Positions 1-64,000 of a stretch of 64,000 nt of DNA are shown here, in pieces; the stretch's first letter is position 1; every line of letters begins with the position of its first letter. A program made the translations under genes and the position numbers. Location: contig NZ_CP139088.1 in assembly GCF_038024855.1 (NCBI RefSeq), positions 124,001 to 188,000 on the forward strand. The letters run 5' to 3'. The notes below the pieces were generated by a model that was not told the DNA's origin, ran no database searches, and saw only the letters and a program-made list of their open reading frames with translations. The DNA comes from Methylocella tundrae. Lineage in GTDB: Bacteria; Pseudomonadota; Alphaproteobacteria; Rhizobiales; Beijerinckiaceae.

Positions 1-945
1 CTGGCTTGAATTCGGCTTCCAGTCGAACTTCAGCGCCGCCTTGACCTGCGATGTGGTTCTATCAAAGCAGGCGGCGATGTCTTTTTGACCGTCGGTTACG
101 AAATAAGACTGGGCATCTTTCGGATTGATCGTGACGTGCACGCCAAGACCGAGGCCGGTCGCCTCGGACACGTTCTCCATCAACTGCATCTGCGCGCCGT
201 CATAACGGACACGGTAGATGTTGAAGCCGGGCGCGGGCTCGCTGATTCGGGTGGGAATGCCGTAGATCAGCGAATTCTTGCCGCCCTGCGTGCTGTTGAT
301 GAACTCAAAACTGCTGTAGGGGTCAGCGCTCGGAAAGGCGCACAGATGATGGGCGATCGGATTGAAGTCGCCATAGTTCCAATACCAGATCGAGGCCATC
401 ACCCTGTTGGTGTTGAGATCGAGCGCATAGGCGCCCCCGCCGAGCTTGGTCGGCAGCACCGCGACCCATTTGCCGAGGCTCCTGCCGCCGAAATCCGCTT
501 TGGAGTCGATCAGTTCGCGGCTGATTGGCTGCTGCTGTGCTTGCGCGGCGACGGCGCCGGCTGTGGCCTGGCTTTGGCTGGCGCCGACAACGCCAAGCGC
601 GCTCAGAGCGCCGCTTTGCACCGCATGATAGCCAAGCGCCGCGGTTTCCCCGACGAACGCGGTCGCAGCGCCCACCTTGAACACGCTGCGGCGTGTGATC
701 CCTGGCTCCTTTTTCTCAGGGGCGGCCTCGACCCGCATGGCGAGCGCCCGCGCCTGCTTCTCGCGCAGATAGTCCTGGAATTCTTCATGGTCCGATTTCG
801 CGACTTCGGAGCGTCGGGCGAGGAAGGTCTCGACCTCCGTTTTGCCGCCATTCGCCGGCGCGCCTTCGCTCTTTGGAGCCAGAGGAAGGTTGATGTCGAT
901 CTTTTCCGCGTCCTTGACCTTCGCGGACTTGTTGAATTCGCTCAT
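1..945 (-). CDS. Tat-exported protein, C-terminus outside window; possibly a beta-propeller copper enzyme
   Basis: The leftward frame opens at ATG 945-943 behind a GGGAGAGG ribosome site and runs off the left edge, giving 315 residues. Residues 1-80 are charged and hydrophilic; a twin-arginine signal (ITRRSVFK, residues 83-90) and a hydrophobic stretch follow, so the precursor has an unusually long cytoplasmic leader before its Tat signal. The exported part contains segments with a beta-propeller character (GGGAYALDL, GLGLGVHVTI, YFVTDGQ) and His/Cys residues near AHHLC. I suspect a nitrous-oxide-reductase or thiocyanate-dehydrogenase type fold, but this is from general resemblance only. The copper-binding C-terminal half is not in the window, so the function is open. 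It lies 103 bp downstream of the J-domain gene on the same strand. Confidence 0.7.
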   Translation of the reverse strand, partial: MSEFNKSAKVKDAEKIDINLPLAPKSEGAPANGGKTEVETFLARRSEVAKSDHEEFQDYLREKQARALAMRVEAAPEKKEPGITRRSVFKVGAATAFVGETAALGYHAVQSGALSALGVVGASQSQATAGAVAAQAQQQPISRELIDSKADFGGRSLGKWVAVLPTKLGGGAYALDLNTNRVMASIWYWNYGDFNPIAHHLCAFPSADPYSSFEFINSTQGGKNSLIYGIPTRISEPAPGFNIYRVRYDGAQMQLMENVSEATGLGLGVHVTINPKDAQSYFVTDGQKDIAACFDRTTSQVKAALKFDWKPNSSQ

Positions 946-1048
946 GACCTCTCCCGCCCAACCGGCCGCCGGCAGAGCCGGGCAGCTATCCAAAACAGGC
1001 GCTCGCATCCCCGGCCCGACCGGCGGCGAGCGCCCTTGTTTTTGCCCC

Positions 1049-1783
1049 TCATGCGCACCCGCCCGCGTCCCCGCCGGTTGATCGCTTCGAAGGCTCCCGC
1101 ATCCGGCGCGCCGCCACCCGCGGCTTCCGCGCGGCTTCGGTCAGCAGCGCATCCTTTGCCCGGTTGATCTTGGCCGCGAGATAATTCGAGCCGCCGCGAT
1201 CGGGATGAACGACCTGCATCAGCCGCCGGTGAGCGGCGCGCACCGCCGCCGCCGTCGCTCCGGCTTCAAGTCCCAGCACATCCAGCGCCTCTTCGGGGCC
1301 CATCGGCCCGTCGCCGCGAGGCGATCCGCCCTCCGCCACGGCCGGCGGCCGCCGGCTGTCGATCCGCGCGCTGATTTCGGGATGTCCGGCGTGCTTCAGA
1401 TAATCTTCGAGGATGATGGCGGCCCGGCGCGCCAGCTCCGGGTCCGGCGGCGGCTGACCAAAGTCGCCGCGCATTTCATCCTGCGGGCGGGTTTCGCTCC
1501 ACATCGGCCGAAAAGGCCGGCGCGGGATGAAGGCGCGCCAGTTGATCGCGGCCGGCACGGCAAGCATGCCGGCGCCAAGCAGCATCGCCAGCGTCCACTG
1601 CCGGTACGCCAGCAGCGCGATGAGGCCCGGCACGGAAGCGGCGGTGGCGGCGAATAGCGACCAGCGGGCCGTGCGGACAAGGGTGCGGGCGTCAGAGTGA
1701 AGTAGCCAGTCGACGAACTTGAACGCCGAGACAACGACAGAGACGCCGAGCGCAGCGGAACTGAGGATCATCCCAAGATTCAT
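1049..1783 (-). CDS. Membrane-anchored J-domain protein (DnaJ-like co-chaperone)
   Basis: A 244-residue protein. Residues 5-28 and about 43-80 are hydrophobic and predict two or three membrane segments. Residues 162-215 form a J domain with the HPD tripeptide at 193-195, the motif that stimulates the ATPase of DnaK/Hsp70. There are no G/F-rich or zinc-finger regions, so it is a specialised (type III) J protein that probably recruits DnaK to the membrane. It precedes the Tat-exported protein gene on the same strand, and the two may be co-transcribed; a role in holding that precursor before export is conceivable but is inference. The start ATG follows a weak purine-rich region. Confidence 0.85.
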   Translation of the reverse strand: MNLGMILSSAALGVSVVVSAFKFVDWLLHSDARTLVRTARWSLFAATAASVPGLIALLAYRQWTLAMLLGAGMLAVPAAINWRAFIPRRPFRPMWSETRPQDEMRGDFGQPPPDPELARRAAIILEDYLKHAGHPEISARIDSRRPPAVAEGGSPRGDGPMGPEEALDVLGLEAGATAAAVRAAHRRLMQVVHPDRGGSNYLAAKINRAKDALLTEAARKPRVAARRMREPSKRSTGGDAGGCA

Positions 1784-2064
1784 TGGCGGATCTGCCTTTC
1801 CAACGCGAGACCTCGCGAACAGGGCTCGACCCGCCGCGGGAACCCGCCCAAGCCGCGCGCTCTACAACCATGACTCGTACGGAAAATGAATGTCTGCCGG
1901 CTAATGAGAACCATCAACCGGAAAGCCCCAGCTCAGTCAGCGTATCGGCACGCGTTGAAAAGTACAATGCTTTGCTGCATATGTAGTTGATAAATATGGC
2001 AATTGCTGGTTGGTAACCTGCCGTCATTGCAATCTTCGCGAGATTCAGCTCGGGCTTCACGATC

Positions 2065-2538
2065 ATGCGGTCACGCGCGTTCAGCGCCTTCAGGGCGTCA
2101 TGCTTCCCGGCGGCGCTCGCCATCGCAGCGGCGGGTCTCTTCGTGGGCCTTATGGGAGATCCTGGCGGCTCAAACGGTTTTGGCGTGGTGCGCGCCGGTT
2201 CTGATGCGCCGCCGCGCGTCGCGGAGCCAAAAGACCTTGCAGGACGGCTGGAAGGAATCCACCGCCTGGCGGGGATTCATCCGAGCCAGGACTCCGCGTG
2301 GCGGGATTTCGCGAGAACCATGTCTCAGCTCGAACAGCTGACCAGGGAATACGAACGGCGCCTGGCGTCGGGCGAACGCGTCGATGAAACAGCGGAGAGG
2401 GCGAGACATGCGCTGCTCTTCGGCTCGGCGATGAACCAAATGGACGAAACTCTCTCGCCGCAGCAGTCGGCCATCGTCCATCGTCTGACCGACGAGTTGG
2501 CGTCAAAGCTTATCTGCAAGGGTCTTTCCACGAGCTGA
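2065..2538 (+). CDS. Putative exported small helical protein (Spy/LTXXQ-like)
   Basis: A 157-residue protein with a basic N-terminus and a hydrophobic stretch (residues 13-30) that looks like a signal peptide or anchor. The rest is mainly helical and charged, ending in LSPQQSAIVHRLTDEL. This resembles the LTxxQ motifs of Spy/CpxP-like periplasmic proteins, but only one copy is seen and the match is weak. It stands alone between a leftward J-domain gene and the next rightward gene. Upstream ATG-less sequence gives no strong ribosome site, so the start is uncertain. Confidence 0.5.
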   Translation: MRSRAFSAFRASCFPAALAIAAAGLFVGLMGDPGGSNGFGVVRAGSDAPPRVAEPKDLAGRLEGIHRLAGIHPSQDSAWRDFARTMSQLEQLTREYERRLASGERVDETAERARHALLFGSAMNQMDETLSPQQSAIVHRLTDELASKLICKGLSTS

Positions 2539-2783
2539 GAACGGCGGATGCGGCAAGCCGCGAGTCGGGCCGCTGCCGCGCAGAATTGTCCGAGGCGGCT
2601 CTGCGCCTGGGGAAGAGCGCAAACAGGCGGGGATGGTTCGGGCCGGATGGCTCCTCATCGAAAAATTGCCTCGTCGGCGCGTTCATGTGTTCTGGCCGGG
2701 CGCCGCGGCCATAGAGTCGCCCAAACAATGATCTCTTTGCGCCATTCGGTTGGCGGTCCATTACGGTCGGATGATGAGAGCTG

Positions 2784-3506
2784 ATGCATAAGATCAAATA
2801 TAGATTTCGTGACCCTGGGCTTCGGCCGCGCCGGACGAAGCTGGATGTCCCGGGATGGGGCGGAGAGCCGGAGCCTCGCAAGAGCGGTTCTCGCGAACAG
2901 CCGTGGCATTGCATTCCCTTCGCGGAAGGAGCGCAGTATGGAATCGAACTGTTTTATCCGTTCGAGCAAGAACTGCGCGTGAGCACACGGGAGGGCCGCC
3001 TCGTGATCGAAGGCCAGTCGGGCCCCGATCCTGAGACCGGAGCGTTCTCGCCGCCCTTCAGAAATTTCGGCGATCAGTTTTACACCTATCAGATTCTTCT
3101 CGATCTGAAGGTTGAGGACGGATTTGCGATCAGAACAGAGCCTCATCCCCGTTTTTATACCGACACGACCGATACCGTTCCGATCGCCGTGCCGGCGCTG
3201 CTAAGGGGGTGGTGGCCGATGATGTTTTTCATGGTTTTCAAGGCGCCCAGCGAAGGCCGGACCCATATTTTTAGATCGGGCGAACCGTTCGCGCAGATCA
3301 TCGTCATCCCTGAGGAGCCGGACTTTCAACTGGTCGAGATGTCGGAGGAGGAGGCAGCCGAGCGCGAACTGCAAGCGCGGCGGATTTACAAGGCCCGTTC
3401 GACTTTATCGGCAGCCTCGCAATGGACCTCCGCCACAAATACGGTGTTTGACGGGACCTATCGCCAGATCCACCGGGCCGCCATCGCAAAAAATAGGCAA
3501 AAATAG
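2784..3506 (+). CDS. Uncharacterised protein of the DUF6065 type
   Basis: A 240-residue soluble protein with no signal peptide or membrane segment. The N-terminal half is rich in aromatic and acidic residues and contains a WHCIPF segment and a run of beta-like strands; the C-terminus (about 185-240) is helical and basic. The overall pattern recalls the uncharacterised DUF6065 family, whose members are of similar length, but no catalytic motif can be pointed to. It is monocistronic, with the leftward His-rich gene converging on it from the other side. Confidence 0.6.
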   Translation: MHKIKYRFRDPGLRPRRTKLDVPGWGGEPEPRKSGSREQPWHCIPFAEGAQYGIELFYPFEQELRVSTREGRLVIEGQSGPDPETGAFSPPFRNFGDQFYTYQILLDLKVEDGFAIRTEPHPRFYTDTTDTVPIAVPALLRGWWPMMFFMVFKAPSEGRTHIFRSGEPFAQIIVIPEEPDFQLVEMSEEEAAERELQARRIYKARSTLSAASQWTSATNTVFDGTYRQIHRAAIAKNRQK

Positions 3507-3593
3507 CCCGGCCGCTTCGCCAACCGGCCGGTTCAAAGCCTTTTCTGCGCGGGCTGGTCCCCGACATTCGCGCTTCATCCCGTAACCCATAAA

Positions 3594-3621
3594 ACCCGGC
3601 TGAGTTTGCGCTCAACCGGGT
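3594..3621 (-). terminator. Hairpin terminator for the His-rich gene
   Basis: ACCCGG-CTGAG pairs with CTCAACCGGGT around a six-base loop, with one wobble when read on the minus strand. On the minus strand the stem is followed by TTTT, as in an intrinsic terminator. It lies 47 bp past the stop of the leftward His-rich gene. Confidence 0.6.
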
Positions 3622-3667
3622 CCTGGGCGCTGCGTCTTTACGTCGATTGTAGGGTCAGCGACGTCAA

Positions 3668-4063
3668 CTATTCAGGATATCCGTCATTATAGTAGTGATG
3701 ATGGTGGTGATGATGATGGTGGTGGTAATTGTAGCGTCTATAGTAATGATGATGATGGTGGTGATGTTGATAATAGGGGTTATAATAGGGATTATAATAA
3801 GGATAGTTGTAATTATAATACTGGGCCACCGTCACATTTGCGTTTCCTGAGGCCTTCTGTGTGCTCCACGCCGCGTTGGCCGCCGCAGCCTCTGCTGCGT
3901 TTGCGGCGCGTAGAAGAGCCGCCGCATTTGGTATGGGCTCAAGCAGCTCGGCGAAAGACCCCGCATTCATCAGCTGGGCGACGTTCGCAACAGAAGCTTG
4001 CGCCGCATTCACTGACGCCACGGCAGACACGGCCCCAATTACTCCAACGATCTTTTTATCCAT
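3668..4063 (-). CDS. Exported His/Tyr-rich protein, probable metal binder
   Basis: A 131-residue protein from the ATG at 4063 (GAGGAAG ribosome site); an in-frame GTG/ATG pair at 4078/4075 is an alternative. Residues 1-25 form a signal peptide ending AAQAS. An Ala/Asn-rich helical middle is followed by a low-complexity C-terminal third made almost only of Tyr, Asn, Pro and His, including runs of 7 and 10 consecutive His. Such poly-His tails bind Ni, Zn, Co or Cu. The likely role is periplasmic or outer-surface metal sequestration or storage, which is inference. No metal transporter is next to it. The transcript leader carries two perfect hairpins, and a terminator follows the gene. Confidence 0.75.
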   Translation of the reverse strand: MDKKIVGVIGAVSAVASVNAAQASVANVAQLMNAGSFAELLEPIPNAAALLRAANAAEAAAANAAWSTQKASGNANVTVAQYYNYNYPYYNPYYNPYYQHHHHHHHYYRRYNYHHHHHHHHHHYYNDGYPE

Positions 4064-4078
4064 AGTCTTCCTCATCAC

Positions 4079-4146
4079 AAGATTCCGGTTACCCGGAATC
4101 TTAGGACCTGACAGGCCTCATAGCGCCAATCGTGAAACGATTGGCG
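4079..4146 (-). promoter_or_regulatory. Tandem perfect hairpins in the leader of the His-rich gene
   Basis: Hairpin 1 (4079-4102) has 10-bp arms AAGATTCCGG/CCGGAATCTT with a 4-base loop and ends immediately before the GTG/ATG start region. Hairpin 2 (4124-4146) has 10-bp arms CGCCAATCGT/ACGATTGGCG with a 3-base loop. Neither is followed by a T run on the minus strand, so a simple terminator is unlikely. The rest of the gap up to 4431 holds no gene; an imperfect ACAAA-N6-TTTGT palindrome lies at 4220-4235. Confidence 0.5.
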
Positions 4147-4431
4147 AGGGCATGGATGTCCGGAGTTTGAGGCTCTTTTGCGAGTGATTTCCGGCTCCCT
4201 GAAAAATTCCCAGCTGCTCACAAATTATAGTTTGTTTATAGTGTTGAAGGATTGAGGCGATCCTGCCTCCGATCATGCAGGCCGCCAATGCAAGGGCGGC
4301 GCTGTCTTTGGCGCGACTGATCGGGTCGCTGGAACCGCGCGTGGCCGCTGCATCGGAGTCGGAATCACGGCTGAGGCAGGCTGTCGATGATTTTGCGCGG
4401 CAAGGCTATGGCGATCCATGCCCGCCGATGC

Positions 4432-5772
4432 TCAAAGCCCAAACGGATAAGTGTCCGGCGCGCCGTGTGGCTTTGCACCGCTGAGCGGCGTCACCGGCGT
4501 CGTCTCCTCAAACCAGACATAGGCGTCAAACTGGTCGGGCAGGATCGCCTCGAAATAATGACTGTAAAGCTCCGTATCTGGCCGGTAGACGACGCCAATC
4601 GCGCGCTCAAGCCGTGGTTTGCTCAGCACGTCCCGCAGTTCCTTCTTGTCGCCTGTTCGCCAGTCGGTGAGCGATTTTTCGACGAAAGCCTGGCGGAAGA
4701 CGCGCTCATAGCTGTCCGGGCGGCACGGAAGGATGGTCTTCAATCTCATCGGGCCGCCCCAATCATCCGCGGCGGCCACCGTGCCGCGATCGGTTCCAAA
4801 TCCGATCAGCGCTGCTGCTTCGCCAAACGCGGCGCGGCACGATTCACCGATGTTGAATTCTCCTTGCCAGCCCATCGCGGTCGCCGCCGCATTGCCGACA
4901 TGCGAATTATGCGCCCACACCACGGCTTTCGCCTCATTGCCGCGGGCGGTCAAAAGGCGCGCAAGCGTGTCGAACATGTGGCGGTCGCGCAAATTCCAGG
5001 AGTCTGTCGCGCTGCGATACATCAGCCGATAATAATGCTCGGCGGTGTGGACGATGCGGGCATTCTGCTCGGCGTCAAAAAAATCTCCCTCGCGGCGCAG
5101 ATAGATGAGCCGGTTGTCGAGAAGCTCGCGCAATTGCGCAACGACGGCGTCCTCGCAGGGCGACTTGTCAAGGAAGCGCGTCGCGCTGCCGTAGCGGGAA
5201 GGATCATTCTGCCAGGGGGTAAGACAACCGTAACGCTGGCGCGCCTTCATCGCCTCCTGAGGATCGACCCTGCCAAGGTAGGCGAGAACGGCGGCGATCG
5301 AGGCGCCAAGACTGTAGATGTCGAGGCCACTGAACTGAACGCGCTGCCGCGACGGCAGCTTTGCATTATGCGTTCGCAGCCATTCGACGAAATCATGCAT
5401 CTCGACATTGCGCCACATCCATGTCGGGAAGCGCGCAAAAGCTTCTTCGGCCGAAGCCTCATGCGGGTGATGACGCACATGGCGGTCAATACGCGCTGCA
5501 TCGGGCCAATCCGCCTCGACCGCGACGATATTGAAGCCATGTCGTTCGATCAGGCGGCGCGTGATGGCCGCGCGGGCGCGGTAGAACTGAGACGTGCCAT
5601 GCGTCGCCTCCCCGAGCAGGACGACCTTGGCGTCTCCGAAACGGTCGAAGCACTCGCCGAAATCATCGACCTCGTCGAGGGAGGGCAGGGGCTCGCAGAA
5701 ATCGCGCACCACAGCCGCCGCCTCGTCGGCGCCAACCGCGCGAAGCGCCCCAGCAACATCGATATCAGCCAT
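4432..5772 (-). CDS. Erythromycin esterase family protein
   Basis: A 446-residue protein of the erythromycin esterase/EreA-like family. The GEATHG motif is at residues 54-59, followed by EADWPDA, and an AHNSHVGN segment lies in the C-terminal half; these carry the glutamate and histidines of the family active site. Family members hydrolyse macrolide lactones, but many chromosomal homologues have unknown substrates, so a resistance role should not be assumed. No signal peptide is seen. The gene starts 11 bp after the stop of the ribosome-hibernation/cold-shock gene on the same strand, suggesting one operon and a stress role. Confidence 0.85.
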   Translation of the reverse strand: MADIDVAGALRAVGADEAAAVVRDFCEPLPSLDEVDDFGECFDRFGDAKVVLLGEATHGTSQFYRARAAITRRLIERHGFNIVAVEADWPDAARIDRHVRHHPHEASAEEAFARFPTWMWRNVEMHDFVEWLRTHNAKLPSRQRVQFSGLDIYSLGASIAAVLAYLGRVDPQEAMKARQRYGCLTPWQNDPSRYGSATRFLDKSPCEDAVVAQLRELLDNRLIYLRREGDFFDAEQNARIVHTAEHYYRLMYRSATDSWNLRDRHMFDTLARLLTARGNEAKAVVWAHNSHVGNAAATAMGWQGEFNIGESCRAAFGEAAALIGFGTDRGTVAAADDWGGPMRLKTILPCRPDSYERVFRQAFVEKSLTDWRTGDKKELRDVLSKPRLERAIGVVYRPDTELYSHYFEAILPDQFDAYVWFEETTPVTPLSGAKPHGAPDTYPFGL

Positions 5773-5783
5773 CGCAGCCTCCG

Positions 5784-6350
5784 CTAGACAGGATGATGCT
5801 TGCCAACCAGACGCACCGTGCTCGCCTGCGCGCCTTTGTCGCCTTCTTCCTCTACGAAGCGGATTTCCGAGCCCACCCTCAGCTGGTCGAAAGCGTCATC
5901 GAGAACGGCGTTGCGATGAAAGTAGATCTCGCGCCCATCGGGAGTTTCGATGAATCCGGCGTCTTCGCCGGCGAGGAACTTCGCCACACGGCCGTGATCT
6001 TCCACCGCATGGAGTTTCACCTCGCCGCGCAGATCGCGCTGGGCGTCCTCGACCTGCCGCTGCGCCGCGCCAAAGGCCTCTCTCACCGCGACCATGACAT
6101 GCTCACGTTCAGGCTTGTCATCATGCGTCCTGTTGACGATGACGTCCTTGTGCCCGGGCATCGCAATTCGGATGTCGACCTTGAACGGTCCGCCGTGACG
6201 GCTCCGCTTTTCTTCACGGATGATTGCGACATGACAGCTCGTAATTCGGGAGCTGAATTTTTCGAGGCGCTGAGCCAGCCTGAGAATCTCGGATCGAACA
6301 GCTTCCGAAGGGTCGCAGTTTTGAAAGGCGATCTCGATTGGCGCTTGCAT
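5784..6350 (-). CDS. HPF/RaiA ribosome-hibernation domain fused to a cold-shock domain
   Basis: Starting at ATG 6350 (GAGGAGGG ribosome site) the protein has 188 residues. Residues 1-105 match the S30AE/RaiA fold that binds the 30S decoding centre; residues about 115-185 are a cold-shock domain with the nucleic-acid-binding segment GFIETPDGREIYFHRNAV. The HPF-CSD combination is known in alphaproteobacteria and probably inactivates or protects ribosomes under stress. It differs from long HPF, whose C-terminal domain dimerises ribosomes. It precedes the esterase gene by 11 bp. A longer reading to 6533 exists but lacks a ribosome site and family similarity. Confidence 0.85.
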   Translation of the reverse strand: MQAPIEIAFQNCDPSEAVRSEILRLAQRLEKFSSRITSCHVAIIREEKRSRHGGPFKVDIRIAMPGHKDVIVNRTHDDKPEREHVMVAVREAFGAAQRQVEDAQRDLRGEVKLHAVEDHGRVAKFLAGEDAGFIETPDGREIYFHRNAVLDDAFDQLRVGSEIRFVEEEGDKGAQASTVRLVGKHHPV

Positions 6351-6784
6351 GAGGCCCTCCTCAGTCTGAAATGGCTTCCATGCGCCGCCGGCCCGGAACG
6401 GGGCCCGCGACGCAACGCTCAAGGTGCAGGACGGTCGCAGACGCCGGCGATCCATCATGCGCGCTGGCTGTAGATGTGGGTAGAGTGAAATCGGGTTGTG
6501 TACGTTGAGCCAGATCAATTTCTGCAAGATCAACCGATGAGACGTTGCAGCGCGGGCGTCGCCATCATTGATGGCGAAGCTGATGCCGGGTTGGAGCGCG
6601 CGAGCGCACGCGGCGGCCAGTGATCGCCTGCAACGTCAACGCTTCTGTTGTGATGACGCTGATCTGTCATCCATAGGCCGATGGGATCGACAGCGCCGCG
6701 GCCAGTAAACGCCGCCTATGGCCTCGGCACAGCAGCCACGGGCCGTGCCGGGCTGTTTCGCAAATAGCTGACGACGCCAATGAT
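6351..6784. other. Intergenic region without recognised gene
   Basis: About 430 bp upstream of the HPF-CSD gene and downstream of the small membrane protein gene. It should hold the promoter of the HPF operon. I see no convincing ORF, tRNA or strong hairpin. Confidence 0.6.
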
Positions 6785-7060
6785 TTATCGATTTGTCCGC
6801 CGCCGAAAGAAATCTTTAAGCCGGCGGCCCAGCTTCGTCAGCCTATCCAAAAGGCGGCCAGCAAGTGGAATGTCGATTGCGAGAATCATCAAGCCGAGAG
6901 GGAGCATCCAGAAGCCCACCAGCGGAAGAAAGCCGATCACGCCCCCGAGGACAAGCACCGTGCCGAGAGGGATTCTCGCAAAGCGCCATTGCGGCTCCCT
7001 CAGGCGCTCAAGCATTGGCTTGCCTCGACTTTTAATCGGTTTGTCAGCGGGGTCGTCCAT
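6785..7060 (-). CDS. Small two-helix membrane protein
   Basis: A 91-residue protein. After a basic N-terminus, two closely spaced hydrophobic helices (about residues 30-45 and 48-64) are rich in Gly and Pro, and the C-terminus is strongly basic (RRLKDFFRRRTNR). It resembles the small PGPGW-type transmembrane proteins of proteobacteria, whose function is unknown. It follows the cytochrome b561 gene on the same strand by 50 bp. Confidence 0.65.
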   Translation of the reverse strand: MDDPADKPIKSRGKPMLERLREPQWRFARIPLGTVLVLGGVIGFLPLVGFWMLPLGLMILAIDIPLAGRLLDRLTKLGRRLKDFFRRRTNR

Positions 7061-7110
7061 GTCGACAGGTCTCGCGATCCGCGGTGGATTGGTTTAAATA
7101 TGTGCTGTTG

Positions 7111-7863
7111 TCACGTCGCGTCCGGCGGCTTTCGGGTAAGGATCTTGCGGCCAGTGAACATCGCGGACGTGATGGCGCCGCCCTCGTGAAGTTCTGTCGA
7201 AACCACTGCAATAATGTGGAGCGTGATAACGACCGCCAAAGCGTAGAATGCAAGCTCGTGGATCTCGACGAACGGTCCACGAAAAGCGCGCATGGCTTGA
7301 TAGGACGCCTCGTTGATCACGGCCGACGCCCCCGGTTGAACGGCCGCTGGGTCGACGCCCGGCGCGGCCACCCGCTGCGCAAACCAGTGACCGAACGGCG
7401 GCCAGAATAGATCGGTTCCCACAATGACGAGGCCTGTAGCTAACTGCACGAGGAGCAGCAGGAAGATCAGGGAGACTCCTATGCGCGCCAGCGGGTTATG
7501 CCCGACGTACTGTTGCGGCTGCCCGGACAGGAAAGACATGACGTAGCCTCGCAGCGCGGCGGGATAACCGGGTCCGCCCGGCGCTATCGCCCGCCACCTC
7601 GCGTAACGATTGCCAAAGAATGCCCAGACGAACCGCCAGAGCAGATTGATCGCCATCACATAGCCGAATGACGCGTGTATGCTTTTCAGCACGATCTTGC
7701 CGCTGGCCGAAAGGCCGAGGGCGTTATCATTGAGGATCACGACCCCTGTCCCGATGAGTCCGAGCACGGAAAGCGCGTTGATCCAGTGAAACCATCGAGT
7801 GGGCGCATCCCACGCAAAATATTCTGTGTACTGGATCGGGCCGTCAGACCTTTGTTGCATCAT
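7111..7863 (-). CDS. Cytochrome b561 family membrane protein
   Basis: Starting at ATG 7863 behind GAAGGAGG, the protein has 250 residues. It has four main hydrophobic helices and the histidines of the diheme b-type cytochrome fold (RWFHWINA in helix 1, KSIHASFGY in helix 2, IHE and TLHIIAVV near the C-terminus). This family carries electrons between quinol and a periplasmic partner such as a hydrogenase, a cytochrome or a catalytic subunit. No hydrogenase is adjacent, but a diheme peroxidase gene lies 0.5 kb away on the other strand. The frame stays open to 8073, but only the downstream start has a ribosome site and fits family length. Confidence 0.8.
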   Translation of the reverse strand: MMQQRSDGPIQYTEYFAWDAPTRWFHWINALSVLGLIGTGVVILNDNALGLSASGKIVLKSIHASFGYVMAINLLWRFVWAFFGNRYARWRAIAPGGPGYPAALRGYVMSFLSGQPQQYVGHNPLARIGVSLIFLLLLVQLATGLVIVGTDLFWPPFGHWFAQRVAAPGVDPAAVQPGASAVINEASYQAMRAFRGPFVEIHELAFYALAVVITLHIIAVVSTELHEGGAITSAMFTGRKILTRKPPDAT

Positions 7864-8356
7864 TTGCGTGCCTCCTTCGAGTGTCCGGGCGCCTGCATCG
7901 TGCGCCACGGTCAAATCCTCCCGTCCAACGAGACCATACAGTTTTTGCAGCTCGGAACTCACCGCGGCCGGAAGCGGATCGCGTGCGCAAATCCACCAAC
8001 GCCTTTTCCTTCCAACGTCTTTCGAGGTTATATAGTGACGAGGTCGGCAAGATGCATCGGGTCGCTCGGCCACAGAGCGTTTCCGCGTGGGGTTGGTATC
8101 GGGATGAAATCGTCCAGATGACGCCGCGGAGCCAGAGCCTCAAAGCTTTCGTTCAGGTTATATCAGTATGTCATAATATCATTCAGGGAAGCATTCATGA
8201 TTTACTTTTGGCGGGGGTCCATTTAGAAATTACGGCGCGAATACGCTAGTCGCGTGCGCGCTGCGTCAAATGTACTGCCGCGACAGTCGCTATGGATCGA
8301 CGCAATGATCCGCCGCCATAAAGGCGCAGGGCGAACTATGAGTAAGGAAACTCATC
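7864..8356. other. Divergent intergenic region
   Basis: Nearly 500 bp between the leftward cytochrome b561 gene and the rightward peroxidase gene. A relatively AT-rich patch at about 8155-8245 is the best candidate for promoters. No gene, tRNA or strong palindrome was recognised. Confidence 0.5.
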
Positions 8357-9397
8357 ATGGCAAAAAGCATTTCTGCCGCCTTCCTTTCCGTCGCTTATCT
8401 CATCGCCTCTCCCGCCATGGCCGCTGAGGATCTGCTGACGAAGGCGAAGCAGCTGTTCGAGCCGATTCCGACAACCGCGCCGAATTTGCCCGGCAACCCG
8501 GCGACCCCCGCCAAGGTTGAACTTGGCAAAATGCTCTTCTTCGACCCGCGATTGTCCGCGAGCCATGCCATCAGCTGCAACTCCTGTCATAATCTGGGAC
8601 TTGGCGGAGCTGATGCGGAATCGAAATCTATCGGCCATCACTGGCAGTTGGGCGGCCGGAACGCGCCGACGGTTTTTAATGCGGTCTTCAACAAGGCCCA
8701 GTTCTGGGACGGGCGGGCCAAGGATCTCGAGGAGCAGGCTGGCGGGCCGATGATGAATCCGGTCGAGATGGCGTCGCCGAAAGCGCATGTGGCCGAACAG
8801 CTCAAGGGCGTCCCCGGTTATGGCGAGGTCTTCGCCAAGGCGTTCCCGGGTGAGGCGGACCCGACCACGCTCGCCAATGTGCAGAAGGCTATCGCCGTTT
8901 TTGAAGCCACGCTGATCACGCCAAATGCGCCGTTCGATCGTTTTCTCAAAGGTGAGGCCGACGCGCTTTCGGCGCCGCAAAAGGAGGGCCTGGCGCTGTT
9001 CATGGATAAGGGATGCTCGAATTGCCACAATGGCGTCAACGTGGGAGGCGGCATGTACGCTCCGTTCGGAGTGGTTGAGAAGCCGGGCGCGGAACTGCTG
9101 CCGCCCGCCGACAAGGGCCGCTTCATGGTCAGCAAGACGCCGAGCGACGAATATGTTTTCAAGGTGCCGACGCTGCGCAACATTGCCTTGACGGCGCCCT
9201 ATTTTCACACCGGCAAAGCCTGGGATTTGCGTCAGGCGGTGGCGGTCATGGGCACAAGCCAGCTCGGCGTCTCGCTCAGCGACGATGAGGTGGACAAGAT
9301 CACAGCCTTCCTCGCCAGCCTGACGGGAGACCAGCCGACTGTGACCTACCCGATCTTACCGCCCAGCGGCGCAGCCACGCCGCAACCGGAGCCGTGA
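8357..9397 (+). CDS. Diheme cytochrome c peroxidase (CcpA/MauG family)
   Basis: A 346-residue periplasmic protein with a signal peptide (residues 1-22, cut after AMA). The two heme c sites are CNSCH at 74-78 and CSNCH at 220-224, as in bacterial cytochrome c peroxidases, which reduce H2O2 to water with electrons from cytochrome c. The conserved segments FDPRLS, WDGRA and PTLRNI are present. The C-terminus is Pro-rich. The ribosome site is AAGGAAA, 8 bases before ATG. It stands alone; the membrane cytochrome b on the other strand is a possible electron source. Confidence 0.9.
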   Translation: MAKSISAAFLSVAYLIASPAMAAEDLLTKAKQLFEPIPTTAPNLPGNPATPAKVELGKMLFFDPRLSASHAISCNSCHNLGLGGADAESKSIGHHWQLGGRNAPTVFNAVFNKAQFWDGRAKDLEEQAGGPMMNPVEMASPKAHVAEQLKGVPGYGEVFAKAFPGEADPTTLANVQKAIAVFEATLITPNAPFDRFLKGEADALSAPQKEGLALFMDKGCSNCHNGVNVGGGMYAPFGVVEKPGAELLPPADKGRFMVSKTPSDEYVFKVPTLRNIALTAPYFHTGKAWDLRQAVAVMGTSQLGVSLSDDEVDKITAFLASLTGDQPTVTYPILPPSGAATPQPEP

Positions 9398-9483
9398 GAG
9401 ACAACAGGTTGCCCACGGGGCGCTTCGAGCTTTGAGAACATCATGTCGATCGGGAACATTGCCCGCGACGATCGCCAGCGCCA

Positions 9484-11352
9484 TCAGGGCTGCTGGACGT
9501 AGGAGCCAGGAGCCGCGCATAGCGGAGTGTAGCCGGATTGAGGCGCCCCCAGTCGCGGCGGCGTTACAGGTTTGCCGGAGTGGCCGGCAAGCCAAGCGGT
9601 CCATTCGGGCCACCATGAGCCTTCCTTGCGAGGCGCCAGCGCCTGCCAGGCGTCAGGATCGATATGACGGTCCTGCGCCGCCTTCGTAAGAATCTGGTAG
9701 CTGCGGCCCCGGTGTCCGGGTTCCGAGACGATGCCGGCGTTGTGTCCGCCCGTGGTGAGCAGAAACGTCACATCTGTATCGGTCAGCAGATGCACTTTGA
9801 AAGCCGATCGCCAGGGCGCAACGTGGTCGCGCTCGGTTCCGACGGAGAAGATCGGCGCGCGGATGTCAGTCAGCGCGATCGGCCGCCCCGCGACCTTGAA
9901 TCTGCCTTCCGCGAGATCATTGTCGAGAAAGAGCTTGCGTAAATACTCGGAGTGCATCCGGTATGGCATCCGCGTTGCGTCGGCGTTCCAGGCCATAAGG
10001 TCGTTCATGGGCGCGCGCTCGCCCATGAGATATTCGCGCATGATCCTCGACCAGATCAAATCATTCGATCGCAGGATCTGAAAGGCGCCCGCCATCTGCT
10101 TTCCGTCGAGATAGCCCTGTTCCCACATCAGATCCTCGATGAAATGGACTTCGCTCTCATTGATGAAGAGAGAGAGTTCGCCCGATTCCGTGAAGTCCTG
10201 CTGCGCAGCGAAGAACGAGACAGACTTTAGCCGGTTATCCCCATCCCGCGCCATCGCGGCGGCGGCGGCGGAAAGGAGCGTGCCGCCGAGGCAATAGCCC
10301 ACCGCGTGTGTTTTCGCATCAGGCGCGATCGCGTTAACGGCGTCGAGCGCCGCCAGGAAGCCGAGCCGGAGGTAATCTTCCATGCCGAGATCCCGATCCT
10401 CCTCGGTTGGATTCTTCCAGGAGATCATAAAAACCGTGAAGCCCTGTTTTGTCAGAAAATTCACAAGCGAGTTCTGCGGCGAAAGGTCGAGGATGTAATA
10501 TTTCATGATCCACGCTGGAACGATCAGGATCGGCTCCGGCCTCACCGTCTCAGTCGCGGGCGCATATTGGATCAGCTCGATCAGACGATTGCGGAAGATG
10601 ACCTCGCCGGGCGTGACCGCCACGTCGAGCCCGACCTTGAAATTCTCTGTTCCAACCGGCGGTTCGCCGCGGCTGACGCGTCCCCAGTCCTCCCAAAAAT
10701 TTCGTAAGCCATCAAAGAGGTTGATCCCTCCCGTCTCAAGCGTCCGGCGCAGCGCCACCGGGTTGGTCGCGAGAAAATTCGCTGGCGACGCCACGTCCAG
10801 AAGCTGACGGGATGTGAACTCGACCACTCTCTCGTGCTGCTTCGAGACGCCATCGATGCCAGTCGTAGCGTTGTGCCACCATTGCTGTTGCAGCAGAAAA
10901 TTTTGATAGATCGCATTGTACGGGTAGTCTTGCCACTCCTTCGCCGCGAAACGCCGATCCTGCGGGAGCGGCTCGATGCAGGCCTCGCAGCGGCCGCCCG
11001 ACAAAATGGACTGCTGGATGTTTGTCGCGAGCCGCGCCCATTTACGCGCAGCCTTCCCGGCCAGCGCGGCCTGCTTGCCCGGGGAGAAGGCGAGGTGGAT
11101 GGCCCAGTCCGAATACGCCTCCGCCATGGCGGCGGGCGACAGGCCGGCGGTCAGACGCGCCAGGGAGGAGTGGACGATCTTGTCCAATGTCTCGGAAAGA
11201 CGCTCGAGCGGGTCCGGCGGACAGACCGTCGCGGACGGTGTCACTGGCGCGCCGTCAGGCCCCGTCTTTGTCAAGGGCGAGGCCAAAGGGGCATTTTCTG
11301 CTTTGGGCGCGATGGAGGTGGCGGAGGCGCCGCTGGCTATCGTGTTTTCCAT
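9484..11352 (-). CDS. phaC: Class I poly(3-hydroxyalkanoate) synthase
   Basis: A 622-residue protein. The N-terminal polymerase domain (about 110-280) leads into an alpha/beta-hydrolase core with the modified lipase box GYCLGG at 352-357; Cys354 is the acyl-carrying nucleophile. The other triad members lie in GTERDHVAP (Asp) and TTGGHNAG (His). Length and motifs match class I PhaC, which polymerises hydroxybutyryl-CoA into storage granules and needs no PhaE/PhaR subunit. The thiolase gene lies 122 bp upstream on the same strand, supplying acetoacetyl-CoA; no phaB reductase is in this window. Confidence 0.9.
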   Translation of the reverse strand: MENTIASGASATSIAPKAENAPLASPLTKTGPDGAPVTPSATVCPPDPLERLSETLDKIVHSSLARLTAGLSPAAMAEAYSDWAIHLAFSPGKQAALAGKAARKWARLATNIQQSILSGGRCEACIEPLPQDRRFAAKEWQDYPYNAIYQNFLLQQQWWHNATTGIDGVSKQHERVVEFTSRQLLDVASPANFLATNPVALRRTLETGGINLFDGLRNFWEDWGRVSRGEPPVGTENFKVGLDVAVTPGEVIFRNRLIELIQYAPATETVRPEPILIVPAWIMKYYILDLSPQNSLVNFLTKQGFTVFMISWKNPTEEDRDLGMEDYLRLGFLAALDAVNAIAPDAKTHAVGYCLGGTLLSAAAAAMARDGDNRLKSVSFFAAQQDFTESGELSLFINESEVHFIEDLMWEQGYLDGKQMAGAFQILRSNDLIWSRIMREYLMGERAPMNDLMAWNADATRMPYRMHSEYLRKLFLDNDLAEGRFKVAGRPIALTDIRAPIFSVGTERDHVAPWRSAFKVHLLTDTDVTFLLTTGGHNAGIVSEPGHRGRSYQILTKAAQDRHIDPDAWQALAPRKEGSWWPEWTAWLAGHSGKPVTPPRLGAPQSGYTPLCAAPGSYVQQP

Positions 11353-11474
11353 TGCTCAAGAATGCCTGCGATTTCGGGGCGTTGGAATGACCTGAGTCAA
11401 TTCCGTCGGGACACGCGGATCCTCCCCTACGGAGGCGCATCCGCGTGGGTCGCCGGGAGGTTCGTCAGCCCGTC

Positions 11475-12662
11475 TCAGGCCAGCATTTCGAGCGCCAGGG
11501 CGATGCCCTGGCCGCCGCCGATGCAAAGCGTGACGACGCCGCGCCGGAGCCCGTCGCGTTTCATGGAATGCAGGAGCCGGGTGGTCAGGATAGCGCCGCT
11601 GGCGCCGATCGGATGGCCGTGGGCGATGGCGCCGCCCTCGACGTTGACGATGTCTTCGGCGAGGCCGAGTTCGCGGGTGACCGCGAGCGCAATGGCCGCG
11701 AAGGCCTCGTTGATCTCAACGCGTTCGACGTCGCCAAGCGTCCATCCAGCCCGCTCCAGCGCTTGCCGGACGGCCGGAACGGGGCCGATGCCGAACATGC
11801 CGGGCTCCACCGCGCCAAGGCCGTAGGCGACGAGACGCGCGACCGGCTCGAGACCGTTCGCATCGGCAAAACCACGCTCCGCGACGATCATTGCCGCCGC
11901 GGCGGTGTTGAGCCCCGGCGCGTTCCCCGCCGTGATGGTTCCATCCTTGCGGAAGGCTGGTTTCAGCTTGGCCAGCGACTCGATCGTCGTGCCGGGCCGA
12001 TTGTGCTCGTCCCTCGCGAAAAGCTCCGGCCCCTTGCGGCCCTTGATTTCCACGGCGACGATCTCGGCGTCGAACTTGCCGGCCGCCTGCGCGGCCGAGA
12101 AGCGCTCCTGCGAGCGCGCCGCCCAGCGGTCCTGATCCTCGCGGCTGATCTGGCATTTCGTGACGAGATCCTCTGTGTGCCAACCGGAATGCTCGTTGGA
12201 GAAGGCGTCATTCAGTCCGTCGCGCAGCATCGAATCGTAGATCTCGGCATCGCCCATCCGGTAACCCCAGCGGCCGCCCGGCATCAGGTAGGGGGCGGCG
12301 TCCATGTTCTCCATGCCGCCAGCGATGGCGGCGTCGCCGAAGCCTAGCCAGATGTCCTGAGCCGCGGTGGCGATCGCCTGCGCGCCCGAACCACAAACGC
12401 GGTTGACGGTCATGGCCGGCACGTCGACCGGCACGCCGCCATGGATGGCGGACTGGCGCGCCGGATTCATCTTGTTTCCCGCCTGCACCACATTGCCCAT
12501 GACGACTGCGCGCAGCTTGGCCGGATCGAGACTGGCGCGGCGGACAGTCTCGCGGACGACCGTCGCCCCAAGTGCGGTCGCGGGCGTCGCTTTCAGCGAA
12601 CCATTATAGGTTCCAATCGCGGTGCGGACCGGCGCGCATAGCACGGCTTCTCTTTTGGTCAT
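11475..12662 (-). CDS. Acetyl-CoA acetyltransferase (thiolase)
   Basis: From ATG 12662 (AGGGAGGAA ribosome site) the protein has 395 residues, the usual biosynthetic thiolase length. The acyl-accepting cysteine is in NRVCGSGAQ at about residue 90. The GHPIGASGA histidine loop and the C-terminal CIGGGQG motif are intact. It condenses two acetyl-CoA to acetoacetyl-CoA or cleaves the reverse. Position upstream of phaC suggests a role in PHB synthesis (phaA-like), though catabolic thiolases share these motifs. Confidence 0.9.
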   Translation of the reverse strand: MTKREAVLCAPVRTAIGTYNGSLKATPATALGATVVRETVRRASLDPAKLRAVVMGNVVQAGNKMNPARQSAIHGGVPVDVPAMTVNRVCGSGAQAIATAAQDIWLGFGDAAIAGGMENMDAAPYLMPGGRWGYRMGDAEIYDSMLRDGLNDAFSNEHSGWHTEDLVTKCQISREDQDRWAARSQERFSAAQAAGKFDAEIVAVEIKGRKGPELFARDEHNRPGTTIESLAKLKPAFRKDGTITAGNAPGLNTAAAAMIVAERGFADANGLEPVARLVAYGLGAVEPGMFGIGPVPAVRQALERAGWTLGDVERVEINEAFAAIALAVTRELGLAEDIVNVEGGAIAHGHPIGASGAILTTRLLHSMKRDGLRRGVVTLCIGGGQGIALALEMLA

Positions 12663-12790
12663 GCGAATTTCCTCCCTGAAAGAGCGTTGACTATAAAACA
12701 TCTCCTGCCGGAGCGGGGCGGCATAAGCCGGCGCCTTTCAGCCGGCCGATATAAGCGGCGCGATGACTTGTCCGGGGCAGGCGCGCCGGA

Positions 12791-13069
12791 TCACACTTTT
12801 CTCCTGATGACGCCCTCAAGCCTAACCGCCTCAGCTATGGTGTTCGAGATCGTGCCGTATTTGCGGACGTTGCCGTGCAGCAATTCAAGCCGGTGGTCGG
12901 TTTCATCGGTATCGACAATCAGTTCGTAATCGATCGAATTCATCTTTGGCGGGCTGTCCTGCCGCACGCCATGGAGCTTGACCTCGACGCCGCGCAAATC
13001 AAACTTCAGCATCGGCATCGCCCGTTCGATGCCCTTGATCATGCAGGCAGCGAGAGCCGCCAGAAACAA
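12791..13069 (-). CDS. OsmC family protein with missing N-terminus
   Basis: The frame encodes the C-terminal two-thirds of an OsmC-type peroxiredoxin: NPAELFLAALAACM is followed by about 75 residues of typical alpha/beta sequence. The conserved family start (about 40 residues) is absent. In frame, similarity can be followed upstream to about 13093 (GGLDAFNPAEL), and the next upstream stop is at 13157-13159. No ATG or GTG with a ribosome site exists there; the given start is a TTG. The reading frame overlaps the 3' end of the ArsC-glyoxalase gene. The simplest view is a truncated, perhaps non-functional gene; translational coupling to the overlapping upstream gene is the alternative. Confidence 0.55.
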   Translation of the reverse strand: MFLAALAACMIKGIERAMPMLKFDLRGVEVKLHGVRQDSPPKMNSIDYELIVDTDETDHRLELLHGNVRKYGTISNTIAEAVRLEGVIRRKV

Positions 13070-13100
13070 TTCAGCCGGGTTGAACGCATCCAGCCCTCCG

Positions 13101-13976
13101 TCATGTTCGCGCTTCCGCGTCAGGCGCCAGGAAGACGGGCGCTTCGTCCGCCGGTTTCATCAACAATTCGGCATCGGTCAAACGCGCATAGATCTCGACC
13201 AGATTGCCATCTGGATCCGTGAGCCATAGCTCGTGCAGCGGCGTGCCCTTCCAGGTTGTGCGCGGCGGCTTCTCGACATGGGCGCCGAAGGCGCCCGCTC
13301 GCTGATACGCATCAACGACGGCGGCCTTGTCCGCGACCCCAATTCCGAGATGGTAGAGCGTGTCGTGATGCAGCTCCTTGCCGTCGGAGACAAGGAGCAC
13401 GAAATTCAAACTGAGATCCGGCCGGATGAAGGTCGCGTAACGATGGGTCCATTCCTTGGGCCAGGCGTCGAGCAGCCAGGCATAGAAGCGGACGCTGTCG
13501 GGCAGGCTTTTTACCCGGATGCTGCTGTGGAACTCCCTTGCCGCCAGGCCTTCAGGAAGATGGAGGAGGCCTCCCAGGATCTCGATCCGGGCTTTGATCT
13601 GATCGCGCGCTGTCCGGAATCGGGCGCGCATATCTTCAGGCGCCAATGATGGGTCGGTAGACACGGGGTCGGGGATTGGCCAGTGCAGGCGGCGCACGGC
13701 CCCGGGGAAGACGGGACAGACCTCTTCGGCGCTGAGCGTGACCACGAGATCGATCCCGGCTGGATTGATCTCGCTGGTCGACTTCGACCGATGCCGGGAG
13801 ATGTCGACGCCGATCTCAGCCATGGCGTCGATGGCATGGGGATTGACTTTCGATGGTTGCGCGCCCGCGCTCATGACCTCGACAGCAGGGCCAAGGATTT
13901 GCCGGGCAAGGCCTTCCGCCATCTGGCTACGCGCCGAGTTTGCGACGCAAAGAAAAAGGATCTTCGGCATGCTCAT
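13101..13976 (-). CDS. Fusion of ArsC-type low-MW phosphatase and glyoxalase/VOC domain
   Basis: A 291-residue two-domain protein. Residues 1-140 are a low-molecular-weight tyrosine phosphatase/arsenate reductase domain with the P-loop C10-VANSA-R16 and the PIPDP acid loop. Residues about 149-268 form a vicinal-oxygen-chelate (glyoxalase/CadI-like) domain beginning EFHSSIRV, with YHLGIG and the metal-ligand-like VEIYARL strand. ArsC converts arsenate to arsenite with thiol help; VOC partners in arsenic operons include the ArsI C-As lyase and ArsJ-associated proteins, but the Cys pair of ArsI is not seen here. The pairing suggests arsenic or thiol detoxification. No arsR or arsB gene is present. 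Confidence 0.8.
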
Positions 13977-14582
13977 CGTTTTATTCTAACCCTAGCGGGG
14001 TTATTCTGGATTGTTCTGGGTCAAACCAGCGCCGCTTCAGCCAGAAGGCGACAGAGCCATCTCTTTGCCTCCTCATCGCGAGCTTCAACTTGCCTCCTGA
14101 AAATGACAACGTGACGGCCCCAGCTATCGGCGCGTCCGTATGGGTCGATGTTGAGGTTCAGCTACGGGGGCGCGCCTCGTGCAGAGCCGCCGAGTTGCCG
14201 AGCCGCGCCCATGTTGGCGCTTGATTTGTAAATAGATGAGTAAACGCCGGACTTGGGCGCGTCCGTTCACCTCGGCAGTGTTACGGTCAGGCCTGAGGCT
14301 GGCCGGTCGCGCGCCGCCTGCGTCGGCAGTCTCGGCACGAACCCCGAACACAAACACGAGATGACGCCGGTTTGGAGGGCGCTCGATCGTATTTGATTTG
14401 CGTCAATGCGAAATATGCGGCTAGTGTAAAAATAATAACAATGATAAACAATCATTCAAATTTCACGTAATATACAAACTTTATCGAGAGTAAATATTTT
14501 TACAATAATTGCTCGCCAAAAGAACAGGCATCGAGCAGTTGCAACTTGATTTGCGTCAGGTTCTCATACCCAGCGATGTGAT
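13977..14582. promoter_or_regulatory. Long divergent regulatory gap upstream of the gas vesicle island
   Basis: About 600 bp without a convincing gene. The part from about 14410 to 14560 is strikingly AT-rich against the GC-rich background and contains the FNR-type sites listed separately. It should hold the promoter of the NtrC-type regulator (rightward) and that of the ArsC-glyoxalase gene (leftward). Confidence 0.6.
14393..14406. promoter_or_regulatory. FNR/FixK-type operator
   Basis: TTGATTTGCGTCAA fits the TTGA-N6-TCAA core recognised by FNR, FixK and NnrR regulators of low oxygen or nitrogen oxides. It lies 177 bp before the regulator start. A second near copy, TTGATTTGCGTCAG at 14546-14559, is 24 bp before the start codon and shares the same ten central bases. 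The identical cores suggest two sites for one regulator. Confidence 0.6.
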
Positions 14583-15980
14583 ATGATGGTTCAGCGCGCC
14601 ACGGTCCTGCTGATTGACGATGATCGGGATATGCGATGGGCGATGCGCAATATCCTCGCGGATGCGGGATTTGACGTCGCCGAAGCCGAAGGGGGCCGGT
14701 CCGGCCTCGATAGGGTCGTCCGCGCGGCGCCAGATGCTGTGGTGCTGGATATGCGGATGCCCGACCTCGGCGGCGATGAAGTGCTGCGCCGCCTCCACCG
14801 GCATGACCAGGGCCTCCCGGTCATCATCGTCACCGCCCATGGCAGCATTTCAGGGGCGGTGGGGGCCATTCGGGAGGGCGCCTTCGAGTATCTCACCAAG
14901 CCATTTCGCAACGACCATTTTGTGAATGCTGTGCAGCGAGCCATCGCGCGGCGCGGCGAGGCCCCCGCTTCGTCAGCAGTCGGCATCCGCGCCACGATCA
15001 AGGAAGCCATGGGCCAGGGCCCTGCGGTGGAGAGCCTGATCGATCAGATCGAAGCTGTCGCGGAGACTGACTATTCCGTCGTTATCCAGGGGGAGACCGG
15101 CGCCGGCAAAGAAGTCGTCGCGCGTAATCTCCATCGCTATAGCCGCCGGGCCGGCCGGCCGCTCGTCGTCGTCGATTGCGGCGCAATCGCCGAGACTCTC
15201 ACCGACACCGAATTCTTCGGTCACGAAAAGGGGGCCTATACGGGCGCCGTCGCGCGCCATCGCGGCTGGTTCGAGGTCGCAGCCAATGGCGGGACGATCT
15301 TTCTGGACGAGATCGGAAATCTCTCCATGACCGGGCAGAAGGCGCTTTTGCGAACACTCGAAGAGCGCACCATCCACAGGGTTGGCGGCACCGAATTGAT
15401 CGATCTCGACGTGCGCATTATTGCAGCCACGAACGATGATTTGAAGCACCGCGCCAAAGCTGGCGGCTTTCGCGAGGATCTCTACTTTCGCCTCGCCGAA
15501 TATGTCATCGCGGTTCCGCCGCTCCGCGCGCGGCCGGAGGATGTTGCATTCCTCGCGACGCGCTTTCTGACGCAGGCGCGGGCATCCCTCGGGCGGCCGC
15601 CGGCCGAAATAGCGCCGGCGGCGCTGGATCTGATGCGCGCTTATCGCTGGCCCGGAAATGTCCGTGAGTTGCGCAATGTCATGCGTCGGGCGGCGCTGAG
15701 CGCGTTGGAGGTGATAAAGCCTGAACATCTGACCGACAGCCTCGGCCTCTGCGCCGTGGCGCCTGTCCTGCCTCCCCCAATATCAACCAGCGTGATCACC
15801 CTCCGGCATAAGGTCCAGGACCATATCCGCGCGCTCGAGGGCGATGCGGTGGTGAAGGCGCTCGAGCAGGCCAGAGGCAATAAGGCCGAGGCGGCGCGGC
15901 TCCTTGGCATCGACTACAAGACCTACCGCACCAAGTTGAAGACGCTGCGAGAGCGCGTTGAGACGACGGTCGATGAATAA
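14583..15980 (+). CDS. Sigma-54-dependent NtrC-family response regulator of gas vesicle genes
   Basis: A 465-residue protein with three domains: a receiver (5-120; phosphoacceptor Asp56 in VLDMRMPD), an AAA+ sigma-54 activation domain (about 145-385; Walker A GETGAGKE at 170-177, GAYTGA loop at 217-222 in place of GAFTGA, Walker B TIFLDE) and a Fis-type helix-turn-helix (about 430-460). It should activate a sigma-54 promoter when phosphorylated. The kinase and lone receiver genes are just downstream, and a sigma-54 promoter precedes gvpA. The arrangement recalls the gvrA regulator of the Serratia gas vesicle cluster. Its 3' end overlaps the next gene by 8 bases. FNR-type sites upstream suggest oxygen-linked expression. 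Confidence 0.9.
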   Translation: MMVQRATVLLIDDDRDMRWAMRNILADAGFDVAEAEGGRSGLDRVVRAAPDAVVLDMRMPDLGGDEVLRRLHRHDQGLPVIIVTAHGSISGAVGAIREGAFEYLTKPFRNDHFVNAVQRAIARRGEAPASSAVGIRATIKEAMGQGPAVESLIDQIEAVAETDYSVVIQGETGAGKEVVARNLHRYSRRAGRPLVVVDCGAIAETLTDTEFFGHEKGAYTGAVARHRGWFEVAANGGTIFLDEIGNLSMTGQKALLRTLEERTIHRVGGTELIDLDVRIIAATNDDLKHRAKAGGFREDLYFRLAEYVIAVPPLRARPEDVAFLATRFLTQARASLGRPPAEIAPAALDLMRAYRWPGNVRELRNVMRRAALSALEVIKPEHLTDSLGLCAVAPVLPPPISTSVITLRHKVQDHIRALEGDAVVKALEQARGNKAEAARLLGIDYKTYRTKLKTLRERVETTVDE

Positions 15981-16821
15981 AATCGATCTTGAGCGCAACA
16001 GCGCCGCCGCGCCGCCGCCCATTGCGGGCGAGGAGGTCATCTGCCTTTTCGCCTTCGCCCAATATGATGGCGCGCTCGAGCGGCGCCCGCCCGAAGCGGT
16101 TTTGGAGCGACGGCTCATTCTGCATCGCGTAGGATCGGTAGCGGCGCTGATTGGCGTCGTTCCCGTCGCGGATTATTGCGGCGCCGATGCGGAGCGCCGT
16201 TTAGCCGATGTCGCTTGGCTGGCGCCGCGCGTGCGCCGTCATGCCGCCCTCGTCGATTGGGCGGCCCAATGGTCATCGGTGTTCCCGGCGCCTTTTGGCA
16301 CGCTCTACGAGAGCCTCGACAGCCTGACGGCGTTCACTCATGCCCATGTGGCGACGATCGCCGAATTCCTGCAGGCCGTCGCCGGCAAGGAAGAATGGGA
16401 GCTACGCGGTTCCGCCCGCCTCGATGAGGCCGAAAGCCTCGACCGGCTGGCGCGCGCGGCATGGCCGGACTGGTGCGAACTGACGCCCGGCAAGCGGTAT
16501 ATGCGGCTTTGCCGTGACAGAAATGCGCTTATCGAGCAGGGCCGCGCCGAGGCCGGCGCGTTTATTTGCGCCTTTGTGATGGACCTCAAACCCCTGACGG
16601 CCACCGTTCGCCTTCATGAAGCGAACCGCCGGCCAAACGGGGCGGACGAGCCGGAACTCATTGCACGCTACTCTTTGCTGGTGGCGAAACCAGACGTCGC
16701 CGCGTTGCAGGAGCGCGTGAGGGACGCGTCGGCCCGCGCCTCGCATGGACATGTCACGATTGCATTATCAGGCCCGTGGCCGCCGTTCAGTTTCCGGCCG
16801 GATCTCAAAGCGCCACATTAG
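15973..16821 (+). CDS. GvpL/GvpF family gas vesicle protein inside the regulatory cassette
   Basis: From ATG 15973, which overlaps the regulator stop (ATGAATAA), the protein has 282 residues. It has the GvpL/F two-domain pattern: an N-terminal alpha/beta domain beginning VICLFAFAQYDG, a helical middle, and the C-terminal SGPWPPFSF signature (ISGPWPP in the second copy). GvpF/L proteins are accessory assembly factors that bind GvpA in other systems. Its position between the response regulator and the histidine kinase, well away from the structural genes, suggests it may link assembly state to signalling; that is inference. It is more divergent than the gvpF further downstream. Confidence 0.85.
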   Translation: MNKIDLERNSAAAPPPIAGEEVICLFAFAQYDGALERRPPEAVLERRLILHRVGSVAALIGVVPVADYCGADAERRLADVAWLAPRVRRHAALVDWAAQWSSVFPAPFGTLYESLDSLTAFTHAHVATIAEFLQAVAGKEEWELRGSARLDEAESLDRLARAAWPDWCELTPGKRYMRLCRDRNALIEQGRAEAGAFICAFVMDLKPLTATVRLHEANRRPNGADEPELIARYSLLVAKPDVAALQERVRDASARASHGHVTIALSGPWPPFSFRPDLKAPH

Positions 16822-16844
16822 TGGCGGCAGGACAGGCGACGCAG

Positions 16845-18317
16845 ATGCCATTCGCCACGCTGGATCATCAGAGTTTCTTTCACGCGGTGATGGCGACGAT
16901 TCCTTCGTCCATCTTGATATTGGACGAGCGGGCGTCGGTGTTGGCGGCCAATCACAATTTTCTGGAAAAATCCCGCAGCAGCCTGACCTTGATCATGGGG
17001 CGGCGATTGCATGAGATTTTTCCCCCCGCCTTCCAGGACACGGCGCTCGACCAGCAAATCCGGGAGGTTATCGTCACGGGAAAAACGCTGCATCGCCAGC
17101 GGATGACCTACCGCGCGCCGGGTGTTCCCCTGCGGATCTATTCCTATAGCATCTGTCCGCTTCAGCTCCAGGGCGGCTCGGGCGGCGCTATTCTGGTCAT
17201 GGACGATGTGACCGACCTGTTGCGGCTGGGGGAGGAGGTGCGGCGGATGCAGTTGCATCTCGCCAGCATCGTCGAGAGCGCCGGCGATCTCATCATCTCC
17301 ACCGATCCAGACGGGGCCATCATGACCTGGAATACGGCGGCGGAGAAGGCCACCGGCTACACTCAGGCTGAAGTGCGCGGCACCCTGCTGACCAACCAGA
17401 TTGATCCCGAGGTGAAGCCCGATGTCGAAGCCTGTTTCCGAAGGATCGACCAGATCGAAGACCGACGCTCGTTCGAATGGCCGATGCGGTGCCGGGATGG
17501 CGATAGCATACCGGTTTCCTGGCATTTGTCGCATATGATTGCCCACAACAGCGAGGTTACGGGCGTCGTGGTCGTCGGGCGCAATCTCGTCGAGCAGCGG
17601 GCCATTGAGGCGCAGATGCACCAGGGCGAAAAGCTCGCCGCGCTTGGCATGGTGATTGGAGGCATCGCGCACGAAATTCGCAACCCGTTGGGCGTCAGCT
17701 CAGCGGCCGCGCAACTCATGAAGTACAGAATGACGTCGCCGGCTTTGCTCGAAGAATGCGTCACGAAAGTCATCGGCGGCATCGACCGCGCCTCGCTCAT
17801 CGTCGAGAGCCTGCTGCGGTTTGCGCGGCCCGGCCCTATCACCGAGACGACGCGGGTCGATGTGCATGACGTGTTGAAGAATGCTCTGATGTTCGCCTCC
17901 GGCGAGGCTGCGACCGGGACGACTGTTGATTGGCGACTGCCAGACACAACCCAGTCCTTATGGGCGGAAGGCGTGCAGAATCTTCTTGAGCTCGTCCTCA
18001 TCAATCTCATGCTGAACGCCTTCCAGGCAATGCCGAACGGCGGCCGCCTGACGATCGGCTTCCGGCTCGACGCCGCCGAAGTCGTCATCGAGATCGGCGA
18101 CACAGGCGTCGGTATTCCGGAGGCCCATGTCTCCAAAATCTTTGACCCCTTCTTCACGACGCGCAACGACAGTCGTCGGTCGGGGCTTGGCCTGTCCGTG
18201 TGTCATTCCATCGTGCGCCAGCACGGAGGCGGACTGACTGTGCGCACCTCGCCCGTCAATGGAACCACTTTCGTCGTGCGTCTTCCATCCGCTGCGCCTT
18301 CCAGGGAGAGTTCCTGA
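16845..18317 (+). CDS. PAS-containing sensor histidine kinase of the gas vesicle island
   Basis: From ATG 16845 (GGACAGG ribosome site) the protein has 490 residues; GTG starts at 16776 or 16821 are possible, the latter sharing a base with the preceding stop. Two PAS domains (about 5-115 and 130-250) are followed by a HisKA region with GGIAHEIRNPLG, carrying the phosphorylated His, and an ATPase domain with N (NLMLNAF), G1 (GDTGVGIP) and G2 (GLGLSVCHS) boxes. No membrane segment or signal peptide is seen, so the signal is probably cytoplasmic, such as redox, light or a ligand bound by PAS. It is of the NtrB type and is expected to phosphorylate the NtrC-type regulator. Confidence 0.9.
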   Translation: MPFATLDHQSFFHAVMATIPSSILILDERASVLAANHNFLEKSRSSLTLIMGRRLHEIFPPAFQDTALDQQIREVIVTGKTLHRQRMTYRAPGVPLRIYSYSICPLQLQGGSGGAILVMDDVTDLLRLGEEVRRMQLHLASIVESAGDLIISTDPDGAIMTWNTAAEKATGYTQAEVRGTLLTNQIDPEVKPDVEACFRRIDQIEDRRSFEWPMRCRDGDSIPVSWHLSHMIAHNSEVTGVVVVGRNLVEQRAIEAQMHQGEKLAALGMVIGGIAHEIRNPLGVSSAAAQLMKYRMTSPALLEECVTKVIGGIDRASLIVESLLRFARPGPITETTRVDVHDVLKNALMFASGEAATGTTVDWRLPDTTQSLWAEGVQNLLELVLINLMLNAFQAMPNGGRLTIGFRLDAAEVVIEIGDTGVGIPEAHVSKIFDPFFTTRNDSRRSGLGLSVCHSIVRQHGGGLTVRTSPVNGTTFVVRLPSAAPSRESS

Positions 18318-18318
18318 C

Positions 18319-18726
18319 ATGGGCCGCGCTGCGATCGAGCGCGCCCCCGAAACTGTCCTTATCGTGGACGATGATCAGGATATGTGTTGGGTGCTCGAGA
18401 TCGCTCTGGCGGGCGTTGGCTATACGGCGACCACGGTCGGTTCGGCGCAAAGCGCCATTTCATCGCTGGCTGAACAGTCCTTTCCGATCGCCTTCGTCGA
18501 TGCGCGGCTGCCTGATATGGACGGTCTGCGGCTGGTTGAGAAATTGCGCAACATGCAACCGGGGATGAGGATCATCATGATCTCCGGTTATTTCCTGGAA
18601 GACGACCTTCGCATCATCGAGGCGGTGCGGGCGTCCGAAATCGACGGTTTTCTGGCGAAGCCGTTTCGGATTGACGCGATCGTCGACGCGGTGAAGGGCA
18701 GTCGAGAGGGGAATCGGCGCCCGTGA
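18319..18726 (+). CDS. Stand-alone receiver-domain response regulator
   Basis: From ATG 18319 (GGGAGAG ribosome site), immediately after the kinase stop, the protein has 135 residues. It is a single CheY-like receiver domain with acidic pocket VDDDQD, phosphoacceptor in VDARLPDMDG, a Ser/Thr position in MISGY and the conserved Lys in LAKPF. It lacks an output domain and may act as a phosphate sink, a relay intermediate or a competitor for the kinase. It corresponds in position to the third regulator (gvrC) of the Serratia cluster. Confidence 0.85.
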   Translation: MGRAAIERAPETVLIVDDDQDMCWVLEIALAGVGYTATTVGSAQSAISSLAEQSFPIAFVDARLPDMDGLRLVEKLRNMQPGMRIIMISGYFLEDDLRIIEAVRASEIDGFLAKPFRIDAIVDAVKGSREGNRRP

Positions 18727-18841
18727 ATCTGGGCGCATTCGCCCGCATGCTGTGTAGAAGGCCGCGGGTTTTGTCGTGTTGGTAATGGCGAAGCTGTTGA
18801 TTCTCTGGCTCTATTTAAATTCCTGAAAAATTGCGCTCGCG

Positions 18842-18857
18842 TGGCTCCGTTCTTGCA
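18842..18857 (+). promoter_or_regulatory. Sigma-54 (-24/-12) promoter of gvpA
   Basis: TGGCTCCGTTCTTGCA matches TGGCACG-N4-TTGCW, with GG (18843-18844) and GC (18855-18856) exactly ten bases apart. It lies 80 bp before the gvpA start, leaving a leader of about 70 bases. A sigma-54 activator gene is in the same island, which makes functional use likely. Confidence 0.8.
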
Positions 18858-18937
18858 ATTTCTACAAGTGCCGGAGGGTTCTCGGCCTGTTCCGGTCAAT
18901 GCACGAAGCGCTCACAGCGTTCACAAGGAGAAGCTTC

Positions 18938-19156
18938 ATGGCACGCGTACAGAAGTCCACCGATTCGTCGAGCCTCGCCGAAGTTGTCGATCGGATCCTC
19001 GACAAAGGCATCGTGATCGATGCTTGGGTCAAGATCTCGCTGGTTGGTATTGAGCTGATCACGATCGAAGCTCGGGTCGTCGTGGCCTCGGTTGAAACCT
19101 ACCTCAAATATGCAGAAGCGGTCGGCCTTACGGCTTCCGCCGCAGCGCCCGCGTAG
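18938..19156 (+). CDS. gvpA: Major gas vesicle structural protein GvpA
   Basis: A 72-residue protein from ATG 18938 (AAGGAG ribosome site). It has the highly conserved GvpA core: [51 protein letters not shown] would be the family signature, here seen as a helix-strand-strand-helix between residues 13 and 62. GvpA forms the ribs of the hollow, gas-filled protein shell that gives buoyancy. It is the first structural gene behind the sigma-54 promoter and is followed by a strong hairpin that may raise its dose relative to downstream genes. The C-terminus is Ala-rich (ASAAAPA). Confidence 0.97.
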
Positions 19157-19170
19157 CGTCTGCAAGCAGC

Positions 19171-19206
19171 CCGGGAGCGCGGTCGCGACCACGATCGCGC
19201 TCCCGG
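19171..19206 (+). terminator. Strong hairpin between gvpA and gvpC
   Basis: Perfect 11-bp arms CCGGGAGCGCG/CGCGCTCCCGG enclose a 14-base loop, starting 14 bp after the gvpA stop. No T run follows, so it may act as a partial terminator or as an RNA stabiliser that gives gvpA more transcript than the accessory genes. Confidence 0.65.
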
Positions 19207-19236
19207 CGGCAATTTGACCCGGATGGAGGATGAGAC

Positions 19237-19980
19237 ATGGCGAAAATGGCGGAAAGCGCAACTCATATGATGGACGGAATCATGATGGCGCGCCGGCAGC
19301 GAAGCGAACTGGCGACGGAGATCAAGAATGCGACGACACGTCGCCATCGCGAAGTTCGCTCAATGCTGGAGAGCCTGAGGGCGTCGCGCGGCAGGGCAAC
19401 CCGCGAGCAGGCGGCCGGCCTCATGGCGGCGACCCGAACGCGCCACGCCGACGTTCACTCATTTATGCAGGGTTTGAAGACGTCGCGGATGCAGGAATCG
19501 AAGTCATCACGCGATAAGGCGCGCGATGAGAGGAACGGGCGTCGGCGGGAGGTCAAAGGGCTTCTCGGTAAGTTCGGCCGCGAACAGCTTGCTCGCCAGA
19601 AGCATCGCCAAAACGCCGCGGCGGCCTTCATGCGCGATCTGACGAGCGGCGTTGCTTCGCTCCTCGACAAATTCGACAAGAGCGGTCGCGATCGGGCCGT
19701 CGCCCTGCGCGCGCGTTTTGCCGGCTATGCACAGGATCGCCGCGAGGCGGTCGCGATATGGCGCGGAATGCCCCGTACGAGCAAGCCGGCGGCCGAAGCG
19801 AGCCATCGGCAGCCGGCTGAGTCTGTCGTTGTCCACGCCGCAGCGCCTCGGCCTGCCGAAGTCCCCTTGCCCGCCGCGACGCATGGAGCTTCCAGCGCCG
19901 CAGCGCAACCGAGTGATGCGATGAACCGTTCGGGCCGTCATCGTGGCTCGGGCGAACGTCACGGAGGCGATTCAAAATGA
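19237..19980 (+). CDS. gvpC: GvpC-like gas vesicle outer protein with 33-residue repeats
   Basis: A 247-residue, basic, mostly helical protein. Five successive periods of exactly 33 residues can be laid out by the valines at 40, 73, 106, 139 and 172, each preceded by a basic/polar stretch (RRHREV, TRHADV, RRREV, TSGV, RREAV) and followed by hydrophobic SML, SFM, GLL, SLL or AIW. A 33-residue period is the hallmark of GvpC, which wraps and stiffens the GvpA shell. The last 70 residues are Ala/Pro-rich and disordered-looking. It lies directly after gvpA, the usual place, and overlaps gvpN by four bases (ATGA). Confidence 0.8.
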   Translation: MAKMAESATHMMDGIMMARRQRSELATEIKNATTRRHREVRSMLESLRASRGRATREQAAGLMAATRTRHADVHSFMQGLKTSRMQESKSSRDKARDERNGRRREVKGLLGKFGREQLARQKHRQNAAAAFMRDLTSGVASLLDKFDKSGRDRAVALRARFAGYAQDRREAVAIWRGMPRTSKPAAEASHRQPAESVVVHAAAPRPAEVPLPAATHGASSAAAQPSDAMNRSGRHRGSGERHGGDSK

Positions 19981-20999
19981 GCGTCGTCCCATTCGCAAGT
20001 CACGATGCGGTCGATCCAGACGCTGGCGACCAAAGCGACTCCATCGCATTGGCTCCGAGCGAAGCATTCGTAAGCTCCGCCGCTGTCCAGGATATCACCG
20101 AGCGAGCCATGGCTTACCTCGAGGCAGGCTATGCCTTGCATTTATCAGGCCCTCCCGGCACCGGGAAGACGACGCTCGCCTTCCACGTCGCGGCTCAGCT
20201 CGGCCGTCCCGCGATCCTCATCCATGGCGATCATGAGTTCGGCAGTTCCGACCTCATCGGTCGTGAGAGCGGGTATCGCAAGTCGCGCCTCGTCGACAAC
20301 TACATCCCCTCGGTCTTCAAGCTTGAAGAGGAAGGGCGCGCGCTTTGGATCGACAACCGCATTACAACAGCTTGCCGGCTTGGACATTCGATCATTTACG
20401 ATGAATTCAATCGGAGCAAGCCGGAAGCCAACAACCCGTTCCTCAGCATCTTATCGGAGGGAGTTCTCAACATTCCGGGATTGCACGGCCGAGGCGAGGG
20501 CTACGTCAAAGTGCACCCATGCTTTCGCGCGATCTTCACTTCAAACCCGGCGGAATACGCGGGCGTCTACCGCGCCCAGGACGCTTTGCTGGATCGGATG
20601 ATCACCCTGGAGCTCGGTCACTACGATCGGGAGACGGAGATCGCCATCACGGCCAGCAAATCCGGCGTCGATCCGCAACGCGCGGCGCGGGTCGTCGATG
20701 TCGTGAGGGCGTGCCGCGTCGAGGGAAAGGATCCACATTTTCCCACTCTGCGCGCCACGATCGCCATCGCCCGCGTGCTCGCTACGCGCGGCGGCGAAGC
20801 AAGCTATCGCAATCCCGTCTTCCTTTGGGCCTGCCGCGACATCCTCAGCCACACGACGCCGAACGGAAAGAGCGACCAGGCGGTTTCGCCTGATTTCATC
20901 GACCTTATCCTGCGCCGCTCCGAAGGCGCGGAGGAGGGCGGTAAGGCGACGATGCGGTCAGGCGGCCGCGCGGCCGCGCGAGCCAAAGGAGGAAAATGA
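19977..20999 (+). CDS. gvpN: Gas vesicle AAA ATPase GvpN
   Basis: A 340-residue MoxR-like AAA+ protein. The Walker A is GPPGTGKT at 58-65 and the Walker B-like segment is HSIIYDEFNR; sequence through SEGVLNIPG and FTSNPAEYAG is typical of GvpN. It is thought to act as a chaperone-type ATPase in vesicle growth, working with GvpC. The ATG overlaps the gvpC stop, and the end overlaps the next start by four bases, so it is translationally coupled on both sides. The C-terminus carries a short Arg/Gly/Ala-rich tail. Confidence 0.95.
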   Translation: MSVVPFASHDAVDPDAGDQSDSIALAPSEAFVSSAAVQDITERAMAYLEAGYALHLSGPPGTGKTTLAFHVAAQLGRPAILIHGDHEFGSSDLIGRESGYRKSRLVDNYIPSVFKLEEEGRALWIDNRITTACRLGHSIIYDEFNRSKPEANNPFLSILSEGVLNIPGLHGRGEGYVKVHPCFRAIFTSNPAEYAGVYRAQDALLDRMITLELGHYDRETEIAITASKSGVDPQRAARVVDVVRACRVEGKDPHFPTLRATIAIARVLATRGGEASYRNPVFLWACRDILSHTTPNGKSDQAVSPDFIDLILRRSEGAEEGGKATMRSGGRAAARAKGGK

Positions 21000-21325
21000 C
21001 CATGCCGGCGCAAGGACGACCTTTAAGGGGAACCGCTGATTTACGAACGTTGACGAACCGCTCGGACATACAGATTCCAGCTCACAAGGCTTATCTGCGC
21101 ATCAGCTTTCTCGAATTGGAGAAAGCTCGCCGAACGCTGGAAGTGCGCGCGGCGAGCGACCGCTTCGAGAAAATTCAAACCCGCTTTCGTGAGATCGACG
21201 CTGAAATCGCCAATATACTGGCCAACCTGAATGGCGCTGCGCCGCGTGCGCATGCGGTTGCTGCGCCGCATCGATCGCCTGTAGGGCGCAAGCCCATGAA
21301 GCGAAACTTCCAACTTTCGTATTGA
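20996..21325 (+). CDS. Small gas vesicle cluster protein, GvpV-like by position
   Basis: A 109-residue protein starting inside the gvpN stop (ATGA; the second ATG at 21002 is also possible). Residues 30-80 form a charged helical region (HKAYLRISFLELEKARRTLE and on) that could be a coiled coil. Its place directly after gvpN matches gvpV in the Serratia cluster, and length agrees, but the identification is positional. Function is unknown; GvpV is an accessory protein. Confidence 0.6.
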   Translation: MTMPAQGRPLRGTADLRTLTNRSDIQIPAHKAYLRISFLELEKARRTLEVRAASDRFEKIQTRFREIDAEIANILANLNGAAPRAHAVAAPHRSPVGRKPMKRNFQLSY

Positions 21326-21436
21326 ACGGCTGTTCGCCCCGAAGCGACTGCCTTGCCTCAGTTATTTACACTTCGAGAGCTGCCGACCGACGAATTCCTT
21401 CCGATCGCGCGGCAAAATTGCGTGGAGATGAAGCAG

Positions 21437-21796
21437 ATGCTGCCCAAGAACCAAAGAGCAGGACACGAAGACGATCAAAAGTCGAAGGTCACGGCGCCAC
21501 CGCCCCCGCCCCCGCCCCCGCCTGTCGGCAAGGTGTCGGCGGCCCGGGCCGCGGTCAAGCAATTCCTCGAGTCAGAGTTGGGCGCGCGGGAGACCCGGAT
21601 CACCAAGATCGCGCCTGTTGAACATGGCGCGCTGGGATGGTCCGCGGAGGCCGAAATTCTCGTCCCGAACCTTGAAATCAAGACGCTCGGCCTGCCGCTA
21701 ACGCAGGAAATTCTCGAACAGGAATACTACCTGGTCGAACTCGATATAGATCTGATCGTCCGGTCTTACGAATATCTCAGCCCGAGCAGCCACTGA
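21437..21796 (+). CDS. gvpO: Gas vesicle protein GvpO
   Basis: From ATG 21437 (GTGGAG ribosome site) the protein has 119 residues. After a charged start and a run of nine prolines (about residues 20-28) comes a compact alpha/beta domain matching GvpO: ARAAVKQFLESE, the RITKI strand, GWSAEAEILVP, and a conserved TQEILEQEYYLVELD. GvpO is an essential accessory protein in haloarchaea, with a suggested role in expression or assembly. The polyproline run is probably a flexible spacer. Upstream TTG and ATG starts exist but lack proper spacing. Confidence 0.85.
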   Translation: MLPKNQRAGHEDDQKSKVTAPPPPPPPPPVGKVSAARAAVKQFLESELGARETRITKIAPVEHGALGWSAEAEILVPNLEIKTLGLPLTQEILEQEYYLVELDIDLIVRSYEYLSPSSH

Positions 21797-21834
21797 GCGC
21801 GACAGCGGGCGGACTTGTTGTGGGAGAGCATGCG

Positions 21835-22572
21835 ATGGGTCTCTATGTCTATGCCGTGGGTCGAGCGGGGGACGACGAACTGCCGGCGCTGGAGGGCATC
21901 CTCGATCAGCCGGTCAATCGCCTTGAGCAGGGATCGCTCTGCGCCATCGTCAGCGAGTGTTCTCTTGCGCTGGTGCGCGCCGAGCGCCGCAACATCGCGG
22001 CCAATCAACGCGTGCTCAGCGCCCTCAACACGCAGTTCGACATATTGCCGATGGCGTTCGGCGCCGTGACCAAATCGGAAGCTGAGCTGCGGCTTTTCCT
22101 CGACGAGCACCAAGACACGCTGACGGCGCAGCTGTTGCGGATCGCCGGCGCGATCGAAATGAGTCTGCGCGTGCGCCTTGAGGTTCCTGATCCTATCGCC
22201 TACCTTGTGGAACGGACGCCGGCGTTGCGCGCTGCGCGCGAACGCACTTTCCGCAGCCGCCGGCCTCCGTCTTACGATGATAGAATCCGGCTCGGTCAGC
22301 TGTGCGAGGACGCCTTGCGTCAATACCGCGACGGCCGCACGGCGCAGGTCGTCGCCGTTGTCGGCGCCTCCTGCGCTGAAGTCATGAAATTGCCTGTTCG
22401 CGAGGAAAAAGAGATCGCAAATTTGGCGGCGCTGGTGCCTCGCGCGGGTCTCGATCAATTCGAGGTTGCCGTGAATGAGTCGGCGGCGCAGCTCGACGAA
22501 GACATCGCTTTCGACATCAGCGGCCCCTGGCCGCCGCATAATTTCGTGCAGTTCAATCCGGTCGGCCAATAG
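21835..22572 (+). CDS. gvpF: Gas vesicle protein GvpF/GvpL
   Basis: From ATG 21835 (GGGAG ribosome site) the protein has 245 residues. It opens with LYVYAVGRAGD, contains the ILPMAFGAV segment, a helical middle and the terminal ISGPWPPHNF signature, all characteristic of the GvpF/L family. GvpF/L binds GvpA and is a minor vesicle or assembly component. This is the canonical copy in the island, next to gvpO and gvpG, while a divergent relative sits in the regulatory cassette. Confidence 0.93.
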   Translation: MGLYVYAVGRAGDDELPALEGILDQPVNRLEQGSLCAIVSECSLALVRAERRNIAANQRVLSALNTQFDILPMAFGAVTKSEAELRLFLDEHQDTLTAQLLRIAGAIEMSLRVRLEVPDPIAYLVERTPALRAARERTFRSRRPPSYDDRIRLGQLCEDALRQYRDGRTAQVVAVVGASCAEVMKLPVREEKEIANLAALVPRAGLDQFEVAVNESAAQLDEDIAFDISGPWPPHNFVQFNPVGQ

Positions 22573-22608
22573 AACGCGCAACGCCGTTCACCCTTGGAGG
22601 ACGCGACC

Positions 22609-22875
22609 ATGTTTGTCATCGACGATCTGCTTTCGGCGCCCGGGCACGTTGTCGCCTTCGTTCTGAGGAATATTCTGACCGTCAAAAAGTTCAGCTCGGT
22701 AAGATCCGCGAGGCTGACGGAGGCGCCGGCGTCGCCCACTGTCGGAGACGAACGAGATCATGTTTCACTGCGCCAGTCTGCCGACGGCGCCGCCGGACGA
22801 TCCGACCCTCCTCGTCAACAGAATGCCGAGCAACATCGGGCAGACCACGCGCGGTTCGGCCCGCGCGACGGATAG
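22609..22875 (+). pseudogene. Broken duplicate of gvpG
   Basis: The first 20 codons (MFVIDDLLSAP and a hydrophobic helix) copy the start of the intact gvpG 300 bp downstream (MFLIDDLLSAP), including similar sequence just before the ATG (GGAGGACG). After that, the reading frame loses all GvpG character: no E/D-rich helix and no LYRLDRL end. The result is an 88-codon frame of low-complexity sequence. This looks like a tandem duplication whose copy has been scrambled by frameshift or recombination. It could still make a short membrane-proximal peptide. Confidence 0.6.
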
Positions 22876-22914
22876 TACGCTCATCACCGCCATTCAGCTT
22901 CAAAGGACGCCGCC

Positions 22915-23175
22915 ATGTTTCTTATCGACGATCTGCTATCGGCGCCGTTGCGGGGGCTCGTCTTTGTTCTGAAGAAGATTGATCAAGCGGTCCAGGAAGA
23001 GGCCGCTCTCGACGAGCGGGCCATCATGGCTGATCTGTCAGCGCTCCACCGCGCGCTCGACAATGGGGCGATCACCGAAGCGGAATTCGATGCGCGCGAA
23101 CAGGCGTTGCTGTATCGCCTCGATCGCCTGCATGGGGAGGACGGGTCCGATGCCAGCGGCGATGCTCGTTCCTGA
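22915..23175 (+). CDS. gvpG: Gas vesicle protein GvpG
   Basis: An 86-residue protein from ATG 22915 (AAAGGA ribosome site). A hydrophobic N-terminal helix (LSAPLRGLVFVLKKI) is followed by an acidic helical region (EEAALDERAIMADLSALHRAL) and the GxITEAEFDAREQALLYRLDRL end typical of GvpG. It is an accessory assembly protein. It overlaps the start of the GvpJ-K fusion gene by 26 bases. Confidence 0.92.
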   Translation: MFLIDDLLSAPLRGLVFVLKKIDQAVQEEAALDERAIMADLSALHRALDNGAITEAEFDAREQALLYRLDRLHGEDGSDASGDARS

Positions 23176-23785
23176 TTCGGATCCCCTATCCACGGCGCGG
23201 CCGGAGCGCGGCGACCAGCTATCGCTGGCTGATGCGCTCGATCGAATCCTCCAGCGCGGAGTGGCGGCGCAAGGCAATGTGACGATCGGGCTGGCGGAGG
23301 TCGATCTGCTGTTTCTCGATCTGAGATTGCTCCTCGGCTCGGTGGACGCGATCTGGCCGGAAGGGCGCCCGCCCGTGCAGCCTGTGCATCCACGAACGCC
23401 GCCGCAAGCGCCGCCGCAAGCGCCTTCGACGCCAATGCCGGCCGCCGCCGCGCCGCGGCCCGAAATCGCCGCTGTCAGCATGGGCCCCACAAGGATTCAT
23501 CCGCAACCGCCGATCGCCCCCACCGGCGCCCCGGGCCCCTCCGGGTCATCGACGGCCCAAGGCCTCGTTCGTCTCGTGCTCACCCTTGTCAAATTGCTTC
23601 ATGACGTGCTCGAACGGCAGGCCGTGCGGCGTATGGAGGCGGGGCGCCTGACCGACATGCAGGTCGAGAACGTCGGCGCGGCGCTTTTCGCTCAAGCCGA
23701 AGAGATCGAACGCTTGAAGCGGCAGTTCGGATTTTCCGACAAAGATCTTTCCCTCGACCTTAGCGTTCCCGATGGGGCGCTTTGA
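23150..23785 (+). CDS. gvpK: Fusion of a GvpA/J-type domain with GvpK
   Basis: From ATG 23150 (GGGGAGGA ribosome site) the protein has 211 residues. Residues 24-68 are a GvpA/J/S-like domain (LADALDRILQRGV, then VDLLFLDLRLLLGSVD). Residues 70-134 are a Pro/Ala-rich linker with tandem PPQAP units. Residues 138-205 are GvpK (LVRLVLTLVKLLHDVLE, GRLTDMQVENVGAALF, then FSDKDLSLDL). In other clusters these are separate accessory genes thought to act early in vesicle nucleation. Fusing them fixes a 1:1 ratio and physical contact. No frameshift is needed to read through both parts. Confidence 0.88.
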   Translation: MPAAMLVPDSDPLSTARPERGDQLSLADALDRILQRGVAAQGNVTIGLAEVDLLFLDLRLLLGSVDAIWPEGRPPVQPVHPRTPPQAPPQAPSTPMPAAAAPRPEIAAVSMGPTRIHPQPPIAPTGAPGPSGSSTAQGLVRLVLTLVKLLHDVLERQAVRRMEAGRLTDMQVENVGAALFAQAEEIERLKRQFGFSDKDLSLDLSVPDGAL

Positions 23786-23796
23786 AAGGTATCGTC

Positions 23797-24138
23797 ATGC
23801 CATCCGCCAATTCCCTGACCCATTCCGTCGACAGCACGAATCTCGCTGATCTGCTCGAGCGTATTCTCGACAAGGGCGTCGTGATCGCCGGCGACATTTC
23901 GATCAAGCTGGTCGAAGTCGAGCTTCTGACAATTCAATTGCGCCTGGTGATCTGCTCCGTCGACAAGGCGCAAGAACTCGGCCTCGATTGGTGGAACTAC
24001 AGTGGACGTCCCGACCGCCTGGCATTGGAGCGCACCGCCGCGCTCGAAGCGATGGACGCGCGATTGGGCCGGATCGAGCAGGCGCTAGGCGCCGTCGTCG
24101 CGGCGCCATTTGAGCAAGGGAGCACGACTCATGGGTAG
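23797..24138 (+). CDS. Second GvpA-family protein (GvpJ/GvpM-like)
   Basis: From ATG 23797 (GAAAGGT ribosome site), 113 residues. The core LADLLERILDKGVVIAGDISIKLV and the following strand and helix align with GvpA, but with a different, longer C-terminus (about 70-113) with WWNYSG and an amphipathic helix. Such longer paralogues, named J, M or S in different systems, are minor accessory proteins that seed assembly and are not the main shell protein. Its end overlaps the Hsp20-type gene by eight bases (ATGGGTAG). Confidence 0.88.
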   Translation: MPSANSLTHSVDSTNLADLLERILDKGVVIAGDISIKLVEVELLTIQLRLVICSVDKAQELGLDWWNYSGRPDRLALERTAALEAMDARLGRIEQALGAVVAAPFEQGSTTHG

Positions 24139-24655
24139 GGACAATGAAAACAACAAAGATGACGACACCGGCGCGGCCGGGTTCACCAAGATCGCACGCG
24201 GGCTTTCCGATCTCTTCACCGTGCTCGCCGATTTCGATCAGCTGCCGCGCCGCGGGCGGCACGAGAAGGATGGGAGGGTAATGGAATATTCCTTTGGCAA
24301 GCGCACGCTCGTCGACGAAGGGGAAGAAAGCGGTAGCCACGAGGAGACTGCTCCGGCGCGCCCTGAGACGCCGCGCCGCCGTGCTGCGAAGCCAAGCTCT
24401 CTCGAAGTCCTCGAGCCCGTCACGGACATGTTCGACGAGCCGGGCGAGATCATATTGCTCTTCGAGCTGCCCGGCGTCGAACGCAAGGCGATACGCTGCA
24501 TCCTTGACGGCGATATACTCCTCCTTGAGGCGAAGACAGGCGAACGGCTTTATCGCAAAGAGACGCTCATCGAAGAGAAGCTCGCCCCCGGGGCGCCGCA
24601 CCTCACTCTGCGCAACGGAGTTCTTGAAGTCCGACTGAGCAAGCAGACAACCTAG
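24131..24655 (+). CDS. gvpH: Hsp20-type gas vesicle protein GvpH
   Basis: From ATG 24131 (AAGGGAG ribosome site), 174 residues. An N-terminal charged region (about 1-95) precedes an alpha-crystallin domain (about 98-174) with the segments TDMFDEPGEIILLFELPGV and a terminal LRNGVLEVRL. GvpH proteins act as small chaperones that keep other Gvp proteins soluble. The C-terminal IxI-type tail is short. The start lies inside the preceding gene's stop, so translation is coupled. Confidence 0.85.
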   Translation: MGRDNENNKDDDTGAAGFTKIARGLSDLFTVLADFDQLPRRGRHEKDGRVMEYSFGKRTLVDEGEESGSHEETAPARPETPRRRAAKPSSLEVLEPVTDMFDEPGEIILLFELPGVERKAIRCILDGDILLLEAKTGERLYRKETLIEEKLAPGAPHLTLRNGVLEVRLSKQTT

Positions 24656-24701
24656 CGCTCCGCCTTTACGCGTAGTGCTTGGAAACGGAGCCGACGGCAA
24701 G

Positions 24702-25259
24702 ATGGCGCGATTGATCTACGTTCCGGTGCTTCATAGCACTCCCGAGATGGGTTCTTCCGCACGCGCCTATGAGGCAGCCTTCGTCGCCCGCTATGGCCAG
24801 AGCAAATGGGAGGAGCGATCCGCCAAATTCGACGCCATCTGGCGCGCCATCGCGGATGCGATCAAGGCGCTCTGGCTCGATCTCAGGCGCGTCAAGCTGT
24901 TCCAGGACAGCTTGCCGGTCTGTGGCCGGGAGGTCGCGCTGGTGGAGGAACTGGCGGCCCAGGGCAGTCAGAACCATCAACTCCTGGTCAACCTCATGCG
25001 CGGCGGCGCGACGCTCGTCGGCACCGAGTCGCCGGACCTGCTTCTCGAAGAATATCGGGCGCTCCAATCGCCCGAGCAGCGCACCGAGGCGAGCGCCGCG
25101 GCGCTGCTTGAGGCCCGCGACCGCTTTATCGGCGGGCGCATCGAGGCGACGCTTGGCGATGCGGAGGATGGAATTCTTTTTATCGGAGCCCTGCATGACG
25201 TCGCCAGATTTCTGCCGCGACGCATCAAGGTCGAATATCTGCAAATCCGCGATCAATAG
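24702..25259 (+). CDS. Uncharacterised protein of the gas vesicle island
   Basis: From ATG 24702, 185 residues; a TTG at 24675 extends it by nine codons. The N-terminus RLIYVPVLHSTPEMGS, the central LPVCGREVALVEELAAQGSQNH and GATLVGTESPDLLLEEY look like a small alpha/beta enzyme-like fold with several conserved-seeming polar motifs. It is not a GvpF/L homologue. I recall similar proteins of unknown function in other bacteria and archaea. Location between gvpH and the CDC48 gene makes a vesicle-linked role likely but unproven. Confidence 0.65.
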   Translation: MARLIYVPVLHSTPEMGSSARAYEAAFVARYGQSKWEERSAKFDAIWRAIADAIKALWLDLRRVKLFQDSLPVCGREVALVEELAAQGSQNHQLLVNLMRGGATLVGTESPDLLLEEYRALQSPEQRTEASAAALLEARDRFIGGRIEATLGDAEDGILFIGALHDVARFLPRRIKVEYLQIRDQ

Positions 25260-25290
25260 CGATCGTCAATGAAGACGATGGGAGGACGAC

Positions 25291-27486
25291 ATGTCAGGCG
25301 AAGCATCAGCGACGAACATGGAGAAGTTGCGCCTGACGGTCGTCGAGGCGCGGCGCGAGGACGTAGGACGCGGCATCGTCAGGGTCGATCCCGAAACGCT
25401 GCGGCAGATCGGCGCCTCGCCTGGCGACGTGCTTGAGATTGAAGGGCGCGCAAAGACCGTCGCCAAGGGAATGCCGACCTTCAAGGAACAAAGAGGTCAG
25501 CAGGTTATCCAGATGGATGGGGTCGGGCGCACCAACGCCGGCGTGGCGCTGGGCCAGAGGGCCATGATCAGCAAGGTCTCCTCTGCGGTCGCCCGTCGTG
25601 TTGTCATGGCGCCGCTGGGCGCCGGCGCCTTGCGCGAAGATGAAATCGACCACATGGCGCGCCGCCTCGACGGGCTCGCCATGAAGGCTGGCGACCGCGT
25701 CAGGATCGCTTTGTTTGGGGGAAACCACCGCGATTTCCAGGTCGTGCGAAGCGAACCCGATGGACCGGTGATGATTCATCCGGACACATTGCTCGCCATT
25801 GAAAATCCACGCGGCGGGTCGGCAGGCAAGGCGGAGGCGGCGGCGGAGGACATCGTCACCTATGACGATCTCGGCGGCATGGAGCGCGAAGTCGCGAAAA
25901 TACGCGAGATGATCGAGCTGCCGCTCACCCATCCTGAAATCTTTGAGCGTCTTGGCATGACGCCGCCCAAAGGCGTGCTGATGCACGGGCTGCCCGGCTG
26001 CGGCAAGACGCTCCTGGCGCGCGCCGTGGCCCATGAGGCCGCCGCGGCTTTCATCTATGTCAGCGGACCGGAAATCATACAGAAATTCTACGGCGAGAGC
26101 GAAGCCCGGTTGCGCAAGATCTTCGACGACGCGCAGCGGCGCGCGCCCTGCATCATTTTCTTTGACGAAATAGATGCGATCGCGCCCAAACGCGAGCGTG
26201 TCGAAGGCGAGGTGGAAAAGCGCGTCGTCGCCCAGCTTCTTGCGCTGATGGACGGACTGAAGGGCCGCGGCGACGTGATTGTGATGGCCGCCACCAATCG
26301 CCCCAACAGTATAGATCCGGCCTTGCGGCGGCCAGGCCGCTTCGACCGGGAGATCGCCATCGGCATCCCCAACGAGCACGCCCGGCTCGAGATCCTGGAG
26401 ATTTACGCACGTGGGATGCCTCTCGGCGATGATGTCGATCTCAAGGAACTCGCCGAGACGACGCACGGCTTTACTGGCGCGGATCTGAACGCTCTTTGCC
26501 GTGAGGCCGCCATGGCGGCGCTGCGTCGTCAGCTTCCTGAACTGGCGCTCGATTCGGGGCCAATTCCCTATGAGGCGCTGATGGCGATGGAGGTTGGTAT
26601 GACGGATTTCAGGGAGGGCCTCAGCGAGGTGTCGCCCTCTGGGTTGCGCGAAGTAGCGGTCGAAGTGCCAAATGTCCGATGGGACGACGTGGGAGGGCTT
26701 GAGTCGATCAAGGCCGCTCTGCAGGAGGCCATCGCTTGGCCTTTGAGCCAGCCGGCTCTGTTCGAGCAGATCCAATTACAGCCGCCACGCGGCATCCTTC
26801 TTTATGGTCCGCCCGGGAATGGCAAGACGCTTTTGGTGAAGGCGCTGGCCTCGCAAAGCAATCTCAACTTCATTTCGGTCAAAGGACCGGAGCTTTTGTC
26901 AAAATATATCGGGGAGTCCGAACAGGGCGTGCGCGAACTCTTCGCGCGGGCCCGCCAGGCGGCGCCTTGCATTATCTTTCTCGACGAGGTCGACGCCTTG
27001 GTGCCGAAGCGCGGCTTCGACGGCCGCTCGCCGGTGACAGACCGGGTCGTCAGCCAATTGCTTACCGAACTCGATGGCGTAGAGGCGCTCAAGGACGTTT
27101 GGGTGATCGCAGCGACCAACCGGCCCGATATGCTCGATGACGCCCTTCTGCGCCCCGGCAGGCTCGATTTTCGGCTTGAGGTGCCGCGCCCGGATCGCGT
27201 CGCGCGGCAGGCGATCCTGGCGGTGCATCTGCGCAGGAAGCCGATCGATCAGCGTATCGATCTCTCAGCCCTGGCCGAGTTGACGGAAGGAATGTCGGCG
27301 GCCGAGGTTCGGTTCGTCTGCGACCGCGCCGCCATGAATGCGATCCGCCGCGTGTTTCCAGCGGCCAAAGGCGGATTGGTCGACGTCGCCACCCTGCGCA
27401 TCGAGCAGCGGGACTTCGACGAGGCCATTGGGGACCGGGCCGCTGCTTCAGGACAGCCGGCGGCGCCACAACCAATTCTTTTTTAG
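25291..27486 (+). CDS. CDC48/p97-type tandem AAA+ ATPase
   Basis: A 731-residue protein (GGGAGG ribosome site). Residues 10-185 form a CDC48 N-domain (double-psi barrel with LRLTVVEARREDVGRGIV). Two AAA+ modules follow: Walker A GLPGCGKT at about 232-239 with Walker B IIFFDEIDA, and GPPGNGKT at about 506-513 with IIFLDEVDA; each has an ATNRP sensor and an arginine-finger RPGRFDR or RPGRLDF. CDC48/p97 rings unfold or extract proteins. This type is common in archaea and eukaryotes and scattered in bacteria. Inside a gvp island it may remodel vesicle proteins or dismantle vesicles. Confidence 0.93.
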   Translation: MSGEASATNMEKLRLTVVEARREDVGRGIVRVDPETLRQIGASPGDVLEIEGRAKTVAKGMPTFKEQRGQQVIQMDGVGRTNAGVALGQRAMISKVSSAVARRVVMAPLGAGALREDEIDHMARRLDGLAMKAGDRVRIALFGGNHRDFQVVRSEPDGPVMIHPDTLLAIENPRGGSAGKAEAAAEDIVTYDDLGGMEREVAKIREMIELPLTHPEIFERLGMTPPKGVLMHGLPGCGKTLLARAVAHEAAAAFIYVSGPEIIQKFYGESEARLRKIFDDAQRRAPCIIFFDEIDAIAPKRERVEGEVEKRVVAQLLALMDGLKGRGDVIVMAATNRPNSIDPALRRPGRFDREIAIGIPNEHARLEILEIYARGMPLGDDVDLKELAETTHGFTGADLNALCREAAMAALRRQLPELALDSGPIPYEALMAMEVGMTDFREGLSEVSPSGLREVAVEVPNVRWDDVGGLESIKAALQEAIAWPLSQPALFEQIQLQPPRGILLYGPPGNGKTLLVKALASQSNLNFISVKGPELLSKYIGESEQGVRELFARARQAAPCIIFLDEVDALVPKRGFDGRSPVTDRVVSQLLTELDGVEALKDVWVIAATNRPDMLDDALLRPGRLDFRLEVPRPDRVARQAILAVHLRRKPIDQRIDLSALAELTEGMSAAEVRFVCDRAAMNAIRRVFPAAKGGLVDVATLRIEQRDFDEAIGDRAAASGQPAAPQPILF

Positions 27487-27537
27487 GATCCTTGTGACTC
27501 CAACCGACGCAGAACGTCATGACAAAAGGAGAGGGAT

Positions 27538-27816
27538 ATGCAGTTTCAAGAATCAGTATCGCACGGCGCCCTTTTTCAGGAGCATCGAGCGGAGGTGATC
27601 CGCGAGAGCCTTGATCATTTGTTGGCCATGGCGCAGCGTTACCGCAGCGAAGGCAGCCGCCGGCAGGCGATGGAAATTTACTGGATGTTGTCAGAAGATC
27701 ATTCCGAAACGATGCAAGCGCAGGCTGCGCAGGACAAGCTGCTCGAATTGGCTCACATCTACGAACGCGATGGCTCCAGGCATCAGGCGCGCGCCGTCTA
27801 TGAGCGCCTGTTGTGA
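27538..27816 (+). CDS. Small TPR-like helical protein at the end of the gas vesicle island
   Basis: A 92-residue protein from ATG 27538 (AAAGGAGAGG ribosome site), 51 bp after the CDC48 gene. It is all-helical, with two TPR-like helix pairs: DHLLAMAQRYRSEGSRRQAMEIY and LELAHIYERDGSRHQARAVY. The pairs share the pattern A-x-x-Y-x-x-x-G-S-x-x-Q-A, so this is one duplicated unit, enough for a small protein-binding surface. It may be an adaptor for the ATPase. A GC hairpin (27912-27933) follows. Confidence 0.7.
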   Translation: MQFQESVSHGALFQEHRAEVIRESLDHLLAMAQRYRSEGSRRQAMEIYWMLSEDHSETMQAQAAQDKLLELAHIYERDGSRHQARAVYERLL

Positions 27817-27911
27817 CTCTCATGCGTGGTCACGCAGGATCATTGTGCGCGCTCACGCCGCGCCGGCGCATAACCGTGGCGATTGATCTGTAGACAAGCA
27901 GCGCACACAGA

Positions 27912-27933
27912 GCGCGGGCGAGTCCGCCCGCGC
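27912..27933 (+). terminator. GC-rich hairpin after the gas vesicle island
   Basis: Perfect 9-bp arms GCGCGGGCG/CGCCCGCGC with a four-base loop, 95 bp past the last gene. There is no T run, so this may be a Rho-assisted end or only a stable structure. Confidence 0.45.
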
Positions 27934-28056
27934 GACTGTTGGCGATCCGCCGCGCGGCCCTGGTGCAAAGTTGCATTTCTCAAAATCCGCGCCGGGGAGA
28001 TGACGGCTGCGCTGGACTGCCGGATCTGCTTAGGAATTGATGGATGCTCTCGTCGC

Positions 28057-28083
28057 ATGATATCTATTTAAGATAGATATCAT
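28057..28083. promoter_or_regulatory. Palindromic operator upstream of the antitoxin gene
   Basis: ATGATATCTA and TAGATATCAT form perfect 10-bp arms around seven bases, ending 16 bp before the vapB-like start. The position fits autorepression by a VapB-type antitoxin. Confidence 0.6.
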
Positions 28084-28099
28084 TGCTTGGAGGCGGGTC

Positions 28100-28420
28100 A
28101 TGACAGCGAGCGCCAGCAGGCAGGCGGGCAAAAAACCCATCGCAAAACTCTTCATGCATGGCCGCAGCCAGGCCGTGCGCCTGCCGAAGGAGTTCCGGTT
28201 CAAAGGCACGGAAGTGCGCGTCAGCAGGCTCGGCGACAAGGTCATTCTGGAGCCGACGGAGAAGCCGTCCTTCGACGTGAAGACGTGGCGGGCGAAGCTT
28301 CGTGCGCTGGGCGCCGAAGATTTTCTCCCCCAAGGACGCCCGGAACAGCCGCCGATGCCCGATCACGAGATTGCCTTCCGCCGTGTTCTGTACGAACGCC
28401 GTCATCACCGTACTCAATGA
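28100..28420 (+). CDS. VapB-type antitoxin without intact toxin
   Basis: A 106-residue protein from ATG 28100 (GGAGG ribosome site). Residues 15-60 form an AbrB/MazE-like (SpoVT) swapped-hairpin DNA-binding domain: AKLFMHGRSQAVRLPKEFRFKG, then the VRVSRLGDKVILEP strand. The C-terminal part is the usual toxin-binding tail, but it continues into basic sequence. No intact VapC follows: in the next frame, around 28389-28425, there is only a short FCTNAVITVLNE piece that resembles the PIN-domain start (DTNAVI). It is an orphan antitoxin from a decayed pair. Confidence 0.7.
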   Translation: MTASASRQAGKKPIAKLFMHGRSQAVRLPKEFRFKGTEVRVSRLGDKVILEPTEKPSFDVKTWRAKLRALGAEDFLPQGRPEQPPMPDHEIAFRRVLYERRHHRTQ

Positions 28421-28530
28421 GGGAATCCCCGCGCCGCAGAGCGCCTGGACGCTGAGATCTCCCGCGGGACGACGATCTTGCGATCGCGACGGGCGAGCGC
28501 CAGGACAGTTCGAGCCGCAACGCAACGCAG

Positions 28531-29702
28531 ATGCAGGCGCTTCAGAAACTCGCCGGGCGCGTCCTCCAGAGTTCGGATATCGAGGAGATCCTACTTCTCG
28601 TCAGCCACGAAACCAAGCGGCTGTTGGCGTCGGATATTTGCGGCGTGCTGATGCGCGTCGGCGACGAAGTGGTGGTGCGAAATTGCGTCGGACATTTTTC
28701 GGCGGAGCTCGCCGGCGGCGGCGCCGATTGTCTCGAGTGACGCAGTCATTGGCGTTCTTGAAGTATGGCGGCGGCGGCCTTCGACCTATACCGAGCAGGA
28801 CGCCAACCTGCTTCTCGCGCTGGCCGGCCTTGCTTCGATTGCGATCGTCAACGCCACGCTCGCGAAACGCTGCAGCACGATCGAGAATTCAGCCAAATTT
28901 CAGGAAAAAAAGCGTTCAGCTGATGCTGAGCGGGCGGCCCCTTTCCGTCCTAGCGGCGACGACGGCGGAACATGTCGAGGGAACCGTGCTGGCGCTGGAT
29001 CGCGACCTCGCGATCGAGACGGCGCAGCCCGACCCAGGAGAAAGCGCGGGCGCGATACTTGATCTGGCGCGGTCCATCATGAAGAAAGTCAACCGCATTC
29101 CCGATCAGGCGATCGTCATGGGCGCGGGGGGAGAGCATGTGCTGACGCAGTCTGTTCTCGCCGGCGCCGAATTGCTCGGCTGAATTGTCTGGCATGGCGA
29201 GGCTGAGCCGTCGGAGACGACGAGACTGGCGCTGAGTCATGTTTCGCTCGCAGTTGCGATGCTGCTGCTCGAACGTCGCAGCGCCGCCCGCGCGCGGGCC
29301 GAGACCGAGCAGGCGGTGCTCTGGGATTTGCTTGAGGGCGATGAAATGGTTAGCGCGGCGGCGCTCGATCGCGCGCGCGAAATGCGCGAAATGAACGTGT
29401 CTTTCAAGGGCAAGGTCTGCGTGCTTGTCGCCACGCTGGAGAGCTTCGGGTCGGGCAAGGACCGTGGCGCCGCCCTGCCCGACGGAACCACCCATGATCG
29501 CGTGCTTGACCGCGCCCGCCTTTCTGACCTCGGCCGGAGCGCCCACATGGTGGGCTTGCGCCGCGATCAGCTTCGCATGATCTGCAAGGCCGCCGACGCC
29601 GAATCGCTTTGTGCGGCGGCCCGCATGATCGACGACAGCGGCCGTTGTCCTTGCCGCGATCGAGCGCCATCGCCAGCGCCGGCGGCTATTTGCGCAGCTT
29701 GA
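28531..29702 (+). pseudogene. Decayed GAF-PucR/CdaR-type regulator
   Basis: Pieces of one regulator occur in order but in different frames. 28531-28740 (frame 1) is the first half of a GAF domain. About 28739-28915 (frame 2) is its second half (VIGVLEVWRRRPSTYTEQDAN). From about 28915 (frame 3) there is a further piece of the sensor and the CdaR-like middle domain, interrupted by an in-frame TGA at 29181-29183 and continuing to 29702. The C-terminal PucR helix-turn-helix is missing. Two frameshifts, one stop and a lost output domain make a functional product unlikely. What it regulated is unknown. Confidence 0.75.
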
Positions 29703-30218
29703 CCCAGAAGGCGAGGGCGGGAACTTTTTTGCTTGGACCGATGCTCATGGCCTGATGCGGGCAAATATGCGAAAAGAGGGGAGGCGACGAGCATGATCGC
29801 GCACGCCTGTGATCTTCAAGCCCTTAGCTTTGAGCAGCATGAAGCGAATACGCGCCTTTTTCATAGGCAACTGTCAAAGGGAGAAGACCTTATCGATGAC
29901 GGTAGGCGCGTTGATCCTGGTCAATGCACCGCGATCGCCCTAGAACTAGGCAGCGGGGCGACTGGGCCGATCGGCCTAGCGCGCCTCGATAAGATCTCCT
30001 CAGAAAGCCGGGTTTGAGCGTGTGAGTTTCTGAACTGGTCGCTCTGATTATCAACGCCTGTCGCTAAGGAGTTTTGGCGGACCCGTCGCGTCCAAAGCGG
30101 GTTGACCGCTTTGCGATGTGGAGGATTGCGAAAGGTGCTTTATTAGCGCAATGTGGCGGACGAAGGGCGAGAGTCCAGCAGTCCAGACAATGGACGCCAG
30201 AAGCGGGAGGGGAACAGC
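29703..30218. other. Intergenic region after the pseudogene
   Basis: About 515 bp without a convincing gene. A 94-codon frame (29733-30017) has no ribosome site or recognisable features. The region probably includes gene debris and the promoter of the yjcH-actP operon. Confidence 0.5.
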
Positions 30219-30521
30219 ATGGCGCAGGGCTACGAATCCATCCAACGAAATCCGAAATATATTGAACTCGTCAGGCGGCGCTCAACGTTCGGCTGGTCTC
30301 TCTCAGCGGTCATGTTGGTGATTTATTTCGGGTTCATATTGCTGATCGCTTACGAGCCCAAATTTCTTGGCACGCCTATCGGCGCCGGAGTTATGACAAT
30401 CGGGATTCCGATCGGCCTCGGCGTAATCGTTTCAGCGTTCGTTCTTGTCGGAGTCTATGTTCGGCGAGCCAACGCGACTTACGACGGTCTCGTTCGTGAC
30501 ATCGTCGAGGAGTCACGCTGA
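30219..30521 (+). CDS. yjcH: DUF485 (YjcH-like) membrane protein
   Basis: A 100-residue protein from ATG 30219 (GGGAGGGG ribosome site). Two transmembrane helices (about 25-47 and 60-83) and the conserved N-terminal [16 protein letters not shown] define DUF485. It is nearly always encoded before the acetate permease ActP and shares one base of overlap with it here. It probably assists the transporter; the mechanism is unknown. Confidence 0.9.
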
Positions 30522-32212
30522 TGCGCCAGCTGTACGCTCTCCCCGCCGCGGCAATTCTCGCGCTCCTCCCGGTCCTCGCGCATGCCGCGGGAGCGGTCGA
30601 AGGGGGCGCTAAGCAGGCGACCAACTGGTCAGCCATTGCGATGTTTGTGCTCTTTGTTTGCCTTACTCTTGGCATTACCTATTGGGCCGCCAAACAGACG
30701 AAATCCGCCGCCCAGTTCTATTCCGCCGGCGGCGGCATCACCGGGTTTCAGAATGGCATCGCGATCGCCGGCGACTACATGTCCGCCGCCTCATTCCTTG
30801 GCATCTCGGGCCTTGTCTATCTTTCCGGATATGACGGGCTGATCTACTCTGTAGGGTTCCTGGTCGGCTGGCCGATTGTGACGTTCCTCATCGCCGAACC
30901 GCTGCGCAATCTCGGCAAATATACATTTGCCGACGTCGCGTCGTTCCGTCTGGGGCAAACGCCGATTCGAATCCTCGCCGCCTGCGGCTCGCTCGTCACT
31001 GTGGCGTTCTATTTGATCGCCCAGATGGTCGGCGCCGGTAAACTGATTCAGATTTTGTTTGGCCTCGACTATTGGATGGCGGTCGTCATCGTCGGGGTGC
31101 TGATGATTGTCTACGTCACCTTTGGCGGAATGCTCGCAACGACCTGGGTGCAGATCATTAAGGCTGTCCTGCTGCTGTCGGGCGCCAGTTTCATGGCGTT
31201 CGCCGTCTTATGGAAGTTTGGCTTCAGCCTCGAAGCGCTGTTCGCGAAGGCTGTCGAAGTGCACCCGAAGCATCTCGCCATCATGGCGCCCGGCAGCCTC
31301 GTATCCAATCCGATCTCGGCGATCTCGCTTGGGCTCGCGCTGATCTTCGGCACCGCTGGATTGCCGCACATTCTCATGCGCTTCTTCACGGTCTCCGACG
31401 CCAAGGCCGCGCGCAAATCTGTGTTTGTGGCGACGGGCTTCATTGGCTATTTCTACATCCTCACCTTTATCATCGGTTTCGGCGCGATCTGCCTCGTTGC
31501 GACTGACCCGGCGTTCCTCGACACCGCGATCGCCGCGGTCAAGGGACCGATCGCCGCGATCAAGGGCGGCTCGAACATGGCGGCCATTCATCTTGCGGAT
31601 GCGGTCGGCGGAAGCCTCTTCCTCGGCTTCATCTCCGCGGTCGCTTTCGCCACCATCCTCGCCGTTGTGTCCGGCCTGGCGCTGGCCGGCGCGTCGGCGA
31701 TCAGTCATGACTTGTTCGCGACCGTCATCCGCAAGGGTCGCGCCAATGAGCAGGAAGAAATGCGGGTGTCGAAGATCGCCACGGTGTGCCTTGGCGTCCT
31801 TGCCATTGTGCTTGGCATCGTGTTCGAGAAGCAGAACGTGGCCTTCATGGTTGGCCTGGCGTTTTGTATAGCCGCGTCCTGCAATTTCCCGGTGCTGCTG
31901 TTGTCGATGTTCTGGCGAGGGCTGACGACGCGCGGCGCCCTCATCGGCGGCTTCCTCGGTTTGATCTCGGCCGTCGTCCTGGTCGTGCTTTCACCGGCTG
32001 TCTGGGAGGTGACGTTTGGCAACCCGAAAGGATCAGCGCCATCTCCGTATGAAAACCCCGCGCTGTTTTCGATGACCATCGCCTTCGTCGGCATCTGGCT
32101 GTTCTCGGTGCTTGACCACAGCAAGCGCGCACAGATCGACCGCGCCGGGTTTGACGCTCAATTTGTTCGTTGCCAGACCGGCATCGGCGCGACCAAAGCG
32201 TCGGCGCATTGA
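30521..32212 (+). CDS. actP: Cation/acetate symporter
   Basis: A 563-residue member of the sodium:solute symporter family with an N-terminal signal sequence (cut near AHA) and about 13 transmembrane helices. Segments such as [31 protein letters not shown] and [10 protein letters not shown] are typical of ActP. It imports acetate or related short acids, which fits a facultative methanotroph that grows on multicarbon acids. It is co-transcribed with the DUF485 gene, and a hairpin separates it from the next gene. Confidence 0.92.
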
Positions 32213-32223
32213 CAAGAAGGAGA

Positions 32224-32255
32224 GCTCCGGACACGGCTCATTTCGCGTCCGGAGC
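32224..32255 (+). promoter_or_regulatory. Hairpin covering the ribosome site of the CBS-domain gene
   Basis: Arms GCTCCGGAC and GTCCGGAGC are perfect 9-bp complements with a 14-base loop. The 3' arm contains the only GGAG near the following ATG (32258). When formed, it would hide the ribosome site; it may also serve as a partial terminator for actP. Confidence 0.5.
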
Positions 32256-32257
32256 GC

Positions 32258-34063
32258 ATGATTTTGCCGAACGCCTTTGACGAGCAGAACCCGCCGTTCG
32301 ATCGCCTGACCTCGCAGGAAATCGAGACGGTGCGCCGCGCACTCGACATCGCCTATTTCCGCCCCGGCGAGACGATCATCGCCCAGGGCGAACCATCCGA
32401 GGCGCTCTATGTCATTATCAAAGGCGTCGTAGAGGAACGCGCCGGCCGGGAGGTTCTTTCCCTTCTCGGGCCAAAGGATTCCTTTGACAGCCGCGCTCTC
32501 GTTCAAGGGCGGGCGAGCCACGAGTTCCTCGCGCGGGAGGAGACGCTGTGCTACCTGCTGCCTGGAAAGGCGGCGCTCGGCCTTATTCAGAGCAACCCGC
32601 GTTTCGCGGCGTTTTTCTATCTTGAAATTTCGCGCAAGCTCGATGCGATGGCGCGGGATGAGGAGGACAGCCGCGTCGGCACGCTGATGCGCGCGCGCGT
32701 GTCGGACATGAAGTTGCATCCCGCATCCTTCATTGATGCAACCGATACGATCGAGGCGGCCGGCCATCGCATGCGGGAGATCAACACCAATGCGCTATTC
32801 GTGCGCGACGGCGCACGGACCGGCATCCTGACCGGAATGAATCTCTCCAAAGCTGTTGTGTTGAACCGCATGCCCATCGAAGCGCCGGTCGGACCGATCA
32901 CGCACTTTGATGTGGTCTCCCTCTCCCCGGATGATTTTGTCTATTCGGCGTTGATCCTGATGACAAAAACCAACAAGCGCCGCGTCGCGGTTCACGACGG
33001 CGCGGCCTACATTGGCATTCTCGAAGATATCGAGCTTCTCAGTTTCGTGACCGGCAATGCGCAGTTAGTCGCGCAGCGGATCGACAGGGCGCTCACACTT
33101 GCGGATCTCACCATCGCATCCCGTGAAATCGGCGATCAGGTTCGCCTGCTGCGGCGTCAAGGGGTCAAAATCGAGGTAGTCGCGGAAATCGTCTCGGATC
33201 TCAACCGGCGCCTGTTCGCTAAAGTGTTCGATATTCTTGCCCCGGCGCCTATCCGGGCTCGCGGTTGTCTTGTGGTTATGGGCAGCGAGGGACGCGGCGA
33301 GCAGACGGCGCGCACGGATCAGGACAACGCTTTGATCCTGGCCGAGCCAGTGGATGAGCGCCTGCTCGAAGCGTTTCGCCGCGATTTCACCGCGGCGCTC
33401 GAAGGCTTTGGCTTCTCGCCTTGTCAGGGCAATGTGATGGTGCGCAATCCGGCGTGGTCGCGCACGCTTGCCGACTATCTCGCGGCATTCCGGCGCTGGG
33501 TCGCGCTTCCCGACGAAAACGCCCATATGAATGTCGCGATCTTCTATGACGCCGCCGCTGTTGCGGGAAACGCCGCGCTTTTGACGGAGGCCAAGGCCCA
33601 ACTGATCGCGGCGACGCGCGAAAATAGCGCCTATCTGGCGCATTTCGCCCGTGCGATCGAAGCTTTTCCGATGCCGATCGGATTTTTCAATAATCTGCTG
33701 ACGCTGGACGGCCACGGCGACGCGGTCGATCTGAAGAAGGGCGGCATTTTCCCTATTGTGCATGGCGTGCGCAGTCTTGCGCTGGAACGCGGGCTGACTG
33801 AAACCGGCACCGGCGAGCGCATTCAACGGCTCGTCGAACTTGGCCTGATCAGCCGCGACCTTGGTCGCGAACTGACTCAGTCCCTGTATTTCCTCATGAC
33901 GCTGCGCCTTGACGCCCAGCTTGCCGCCACAGGCGCATCGAGCGCGCTGGTGCGCCCGGCGGAGCTTTCAAGCCTGCAGCGAGATCTGCTGCGCGACGCG
34001 TTCCGTGTCGTGAAGCAGTTTCGCGATGTCGTCCGCCGGCGCTTTAACCTTGGCATGTTCTGA
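32258..34063 (+). CDS. cNMP-binding/CBS/nucleotidyltransferase signalling protein (DUF294)
   Basis: A 601-residue cytosolic protein with four parts: a cyclic-nucleotide-binding-like domain (about 20-135), a pair of CBS domains (about 150-275), a DUF294 nucleotidyltransferase-like domain (about 300-440; GSEGRGEQTARTDQDNALI motif) and a C-terminal helical domain (about 460-600). The architecture is shared with GlnD-like putative signalling proteins. It is regularly found beside actP and a DnaQ-like exonuclease, so it may regulate acetate uptake. The substrate of the transferase is unknown. The neighbour downstream starts one base after the stop. Confidence 0.88.
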   Translation: MILPNAFDEQNPPFDRLTSQEIETVRRALDIAYFRPGETIIAQGEPSEALYVIIKGVVEERAGREVLSLLGPKDSFDSRALVQGRASHEFLAREETLCYLLPGKAALGLIQSNPRFAAFFYLEISRKLDAMARDEEDSRVGTLMRARVSDMKLHPASFIDATDTIEAAGHRMREINTNALFVRDGARTGILTGMNLSKAVVLNRMPIEAPVGPITHFDVVSLSPDDFVYSALILMTKTNKRRVAVHDGAAYIGILEDIELLSFVTGNAQLVAQRIDRALTLADLTIASREIGDQVRLLRRQGVKIEVVAEIVSDLNRRLFAKVFDILAPAPIRARGCLVVMGSEGRGEQTARTDQDNALILAEPVDERLLEAFRRDFTAALEGFGFSPCQGNVMVRNPAWSRTLADYLAAFRRWVALPDENAHMNVAIFYDAAAVAGNAALLTEAKAQLIAATRENSAYLAHFARAIEAFPMPIGFFNNLLTLDGHGDAVDLKKGGIFPIVHGVRSLALERGLTETGTGERIQRLVELGLISRDLGRELTQSLYFLMTLRLDAQLAATGASSALVRPAELSSLQRDLLRDAFRVVKQFRDVVRRRFNLGMF

Positions 34064-34064
34064 C

Positions 34065-34736
34065 ATGATTCTCCGTGCGCTGAAGCGCCTCTTCCATCAG
34101 ATCAGCCTCGGCGACCAGTCCTACCGCTTCATGTTCGCTCCCGGACCCATTGACGAAGTCGTCGCTTTCGATTGTGAGACGACAGGGCTCGACTGTCGCC
34201 GCGACGACATCATCACGATTGCCGCAATTCGCATAAAAGGCGCCCGCATCCTGACGAGCGAACGGTTCGAGGCGGTCGTGCGGCCGGAGGCGCGAATGCG
34301 CGCCGATGCGATCAAGGTGCACCGCCTTCGCGAGGCGGACGTCGAGGCAGGCAAGCGGATAGAGAAGATCATCCCGGAGTTTCTGCGCTTTATAGGCGGC
34401 CGGCCGCTGGTTGGATATTATGTCGAATTCGACGTCCGGATGATCGACAAATATGTGCTTGGACTGATCGGCATCGAACTGCCGAACCCGCTCATAGAGG
34501 TTTCCAAGCTCTACTATGAGCGCAAATACGGCGACGCGCCGCCAGGCGCGATCATTGACCTTTCATTCTCCGCGATCCTGAGCGACCTCGACCTGCCGGC
34601 GCTCGATCAGCATGACGCGTTCAACGATGCCCTCATGACCGCGATGATCTATCTGAAGCTGCGCGATTTTAAGGAGAGGGGGGTTCGCATCCCAAGATCG
34701 CGCGTCGCGAGAGGCGCGGAGGCGCCGCTCGGATAG
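34065..34736 (+). CDS. DnaQ-like 3'-5' exonuclease
   Basis: From ATG 34065, one base after the preceding stop, 223 residues. It has the DEDDh exonuclease motifs: FDCETTGLD (Exo I) at about 36-44, GYYVEFDVRM (Exo II) and HDAFNDALMT (Exo III). The family includes the DNA polymerase III epsilon proofreading subunit and RNase T-like enzymes. This protein lacks the polymerase-binding tail and belongs to the stand-alone type encoded with DUF294/actP genes. Its physiological substrate there is unknown. Confidence 0.88.
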   Translation: MILRALKRLFHQISLGDQSYRFMFAPGPIDEVVAFDCETTGLDCRRDDIITIAAIRIKGARILTSERFEAVVRPEARMRADAIKVHRLREADVEAGKRIEKIIPEFLRFIGGRPLVGYYVEFDVRMIDKYVLGLIGIELPNPLIEVSKLYYERKYGDAPPGAIIDLSFSAILSDLDLPALDQHDAFNDALMTAMIYLKLRDFKERGVRIPRSRVARGAEAPLG

Positions 34737-34956
34737 AATCCGCGACAGCGAGAGCGGAGCGGGCGCCGCCAATGCCCCACTCAGTGCTTATCGGCCATTA
34801 TGAAGTCGAGGAAAGCGCTCTGGCCGATCCCCGTGCTGCTGATCGAAATCCTCTCTCCGAGCAATCAGGCGGAAACCTCTGCCAATGTCCTTGGCCCATG
34901 CCTCGATCCCGAGCGTTTAGGAGATCCTCGTTGTCAGGACCGCCGGGACATATTCT

Positions 34957-35808
34957 TCAGTTTGTCTGTTGCTTCTTCTCGACCTTTTCGGCGGCATGAT
35001 ATTTACGACGGATGTCGGCGAGATCGACGGTCGGTTTCGGATACGACATATGAAGATCGTCCATGGCGGCGGCGACGATCTGGGACACCGCGAGATTGCG
35101 AAACCATTTATGGTTGGCGGGGATGACGAACCAGGGCGCATGGCGCGTGCTGGTTGCGCTGAGCGCTTCCTCGAAGGCGATCGTGTAATCGTCCCACAGC
35201 GCGCGCTCGGCATAGTCGGACTCGCTGATCTTCCAGTTCCGCTCCGGATCATCGAGGCGCGCGGCGAAACGGACGAGTTGTTCTTCCTTGCTGATATGTA
35301 GAAAGAATTTCAGGATCGTTGTCCCCGCCTCGGCGAGCCCTTTTTCGAATTCGCGAATGCGGGCGTAGCGCGCGGTCAAGGTCGGCTTGTCGATCAGTTC
35401 ATGCACGCGGGTGACGAGAACGTCTTCGTAGTGGGAACGGTTGAAAATCGCGATTTCGCCTTTGGCGGGTGCATGGGGATGGACGCGCCATAAAAAATCA
35501 TGCGCGAGTTCGAGCGGCGTCGGCTGCTTGAAGCCTGTGACATTGGCGCCCTGCGGATTGAAGGCTGCGAAGACGTGGTTCACCGTGCCGTCCTTGCCCC
35601 CGGCGTCGGGCGCTTGCAGGACGATCAGAACCGAGTGCTTCTTTTCGGCGTAGAGCAGCGACTGACGGCTCATGAGTTCGCTCTGGTGCCGCGCCGTGTC
35701 CGCGGCCGCAGCTTCGGCCGTTTCATGATGTCCCTTATAGGCGGGATCGAGGTCCTTGAGCTTCAGTGTTTTGTCCGGATCGACAAAAAAAAGATCACGA
35801 TAATCCAT
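34957..35808 (-). CDS. ppk2: Polyphosphate kinase 2 family protein
   Basis: From ATG 35808, 283 residues, the length of a one-domain PPK2. Walker A is APDAGGKD at 67-74 and a second nucleotide motif FNRSHYEDVL follows. Lid-region Arg/Lys are present (RIREFEKGL, LDDPERNWK). PPK2 enzymes use polyphosphate to phosphorylate nucleotides (AMP, ADP or GDP). Short members are usually class I to III; assignment within them is not possible by eye. The frame stays open to 36006 upstream, but the added sequence has no family similarity. Confidence 0.88.
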   Translation of the reverse strand: MDYRDLFFVDPDKTLKLKDLDPAYKGHHETAEAAAADTARHQSELMSRQSLLYAEKKHSVLIVLQAPDAGGKDGTVNHVFAAFNPQGANVTGFKQPTPLELAHDFLWRVHPHAPAKGEIAIFNRSHYEDVLVTRVHELIDKPTLTARYARIREFEKGLAEAGTTILKFFLHISKEEQLVRFAARLDDPERNWKISESDYAERALWDDYTIAFEEALSATSTRHAPWFVIPANHKWFRNLAVSQIVAAAMDDLHMSYPKPTVDLADIRRKYHAAEKVEKKQQTN

Positions 35809-36333
35809 GCTTGCCCTGTTGTTTTCGAGCGAATGGCTGGCGCATATGGGCGAAGGGGAGAAATGGACCTCCCCGAACGAGCTTCGACGTTTTGAGCCTT
35901 GCCAGCTGCTTGATTCGTCATTGCAGACCTCGCTCGGGGCTATCTTGCCTGGCTTTGCGATCCTTTTGAAGGTCTTGATCTTAGCGCGACTGGTGAGATC
36001 CGCCACTCTGGCTGAGTTATCTTACGTCGACACACCGCCCGCCCGTTCCAGCGCGAAAAATCTCGAAGCTTTTGGGTCAAACGGGGTTTTCACCGTAAGC
36101 GCGGCGCCGAGGCGATATTGTGTTATTCGCCTTCCAGGTGGAGGGTTTCCCTTGAAATGTGCTTAGTTGCACGCCCGAACGTGAAGGAAGTTAAACGCGC
36201 CGCCGCGCAGTGACGAGTGCGAACGGCGGGAATTAGGCCCCAAACGCTACGCCTACGGCTCCGCAGCAGGCGCCTCGCTGGCGTGACACGGCGAAATTTC
36301 AAAGGCCCGGCGCCCGCGGCGGCGAAGTCCGCC
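35809..36333. other. Intergenic region upstream of ppk2
   Basis: About 525 bp between ppk2 and the end of the amine oxidase gene. No supported gene, tRNA or strong palindrome was found. It should contain the ppk2 promoter. Confidence 0.5.
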
Positions 36334-37926
36334 TCAGTGCGTCGCGGCGCCGCGCGCCGGCGTTCCGCGGAGGAAATATGCGTTGACGGAGAGGCAGAAT
36401 TCTTTCCATGCCGCCGCGATGTCGCGCAACATTGCCTGAACATAATCTTTGGAGGGTGTGTCCTCACCCGGAAAATTCGACAGCGCGCAGGAGGTGCGGT
36501 TGAACTCAAGGACGCAATCCATGAGACCCTGGATGAACCCCTCGAACGTCCTGAGCGCTTCGGGCGTCATCGCGGAGCGGCCGCGCTCCACCGCGACGGA
36601 ACTCATATCGAAGGGAAGGTCCTCGAGCCGCAAGAGCGCCTCGCTGAAAATTTGCTCTATGGTGGCGACGACGGCGCGCTGCGTGACAATCTCCTTGTCG
36701 GCGCTCGCCAGCATGGCGTTGAGATGCTTGCGGTAGATTTCGAGAAGCTTTGCTTGCCGCGCGGCCACCCACTGGCCGAATTCGGCAATGCCTTCGGCAT
36801 TGGACCCCATCGCCTTCACCTGATTTTGTGTATTGTCAGCAGGCGCGAAGCTGCCGATCTCACGCAGAAGGCGGCGGGCGGAGTCGAGCGCTCCCTCCAT
36901 ATAGCCGCCGGCATAGCTCGCTGTCTCGGAGCCGCCGAAGAAGAGCTTTCCGTCCCAGACCGCCTGCCGCAAAGACGGATTGCCGTAGTGGGGATGGCCG
37001 TCCGGCGGAACCAGGTCGCGGCGGGAGCAGGTATATTCTTCCAGCGCCCAGTCCTGATAATGCTGCTCGCCATGTTCGAATTCGGGACCGAAGATCTGGC
37101 CGATCTGATTGCCCATCAGCATCGGCAAGCCGACCTTGAAGGTCTCCCGCAAAGACGGCGACAGCGCGAGAAAACCGCCGAGCGCCGCGCTCGAACCCGC
37201 GCCATCGCACGCGTCGAAGATCTCCCGAAACACCGCCTGTTCATGCGTAACGAAGGCGTTGCCCGACTGGCCCGCCTCGCGCCACAGCGGCCGGTCATAA
37301 ACGATGACCGCCTTCGCCTCGCCGGCCATCCAGGTATAGGTTTCGCGCATGGCGGCGATCACATGATCGTCGAGACCCGGCTCGAAGCGGATCTTCTCCC
37401 CGGCGAGGCGGGGAGGCAGGGCGAGGACGACGCGGCGGGCTTCGACGACGGTCAGCGCGTCGCCCTGCCGGATGTGCAACTCGACATGGTCGCCGCGATC
37501 GACGATCGCTGAAACCGCATGATCAAGACGCAGCCGGTCCGCCGGGATTTTCCGCGCGAGCGCTTCTATGATTGAAGCCATGCCGCCTTCGACGCGCCGC
37601 GCGCCCGCGTGCACGCTTTCATTCTCGCTCGGCTCCGCTTTCTTTTCAAAGTCGTGCAGCCGAAAGACCGTTCCGGAATCATGCTGCGGGAAACTGACGA
37701 GCCCGAGGTCGGCGATCAATTTGACCATTCCAGGCTGAGTGTCCGGCCAGTGCCAGGTCGGGCCGAGGTCGAGCCGCATGCCGGCCTTTTCCGAGGCAAC
37801 CGAGAGCACCCGTCCGCCAAGCCTTGAGCGCGCCTCGAACAAAGCGAACGAGCGCGCCTGCGACTGCAAACCAGCGGCAAGCGCCAACCCGCACAAGCCT
37901 CCGCCGACGATGGCCGTATCCAGCAT
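36334..37926 (-). CDS. FAD-dependent amine oxidase family protein
   Basis: A 530-residue flavoprotein. The dinucleotide-binding GGGLCG motif is at residues 8-13, followed by the acidic residue of the second strand (FEARSRLGGR). The C-terminal FAD motif lies in FGGSETASYAGGYMEGA, which is typical of monoamine oxidase-like enzymes. The last 150 residues are helical and lack family similarity I can recognise. It may oxidise an amine, or perform a related desaturation as in carotenoid enzymes; the substrate is unknown. It lies just upstream of a ferredoxin gene on the same strand. Confidence 0.8.
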   Translation of the reverse strand: MLDTAIVGGGLCGLALAAGLQSQARSFALFEARSRLGGRVLSVASEKAGMRLDLGPTWHWPDTQPGMVKLIADLGLVSFPQHDSGTVFRLHDFEKKAEPSENESVHAGARRVEGGMASIIEALARKIPADRLRLDHAVSAIVDRGDHVELHIRQGDALTVVEARRVVLALPPRLAGEKIRFEPGLDDHVIAAMRETYTWMAGEAKAVIVYDRPLWREAGQSGNAFVTHEQAVFREIFDACDGAGSSAALGGFLALSPSLRETFKVGLPMLMGNQIGQIFGPEFEHGEQHYQDWALEEYTCSRRDLVPPDGHPHYGNPSLRQAVWDGKLFFGGSETASYAGGYMEGALDSARRLLREIGSFAPADNTQNQVKAMGSNAEGIAEFGQWVAARQAKLLEIYRKHLNAMLASADKEIVTQRAVVATIEQIFSEALLRLEDLPFDMSSVAVERGRSAMTPEALRTFEGFIQGLMDCVLEFNRTSCALSNFPGEDTPSKDYVQAMLRDIAAAWKEFCLSVNAYFLRGTPARGAATH

Positions 37927-37989
37927 ACCGAACCTCTTTGTCGCTTTTCGTACCTTCCGGCCGAAATATCGTGCTCACGGTGGTTCGAA

Positions 37990-38322
37990 TCACCGCTTCG
38001 GCACGATGATCAAACGCTCGACCGGGTTGCCTTCGACGAAATGCGATTGGATGATTTCGTCGATGTCCTCAATCTTTTCCGGGTGATACCAGATCCCCTC
38101 GGGATAGACGACCATCAAGGGACCTGCGCGGCAGAAGCTGAGACAGCCGGATGCGGTCACATTAACGTCGGACAGCTGCTTTGCCTCGACCTTTTGCTGG
38201 AGGCGCTCCCACAACGGCTGCGCGCCGCTGTCCATGCAGCTGCCACGCGGATGGCCGGGCGGTCGTTTCGTGAAACAGGCAAAGACGTGGTATTTGAAGA
38301 CAATCGGTAGATCGAGCGACAT
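37990..38322 (-). CDS. Thioredoxin-like [2Fe-2S] ferredoxin
   Basis: From ATG 38322, 110 residues. Cysteines at 16, 29, 60 and 64 (FACFTKR, RGSCMDSG, SGCLSFCRAGP) match the four ligands of the thioredoxin-fold [2Fe-2S] ferredoxin family, also called Shethna-type. Such proteins donate electrons or protect nitrogenase in some species. The amine oxidase gene follows 63 bp downstream on the same strand. The frame extends upstream to 38571 without family similarity. Confidence 0.85.
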   Translation of the reverse strand: MSLDLPIVFKYHVFACFTKRPPGHPRGSCMDSGAQPLWERLQQKVEAKQLSDVNVTASGCLSFCRAGPLMVVYPEGIWYHPEKIEDIDEIIQSHFVEGNPVERLIIVPKR

Positions 38323-38879
38323 GAATCCATCCCGGGTGGCGGTGGAAGCGGTGTTCCTGGAATTATTCAAATCCTGTGCCGACGGATTCAGGCGCCATCC
38401 GATCGTTGTCTGCTCTGTTTCGGACAAAAACGAGAAAATCCTCGAAAATGAGGGCGTGACGCGCAGATTTTGCGGCCGGCGGCGGCGACTCGGGCGCTGG
38501 GAAGGGACTTTCTTAGCGATTTCGTTGTCGCAGCTGGATGACGAAGAGTCGCGGCTTTGGCGCCAAAGCACACAAATGGCCAGCCGTGGCTCTTGGCTGC
38601 TTTATGACAAAACGGGCAAACTCATATGCGCGTCCGGCGTCTCGCATGCCCTGTCGAGGTCCGCCGGACGACGCTCTTCAGGCGAGCAAAGCAGCGGCTC
38701 TTTTGCGCTTGCAATGCTTCGTCGTCGCCTCGACGATGCGCAACCGCCGGGACCGAGGGTCGAATGCGCCTCGCGTTTTCGACACAAAAGAAAACGATAT
38801 GACCATCATCATCAAAAGGCGCGCCGATCAACCCGCCTGAAAATACGCCGGGAGCGGGCATGAGAGCGCCGCCCCGCCT
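38323..38879. other. Intergenic region without recognised gene
   Basis: About 557 bp. Several open frames exist on both strands, but none has a ribosome site with recognisable protein features. It may hold the ferredoxin promoter and decayed sequence. Confidence 0.5.
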
Positions 38880-39947
38880 TTACTGCCGTTCGTCAAGGAA
38901 TGGGCGCCCGACGCCGGCGGCTATGCTGAACCGTCGCCGATAATCCGCGGGCGTCAGCCCCATCACTTTGAGGAATACTTTGCGGAAGGCGCTCGCATCG
39001 TCATAGCCTACGGCGAAGGCAATTTCGTCAAACCGCCGGCTCGTGAATTCGAGCATTTCGCGCGCCCTGCCAACGCGCAAATGCTGGCAATATTCGGTAG
39101 GCTTAAGCCCCGTCGCCTTGTGGAAGCGGCGCAAAAAAGTGCGCTCCTCGAGCCCGGCCCGCGCCGCCATCGCCTTTAGCGACACATGGCGCGGCTGCGC
39201 CCCTTGCGCCTGCAGCCAGTGCTGCGTCTTCAAAATAGCCTCGTCGCCATGACGAAGCTTCGGCGAGAAGCTGCTGTAGTACCGCTGCTCGCGCCCGGCC
39301 GGATCGACCAAAAGAAATCGCGCCGTCTCGATCATGATTGTTGGCCCGAGCAGCCTGTCGACCAGCTTCAGGCCGAGGTCGGTCCAGGCCATGAGGCCGG
39401 CCGCGGTGATAATGTCGCCGTCATCGACGATCAGCTTGTCCGCATTGACATGGATGTCGGGGAAGCGTTGCGCCAACGTCTCGGCGTGGCTCCAATGCGT
39501 CGTCGCCAAACGTCCGGCAAGAAGGCCAGTCTCGGCGAGAAGAAAGGCGCCCGCGCAGATCGAGCAGAGCGTGGCTCCCCCGCGGTGCTGTTCAGCGAGC
39601 CACAGAGCGAGGCGCGCCGTTGCGTCCCGTTCCGGCGGCTCGGCGAGACTCGGCGGCGCAATGATCACAGCGGGACGGCTATCAAGCTGAGGATGCGTGT
39701 CAAAGGCGCTTTCGACGCAAGCGTGCGCCGCGTCCAGTCGCCAATGGCTGATCCGAAGCGCGGTCGCGTCGCCGCCATGTCCCTCAGCGAGTCTGTTTGC
39801 GATGCCAAACAGATCGGTCAATCCGTACACGGCGGCGAGCTGCGCGCCGGGATAAAGGAGAAGGCCGATCTCGACCGGATCGCCGCTGCCGCCGCGCCTC
39901 GTGATCGCGGGGAATGACGACGCCTCTTTGTCTTTGTGTTTTCGCAT
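38880..39947 (-). CDS. GlxA-type AraC-family transcription regulator
   Basis: From ATG 39947 (GGAGAAG ribosome site), 355 residues. The N-terminal part (about 25-200) is a DJ-1/PfpI-like amidase domain with CSICAGAFLLAETGLLAGR, including the Cys of the nucleophile elbow. The C-terminal part (about 240-345) has the two AraC helix-turn-helix units (LEERTFLRRFHKATG and IAFAVGYDDASAFRKVF). GlxA regulators sense small amides or amines. Divergent to a cysteine hydrolase gene, which is the likely target. Confidence 0.88.
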   Translation of the reverse strand: MRKHKDKEASSFPAITRRGGSGDPVEIGLLLYPGAQLAAVYGLTDLFGIANRLAEGHGGDATALRISHWRLDAAHACVESAFDTHPQLDSRPAVIIAPPSLAEPPERDATARLALWLAEQHRGGATLCSICAGAFLLAETGLLAGRLATTHWSHAETLAQRFPDIHVNADKLIVDDGDIITAAGLMAWTDLGLKLVDRLLGPTIMIETARFLLVDPAGREQRYYSSFSPKLRHGDEAILKTQHWLQAQGAQPRHVSLKAMAARAGLEERTFLRRFHKATGLKPTEYCQHLRVGRAREMLEFTSRRFDEIAFAVGYDDASAFRKVFLKVMGLTPADYRRRFSIAAGVGRPFLDERQ

Positions 39948-40111
39948 GGCTTCTCCGTTGCAACAGCCGACGCCGCGGGCTGGCGCCCGCCCGCCATTTG
40001 TCGGTTTCGGCCTCAATAATGTCACTTCCGCCAATCGGCGCAATGGGCGCATCGACGTATCCCTTCCATCGCGAGGGCAAGGGCCTTCGCAGTCAAGGAA
40101 AGGATAGGCGC

Positions 40112-40684
40112 ATGACCAAACGCGCTCTTGTTGTCGTCGACATTCAGAATGACTATTTTCCCGCCGGGAAATGGCCGCTGAGCGGCATTGAGGCGGCAGC
40201 GGACAACGCCGCCCGGCTGATCGCCTCCGCGCGCGCCGCGGGCGATCTTGTCGTCCACATCCGCCACGAATTTGCAACCGATGACGCGCCCTTCTTCACC
40301 CCCGGCTCCGAAGGCGCGCAGGTTCACCCCAAGGCGCGCAATCTCGCTGGCGAGCATGTGGCGCTGAAGCATCATGTCAACGCATTCCGCGGGACGGATC
40401 TCAAAGAGACCCTGGACCGAAACGGCGTCACGGAGGTCGTGATCTGCGGCGCCATGAGCCACATGTGCATCGACGCCGCCGCCCGCGCGGCCAGCGACTT
40501 CGGTTATCAGGTCACGGTGGTGCATGACGCCTGCGCCACGCGGGATCTCGAGTTCGACGGCGTGCATGCGCCGGCGGCGGAGGTCCACGCGGCGTTCATG
40601 GCGGCGCTCGGCTTTGCTTACGCCACATTGCGGTCCACCGACGAATATCTTGATGCGTCAAAAATCCAGCCGAAGGTCGCCTGA
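40112..40684 (+). CDS. Isochorismatase-family cysteine hydrolase
   Basis: From ATG 40112 (AAGGA ribosome site), 190 residues. The catalytic triad of the family is visible: Asp10 in VVVDIQND, a Lys in VALKHHVNAF and Cys in MSHMCIDAAAR. The cis-peptide region precedes the Cys (ICGAMSH). Members hydrolyse amides such as nicotinamide, biuret or N-carbamoyl compounds; the substrate cannot be read from the sequence. Divergent from the GlxA-type regulator, so probably induced by its ligand. Confidence 0.88.
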   Translation: MTKRALVVVDIQNDYFPAGKWPLSGIEAAADNAARLIASARAAGDLVVHIRHEFATDDAPFFTPGSEGAQVHPKARNLAGEHVALKHHVNAFRGTDLKETLDRNGVTEVVICGAMSHMCIDAAARAASDFGYQVTVVHDACATRDLEFDGVHAPAAEVHAAFMAALGFAYATLRSTDEYLDASKIQPKVA

Positions 40685-41084
40685 CGCCGTCGCCGCGAAG
40701 ACAACCGTCAACATCACGCCCTTAAGAAGACAAGGACAGCGAAGCATTAGTTGCTCGTTTTCGGGGCTGACGCCTGACCCTGTTGCGGGCGCCCTGGCGC
40801 AGATTTGCGGCTCGAGCGCGAAGTAGATGGAGCCGGGGCGCCCGGCTCCGATCATCAAACGGGTTAAGGGGAGCGGGTAATACTGTAGATTTGCAATGCC
40901 CTATAGATTCGGAAGCAAAACTGTGCGACTAACGGTGTCGCCGCGCCGAAGTGTCCTATGGTAGGCGCGGTTGAACCATAAAGCTGAAGGGCCTTCCCGG
41001 TGTATGTGAGGATCGAGCATCGACTCTCTCGGCCAGGTTGCAAAACTAACCCAGTCAACCCCTATTAACATTTGCAAGGCGTCA
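40685..41084. other. Intergenic region with terminator-like hairpin
   Basis: 400 bp after the cysteine hydrolase. A perfect hairpin at 40829-40849 (GGAGCCGGG/CCCGGCTCC, three-base loop) is the probable end of that transcript. No gene was recognised in the remainder. Confidence 0.55.
40829..40849 (+). terminator. Perfect 9-bp hairpin
   Basis: GGAGCCGGG pairs with CCCGGCTCC around GCG. It is 145 bp after the hydrolase stop and lacks a T run. Confidence 0.45.
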
Positions 41085-41489
41085 ATGGACACTGCACTCG
41101 AACGCATCCGCGAAAAAATCGCTGAACTTGAGACGAAGATCGTCGACCTGCGTATTGCCGAACGTGAGCTGCAAGCTCTCGAAAAGCCAGCGGCGCGAAG
41201 GGCAAAACAGGCGCCCGAGCCGGAGCCAAAGCCAAAGCGCGCTTCGAAAAAGGCGAGCGAGCCGGCTGAGGCGCGCCAGACGATAGGCTCTGCGATTGCT
41301 GCGGTGCTTGAGCAGCATGGCGCCCTTTCAGCCGCCGAGATCGCCGAGCATATCAAGGCCACAGGCCGGGACATCAGCAACAGAACGGTGTCCTTTGCGC
41401 TTCAGGCGCTGAAAAAGCGCGGACTCGTCAAGAACGCGGATGGCCAGTGGACGCCGCCCAAGTCCCGCTCCCGGCAGGCGAGCGCGTAA
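41085..41489 (+). CDS. Coiled-coil plus winged-helix DNA-binding-like protein
   Basis: A 134-residue protein. Residues 1-38 form a charged coiled coil (LERIREKIAELETKIVDL). A basic Lys/Pro/Ala linker follows (about 40-63). Residues 65-125 fit a winged helix: GSAIAAVLEQHGALSAAEIAEHIKATG, then a recognition-helix region and a wing (GLVKNADGQWTP). The combination suggests a dimeric DNA-binding protein with an AT-hook-like basic linker, perhaps a nucleoid or regulatory protein. No relative of known function was recognised. It stands alone. Confidence 0.65.
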   Translation: MDTALERIREKIAELETKIVDLRIAERELQALEKPAARRAKQAPEPEPKPKRASKKASEPAEARQTIGSAIAAVLEQHGALSAAEIAEHIKATGRDISNRTVSFALQALKKRGLVKNADGQWTPPKSRSRQASA

Positions 41490-41978
41490 AAGCGCCCGGA
41501 GCAATGTGCTGACGGCTCAGCTTTGATGGGCGCGGCTTCTGAACGAAGCCGTGGCCGTTGTCTTGGGCGATAGTCTGGGCGCCGGCGGGACCGCGCGTCG
41601 TTCAGGCTGTGGCTTGAGCCGGCAGCGCGGCGCCCGCGCCGATCGCAGGCGCTGCTTCATCGCCGACGAAGAGGAAAGCGGGCGGTTGATAGTCGCACCC
41701 CCGCTGGCGCCCCGCCCATAGATCTCACAGGCAGTCGCCGACCTCGGTGCGGCCTTCGCGCGGCTTGGTCCGCGTGGAAAAATCGAGGAGTCTGACCCGG
41801 AAGGGCGAGCGGCAACATCTTCGCAGACGCACAGCCCGGCGCAATCTTTCGCGGCTCCTTGAAATTCTTGCTCGTGCCAACCGTTCACTATTCGTTGGCC
41901 GCCGCCAAGCCACTTAAACGTGATCTCGGAACCAATCCGGAGCGATCCGCTTTTAAGGGTCGGTGTAGAGCTTAGCGG
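41490..41978. other. Intergenic region upstream of xoxF
   Basis: About 490 bp, expected to carry the xoxF promoter. A 123-codon leftward frame in it has no supporting features. No clear palindrome or sigma-54 site was seen. Confidence 0.5.
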
Positions 41979-43784
41979 ATGATTGCAATGACGGGTCGCG
42001 CCAGGTGGGCTTTTAGAGTCCTCGCTTCAGGGCTGATGAGCACGTTGACGCTTTGGTGCGCCTCGGCGCAGTCCCCCCCGTCCTTTGCCAAGGCGGACCA
42101 GGACGGTCAATGGACCATGCCGGCGAAGGACGTCGCCAGCACGCGTTACAGCTCCCTCGATCAGATCAACGCTCAAAACGTCAAGGATTTGAAGGTCGCC
42201 TTTACATTTTCGACCGGAACGGACAGGGGCGTCGAATCCGCTCCGCTCGTCGTTGGCGACACCATGTATATCGTAGCGCCTTATCCGAATACGTTGTTTG
42301 CGCTGGATCTAAAGAATGATGGCGCGTTGAAGTGGCGCTACGATCCAAAGCCAAGCCGCGCCTCGCAGGGGGTCGCGTGCTGCGATGTGGTCAATCGGGG
42401 CGCGGTCTTTGCCGACGGCAAGCTGATCTACAATACGCTTGACGATTATACAGTCGCCGTCGCTGCGGACACGGGTCAGGAGGTTTGGCGCACCAAGATG
42501 GGCGAGATCAACAAAGGCGAGACCATGACGATGGCGCCTCTGCTCGCCAGAGATAAGGTCCTCGTTGGCGACTCAGGCGGGGAAATGGGCGTACGGGGCT
42601 GGGCCGCGGCGCTCGACGTGAAGACCGGAAAAATTCTTTGGCGCGCCTACAATACCGGCCCCGATTCTGATGTGTTGATCGGCTCCGAATTCAAGCCCTT
42701 CTACGACTCCGAGAAGGGAAAGGACCTCGGAGTAACAACCTGGCCCGCCGATATGTGGCGGCACGGCGGCGGCTCGGTTTGGGGCTGGGCGTCCTATGAT
42801 CCAGATCTCAACCTGATCTATTATGGCGTGTCGAATCCTGGCCCCTGGAACTCCACGATCCGGCCGGGAGACAATAAATGGACATCGGGCATTTTCGCGC
42901 GCGATGCGGACACGGGTCAAGCGCGCTGGTTCTACCAATATAGTCCACATGACCTCTACGACTATGATGGCGTAAATGAAGAGATTCTGCTTGATCTCAC
43001 CTGGAAGGGGCAGCCGCGAAAGGTGCTCGTCCATCCCGACCGCAATGGCTATGTCTACGTCATTGACCGTACCAATGGCGAGGTCTTGTCGGCCGAGCCT
43101 TTCCAGGCGATCACAAGCTCGACCGGGGTCGATCTGAAGACCGGCCGCCTTCAATATGTCGAGGCCAAGCGCCCCAAGACAGGAGAGACGGTCAGGGATA
43201 TCTGCCCGGCGCCACCCGGTGCGAAGGACTGGCAGCCCACAGCCTTTTCTCACAAGACGGGCCTTCTCTATATCCCGCACAACAACCTCTGCTTCGACAC
43301 GGAAGAGCTGGATGTCGGCTATATAGAAGGCACGCCCTATGTCGGCGCCAATATTCATATGAAGGCCGGGCCTGGCGGCAATCGCGGCGAATACGCCGCA
43401 TGGGACATCCTTAAAGGCAAGAAAGTGTGGGCAATCAAGGAGCGGTTTCCTGTCTGGAGCGGCACGGTCGTCACGGCGGGCGATATCGCTTTTTATGGGA
43501 CCATGGAGGGGTGGTTCAAAGCGGTAAACGCCAATACTGGCGAATTGCTTTGGCAGTTCAAAACCGGCTCTGGAATCATTAGCCAGCCGGTCACCTATCG
43601 CGGTCCCGACGGGAAGCAGTATGTCGCCGTTCTGTCGGGCGTCGGCGGCTGGTCCGGCGCGATCGTCGCCGGCGGCCTCAACAAGATGGATGGCACCGCC
43701 GCTCTCGGTTTCGTCAACGCCATGAAGGATTTGCCGGATGTAACGACGAAGGGAGGCATGCTCTATGTCTTCGCGCTTCCTTAA
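41979..43784 (+). CDS. xoxF: Lanthanide-type PQQ methanol dehydrogenase
   Basis: A 601-residue periplasmic quinoprotein with a signal peptide (about 1-30). It is an eight-bladed propeller with tryptophan-docking motifs, an adjacent-cysteine disulfide at C134-C135 and catalytic Asp328. Asp330, two residues later (DLYDYDG), is the extra metal ligand that marks XoxF and binds lanthanides; calcium-type MxaF has Ala there. It oxidises methanol (and often formaldehyde) and passes electrons to cytochrome XoxG. xoxJ and xoxG follow with overlapping starts. The true start could also be the ATG at 41988. Confidence 0.93.
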   Translation: MIAMTGRARWAFRVLASGLMSTLTLWCASAQSPPSFAKADQDGQWTMPAKDVASTRYSSLDQINAQNVKDLKVAFTFSTGTDRGVESAPLVVGDTMYIVAPYPNTLFALDLKNDGALKWRYDPKPSRASQGVACCDVVNRGAVFADGKLIYNTLDDYTVAVAADTGQEVWRTKMGEINKGETMTMAPLLARDKVLVGDSGGEMGVRGWAAALDVKTGKILWRAYNTGPDSDVLIGSEFKPFYDSEKGKDLGVTTWPADMWRHGGGSVWGWASYDPDLNLIYYGVSNPGPWNSTIRPGDNKWTSGIFARDADTGQARWFYQYSPHDLYDYDGVNEEILLDLTWKGQPRKVLVHPDRNGYVYVIDRTNGEVLSAEPFQAITSSTGVDLKTGRLQYVEAKRPKTGETVRDICPAPPGAKDWQPTAFSHKTGLLYIPHNNLCFDTEELDVGYIEGTPYVGANIHMKAGPGGNRGEYAAWDILKGKKVWAIKERFPVWSGTVVTAGDIAFYGTMEGWFKAVNANTGELLWQFKTGSGIISQPVTYRGPDGKQYVAVLSGVGGWSGAIVAGGLNKMDGTAALGFVNAMKDLPDVTTKGGMLYVFALP

Positions 43785-44586
43785 GATCCTCACCGCGGTG
43801 GTGACATTTACCGCGGTTTCAGCGGCGGCTCAGGGGCGCGAGCTGCGTGTGTGCGCCGATCCCAATAATTTGCCATACTCCGACGCCAAGGGCGCGGGGT
43901 TCGAGAACAAGATCGCGCAAGTGATCGCCTCTGACATTGGCGCCGATCTCAGCTATTTCTGGTTTGCCCAAAGGCGCGGGTTTTTACGCAACACGTTGAA
44001 CGCGAACGCCTGCGATGTGGTTATCGGCATCCCCGCCGGCATGCACATGCTGCGCACCACAAAGCCCTATTATCGGTCGGGCTATGTCTTCGTCACGCGC
44101 GAGGACCGTCCTCCGATCACAAGCTTTGACGACCCAAGCCTCGCCCATCTTAAAATCGGCGTGCAGCTGACAGGCAACGATGGAGTGAACACGCCGCCGG
44201 CTCATGAGCTCGGCGATCGTGGCATCGTCTCGAATATTCGAGGCTTCATGGTCTATGGAGACTATGCCGAAGCGGCTCCTCTGCAGGACATCGTCAGCGC
44301 GGTGACGAAAGGCGATATCGACGTTGCGATCGTCTGGGGCCCCCAGGCGGGCTGGTTCGCCAGCAAGCAGCCGACGCCGTTGCGCGTGACCCCTGTCGCC
44401 GACGCCCGCGTCCCGCTTCCGATGAGCTTCGACATCGCCATGGGCGTGCGCAAGTCTGATGAGGCGTTGGCCGCGGAGCTCGAGGCCGCGATGATCCGGC
44501 GGCGAGCCGACATAGACGCCATTCTCGCGGATTATCGCGTTCCGCGCTTTGCTATCCCAAGCCAAAAAGCTGAGGCGGCGCCATGA
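43765..44586 (+). CDS. xoxJ: Periplasmic XoxJ protein of methanol oxidation
   Basis: A 273-residue protein with signal peptide (1-23). It has the solute-binding-protein fold (type II) with RELRVCADPNNLPYSD near the mature start, typical of MxaJ/XoxJ. It is needed for XoxF activity, probably by keeping the apo-enzyme open for PQQ or metal loading. The start (GGAGG ribosome site) lies inside the last 20 bases of xoxF, and the stop overlaps xoxG by four bases. Confidence 0.92.
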   Translation: MSSRFLKILTAVVTFTAVSAAAQGRELRVCADPNNLPYSDAKGAGFENKIAQVIASDIGADLSYFWFAQRRGFLRNTLNANACDVVIGIPAGMHMLRTTKPYYRSGYVFVTREDRPPITSFDDPSLAHLKIGVQLTGNDGVNTPPAHELGDRGIVSNIRGFMVYGDYAEAAPLQDIVSAVTKGDIDVAIVWGPQAGWFASKQPTPLRVTPVADARVPLPMSFDIAMGVRKSDEALAAELEAAMIRRRADIDAILADYRVPRFAIPSQKAEAAP

Positions 44587-45047
44587 ATAGAACAGGCCTT
44601 TTCGCCTTATCGTTTGGATTAGCGTGCGCCCTGTCCTATTCATCCAGCGCTCAGGATCAGGGCGCGGCCGGAAGCACGAGCGCAGACTCGGTTGCGTTGC
44701 CGGCAGTTTCTCTTGGCGGTTTCGCGCCGGCCGGCGGACAGGTCGTGACCGGCGTCAGCAAGATCGGCGAGGAATATGCCAAAAGTGCTCAACATATCGA
44801 GGCCGGAAGGCAGCTTTTCCAGGCCATGAACTGCTCGGGCTGCCATTCCAACGGCGGCGGCGGCATGGGTCCGCCCCTCATGAAAAAGAACTGGATCTAC
44901 GGCGGAAGCGTCGAGAATATCGCCTCCACGATTGTCGAGGGCCGGCCAAATGGCATGCCGACATTCCGCGGCCTGCTGCCTATGGAGCAAGTCTGGGAAA
45001 TCGCAGCCTTCGTCAAATATATGGCTGATCACCCAACGGAGAAATAG
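44583..45047 (+). CDS. xoxG: Cytochrome c XoxG, electron acceptor of XoxF
   Basis: A 154-residue protein with signal peptide and one heme c site C84-SGC-H88. The axial Met is in the NGMPTFRGL segment. Homologues (XoxG, cytochrome cL) take electrons one at a time from XoxF and give them to a terminal oxidase. The operon order F-J-G is the usual one. The next gene, ctaG, begins three bases after its stop, which ties methanol oxidation directly to oxidase assembly. Confidence 0.92.
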   Translation: MNRTGLFALSFGLACALSYSSSAQDQGAAGSTSADSVALPAVSLGGFAPAGGQVVTGVSKIGEEYAKSAQHIEAGRQLFQAMNCSGCHSNGGGGMGPPLMKKNWIYGGSVENIASTIVEGRPNGMPTFRGLLPMEQVWEIAAFVKYMADHPTEK

Positions 45048-45050
45048 GCC

Positions 45051-45866
45051 GTGACGCAGCACTATATCCCTTATTGCGGCGTCGCGCCGACGCCTGGATC
45101 GATCAAGTGGAATTTTGATCCCGTCCTTCTCGCGATCTTGGCTGCCGGCGCCTGCGCCTATGCGCTGGCGTTTTGGATCCTCAAACCATCAGAGCGCGCA
45201 AAGCTTTCACTTCACCCGATCGCCTTCGCGGCCGGCTGGATCTTTCTTGTCGCGGCGTTCATTTCTCCTTTGTGCAACCTCGGCGTCGCGCTTTTCTCCG
45301 CCCGCATCGGTCAGCATATGGTGCTGGCGCTGATCGCCGCGCCGCTCCTCGTTATTGGCGGCGCTGATATTCTCGTGGCGCGCGCCTTCGGTCGCCACGG
45401 CCGCCGACTGACGCAATCTGAAATCATAGCTGCGCCGCTGCTGTTCGCGCTGGCGCTGTGGCTCTGGCATATGCCTGCGCCCTACGACGCCGCGCTGCAT
45501 AGCCACGTTGTCTATTGGTTGATGGAGATCAGCCTACTCTTGACGAGCGTGTTGTTGTGGCGATGTCTGTTGCGCGATCTCTCACGAAACCCCGGCGCGG
45601 CTCTCGCTGCGAGCCTCTTCACAGCTTTACAGATGACCGGCATCGGAGCCTTGCTCGCTTTCGCGCCGCGCGCGCTTTTCACCGTGCATTTCACGACAAC
45701 GCAGGCGTTCGGCCTTTCGCCGCTTGAGGATCAGCAACTGGGCGGTCTTATTATGTGGCTGCCGTTCGGCTTGATCCTGACAATTCATGTGATCGGCGCC
45801 ATCGCCGCGACGATGCGCAATGCGGAGCAACGTCCGGCGGACTTCTATCGCAGCGTTTCGAGATAG
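45051..45866 (+). CDS. ctaG: Cytochrome c oxidase assembly protein CtaG (caa3 type)
   Basis: A 271-residue membrane protein starting at GTG 45051. Seven transmembrane helices and the conserved HMVLALIAAPLLV and LWLWHMPAPYDAAL segments match the caa3-type CtaG family, whose members help build the oxidase copper sites. It follows xoxG directly. The 3' end overlaps the 3' end of the leftward cytochrome c gene by 22 bases. Confidence 0.9.
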   Translation: MTQHYIPYCGVAPTPGSIKWNFDPVLLAILAAGACAYALAFWILKPSERAKLSLHPIAFAAGWIFLVAAFISPLCNLGVALFSARIGQHMVLALIAAPLLVIGGADILVARAFGRHGRRLTQSEIIAAPLLFALALWLWHMPAPYDAALHSHVVYWLMEISLLLTSVLLWRCLLRDLSRNPGAALAASLFTALQMTGIGALLAFAPRALFTVHFTTTQAFGLSPLEDQQLGGLIMWLPFGLILTIHVIGAIAATMRNAEQRPADFYRSVSR

Positions 45867-46222
45867 GCGACGATTTTTCTCGCGGAGGCGTCGCTCATCG
45901 GAAGATCAGGCATGGCGTTTCCAGGAACGACAGCTTGAGGATGCTGTACCCAGCGTTGCAGATTTTCGGGCGTATTGCGCAAAACGCCAGCAACATAGAC
46001 GCGTGAGCCGATGTGGTCGAGCGGCGGCCCGACATTCGCATCAGCGCCCTCAATGCCGGGGATCGAATGACAGTATCCGCAGCCAAGGCTTGAAATCAGC
46101 GTGGCGCCCTGTCTCGCTTCGGCTTTGGAATCTGAACGCGCGATGGCACATCCGGAGCAGGCAAACGCGATGCCGAGCGTGACGCCAATCCGCAAAGCGC
46201 GTTGAGGAGCTATTTTCCGCAT
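45845..46222 (-). CDS. Class I cytochrome c, probable lipoprotein
   Basis: A 125-residue protein. The hydrophobic leader ends in FACSGC with Cys25 as a likely lipid attachment site. One heme site, C48-GYC-H52, and a C-terminal Met in AMPDLPM. It would carry electrons close to the membrane, and its place at the end of the caa3 operon suggests it feeds that oxidase. Confidence 0.88.
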   Translation of the reverse strand: MRKIAPQRALRIGVTLGIAFACSGCAIARSDSKAEARQGATLISSLGCGYCHSIPGIEGADANVGPPLDHIGSRVYVAGVLRNTPENLQRWVQHPQAVVPGNAMPDLPMSDASARKIVAYLETLR

Positions 46223-46686
46223 GATGGTCCTGCAAGAGCTGCGAGCGAGTCAAAAAGGATTGCGATCAGAAACAGACTGCTCATCAAAATGCCACCAAGG
46301 GCTATAAACCGGGTGCGCCCCTCGCCGATCTCAGTGGTATGCTGCGCAGCAGTCGCGCCGCTCTGCCTGGGTTGTTTGGTGGCGTTTTCACGGCGCGTCG
46401 CGCGCCAGGCGCGATAGGAGACAAACAAAGCTGCGAGCGCGACGGCGCAGGCCAGTCCGTCGACCGCCAGCAGGAAAGTCTGGCTGGCGCCGGGCGTCAT
46501 CGTCGCGTCAAGGCGCGGCTCTGCTCCGGCGCAAGCCTGACCCGCGACGCTGACATTGACCAGAAGATGCAGGGCCCAGATGAGCGGCGCGCCCATGAGG
46601 CCAAAGGCGAGAGCCACAATCTTCTCCTCACCGCGCGCGGGAGCCGGATGACTTATGTCGGACGCCGCGAGTTGATCTTGCGCCAT
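46210..46686 (-). CDS. Small membrane protein of the oxidase cluster
   Basis: A 158-residue protein with three or four hydrophobic helices (about 25-47, 70-90 and 130-152) and hydrophilic connections. The position between subunit III and the cytochrome c gene is where small subunits (IV or the like) lie in other caa3 clusters, but I see no family match. It overlaps the cytochrome c start by 13 bases. Confidence 0.7.
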   Translation of the reverse strand: MAQDQLAASDISHPAPARGEEKIVALAFGLMGAPLIWALHLLVNVSVAGQACAGAEPRLDATMTPGASQTFLLAVDGLACAVALAALFVSYRAWRATRRENATKQPRQSGATAAQHTTEIGEGRTRFIALGGILMSSLFLIAILFDSLAALAGPSCGK

Positions 46687-46690
46687 GCCG

Positions 46691-47314
46691 TCACCTCAAA
46701 TAGGGCACGAGAAAGAACGTTGCGAAAATGAAAAGCCAGACGATGACGATGAAGTGCCAGTATATTGCGACGATGGAGACGGCGCCGCCGCGGTTTGCAT
46801 CGAAGCGGCCCAGTCGCGCCCAGACCAGCAGCGCCGCCAGCGCGATGACGCCGGCGGTCGCGTGGACGATGTCCAACCCGGTCGTCAGCACATAGAATGA
46901 ATGATAGGCGTCAGCCGAAATTGTCGCGCTTTGGTGCAGCCAGTCACGGGACTGAAGACCGACGAAGATTACGCCCAAGGCAAGCGTCAGCGCCAGCGCC
47001 TGGACCAGCCGGTCCGTCGCGCCGGTTGCGACGCACCGCTGGCCCCATGCCAAAGCGGCGCTGCTGGCGATCAGAACGATCGTGCTTGCGCTCGCCAAAG
47101 CGAGCGGCGGCAAGCCGTCCGCGGGCCATTTTTCGGCTGACTGAAGTAAGGAATAGCAGTAGCCGAAGAGCACATAGGCGAAGAGCGAGCCTTCCGTCGC
47201 GACGATCAGCCACGCTCCGTACCAGCCGGACGCGCGACCGTTCGGGTCGACGCCGGGGACGCCTTTGATCGCCGCCCGTCCGGCGCCGTTGGCTCCGAGC
47301 GCAATCTCAGACAT
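46691..47314 (-). CDS. ctaE: Cytochrome c oxidase subunit III
   Basis: A 207-residue protein with five membrane helices, shorter than the seven-helix classical form, as in many caa3 oxidases. The conserved WLIVATEGSLFAYV and the C-terminal YWHFIVIVWLFIFATFFLVPYL segments identify it. It stabilises the catalytic core. Its start overlaps the ctaD stop by eight bases. Confidence 0.88.
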   Translation of the reverse strand: MSEIALGANGAGRAAIKGVPGVDPNGRASGWYGAWLIVATEGSLFAYVLFGYCYSLLQSAEKWPADGLPPLALASASTIVLIASSAALAWGQRCVATGATDRLVQALALTLALGVIFVGLQSRDWLHQSATISADAYHSFYVLTTGLDIVHATAGVIALAALLVWARLGRFDANRGGAVSIVAIYWHFIVIVWLFIFATFFLVPYLR

Positions 47315-49259
47315 GCTCAGCCTCTCCGGTGATGATCAGCGGCGGCGCCGGATTTGGCTGCAGCCAGACGATGAGAACAACAGCGCAGGCAAGCGTCGCT
47401 CCTGCTGCGAGCGCCCAGACATGCGCCAGCAAACCGATGAAGACAAAAGTGGTTGCAACGCCGAGAAGGAACGGCAGCCAGCTGTCCCCCGGCATCCGCA
47501 GCACGCGGTCGGGTTCGCCATCGAGGACTGTTGTCGCGACGATCTCACGCCCATCGTCCAGAGCAAGGCCGCGATCTAGGATCGACGCGCCGGCGTCGCC
47601 GAGGCGGTCCTCCCATAAAGGATGACGGCTGCCCACTTGCGGAATGGCGGCGAAATTATAGGGCGGCGGAGGCGAAGGCGTCAGCCATTCGAGCGTGCCC
47701 GCGTCCCAGGGGTTGGCGCCGGCGACGGCCCCCCGGCGCAGGCTCACAAACACGTTGATGATAAAGAGAAGAATGCCGAACGCGAAAAGGAACGATCCAA
47801 TCGTCGTAATCAGATTGAGCGAGGACCAGCCCATGTCGGCCGGGTAGGTGTAGACTCGCCGGGGCATTCCGAGAAGACCCGAAATATGCATTGGAAAAAA
47901 GGCGAGGTTGAAGCCGATGAACATCAGCCAGAAATTCCATTTGCCCAATTGCTCGTCGAGCATGCGTCCCGTCATTTTCGGCAGCCAGGTGTAAAACGCG
48001 CCGATGACAGGAAAGACGTTGATGCCGATCAGCGTATAATGCAGATGGGCGACAATGAAATAAGTGTCCGTGAGTTGCCAATCGACGGGAGCCGACGCCG
48101 TCATCACGCCGCTGACGCCGCCGATGACGAAAAGCGCGATCATGCCCGCGTAGAAATGGAACGCCGCGGTTGCCTGGGGGCGCCCCGTCCATATGGTGGC
48201 GATCCAGCAAAAGACGGCGATGGCGCTCGGTACGGTGATGACGAAAGATACGCTGCTAAAGAACGCAAGAGCCATGCTCGAAATGCCAGTCGCGAACATG
48301 TGGTGCACCCAGACGCCAAAGCCGAGCGCCATGGTGGCGACGGTCGACAGGGCGACCAGCGTGTAGCCGACCAGCGGCCTGCGGCAGAAGATAGGCAAGC
48401 CGTCCGAGACGAAGCCCATGGCCGGCAACACGACGGCGTAGACCCAGGGGTGGCCGAACATCCAGAAGAGATGCTGCCAGAGTAGCGGTTGTCCGCCATT
48501 GCCCTCCGTAAAGAAATGCGACCCGAAATTACGATCGAGCCAGAGCATCAGGAAAGCGAGGCTGACGCTCGGGACGACGAGGATGTTTGCGACTGACGCG
48601 GTCAGCGTTCCCCACACGATGATCGGCAATCGATTGATCGACATGCCGGGAGCCCTCGTGCGCATGATGGTCACCACAAAATTAATGGCGCCGACCGTCG
48701 TCGAAATGCCGAGAAAGATCATCCCCAAGGCATAGAAGTCGATATTGACCCCCGGATTTGCGGCTTTTTCCGCATAGGGCGCGTAATTGAACCAGCCGGC
48801 GTTCGGGGCGACGCCAAGCACAAAACTCGCGTAAATGAAAAGACCGGAGAAGAGAAAAGTCCAATACGACAGAGCGTTGACGCGCGGAAACGCCATATCG
48901 CGCGAGCCGAGCAGCAATGGCCAGAGGTAATTGCTAAAGCCCGAGAGGATCGGCATTGCATAGAGGAAAATCATCGAGACGCCATGCATGGTGAAGAGTT
49001 CGTCATACTGTTCCGGCGTCAGCAGCCGTAGATTGGGGCCCGCCAATTGCAGACGCATGGCGAGCGCCTCGAGACCCCCGGCAATCAAAAACGCGAAGGC
49101 GGTCACGATGTAGCGCAGGCCGATTTCCTTATGATCGACAGTGACGAAAATGCCGCGCCAGCCCGGCGCGGTTTCCCATAGCGCATGCAAACGGCCTTCG
49201 AGTTCGGGAGAGGGCGCAACGAGAGCCGGCAACCGGATCACTCTCTCTTGATCGACCAT
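47307..49259 (-). CDS. ctaD: Cytochrome c oxidase subunit I (caa3 type)
   Basis: A 650-residue protein with 12 core helices and a long C-terminal extension with two further helices. Visible are the low-spin heme ligand His92 (MHGVSM), His270 and Tyr274 of the CuB site (GHPWVY), the paired CuB His (VHHMFATG) and the C-terminal heme His pair (VAHLHYTLIG). Asp121 of the proton channel entrance (DMAFPRVN) is kept. The glutamate that usually follows HP (HPEVY) is Trp272, and the alternative YS pair is absent too. It reduces oxygen to water with cytochrome c electrons. Confidence 0.92.
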   Translation of the reverse strand: MVDQERVIRLPALVAPSPELEGRLHALWETAPGWRGIFVTVDHKEIGLRYIVTAFAFLIAGGLEALAMRLQLAGPNLRLLTPEQYDELFTMHGVSMIFLYAMPILSGFSNYLWPLLLGSRDMAFPRVNALSYWTFLFSGLFIYASFVLGVAPNAGWFNYAPYAEKAANPGVNIDFYALGMIFLGISTTVGAINFVVTIMRTRAPGMSINRLPIIVWGTLTASVANILVVPSVSLAFLMLWLDRNFGSHFFTEGNGGQPLLWQHLFWMFGHPWVYAVVLPAMGFVSDGLPIFCRRPLVGYTLVALSTVATMALGFGVWVHHMFATGISSMALAFFSSVSFVITVPSAIAVFCWIATIWTGRPQATAAFHFYAGMIALFVIGGVSGVMTASAPVDWQLTDTYFIVAHLHYTLIGINVFPVIGAFYTWLPKMTGRMLDEQLGKWNFWLMFIGFNLAFFPMHISGLLGMPRRVYTYPADMGWSSLNLITTIGSFLFAFGILLFIINVFVSLRRGAVAGANPWDAGTLEWLTPSPPPPYNFAAIPQVGSRHPLWEDRLGDAGASILDRGLALDDGREIVATTVLDGEPDRVLRMPGDSWLPFLLGVATTFVFIGLLAHVWALAAGATLACAVVLIVWLQPNPAPPLIITGEAEHV

Positions 49260-49281
49260 GCAGCGTCCTTCCGGATTTTGT

Positions 49282-50229
49282 TCAGTTCAGGGTCGCGAGA
49301 TAAGTTGTCACCGCATGAAGTTGCGCGCCCGACATGTCGAGCCTCGGCATCTTGGCCCCAGGTTTGATGTGCTGCGGATCTGCGATCCAGCCGGCCAGCG
49401 CTCCGGGCGTATTGGGCAGAGCTCCAGCCGCGATGGTGGCTCTGCTCATCAGATGCGTCAGATCTGGCCCAACCGCGCCTCCCGCCAGGGAGCCGCGGAC
49501 GGTATGGCAGACGGAGCAATGGCTCTGAAACGCCTTTCGGCCGATCGCCGCCGGCTCAGACGCGAGCGGCGTTTTTCCCTTCACCTGCCCGGCGCGCCAT
49601 GCGTCGAAACTGTCGCGGCTTTCAGCGACCACGGTAAACGCCATATGGCCGTGTTGCTTTCCGCAATATTCGGCGCACTGTCCGCGGTAGACGCCGGGTC
49701 TATCGGCCCGTAGCCATGTCACGTTAATTTGACCGGGGATCATATCTGTTTTGCCATTCAGGGCGGGCGCCCAGAACGAATGAATGACGTCACCGCCCCG
49801 CAAGCGAATTCGGACGGCTTCGCCGACTGGAATATGTATTTCATTGGCTGTGGTGAAGATGCGGAAGGCGTCCTTGTCGAGGTAGCGAATCTCCCACCAC
49901 CATTGCCGCGCCGTCACCTCGAGGTCGAGCGCCGGCGCCCTATTCGAGCGGTTCACCGCCGCCATGGTCGTCAGGGTCCACACGAGCAGCCCGACAAGCA
50001 CCGCCACCGTCAGCCCGGCGCCAGCGTATATCCAGCTGAGCGGCGTGTTGGTCTGCACAATCCGGTCTGCCTGTTCGATGGGTCGCCGCCGGAAAATAGC
50101 GAAAAGAATCAGAGCGCTGATAATGATGATTATACCCAGCGAAACAGCGATAAGACCGCGCGTTAACGGCGCGATCGCGGAAGCGCCGGAGCCGTATCCT
50201 GTCAGATAATTCAGCGGAAATTCGCTCAT
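49282..50229 (-). CDS. ctaC: Cytochrome c oxidase subunit II with fused cytochrome c (caa3)
   Basis: A 315-residue protein: two N-terminal helices, a cupredoxin domain with the CuA ligands (His150, Cys185, Cys189, His193, Met196 in QCAEYCGKQHGHM) and a C-terminal cytochrome c domain with heme site C238-SVC-H242. The fused heme is the mark of caa3 oxidases. It begins the leftward operon ctaC-ctaD-ctaE-hypothetical-cytochrome c. Confidence 0.93.
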   Translation of the reverse strand: MSEFPLNYLTGYGSGASAIAPLTRGLIAVSLGIIIIISALILFAIFRRRPIEQADRIVQTNTPLSWIYAGAGLTVAVLVGLLVWTLTTMAAVNRSNRAPALDLEVTARQWWWEIRYLDKDAFRIFTTANEIHIPVGEAVRIRLRGGDVIHSFWAPALNGKTDMIPGQINVTWLRADRPGVYRGQCAEYCGKQHGHMAFTVVAESRDSFDAWRAGQVKGKTPLASEPAAIGRKAFQSHCSVCHTVRGSLAGGAVGPDLTHLMSRATIAAGALPNTPGALAGWIADPQHIKPGAKMPRLDMSGAQLHAVTTYLATLN

Positions 50230-50372
50230 GCGCCCGGCGCCTGGTGATCAAATCCGGCGGTAAACGTCGCTATTTGATGTTGGTTCCGGACTGTGCGGTT
50301 CATGCGGCGGACGCGAGGGAACGGGGTGCGCGCCGCGGCGTTACGAGCTCAATCCAGACAAGGAGGGATTTG

Positions 50373-50771
50373 ATGATGGTTACATTGAACGATGCGCGCC
50401 GCGTGATCGCCGCGGCGGAAACAAAAGCGCAGGAAATCGGTCAGCCGTCCAACATCGCGGTGGTGGATGCCGGCGGAAATCTCGTCGCCTTTGCCCGGAT
50501 GGATAAAGCCTGGATGGGCAGCATCGATATTGCGATCAACAAGGCGTTCACTGCGAGAGCCTTCGACATATCGACTGAAAAGCTTGGCGAGCTGAGCCAG
50601 CCGGGCGGCCAATTTTTTGGCATCCTCGCCAGTAATCACGGGCGGGTCATGATTTTTGCCGGGGGCGTTCCGCTCAGGAAGGGCGATGAGATTGTTGGCG
50701 CGATTGGCGTCAGCGGGGGCATGAAGGATCAGGATATTGCGTTGGCCGAGGCTGGCGCGCGCGCCTTTTAG
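50373..50771 (+). CDS. HbpS/GlcG-like heme-binding family protein
   Basis: From ATG 50373 (AAGGAGGG ribosome site), 132 residues. Sequence such as NIAVVDAGGNLVAFARMDKAWMGSIDIAINKAFTA and the glycine-rich GGVPLRKGDEIVGAIGVSGG define the GlcG/HbpS family. HbpS binds heme in Streptomyces; GlcG is linked to glycolate use. Here it has no signal peptide and no clear neighbour in function, lying divergent from the oxidase operon. Confidence 0.88.
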   Translation: MMVTLNDARRVIAAAETKAQEIGQPSNIAVVDAGGNLVAFARMDKAWMGSIDIAINKAFTARAFDISTEKLGELSQPGGQFFGILASNHGRVMIFAGGVPLRKGDEIVGAIGVSGGMKDQDIALAEAGARAF

Positions 50772-50848
50772 GGCTGCCGCGCCTCCCCTTTATTGGCGCG
50801 ATGCAGAGTCGACTTTGAGAATGGTTTTGTGTCGGCGTGACGGCTGAT

Positions 50849-53242
50849 CTATGAGGCCATCCGCGCATGCCTTATCGGCCGCCCGGGCGCGATGGTTTGC
50901 GCCGCCATGACAATGGCCTTCGCATCAATGCCAAAATGGCGGTAGAGGTCGGCCAGCGTTCCGGTCTGGCCGAAGTGCTCGACGCCCAGTGATCGGGTGC
51001 GATGGCCGAGGACGGAACCAAGCCACGCGAGCGTCGCGGGGTGGCCGTCGAGGACCGTGACAAGGCCGCAATGGGATGGAACCTCAGTGAGCAGGCGCTC
51101 TATGTGGCTTCGCGCCGTGGCGACGCCATGCTCGCGCGCGCGGCTTGCCGCCGTCCAGCCGGCGTTGAGCCGATCGGCCGAGGTGACGGCGAGGAGGCCA
51201 ACGTCCCGCCGGTCTTCCGCCATCAGGCCGATGGCGGCGATAGCCTCCGGGGCGAGGGCGCCCGTGTAGGCGACGACGATCTGCGCATTCGGGCCGGGCC
51301 TGCGCATCCAATAGGCGCCGTCGATAATGTCGCGCGAGAGGGCGGGGGTGAGAATTCTTTGAGGCTGCTCGAGCGAACGGGTTGAGAGGCGCAGATAGAC
51401 CGCGCCGCCTCGCTCGTCCCGCAGCCAGCTCGTTTGGTCCGGCTCTCCTTCGCCGGAGCGCTGAATATAGTCGAACGACCAGCGCATGATGGTCGCCAGC
51501 TCGTCGACGAAGGCGGGCTCGAAGCTGGCGAGGCCGTCCTGCGCCATGCCGATGAGTGGCGTTGCGATTGACTGATGGGCGCCGCCTTCTGGCGCCAGCG
51601 TCACGCCGGAAGGCGTCGCGACGAGGATAAAGCGGGCGTCCTGGTAGCAGGCATAATTCAAGGCGTCGAGCCCGCGCTCGATGAACGGATCGTAGAGCGT
51701 GCCGATGGGCAGGACACGCTCGCCAAAGAGCGTGTGCGACAGCCCGAGCGCGGAAAGCATGGAAAACAGGTTCATCTCGGCAATGCCGAGTTCGACGTGT
51801 TGTCCGGCGGGAGAGAAGGTCCAATGGAATGTCGAGGGAATACGTTGGGCCTTGAATGTGTCGGCGATCTCCTCGCGAGCAAATAGCCCGCGTCGGTTAA
51901 CCCAGGCGCCGAGGTTCGTCGAGACCGTGACGTCCGGCGAGGTCGTGACGATGCGCTTCGCCAGCTCCGTATCGGCCTTGGCGATTTCATGCATCAGAAC
52001 GCCGAAGCCCTGCTGCGTTGACATCGCTGTCTGCGCCGGGGCGGCGATGTCGGGAACGTTGATCGCCGGCGCCTCGAAGCGCCGCCGCCCCCGCTGAACA
52101 AAGGGCGCGTTCGCCACGAACGCTTCGATTTCCTCCGGCGACCGGTCGAGCCCCTCGAGGAGATCCCATTCGTGACCCTCGCGGATGTTCATCGCCTGAC
52201 GTAGCGTTTCGATCTGCGCGGGGGTCATCAAGCCCGCGTGGTTGTCCTTGTGGCCGGCAAGCGGCAGACTGAAGCCTTTGATCGTGTAAGCGATGAAGCA
52301 GACCGGACGGTCATGTGTCCGGGCATCCTCAAAGGCCTTGAGCAGCGAGGGCAGATCATGGCCGCCGAGATTGCTCATCAGCCGGAGGAGTTCGTCGTCG
52401 CTGCGCCGTTCGATGAGGCGTGAGGCCGCGCCTTGATCGCCAAGATCATCAAGGAGACGCTTTCGCCACGCGCCGGGTCCCTGGAAAGTCAGCGCTGAAT
52501 ACAGCTGGTTCGGACAGCGGTCTATCCAATCACGCAATACTTCGCCGCCGGGCTCTGCGAAGGCCTGCTGTTGTAGCGTCCCGTACTTGAGGATGACGAC
52601 ATCCCAGCCGAAGTTTTGGAACATCGATTCGAAACGCGCCCAAAGCCCCTCGCGCACCACGGCGTCGAGGCTCTGGCGGTTATAATCAACAATCCACCAT
52701 GTGTTTCTGAGGCCCTGCTTCCAGCCTTCAAGGAGCGCTTCAAAGATGTTGCCTTCGTCCATTTCGGCGTCGCCGATCAGGGCGATCATGCGTCCTTCCG
52801 GCAGATCGGTCCCCCAGCCCTTGGCCCTTACATAATCCTGCGCAAGCGACGCAAAGAGCGTTTGGGCGACGCCGAGACCGACAGATCCGGTCGAAAAATC
52901 GACGTCATCAATATCTTTGGTGCGGGAAGGATAGGATTGGGCGCCTTTGTAGCCGCGGAAATTCTCAAGTTTCTCTCGAGTCTGATGTCCGAACAGGTAT
53001 TGGATCGCGTGGAAAATCGGGCTGGCGTGCGGCTTCACGGCGACCCGGTCTTCGGGCTTCAACACCGCAAAATAGAGCGCCGTCATGATCGTCGCCATTG
53101 ACGCCGAAGAGGCCTGATGGCCGCCGACCTTCAGGCCATCCACATTTGCGCGCAGATGGTTCGCGTTGTGAATCATCCACGTTGCGAGCCACAAGACTTT
53201 ACATTCAATCTCTGCGAGAACAGGTAGACGGAGATCGGTCAT
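50849..53242 (-). CDS. Pyruvate dehydrogenase E1-like (AceE/transketolase type)
   Basis: A 797-residue TPP enzyme. It has the homodimeric E1/transketolase layout: TPP pyrophosphate motif GDAEMDEGN with the later Asn (WIVDYNRQSLD), a pyrimidine domain and a C-terminal domain. It is about 90 residues shorter than E. coli AceE. No E2 or E3 gene follows, so the partner, or even a different 2-oxo acid or sugar-phosphate substrate, is uncertain. A divergent Lrp-type gene lies 127 bp upstream and probably controls it. Confidence 0.85.
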   Translation of the reverse strand: MTDLRLPVLAEIECKVLWLATWMIHNANHLRANVDGLKVGGHQASSASMATIMTALYFAVLKPEDRVAVKPHASPIFHAIQYLFGHQTREKLENFRGYKGAQSYPSRTKDIDDVDFSTGSVGLGVAQTLFASLAQDYVRAKGWGTDLPEGRMIALIGDAEMDEGNIFEALLEGWKQGLRNTWWIVDYNRQSLDAVVREGLWARFESMFQNFGWDVVILKYGTLQQQAFAEPGGEVLRDWIDRCPNQLYSALTFQGPGAWRKRLLDDLGDQGAASRLIERRSDDELLRLMSNLGGHDLPSLLKAFEDARTHDRPVCFIAYTIKGFSLPLAGHKDNHAGLMTPAQIETLRQAMNIREGHEWDLLEGLDRSPEEIEAFVANAPFVQRGRRRFEAPAINVPDIAAPAQTAMSTQQGFGVLMHEIAKADTELAKRIVTTSPDVTVSTNLGAWVNRRGLFAREEIADTFKAQRIPSTFHWTFSPAGQHVELGIAEMNLFSMLSALGLSHTLFGERVLPIGTLYDPFIERGLDALNYACYQDARFILVATPSGVTLAPEGGAHQSIATPLIGMAQDGLASFEPAFVDELATIMRWSFDYIQRSGEGEPDQTSWLRDERGGAVYLRLSTRSLEQPQRILTPALSRDIIDGAYWMRRPGPNAQIVVAYTGALAPEAIAAIGLMAEDRRDVGLLAVTSADRLNAGWTAASRAREHGVATARSHIERLLTEVPSHCGLVTVLDGHPATLAWLGSVLGHRTRSLGVEHFGQTGTLADLYRHFGIDAKAIVMAAQTIAPGRPIRHARMAS

Positions 53243-53369
53243 GCGCTAGCTCCTTTGAAGCCCTAGTTTAGGTGGCCAGCGCTGGCGATTGGAGCTAAAT
53301 TGCGCCGGCAAGCCAATCAGTTTTGGCTGAATCAGCTAATGTGGGCTGGAAAATCGCGAGCATCGGCTC

Positions 53370-53834
53370 ATGCGGGATATTGATGAAATCGATCGGAAGA
53401 TTATCGCCGCCGTTCAAAACGACGGCCGGATCACGACGCATGAGCTTGCCGCCCGCGTCGGCCTTTCGCCGTCGCCTTGCGCGCGACGCGTTCGGACGCT
53501 GGAAGACAGCGGCATCATCAAGGGATATACGGCGATCATCGATCAGTCGAAGGTCGGGTTGCCGATCAGCGCCTTCGCGTCGATAAAGCTCGAACGTCAG
53601 CGCGAAGCAGATCTCGATCGTTTCGCGCATGCCGTCGCGCGCTGGCCGGAGGTCGCCGATTGCTACCTGATGACCGGCCAACGTGATTATCTGCTGCGCA
53701 TCGTAGTACGCGATCTTGAAGCCTACGAGCGTTTCCTCAAAGACAAGCTGACACGTCTCGATGGCGTCGCCTCGATCGAAACGAGTTTCGCGCTCGGTCA
53801 GGTCAAGCGGTCCGAAGTGCTTCCGTTGCGCTAA
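53370..53834 (+). CDS. Lrp/AsnC family transcription regulator
   Basis: A 154-residue protein. N-terminal helix-turn-helix (DEIDRKIIAAVQNDGRITTHELAARVGLSP) and a C-terminal RAM/AsnC ligand domain (ADCYLMTGQRDYLLRIVVRDL). These form octamers that respond to amino acids. Divergent from the AceE-like gene, its likely target. Confidence 0.9.
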   Translation: MRDIDEIDRKIIAAVQNDGRITTHELAARVGLSPSPCARRVRTLEDSGIIKGYTAIIDQSKVGLPISAFASIKLERQREADLDRFAHAVARWPEVADCYLMTGQRDYLLRIVVRDLEAYERFLKDKLTRLDGVASIETSFALGQVKRSEVLPLR

Positions 53835-53894
53835 AGTATGACGCCGAAAAGTTGAAGACTTTCTGGGACGGCGTCATGCTGTAAGAGGCCTAAA

Positions 53895-53930
53895 GAGCAG
53901 AATGCGTTTCCGTTTGAACGCATTCTGCTC
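53895..53930. terminator. Bidirectional hairpin terminator
   Basis: Perfect 14-bp arms (GAGCAGAATGCGTT and its complement) around eight bases, between the convergent Lrp and GMC oxidoreductase genes. No long T run; the palindrome would work from either side. Confidence 0.6.
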
Positions 53931-54022
53931 AAGGCGCGCCGCCTATCCTGCAACATCCGGCGCGCGCCAAAGTCAGGCGATGCGGGCCCGTGGGCGCAAC
54001 GTATCGACGGTCTCGCGGATTG

Positions 54023-55591
54023 TCAGATCGTATTTGCGCTCATCTCTTTGGCGATATGATCTGCCTGGCGGATCGCCAGGGCGACGATGGTCAGCGTTGG
54101 ATTTTCGCAGGCGCCTGTCGTGAACTGAGAGCCGTCCGATACGAACAGGTTCTTGATGTCATGCGTCTGGCCATGCTTGTTCACAACACCATCGCGCGGC
54201 TTCTCGGACATGCGGTTTGTGCCGAGATTATGCGTCGACGGATATGGGGTCTGGGGGAACACGCGGGTGGCGCCGACAGCCTCATAAAGCGCCGTTGCGC
54301 GCTGATAGGCATGGTTGCGCATGGCGACGTCATTGGCGTGATCATCATAATGCACATTGGCGACCGGAAGGCCGAACTTGTCTTTCGCAACAGGGTCCAG
54401 AGTGATCCGATTGGTCTCCTGCGGCATGTCTTCCCCGACGATCCAGAGACCCGCCATGTTCTGGTAGGAATCAAGCGCAGAGGTGAACTCGCGTCCCCAG
54501 GCCCCCGGATCAAGAAAGGCCGCCATGAAGGGCAGGCCGACAGAGATTGTTTCGAATTCGTAGCCGCCGGAAAAGCCGCGTTCTGGCTTGTGCGCCGCCT
54601 CGTCGCGGACGATGCCCGCCATCGTCGTGCCGCGATACATGTGAACAGGCTCGTCGAATATGGCGAAGACGGCGCCTGTCGTATGACGCATGTAATTGCG
54701 GCCGACCTGACCTGACGAATTGGCGAGGCCGTTCGGAAACAGAGACGAGGCGGAATTAAGCAGCAGCCTCGGGCTTTCGATCGAATTGCCGGCGACGCAG
54801 ACAACCCGCGCCTTCTGCCGTTGCAGCGTTCCGGCGCTGTTTGCATAAACGACGCCGGTGACTTTGCCGGATGCGTCATGTTCGATTCGGACAGCCTGAC
54901 TGTCGGGCCGCACCTCTAGGTTCCCGGTTTCCTCCCCTTTCGGGATCTCTGTATACAGCGTCGACCATTTAGCGCCGGACTTGCAGCCTTGAAAGCAGAA
55001 ACCGATCTGTTGGCAGCTGCCGCGTCCGTCACGCGGCTCGGAGTTGATCGCCATGCGGCCGGTGTGCACCTCCTTGTAGCCAAGTTTTTTCGCGCCGGCT
55101 TCGAGGACTTTGAAATTATTATTGCCGGGAAGGCCAGGGATCCCGTTGGTGCGGGTGACGCCCATCTTGTTCTCGGCCTTTTCGTAATAGGGCTCGAGCT
55201 CTTTCAAGGTGAGCGGCCAATCAAGCAGATGCGCTCCCTCGATCTGCCCGTAATGGCTGCGGGTCTGAAACTCGTAATCCTGAATGCGAAGCGAGGCTCC
55301 AGCCCAATGCACCGTGGTGCCTCCAACGGCCTTGACGATCCAGGCGGGCAAATTGGGAAAATCGCGATGGATGCGCCAGGAGCCGGACGTTGTGCGCATG
55401 TCCGACCAGGAGAGCTGCGTGAAGGAAGCCCATTCATCGTTGATGAAATCCTCGATCTCGAAGCGTTGTCCAGCTTCGAGAATAACGGTTTTCACGCCTT
55501 TCAGCGCCAGCTCCGCGCCGAGCGTTCCGCCGCCTGCGCCGGAGCCGACGATCACGACGACCGAATCGTCGTTGAGATCAAATTTAGCCAT
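54023..55591 (-). CDS. GMC-family FAD dehydrogenase, large subunit
   Basis: A 522-residue flavoprotein. The FAD-binding GSGAGGGTLGAELALKG is at residues 16-32, and the C-terminal GMC motif with the catalytic His lies around HNLGTNRMS and GACENPTLT. Similar to the large subunit of gluconate-type and other membrane-linked polyol/alcohol dehydrogenases, which work with a Tat-exported small subunit, encoded 27 bp upstream here. From memory, a related enzyme beside the propane monooxygenase cluster of Methylocella silvestris is linked to 2-propanol/acetol oxidation; the same role is likely here. Confidence 0.85.
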   Translation of the reverse strand: MAKFDLNDDSVVVIVGSGAGGGTLGAELALKGVKTVILEAGQRFEIEDFINDEWASFTQLSWSDMRTTSGSWRIHRDFPNLPAWIVKAVGGTTVHWAGASLRIQDYEFQTRSHYGQIEGAHLLDWPLTLKELEPYYEKAENKMGVTRTNGIPGLPGNNNFKVLEAGAKKLGYKEVHTGRMAINSEPRDGRGSCQQIGFCFQGCKSGAKWSTLYTEIPKGEETGNLEVRPDSQAVRIEHDASGKVTGVVYANSAGTLQRQKARVVCVAGNSIESPRLLLNSASSLFPNGLANSSGQVGRNYMRHTTGAVFAIFDEPVHMYRGTTMAGIVRDEAAHKPERGFSGGYEFETISVGLPFMAAFLDPGAWGREFTSALDSYQNMAGLWIVGEDMPQETNRITLDPVAKDKFGLPVANVHYDDHANDVAMRNHAYQRATALYEAVGATRVFPQTPYPSTHNLGTNRMSEKPRDGVVNKHGQTHDIKNLFVSDGSQFTTGACENPTLTIVALAIRQADHIAKEMSANTI

Positions 55592-55618
55592 GATGCGTCC
55601 TCATATTCTTATGGCTAG

Positions 55619-56170
55619 TCAGAGCCAGGTCAGATCGTTGAAACCGCGGTGCAGATAGCCGCCTTCCGACGCGCTTTCGCCCTCATATCCAAACAACGGC
55701 CAGATCTCTTTCTGGTTATAAAGTCCGACGACGAGGCCGGAGCGAATCATGAGAAAGAACGGACCTGCTTCGATTTCCTTGAGGATCGCAACGCGCGGCT
55801 CCTCCCAACCGATCTCAGCATAGGTGACGCCGTGCCGCGCCTTGGCGATGCCGTCGATAAGCGTTACGCTATCTTCGATCATGGCCTTGACGGCGGGATT
55901 ATCCGCTGACTTTTTGTCATAGCCTTTGACCGCGATGGCGTAATATTTGTCGGTCAGCCGGTCATGCGGGTAGATATCGCGAGCGATCTTGACAAGAGTC
56001 AGCATGGTTCCCGGCTTCAGGCTGTTGACTTCGAGTCCCCAGGCCTCGCCGGCGTGAATGAGCGCGGAGCCTGAAACGACGATCGCCGCGGAAATCGTCG
56101 CCGACCCCGCAAGAAATCGCCGCCGGTCGATTGTCTCTGGCATAGAACTGTTTGTCTCGCCCGCCTTCAT
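55619..56170 (-). CDS. Tat-exported dehydrogenase small subunit (gluconate dehydrogenase subunit 3-like)
   Basis: From ATG 56170 (TTGGAGGA ribosome site), 183 residues. The twin-arginine signal DRRRFLAG is at about 15-22. The mature part with LVKIARDIYPHD fits the subunit 3 family, which carries the co-folded large subunit through the Tat system. It lies directly before the GMC gene. The frame reads up to 56275, but the added part lacks a ribosome site. Confidence 0.88.
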   Translation of the reverse strand: MKAGETNSSMPETIDRRRFLAGSATISAAIVVSGSALIHAGEAWGLEVNSLKPGTMLTLVKIARDIYPHDRLTDKYYAIAVKGYDKKSADNPAVKAMIEDSVTLIDGIAKARHGVTYAEIGWEEPRVAILKEIEAGPFFLMIRSGLVVGLYNQKEIWPLFGYEGESASEGGYLHRGFNDLTWL

Positions 56171-56228
56171 GGCGTTCCTCCAATTTTGTATCAATTTGCT
56201 TTTATTGTTTGGTATGCAGAGGCGCCTT

Positions 56229-56624
56229 CTAACGATAGCGGCCATGCTTTTGAAGAACCTCGATCTTGTAGCCATCGGGATCCTGAACGAAGAAAAAGCG
56301 CGCCATCAGACTGCCGCCGCGAAAAAACTCCTTGACCGGATTAGGCTTCAGTCCCTTCGCCTCGAACCGGGTGTGCTCCTTGTCGAGATCATTGACGACA
56401 AAGGCGACATGCCCATAGGCGTCGCCGAGCGCGTAGGGCTGCTTTCGGTCATGATTGATCGTGAGCTCGATCTCGAAGTCGGCGTCGGGGCTCCGCAAAT
56501 AGACCAGGGTGAAATCGTCGAACGGAAAGCGATCGGCGACTTCAAGGCCGAATGCCGCGCTGTAGAAGTCGACCGACCGCTTTTCCTCCAATACCCGAAT
56601 CATCATATGAATGGCTTTGGTCAT
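56229..56624 (-). CDS. Glyoxalase I-like (VOC) protein
   Basis: A 131-residue single-domain vicinal-oxygen-chelate protein. The conserved start IHMMIRVLEEKRSVDFYSAAFGL, the AYGHVAFVVNDL strand and the terminal FVQDPDGYKIEVLQK are typical of lactoylglutathione lyase. Metal ligands His6 or 7, a Glu, His and the terminal Glu are present. It removes methylglyoxal, a plausible by-product of acetol oxidation by the neighbouring dehydrogenase. Confidence 0.87.
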   Translation of the reverse strand: MTKAIHMMIRVLEEKRSVDFYSAAFGLEVADRFPFDDFTLVYLRSPDADFEIELTINHDRKQPYALGDAYGHVAFVVNDLDKEHTRFEAKGLKPNPVKEFFRGGSLMARFFFVQDPDGYKIEVLQKHGRYR

Positions 56625-56633
56625 GCGACGTTC

Positions 56634-57041
56634 TCATTTTGGAGCTGATAGAGATTTCAAATATTCGATGACGAGCTTCCGTTTCTCCGGATTTGTCTGC
56701 CGGTAATTCATGAACGTGCCTGGATGGGCTTCCTGAGAGTTCGTTATCCAGGGATCGAGCGTCGCCTCGCTCCAGACCCAATCGCCGGATTGCAGCGCAT
56801 TCGAATATTTGAAACCCGCAATGCTGCCAACCTTGCGTCCGTAGACGCCGAAGAGATTGGGTCCCTGGCGCGCGCCGGCGGCTGGATCGCTCGAATGACA
56901 GACCCCGCAACTCGTCAGGAATTGTTGTTTGCCCGCGGCGGCGTCCTCGGCGCGGGCGGAAACGGCATAGAGCGTCAACAGACTGGCGCACACAGCAACG
57001 GCGCAGCGGCGGGGTCCGAAGACCTTCGACAAATCTCTCAT
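56634..57041 (-). CDS. Periplasmic class I cytochrome c
   Basis: From ATG 57041 (GGAAGG ribosome site), 135 residues. Signal peptide cut near ARA; heme site C45-GVC-H49; later FGVYGRKVGS, WVWSEATLDPWI and a TFMNYRQ Met as in mitochondrial-type cytochrome c. It is the first gene of the run with glyoxalase and the dehydrogenase subunits and probably accepts electrons from that dehydrogenase. A GTG at 57074 would add 11 residues without a ribosome site. Confidence 0.88.
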   Translation of the reverse strand: MRDLSKVFGPRRCAVAVCASLLTLYAVSARAEDAAAGKQQFLTSCGVCHSSDPAAGARQGPNLFGVYGRKVGSIAGFKYSNALQSGDWVWSEATLDPWITNSQEAHPGTFMNYRQTNPEKRKLVIEYLKSLSAPK

Positions 57042-57119
57042 CAATGCTGCCTTCCATGCGCGGCCCGCCGCCACCTTTTCGACTGGCGTGTTGAAGCTAT
57101 ATTTTGCAAGCAGGGATAG

Positions 57120-57139
57120 GGTAGTAATTGATTACTACC
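57120..57139. promoter_or_regulatory. Perfect palindrome upstream of the cytochrome c-dehydrogenase operon
   Basis: GGTAGTAAT and ATTACTACC are perfect 9-bp arms with a two-base centre, in the 228-bp gap before the leftward cytochrome c gene. Size and symmetry fit the binding site of a dimeric repressor such as a GntR-, TetR- or MarR-type protein. Confidence 0.6.
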
Positions 57140-57269
57140 TTTGCGAATTTCGCCCGATTGTGAAAAAGCGCCCTGTAGGTGGCGGGCAACGCATGATTGG
57201 GAGATCGGCGCCCGTTGGTCGAGGCGATCGGCCACCCGGCTAGGCCATCAGATTGGCGCGAGGCGGCTA

Positions 57270-57623
57270 TCAGTCGAGAAAGGCGGCTTTGCTCAGGTCG
57301 AGGCGAAGATTGGCGAAACTACCTGGCGCCGCATTGATCAGAGCCGGCAGACTTGCCTGACTGCCGATCTCGACCGCATAACGAATGCAGGCGCAGCGCA
57401 ACAAGGCTGTAAAGTTTCCGATTTCGCCGTGAAATTCCAGAATCTCATCATGCAGCCTGGTCAGAAAACGACCGAGCGTCATGCCTTCCGATGCCGCGAT
57501 CGTCTCCAGGATCTGCCAAAACAGCGCTTCGAGCCGGATCGACGTCACATGACCGCCGAGCCGGATCGAGCGGGTCTGACACTGATAAGATGTTGCGTCC
57601 AATTCGCAGAAGATCTTGCACAT
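57270..57623 (-). CDS. Ribbon-helix-helix family protein
   Basis: A 117-residue protein with the pattern of the RHH_4 family: an N-terminal MCKIF strand, TRSIRLGGHVTSIRLEALFWQILETIAASEG, then TLGRFLTRLHDEI. The strand-helix-helix arrangement suggests DNA binding as a dimer. It lies between the monooxygenase activator gene and the cytochrome c operon; its target may be the palindrome just downstream. Starts at ATG 57623 with GGAGGA before it. Confidence 0.8.
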   Translation of the reverse strand: MCKIFCELDATSYQCQTRSIRLGGHVTSIRLEALFWQILETIAASEGMTLGRFLTRLHDEILEFHGEIGNFTALLRCACIRYAVEIGSQASLPALINAAPGSFANLRLDLSKAAFLD

Positions 57624-57736
57624 TCAATCCTCCTTATCAGCCTACCGTCTTGGTCGAGTGCGACGGCAACGCAAACGTCGCAAGACGGTGGGGGCAACAA
57701 GCTTGCGACGCTGGCCCGGTCCACGCGGCCGTCGAA

Positions 57737-59818
57737 TTACTCCGCAACGCGATCGGCGTCCGGCGCTGAACCGCTATCGCGCGGCATATCGAGCCCATAG
57801 GCTTTCAGGCGGCGGTAGAGCGTCGTGCGCGCTATTCCAAGGGCCGCTGCGGTCAGGCTGATGTTTCCCTGAAAGCGATGCAACACGTTCTCTATGTGCT
57901 GCTTGCCGAGGCTACGCAGATCACTTGCTCGCGGCAATTCTTCGTCCAGTGAACATGAGTCAGCGCGGAGGCGAGGCAGTCTACAAGAAGCGGACAGATC
58001 CGAACGTTCTTCCGGCAGACGGTAGTCCACAATCTCTTCAGGGAGCCACCCGCGGCCGATAACCGGCGTGTCGCACAGCAGGAGCGCGCTCTCCACTACA
58101 TTGCGAAGTTCGCGAATATTGCCGGGCCACGGATAGGTCTTGAAAAGACGGAGCACGTCCGGGGCGAAACAGCGCAGGCCGAGATCATGCTTCTTTGAAA
58201 GATGGTTGAGGAAATGTTGCGCCAGCAAGACCGCGTCGCCATCGCGTTTGCGCAAAGGAGGAACCTTGAGCGTCGAAACGTTGAGTCGATACAAAAGATC
58301 GCGACGGAATCGCCCTTTTTCGACTTCTTCGCGAAGATCGCGATTGGTCATCGCGATGAGCCGGACCTTGATCGGGCGCGGCGTCGCGTCGCCCACTCTG
58401 CAAACCGCGCCTTCCTCCAGAACGCGCAGGAGAAACGGCTGGAGATCCAGCGGCAGTTCGCCGATCTCATCGAGGCAGAGCGTGCCATTATTGGCCCGCT
58501 CGAAGCGGCCGATGTTGCCATTCGAGGCAGCGCCCGTGAACGCGCCCTTCACATAGCCGAAAAGTTCTGTTGCGATCAGATCGCGTGAAATGGCGCCGCA
58601 GTTGAATGGGATGAACGGTCCATCGGCGCAGGGGCTTGCGTCATGGATTGCCCGCGCGAACAGCTCTTTGCCAACGCCTGTTTCGCCTTCGATGAGAACC
58701 GGGGCCTGATAGATGGCGAGCCGGCTTGCGCGGTGAATGGCGTCCAGCATAATGGCGCAATTGGTGACGATTGGCTCAAAGGCTTTGGAGCGTATGACCG
58801 CAGGAGCCGGCGGCCGCTGCGCCGCGGCGGCGATGACGACCGCGCCGATCAAGGCGCCATCGTGATGGACCGGCAGAAGATTGCCCGGATTGATGCCATA
58901 GCGCGCGGCGGCGGCGAGATCGAAGCTTCTACCGTCCTTGTTCAGCGTTAGAAGCGGTTGATCCGAATGGAAAGATCCGTCCGCAAACTCGCGCGCCTTG
59001 GCCCGCATCGCCATCAGGCGGGGGGCATGTTCGTTAGCCAGCACGACCTGACCGCCGCGGTCGACGACAATGACGCCGTCTGACCAGCCCCTGCCGATCC
59101 CGGAGCTGTATTCCAACAGCATTCTGCGCTCAACCTCGAGTTGCAGCGACAGCGCGGCTTCAATTCCGCGCGCCACCATGACCGCGAACGCAAGGTTATG
59201 CTGCTGGAAGGTGCTCTTCGCGCCGGACATATCGACGAGGCCGAGCAGGGCCCCGTCAAGCGGGTTGCGGACTGGCGCGCCAACGCAGGTCCAATTTTTC
59301 GTCAGGGCGCAGAAGTGCTCCGGCCCGTGAATCAAAACCGGAGCGCGCGACGCCAGCGTCGTGCCGATTCCATTTGTTCCCGCGTTGGCCTCGCTCCAAT
59401 CCGCCCCGACGACGAGGTTGATGTCCTGGCCGGCCTCCAGCGTGCCGGGATCGCCGACCGCGTCGAGCACGACTCCGTCAACATCGGTGAGAAGCAGCAT
59501 GGATCCGCTGCCGATCAGCAGTTGTTGCGCTTCCGACAACACTTTTGCCGCGGCCTGTAGGAGCAGACGATTGCGCTGCAGCCTCTGCTCGAACTCGCGT
59601 TGCTCGATAATTGTCTTGGAGCCGGGAAGCTTGTGATCGATGCCTATCGCTGCGCATCGCTCCCAGGATTGCGCCACGACGTTACGCACCTTGAGCTGAC
59701 GCGATGTGCCAGCCAGATAATCTTCCCAGGCTTTCATGATGGTGCGTTCTTCGCCGGGACCAAATCCCGTCGATTGCTCGGGCGTCCCCGCCCATTCATT
59801 CAACTGGTCGAGATGCAT
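57737..59818 (-). CDS. prmR: Sigma-54 activator of the monooxygenase operon (AcoR type)
   Basis: A 693-residue protein: an N-terminal GAF/AcoR-like sensor (about 60-345), an AAA+ sigma-54 domain (about 350-580; Walker A GETGVGKE at 378-385, GAFTGA at 425-430, Walker B GTLCLDE) and a C-terminal Fis helix-turn-helix (GNISLTAAALGIARTTLYRRL). No receiver domain, so a ligand is sensed directly. It matches MmoR/PrmR, which with sigma-54 activates monooxygenase promoters. It is separated from groEL by a terminator, so it may be transcribed alone. Confidence 0.92.
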   Translation of the reverse strand: MHLDQLNEWAGTPEQSTGFGPGEERTIMKAWEDYLAGTSRQLKVRNVVAQSWERCAAIGIDHKLPGSKTIIEQREFEQRLQRNRLLLQAAAKVLSEAQQLLIGSGSMLLLTDVDGVVLDAVGDPGTLEAGQDINLVVGADWSEANAGTNGIGTTLASRAPVLIHGPEHFCALTKNWTCVGAPVRNPLDGALLGLVDMSGAKSTFQQHNLAFAVMVARGIEAALSLQLEVERRMLLEYSSGIGRGWSDGVIVVDRGGQVVLANEHAPRLMAMRAKAREFADGSFHSDQPLLTLNKDGRSFDLAAAARYGINPGNLLPVHHDGALIGAVVIAAAAQRPPAPAVIRSKAFEPIVTNCAIMLDAIHRASRLAIYQAPVLIEGETGVGKELFARAIHDASPCADGPFIPFNCGAISRDLIATELFGYVKGAFTGAASNGNIGRFERANNGTLCLDEIGELPLDLQPFLLRVLEEGAVCRVGDATPRPIKVRLIAMTNRDLREEVEKGRFRRDLLYRLNVSTLKVPPLRKRDGDAVLLAQHFLNHLSKKHDLGLRCFAPDVLRLFKTYPWPGNIRELRNVVESALLLCDTPVIGRGWLPEEIVDYRLPEERSDLSASCRLPRLRADSCSLDEELPRASDLRSLGKQHIENVLHRFQGNISLTAAALGIARTTLYRRLKAYGLDMPRDSGSAPDADRVAE

Positions 59819-60015
59819 CGCCTCGAATGTCCCCCGGAGCCAATTCCCATCCCTTATCAGGCAATTTATTGCCGTTCGCTCTCTCTGCGGAGAGCGTTAA
59901 AAGAGCAACTTATTCCTTCCCCTCTCTCGAGACAATCGCTAATTCAAACCACCAGCTCGCTATTCACACGCTTAAGCTCGACATTGCAAGACTGCCAAAA
60001 AAGCGAACCGAAGAA

Positions 60016-60037
60016 AGCGCTTCAAACCGGAAGCGCT
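60016..60037 (-). terminator. Hairpin after the monooxygenase GroEL gene
   Basis: Arms AGCGCTTC/GAAGCGCT with six-base loop, 22 bp past the stop of the leftward GroEL gene and followed by a T-rich TTTCTTC on the minus strand. It likely ends or attenuates the monooxygenase transcript. Confidence 0.6.
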
Positions 60038-60058
60038 CCCTTTCGCGGCGTTCAATTC

Positions 60059-61702
60059 TCAGGCGCGGCCGAGCAGTTCTCCACCACCGCCGCGCGCTGG
60101 ACCGGTGGTCGGATCGACGTAGTCGCCGCGATCAACGATCAGCGTATTGGTTCCCAAAATGAGTTTGGCGGAGGACACCGCATTACGGACGGAGGCGATT
60201 GTCACGCGGACCGGATCGATGACGCCAGCTTCGAACATGTCGGCCAATTGCCCGGTCCTCGCGTCGAAACCGACGCCGCCGGGCGCCTTCGCCACCGCGG
60301 CGATGGTGGCCTCGGGATCGCGTCCCGCGTTTTCGGCGATTTGAGCGAGGGGCCGCTGCATCGCGGAACGGAAAAGAGCGACGCCTATGGCGGCGCCTTC
60401 ATTGGCCGCGCCATTGCCTTTTGGCCTTATCGTGGCGGCCAGTTCGAGCAGCGTCGTTCCGCCTCCTGCGACCACTCCATCGAGGAGCGCCGCCCGCCCT
60501 GAGCACAAAGCGTCGTCAAGAAGCTGCAGACGTCGCCGGCGCTCCGCTGGCGTCACGCCCCCGGCGAGGATCCGCACGGTTCCGGAGGTCATTTTGGACA
60601 TGCGTTCATCGAGCTTGTCGCGTTCGATGTTTTGCGGCGCCAGGTCGATCTGCTGACGGATCTGCGCGCGCCGGGCCTCGACCGCTTCGGGCGAGCCGCG
60701 TCCTCGCAAAATCATTGTCTCGAATTGCGACACGACAACGCATTCGGCGCGCCCCAGATTTTCGAGGCTCGTACGCTCCAGAGCATAGCCGAGATCGCCG
60801 AAGATGACTTCGCCTCCGGTCAGGACGCCGATATCCTCCATCATCTGCCTGCGCCAATGACCAAAGTCCGGCGGGTTGACGACGACGAAACGCCCACGTC
60901 CTCTGGAGCGGCTCGCCAGCAGGCCGATAAGGGCCTTTGGATCGACCTCTTCGGCGATAATGAGCAGGCTCGCGTCCTTCGCCTCGATCGCTTCGACGAG
61001 ATGCTGGATCTGCTCAAACCGAAGAATCTTCTGATCGGTCAAGAGAATATAGGCGTCGTCAAGCACCGCCCGCATCGTCGGAACGTCAGTGATCATGTGA
61101 TGCGAGACATAGCCGCGATCGAATGAAAATCCTTCGATGACTTCGATCACATCCTCGACCGCGGAGCCTTGATCGAGCGTGATAATGCCGTCCGGCCCGA
61201 CCGCTTCCAGCGCCTTGGCCACGATATCGCCGAGCGCTTTATCGGTCCCTGCAATTGTCGCGACGGATCGCAGCTGGTGCGGTCCGGCGAGAGGCCGCGC
61301 GCGTGTTGCGAGCGCCTCGACCATTGCCTCTTCGGCGTCGTCCAATCCCTCGATAAGATCCGCCGCGGCGGCGCCGCCTTGAGACAGAATCGCGACGCCC
61401 TGCTGAATAAGAGCGTTTGCCAGCACGGTCGCCGTGGTCGTCCCGTCGCCGGCTACGTCAGCGGTCTGCTTGGAGACTTCCCGGACGATCTGCGCGCCAA
61501 GGTTTTCGAAGCGGCATTCGAGCTCGATTTCCTCCGCAATGCTGACGCCGTCGCGCGAGACGATGGGCGTGCCCTGCGGTCGCGCAATGATGGCGTTCAG
61601 GCCGCGCGGCCCGAGAGTTCCGCCGACCGCGGTCGCAAGCTTTTCGACCCCTCGCGCCAGCGCCGCGCGCGCTTCCGATCCGTGCAACATCAGCTTTGCC
61701 AT
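60059..61702 (-). CDS. prmG: Chaperonin GroEL of the monooxygenase cluster
   Basis: From ATG 61702 (GGGAGG ribosome site), 547 residues, the full GroEL length. GDGTTTATVLA is the ATP-binding signature, with TLGPRGLNAI and the PGGVGFDARTG region. The C-terminus ends GGGGELLGRA in place of the usual GGM repeats. It is a paralogue dedicated to folding the monooxygenase, as MmoG/PrmG in other methanotrophs, and is not accompanied by groES. The upstream reading to 61825 has no ribosome site. Confidence 0.93.
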   Translation of the reverse strand: MAKLMLHGSEARAALARGVEKLATAVGGTLGPRGLNAIIARPQGTPIVSRDGVSIAEEIELECRFENLGAQIVREVSKQTADVAGDGTTTATVLANALIQQGVAILSQGGAAAADLIEGLDDAEEAMVEALATRARPLAGPHQLRSVATIAGTDKALGDIVAKALEAVGPDGIITLDQGSAVEDVIEVIEGFSFDRGYVSHHMITDVPTMRAVLDDAYILLTDQKILRFEQIQHLVEAIEAKDASLLIIAEEVDPKALIGLLASRSRGRGRFVVVNPPDFGHWRRQMMEDIGVLTGGEVIFGDLGYALERTSLENLGRAECVVVSQFETMILRGRGSPEAVEARRAQIRQQIDLAPQNIERDKLDERMSKMTSGTVRILAGGVTPAERRRRLQLLDDALCSGRAALLDGVVAGGGTTLLELAATIRPKGNGAANEGAAIGVALFRSAMQRPLAQIAENAGRDPEATIAAVAKAPGGVGFDARTGQLADMFEAGVIDPVRVTIASVRNAVSSAKLILGTNTLIVDRGDYVDPTTGPARGGGGELLGRA

Positions 61703-61797
61703 TATATCCTCCCAAAACCATTTCAACTGAGATCGTTTCGATCTTCTTGCTTGTTGCTTTCCACGCCGGATAAGCCGCCGGCGTCGCGTTAGGGGTT

Positions 61798-61833
61798 GGC
61801 GGCCAAGTTTGTGAGACGCAAACAACGGCCGCC
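61798..61833 (-). other. Intercistronic hairpin between coupling protein and GroEL genes
   Basis: Outer arms GGCGGCC/GGCCGCC and inner arms GTTTG/CAAAC, with small internal loops, in the gap after the coupling-protein stop. It may act as RNA processing or attenuation point lowering groEL expression relative to the structural genes. Confidence 0.5.
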
Positions 61834-61877
61834 GGAAGCGACCGTTGCCCTTATCCAGTCTTTAGCCAGCGCCGCGC

Positions 61878-62234
61878 TTATTCATACGCCATGGCGTCGT
61901 CCATGTTGCCGAAAAGCACGACCGTGTCATCATCAATCATAACCATGCGGCCATAGTGGGTTGAAGTCGAGATTTCGAATAGGTGGGGGGTCATCTCGCG
62001 ACCCAGGGCCTCGGTCAGCTCCTTCATGTCGAAAGTGATTTTGCCTTCGCCGTCAATGCGGATCATCGCCGGCATATAGGTGACCTTGATGCCCGGCTTT
62101 GCCTCCATCACTTCGGCGATGGCCCGCGCTTCGACACTGTCGTTCATGGTGACGCCGCATTGATGCGAGATTGTTTCATCGAATGTGATCTGATCCATTG
62201 GCTTGAATATATTTGCGGTGTGATCTGTGCTCAC
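61878..62234 (-). CDS. prmD: Monooxygenase coupling (regulatory) protein
   Basis: A 118-residue protein starting at GTG 62234 (GAAGGGA ribosome site). It has the MmoB/PrmD pattern: VTMNDSVEARAIAEVM, then a beta-rich centre with IRIDGEGKITFD and the terminal strand region. These cofactor-free proteins bind the hydroxylase and control oxygen and substrate entry. It follows the beta-subunit gene by 76 bp. Confidence 0.92.
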   Translation of the reverse strand: MSTDHTANIFKPMDQITFDETISHQCGVTMNDSVEARAIAEVMEAKPGIKVTYMPAMIRIDGEGKITFDMKELTEALGREMTPHLFEISTSTHYGRMVMIDDDTVVLFGNMDDAMAYE

Positions 62235-62310
62235 GGTGGGGTCCCTTCAATTCGCGTAAACAGGCATGTTGGCGCGGCTGCGCGCCGCGCCGTTGTCAAT
62301 TCAAGAAAAC

Positions 62311-63384
62311 TCACCGTGGGAGTTTTTCGACGCCAATGGCGTTTGTGATGGAATCTATCCGCGCAAGCTGCGCTTCTAGAACATCATCGAACCGCGCCCG
62401 CTTGTTGACGGGCAGCGACCAGATCGGCTGCAATTGCCGCGCCGCGGCGAGCGCCTGTCCGCCATGCTGGTGAAGCCATTTCTCGAAAAGCTTGCGGTTT
62501 TCGGCCCCATATTTCACATCGGAGGCCAACATCGTCAGCAGTTCGACCGTGTTGGCGAGGTTGCGCTCATAGTCGGCCTCGCCTGACGAAATCACCGACG
62601 GCGTCATGAAATCGTTTTGGGCGGCGGCGACCTGCATGATGAATCCGCTGCGGAAGAGTTCTCCAAGGAGCGGCTCGACGCAGACATTGGTGGCAAAATA
62701 TTGCTCAATATAATCGTTCGTTCCCATCACCCCTTCAATGGTGGCGCGGGTCTCTTGCCAGAGCTCGTCTTCGAGCCAATGCTTTTTGCCGGCGGCAAGA
62801 TCGAGGTCGGGCAGGTCAAGGTTGAGATCGCCGAGATAAAGGGTGATGTCCTGAGCGAAGCGGATCTTGTATGAACAGTTCGTCAGCAGCGCATTATTGA
62901 CCATCTGCGTGTAGCCCAAACGCTGGGCGTGCATCAGCGAAATGCCAAGCCCGTATTCGAGGTGCTTATAGGCGCCGAGATGATCTTGCAGAATTTTGAC
63001 CCATTGCTTGTCGAAGCGTTGCGGCGCGCCTGAGCGCCTGCCGTTCTGAACAACGTTGAGCACCATGCCGATGATGGTCGACTGGCGCTGATAATGGGTG
63101 CGCTCCCACTCCTGATCGGGCGCGCGGAACACATGCCAGTCCGAACTTTTGACTTTCGTCCAATCCTTGCTGTAGGTCGGATCGCCGTTGGCGAAGGCGA
63201 TGATCCAGTTCTGGGCGAGGTAGCGCTCGGGATCAGGCTGGACGTCGACTGTGACGTCCTCGTAATGCGTCGCTTTACGGCCCTTCGGCTGAAAGTAGTT
63301 GTAATGGCGGCTGTCCGATCCGGGAAAGGTTTTCGCACCCGCGGCGCCGGAAATGGACTCTTCGACATCGACTTTAATGTTCAT
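62311..63384 (-). CDS. prmC: Monooxygenase hydroxylase beta subunit
   Basis: A 357-residue protein, ferritin-like all-helical, without the di-iron ligands, as in the beta subunits of soluble di-iron monooxygenases. Segments such as HYNYFQPKGRKATHYEDVT, AQNWIIAFANGDPTY and YGLGISLMHAQRLGY are typical. It pairs with the catalytic alpha subunit, which should lie beyond the right edge. The order reductase-beta-coupling fits the propane-type (group 5) systems (alpha, reductase, beta, coupling). The start overlaps the reductase stop by four bases. Confidence 0.93.
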   Translation of the reverse strand: MNIKVDVEESISGAAGAKTFPGSDSRHYNYFQPKGRKATHYEDVTVDVQPDPERYLAQNWIIAFANGDPTYSKDWTKVKSSDWHVFRAPDQEWERTHYQRQSTIIGMVLNVVQNGRRSGAPQRFDKQWVKILQDHLGAYKHLEYGLGISLMHAQRLGYTQMVNNALLTNCSYKIRFAQDITLYLGDLNLDLPDLDLAAGKKHWLEDELWQETRATIEGVMGTNDYIEQYFATNVCVEPLLGELFRSGFIMQVAAAQNDFMTPSVISSGEADYERNLANTVELLTMLASDVKYGAENRKLFEKWLHQHGGQALAAARQLQPIWSLPVNKRARFDDVLEAQLARIDSITNAIGVEKLPR

Positions 63385-64000
63385 AGCGCTGTTTCCTCCT
63401 CAACTTTTTCGTTGTTGGTTGCAGGGGTAAATTTGTCGAAATAAATGCGCTCCGGTTCGACCCCCGCCATTTGTAGAACTGGAAGCACTGCGTCGATCAA
63501 TGGAGGCGGCCCGCAGGCGTAGGCGTCCGCGCCGTCCCCAATCGATTCGGCCCTGAGCCCACGCTGCACCACTTCGTGGATGAAGCCTCGCTCGCCCTCC
63601 CATTGCTTGTCATCCGCCGCGGCGGACAGAGCCGGGATGAAACGGAAGTCGGGCAGTTCTGCTTCGAGCGATTGAAAGCGGTCGAGCCAAAACAGGTCCG
63701 CCTGCGTGCGTGCGCCATAGTAGAGCCGGATCTGCCGTTGCGGCGCCTCCGCTATTTGGTCTTCGAGGATTGCCAGAAGCGGGGCGAGCCCGGATCCGCC
63801 GCCGATCAGAACCAGGGGCGCATCGTCGCGGTGCTCGCGACGGAAGCATGTGCCGTAAGGGCCGCTGACTGCGACTTTGGCGCCTTTCGCCAGATCGCCG
63901 TCAAGACGTGACGAAAAACGGCCGCCCGAATATTTTTTGATGATGAATTCGAGCCGGGATGGGTCGCTCGGCGGATTGCCCATCGAATACGACCGCGTCG
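63381..64000 (-). CDS. prmB: Monooxygenase reductase, C-terminal part
   Basis: The frame enters from the right edge and gives the last 206 residues. It starts in the flavin-binding RSYSMGNPP motif and continues with GPYGTCFRR, the NAD-binding GGGSGLAPLL and the terminal CGPPPLIDAVLPVL. This is the FAD and NADH part of an oxidoreductase; the missing N-terminus should carry a [2Fe-2S] ferredoxin domain. It supplies electrons from NADH to the hydroxylase. The internal ATG at 63983 is not the start. Confidence 0.93.
   Translation of the reverse strand, partial: TRSYSMGNPPSDPSRLEFIIKKYSGGRFSSRLDGDLAKGAKVAVSGPYGTCFRREHRDDAPLVLIGGGSGLAPLLAILEDQIAEAPQRQIRLYYGARTQADLFWLDRFQSLEAELPDFRFIPALSAAADDKQWEGERGFIHEVVQRGLRAESIGDGADAYACGPPPLIDAVLPVLQMAGVEPERIYFDKFTPATNNEKVEEETAL

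What the first reader, a model, noticed from the sequence alone, without database searches (positions are those of the whole stretch)
14583..27816. Complete gas vesicle island with its own regulatory cassette in a methanotroph-like genome
Thirteen kilobases of co-oriented genes combine regulators, GvpA, GvpC, GvpN, GvpO, GvpF, GvpG, a GvpK fusion, a second GvpA-type protein and GvpH. The order resembles the Serratia sp. 39006 cluster, but with the regulators in front of the structural genes. Gas vesicles are not a well-known trait of Methylocella-like bacteria. Buoyancy would let a microaerophilic methane or propane oxidiser hold its place in an oxygen gradient.
Basis: partly seen in the sequence, partly recalled or inferred. 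Interest (0 to 1): 0.75.

Follow-up and report, generated by a model that had tools for sequence, protein, structure and literature searches.

The report
Plasmid gas vesicle cluster with CDC48
A methane-eating tundra bacterium carries on a plasmid a complete, intact set of genes for gas-filled flotation vesicles, together with its own on-switch and a protein-unfolding machine that is not usually listed among gas vesicle genes.

Summary
Window 14583-27816 carries an intact, co-oriented gas vesicle (gvp) cluster on a 304-kb contig matching megaplasmid A of Methylocella tundrae T4. It is patchy: 9 of 199 sampled family genomes have one, and none of 8 congeners outside the species. The regulators are the known Serratia kind (sigma-54 NtrC-type activator, PAS kinase, receiver). 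A sigma-54 element (TGGC-N7-TTGC) starts 89-101 nt before gvpA in 9 of 9 gvpA regions of this cluster type. CDC48 lies beside gvp in 12 of 15 gvp-positive genomes. One fully supported branch separates 13 gvp-linked CDC48s from 11 unlinked ones. The 185-residue protein was found in 9 of 34 chosen genomes, all with gvp and CDC48; it weakly resembles TraB/ChaN-like proteins. I read this as a gas-vesicle-specific unfoldase module, a new variant of a known kind. Vesicles, transcripts and the module's role are untested.

The parts
14583..15980 (+). gvrA: NtrC-family response regulator (receiver, sigma-54 activation AAA, Fis-type HTH)
   Evidence: Pfam PF00072, PF00158, PF02954 over cut-off; 53-72% identical in 6 syntenic loci outside M. 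tundrae
15973..16821 (+). gvpF/L (first copy), between the regulators
   Evidence: PF06386 E=1.5e-30
16776..18317 (+). gvrB: PAS-PAS histidine kinase, no transmembrane segment by hydropathy (start codon uncertain)
   Evidence: PF08448, PF00989, PF00512, PF02518; maximum 19-residue hydropathy 1.28
18319..18726 (+). gvrC: receiver-only response regulator
   Evidence: PF00072
18842..18857 (+). sigma-54 -24/-12 promoter element TGGC-N7-TTGC upstream of gvpA
   Evidence: 9 of 9 gvpA regions of this cluster type, 0 of 5 other gvp clusters; all 8 site bases invariant in an alignment of 8 regions with 55% mean identity
18870..18896 (+). possible 5'-UTR hairpin before gvpA (suggestive only)
   Evidence: 85% of cells paired, 17 of 500 shuffles as high; covariation score 27 of 500
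18938..19156 (+). gvpA: main shell protein, 72 aa
   Evidence: PF00741 and NCBIfam PRK09371 over cut-off; 94-100% identical to 10 related copies, two of them from M. tundrae
19237..19980 (+). gvpC-like protein with 33-residue repeats
   Evidence: autocorrelation z=5.5 at lag 33; position; 7 members aligned
19977..20999 (+). gvpN: MoxR-type AAA+ ATPase
   Evidence: AAA_5; RefSeq gvpN in H1 and H2
20996..21325 (+). 109-aa conserved accessory gene (gvpV-like by position; name recalled)
   Evidence: 30 invariant columns in 7 aligned members; no Pfam over cut-off
21353..21796 (+). gvpO-like gene (weak; start uncertain)
   Evidence: PF05800 in 2 of 7 aligned members, best E=0.016
21820..22572 (+). 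gvpF (second GvpF/L)
   Evidence: PF06386 E=4.6e-53
22609..22875 (+). truncated gvpG-like reading frame
   Evidence: 22 N-terminal residues match GvpG in L030, L039 and L082; no Pfam hit for the window frame
22915..23175 (+). gvpG
   Evidence: PF05120 E=9e-16
23150..23785 (+). gvpS/A-type + gvpK fusion
   Evidence: PF00741 and PF05121 in one frame
23782..24138 (+). gvpJ-type (second GvpA family protein)
   Evidence: PF00741 over cut-off; best NCBIfam GvpJ, below cut-off
24110..24655 (+). gvpH-like small heat shock protein
   Evidence: Hsp20 NF041800 E=1e-17, below its cut-off; RefSeq names the gene at this place in Methylosinus gvpH
24702..25259 (+). 185-aa unnamed family ('X185'), weakly TraB/ChaN-like
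25291..27486 (+). CDC48/VAT-type double AAA unfoldase
   Evidence: PF02359, PF02933, PF00004 twice; best solved match a VCP-like ATPase, 5g4f, E=7e-205; motifs intact
27538..27816 (+). 92-aa TPR-like protein, possibly the last gene of the operon
   Evidence: TPR_14 E=2e-4, below cut-off; outside M. tundrae a homologue after CDC48 only in L071

Best explanation
This is a complete, plasmid-borne gas vesicle cluster. Most likely a soluble PAS kinase (GvrB) signals to the NtrC-type activator GvrA (with GvrC as modulator); GvrA then opens a sigma-54 promoter in front of gvpA and switches on the long gvpA-to-cdc48 operon. GvpA forms the shell, GvpC stiffens it, and GvpN, F, G, J, S-K and H nucleate and grow it. 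At the end of the operon a gas-vesicle-specific CDC48 unfoldase, with the 185-aa TraB-like protein as partner, most likely pulls apart misassembled or aggregated Gvp proteins (quality control or turnover), next to the Hsp20-type GvpH. Shown: gene content, open frames, conservation, promoter element, co-occurrence. Inferred: operon structure, signal flow, buoyancy, and the role of CDC48 and the 185-aa protein.
For: Profiles for the Gvp set. Same gene order in Methylosinus sp. C49 plasmid pMSC49b, and, as far as their contigs reach, in a Methylocystis MAG, an Azospirillaceae MAG and unnamed family members. dN/dS below 0.5 in 75 of 76 computable comparisons; CDC48 0.02-0.12. Sigma-54 element 9 of 9; rpoN on the largest contig; GvrA/sigma-54 control of gvpA1 is shown in Serratia (PMC4982088 passages). 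CDC48 beside gvp in 12 of 15 gvp+ genomes; in the family sample 9 of 9 gvp+ against 7 of 190 gvp- (Fisher p=1e-11, not corrected for kinship). Gvp-linked CDC48s on one side of a 100/100 branch. Walker and pore-loop motifs intact. 185-aa protein: 9 of 12 gvp+CDC48+, 0 of 3 gvp+CDC48-, 0 of 11 CDC48+gvp-, 0 of 8 with neither.
Confidence: 0.8

Rival explanations
1. CDC48 and the 185-aa protein act on the regulators (for example remodelling or removing GvrA), not on the vesicle proteins.
For: They are encoded in the same locus as the regulators.
Against: CDC48 stays beside gvp genes where the regulators are only distant (G443, about 30% identity) or not found in the stretch read (G171), so it does not track gvrA closely.
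Confidence: 0.12
2. CDC48 and the 185-aa gene are passengers that travel with the cluster and have no vesicle function.
For: Patchy distribution and plasmid location in two species fit transfer of a fixed block.
Against: Low dN/dS on both genes; linkage persists in a differently arranged cluster, G443, with cdc48 next to the GvpK part and the 185-aa gene after it; gvp-linked CDC48s fall together.
Confidence: 0.12
3. The cluster is intact but silent, or used for something other than buoyancy in peat (surface-to-volume ratio, gas diffusion, storage).
For: T4 was isolated from a Sphagnum peatland (PMC6522787); passages of PMC12810054 discuss other roles in terrestrial methanotrophs; no report of vesicles in T4 found.
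Against: Full structural set with low dN/dS and a conserved promoter element.
Confidence: 0.3

Closest known systems
Serratia sp. ATCC 39006 gas vesicle locus
   Same: NtrC-type GvrA with a sigma-54 site before gvpA1; GvrB and GvrC; Gvp A, C, N, F, G, K, H and V genes (PMC4982088 passages)
   Different: Here the regulators come first and all genes face one way; gvpS and gvpK are fused; CDC48 and the 185-aa gene are added. The passages and gene lists I saw name neither.
Methylosinus sp. C49 plasmid pMSC49b gvp cluster
   Same: Same order gvrA, gvpF/L, PAS kinase, receiver, gvpA to gvpH, 185-aa gene, CDC48; also on a plasmid
   Different: 39-70% protein identity outside GvpA; the gene at the gvpC place is shorter and is not found by tblastn with the window's gvpC
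VAT / CDC48 (p97) unfoldases
   Same: N domain, CDC48 domain 2, two AAA domains, Walker A/B, an aromatic residue in both pore loops
   Different: Encoded inside a gvp cluster; falls apart from 11 other alphaproteobacterial CDC48s
TraB/PrgY/gumN (TIKI) and ChaN/EreA-like proteins
   Different: 185 residues against a 263-position profile; no hit for the window's own protein; first motif has P for G (the family's GxxH motifs are recalled, not from a call)

Membership tests
Gas vesicle gene cluster | GvpA shell protein | tested here: met
   PF00741 and PRK09371 over cut-off
Gas vesicle gene cluster | Conserved set gvpA, C, F, G, K, L, N (as listed in PMC9501494, passages) | tested here: met
   GvpC by 33-residue periodicity only; two proteins of the joint GvpL/GvpF family, F and L not told apart
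Gas vesicle gene cluster | Vesicles seen by microscopy, collapsed by pressure | not testable with these tools
   needs cells
Gvr-type sigma-54 regulation | NtrC-family activator in the cluster | tested here: met
Gvr-type sigma-54 regulation | sigma-54 site before gvpA and an rpoN gene | tested here: met
   sequence element 9 of 9; rpoN; transcription start not mapped
CDC48/VAT family | CDC48_N and domain 2 plus two AAA domains with intact Walker motifs | tested here: met
GvpO | PF05800 over cut-off | tested here: not met
   no hit for the window protein; 2 of 7 members, best E=0.016
TraB/PrgY/gumN (TIKI) | PF01963 over cut-off (26.8 bits) | tested here: not met
   no hit for the window protein; 8 of 10 members shown match, best 21.0 bits
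TraB/TIKI/ChaN/EreA-like fold | shared fold | tested here: inconclusive
TIKI metalloprotease | proteolytic activity | not testable with these tools
   needs assay

The most novel reading that the evidence does not exclude
The gvp-linked CDC48 and the 185-aa TraB-like protein form a dedicated unfoldase module (with a possible hydrolase or adaptor) that extracts, recycles or proof-reads gas vesicle proteins: a p97-type disassembly machine for a bacterial protein organelle, spread among type II methanotrophs and relatives.
Probability: 0.35. Interest if true: 0.75.

Novelty: new variant of a known kind. Interest (0 to 1): 0.5.

Why it matters
How gas vesicles are proof-read or taken apart in the cell is, as far as I know (recalled), open. 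A vesicle-specific CDC48 in a bacterium would make that testable, and would give p97-type unfoldases a defined natural bacterial substrate. It also shows that alphaproteobacterial methanotrophs can carry complete gas vesicle gene sets, with a sigma-54 switch, on plasmids, which bears on how methane oxidisers place themselves between methane and oxygen.

Tried and rejected
Decayed cluster: rejected. The window's frames are open, dN/dS is below 0.5 in 75 of 76 computable comparisons (80 gene pairs aligned, 4 not computable, 5 genes without a hit; the exception, gvrC against L071 at 0.60 and 30% identity, is probably not the orthologue; three target stretches, gvpF/L in L071 and gvrC and gvpG in L073, contain one stop, perhaps from alignment past the gene end), and a second M. 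tundrae isolate has all 17 queried genes (L030). The 2019 T4 record LR536451 splits gvrA, gvpF/L, the gvpO-like gene and cdc48; over 17 kb it differs from the window by 9 single-base indels and no substitution, so these breaks look like errors of that record (inference).

CDC48 as a gvp-only marker: rejected. 7 of 190 gvp-negative family genomes and 4 of 381 gvp-negative class genomes also have one over cut-off. CDC48_N hits below the cut-off (7 genomes of the family list and 19 of the class list) were dropped before counting.

Rfam families in 14000-28000: 0 at gathering score. Sigma-70-like sites 2 (shuffles 3.3) and terminator-like sites 14 (shuffles 11.9, sd 3.7), so no excess. The strict sigma-54 pattern also occurs 6 further times in the 64-kb window, both strands. 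The 5'-UTR hairpin is only suggestive. Foldseek gave 0 PDB matches at E<=0.001 for the 185-aa model. The particulate methane monooxygenase profile found nothing in the own genome, but no control rang either.

The gvpA query and the window line of the truncated gvpG were out of frame; gvpA comparisons come, the gvpG frame.

Literature: 10 searches used. 'methylocella'+'gas vesicle' gave 2 papers: in PMC11008690 the Methylocella passages shown do not concern gas vesicles; the other, on Thermococcus by title and abstract, was not opened. 'gas vesicle'+'CDC48' gave 8; in the two opened by passages Cdc48 is a purification contaminant (PMC6107691) and a gene of another genomic island (PMC3119063); the other six were seen as listings only. 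'methylocapsa'+'gas vesic' gave 0. Subscription papers are not held, so absence from print is not shown.

Full report
WHAT WAS CHECKED. The finding names a 13-kb gas vesicle island at 14583-27816. Pfam and NCBIfam scans confirm a sigma-54 NtrC-type regulator, two GvpL/GvpF proteins, a PAS histidine kinase, a receiver, GvpA, GvpN (AAA_5), GvpG, a Gas_vesicle+GvpK fusion and a GvpJ-type protein, all on the + strand with overlapping or closely spaced frames. GvpC has no profile hit but shows a 33-residue periodicity. GvpH is supported weakly, and GvpO only at best E=0.016 in 2 of 7 aligned members.

WHERE IT LIES. The window is part of a 303,952-base contig, C2, of a 4.42-Mb genome of three contigs. 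Over 17 kb it matches plasmid record LR536451 of Methylocella tundrae T4 with 9 single-base indels and no substitution, so it is very probably the same strain and plasmid. The T4 genome announcement (PMC6522787, part 1 of 2 of the text read) describes two megaplasmids with repABC and propane monooxygenase on megaplasmid A; that part does not mention gas vesicles. A further T4 genome sequence is reported in PMC11102522 (passages). The RefSeq copy of LR536451 annotates gas vesicle genes, so they are in the databases.

HOW WIDESPREAD. With the GvpA profile 9 of 199 genomes sampled from the family are positive; within the genus only the two genomes of this species are, against 0 of 8 others. With the GvpK profile 4 of 385 class genomes and 5 of 398 phylum genomes are positive, this genome counted each time. 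That makes 15 distinct gvp-positive genomes. The same cluster type in the same order is on a plasmid of Methylosinus sp. C49, in a Methylocystis MAG and, as far as its contig reaches, in an Azospirillaceae MAG. Protein identities to the Azospirillaceae MAG (about 54-83% from gvrB to cdc48 outside gvpA and gvpC) are like those inside the family. With the patchy spread this suggests horizontal transfer, though a MAG contig can be misbinned.

INTACTNESS. Against a second M. tundrae isolate and four further clusters, dN/dS (Nei-Gojobori) is below 0.5 in 75 of 76 computable gene comparisons. The exception (gvrC against L071, 0.60) is a 30%-identical match that is probably not the orthologue. GvpA is 94-100% identical to 10 related copies.

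REGULATION. Upstream of gvpA a strict TGGC-N7-TTGC element starts 96 nt before the start codon. The same element starts 89-101 nt before gvpA in 9 of 9 regions of this cluster type (two of them from one genome and two from near-identical clusters of one genus) and in 0 of 5 other gvp clusters; the chance per region in simulated sequence is 0.4-2.1% for the nine. The whole 64-kb window holds 7 such matches on both strands. In an alignment of eight such regions with 55% mean identity the eight site bases are all among the 21 invariant columns. An rpoN gene is present. In Serratia the NtrC-like GvrA controls gvpA1, whose start lies behind a consensus sigma-54 site, and GvrA, GvrB and GvrC are needed for full expression (PMC4982088, passages). 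The same paper says the two operons are inverted in two species, so regulators in front are not new. G009 has gvrA and gvpF/L but no gvrB or gvrC hit before gvpA. A conserved 5'-UTR hairpin is possible but weakly supported (17 of 500 shuffles as high).

THE CDC48 MODULE. The last large gene encodes a CDC48 protein with N domain, domain 2 and two AAA domains. Its best solved match is a VCP-like ATPase (5g4f; archaeal VAT, recalled). Walker A and B motifs and an aromatic residue in both pore loops are present, so it should be an active unfoldase. In the family sample 9 of 9 gvp-positive genomes have CDC48_N over cut-off, each on the same contig near gvp genes, against 7 of 190 gvp-negative ones, five of them of one genus (Fisher p=1e-11, without correction for kinship). 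In the class sample 7 of 385 are over cut-off: 3 gvp-positive and 4 gvp-negative, the latter all of one family. Over all 15 gvp-positive genomes CDC48 lies beside gvp in 12. The three without are G458, G749 and G765; in the 19-kb stretches of G749 and G765 tblastn found no GvpN either, so those two may be another kind of cluster. The Octadecabacter and Spartinivicinus stretches have no CDC48 by annotation or tblastn. In a tree of 24 CDC48 proteins the 13 gvp-linked and the 11 unlinked ones are split by one branch with 100/100 support; G171 and G443 have long branches, G539 is a fragment and no outgroup was used.

READING. The cluster is a known kind with known regulation. The added CDC48 plus 185-aa module did not turn up as described for gas vesicles in ten searches of an open-access library, most hits of which I saw as listings only; subscription papers were not searchable. 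The most likely role is extraction or proof-reading of Gvp proteins beside the Hsp20-type GvpH; this is inference from co-occurrence, selection and fold.

Noticed in passing
22609-22875: A truncated second gvpG-like frame directly before the real gvpG; a 22-residue N-terminal match to GvpG is also seen in M. tundrae isolate 2 (L030) and in the Methylocystis MAG (L082).
   Followed up: partly
9484-12701: PHB synthase (PhaC) and, by the RefSeq annotation of the matching T4 plasmid, acetyl-CoA acetyltransferase on the - strand just upstream, so carbon-granule and gas vesicle genes are neighbours on the plasmid.
   Followed up: no
L039 (NZ_LR536451.1 53499-82482): The 2019 T4 record splits gvrA, the first gvpF/L, the gvpO-like gene and cdc48 relative to the window; its annotation of this island is therefore misleading.
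   Followed up: yes
62311-63384: Phenol_Hydrox-type monooxygenase subunit (PF02332) near the window end, fitting the plasmid-borne propane monooxygenase cluster reported for T4; another PF02332 gene follows on the same contig.
   Followed up: partly
28100-28420: MazE/AbrB-type antitoxin gene just after the island.
   Followed up: no
L105, L106 (G749, G765): Two genomes of one genus have GvpA-, GvpJ- and GvpK-type matches but no GvpN or CDC48 match in the 19-kb stretches read, perhaps a reduced cluster.
   Followed up: partly
13101-13976: A low-molecular-weight phosphatase domain fused to a glyoxalase-like domain next to the island.
   Followed up: no
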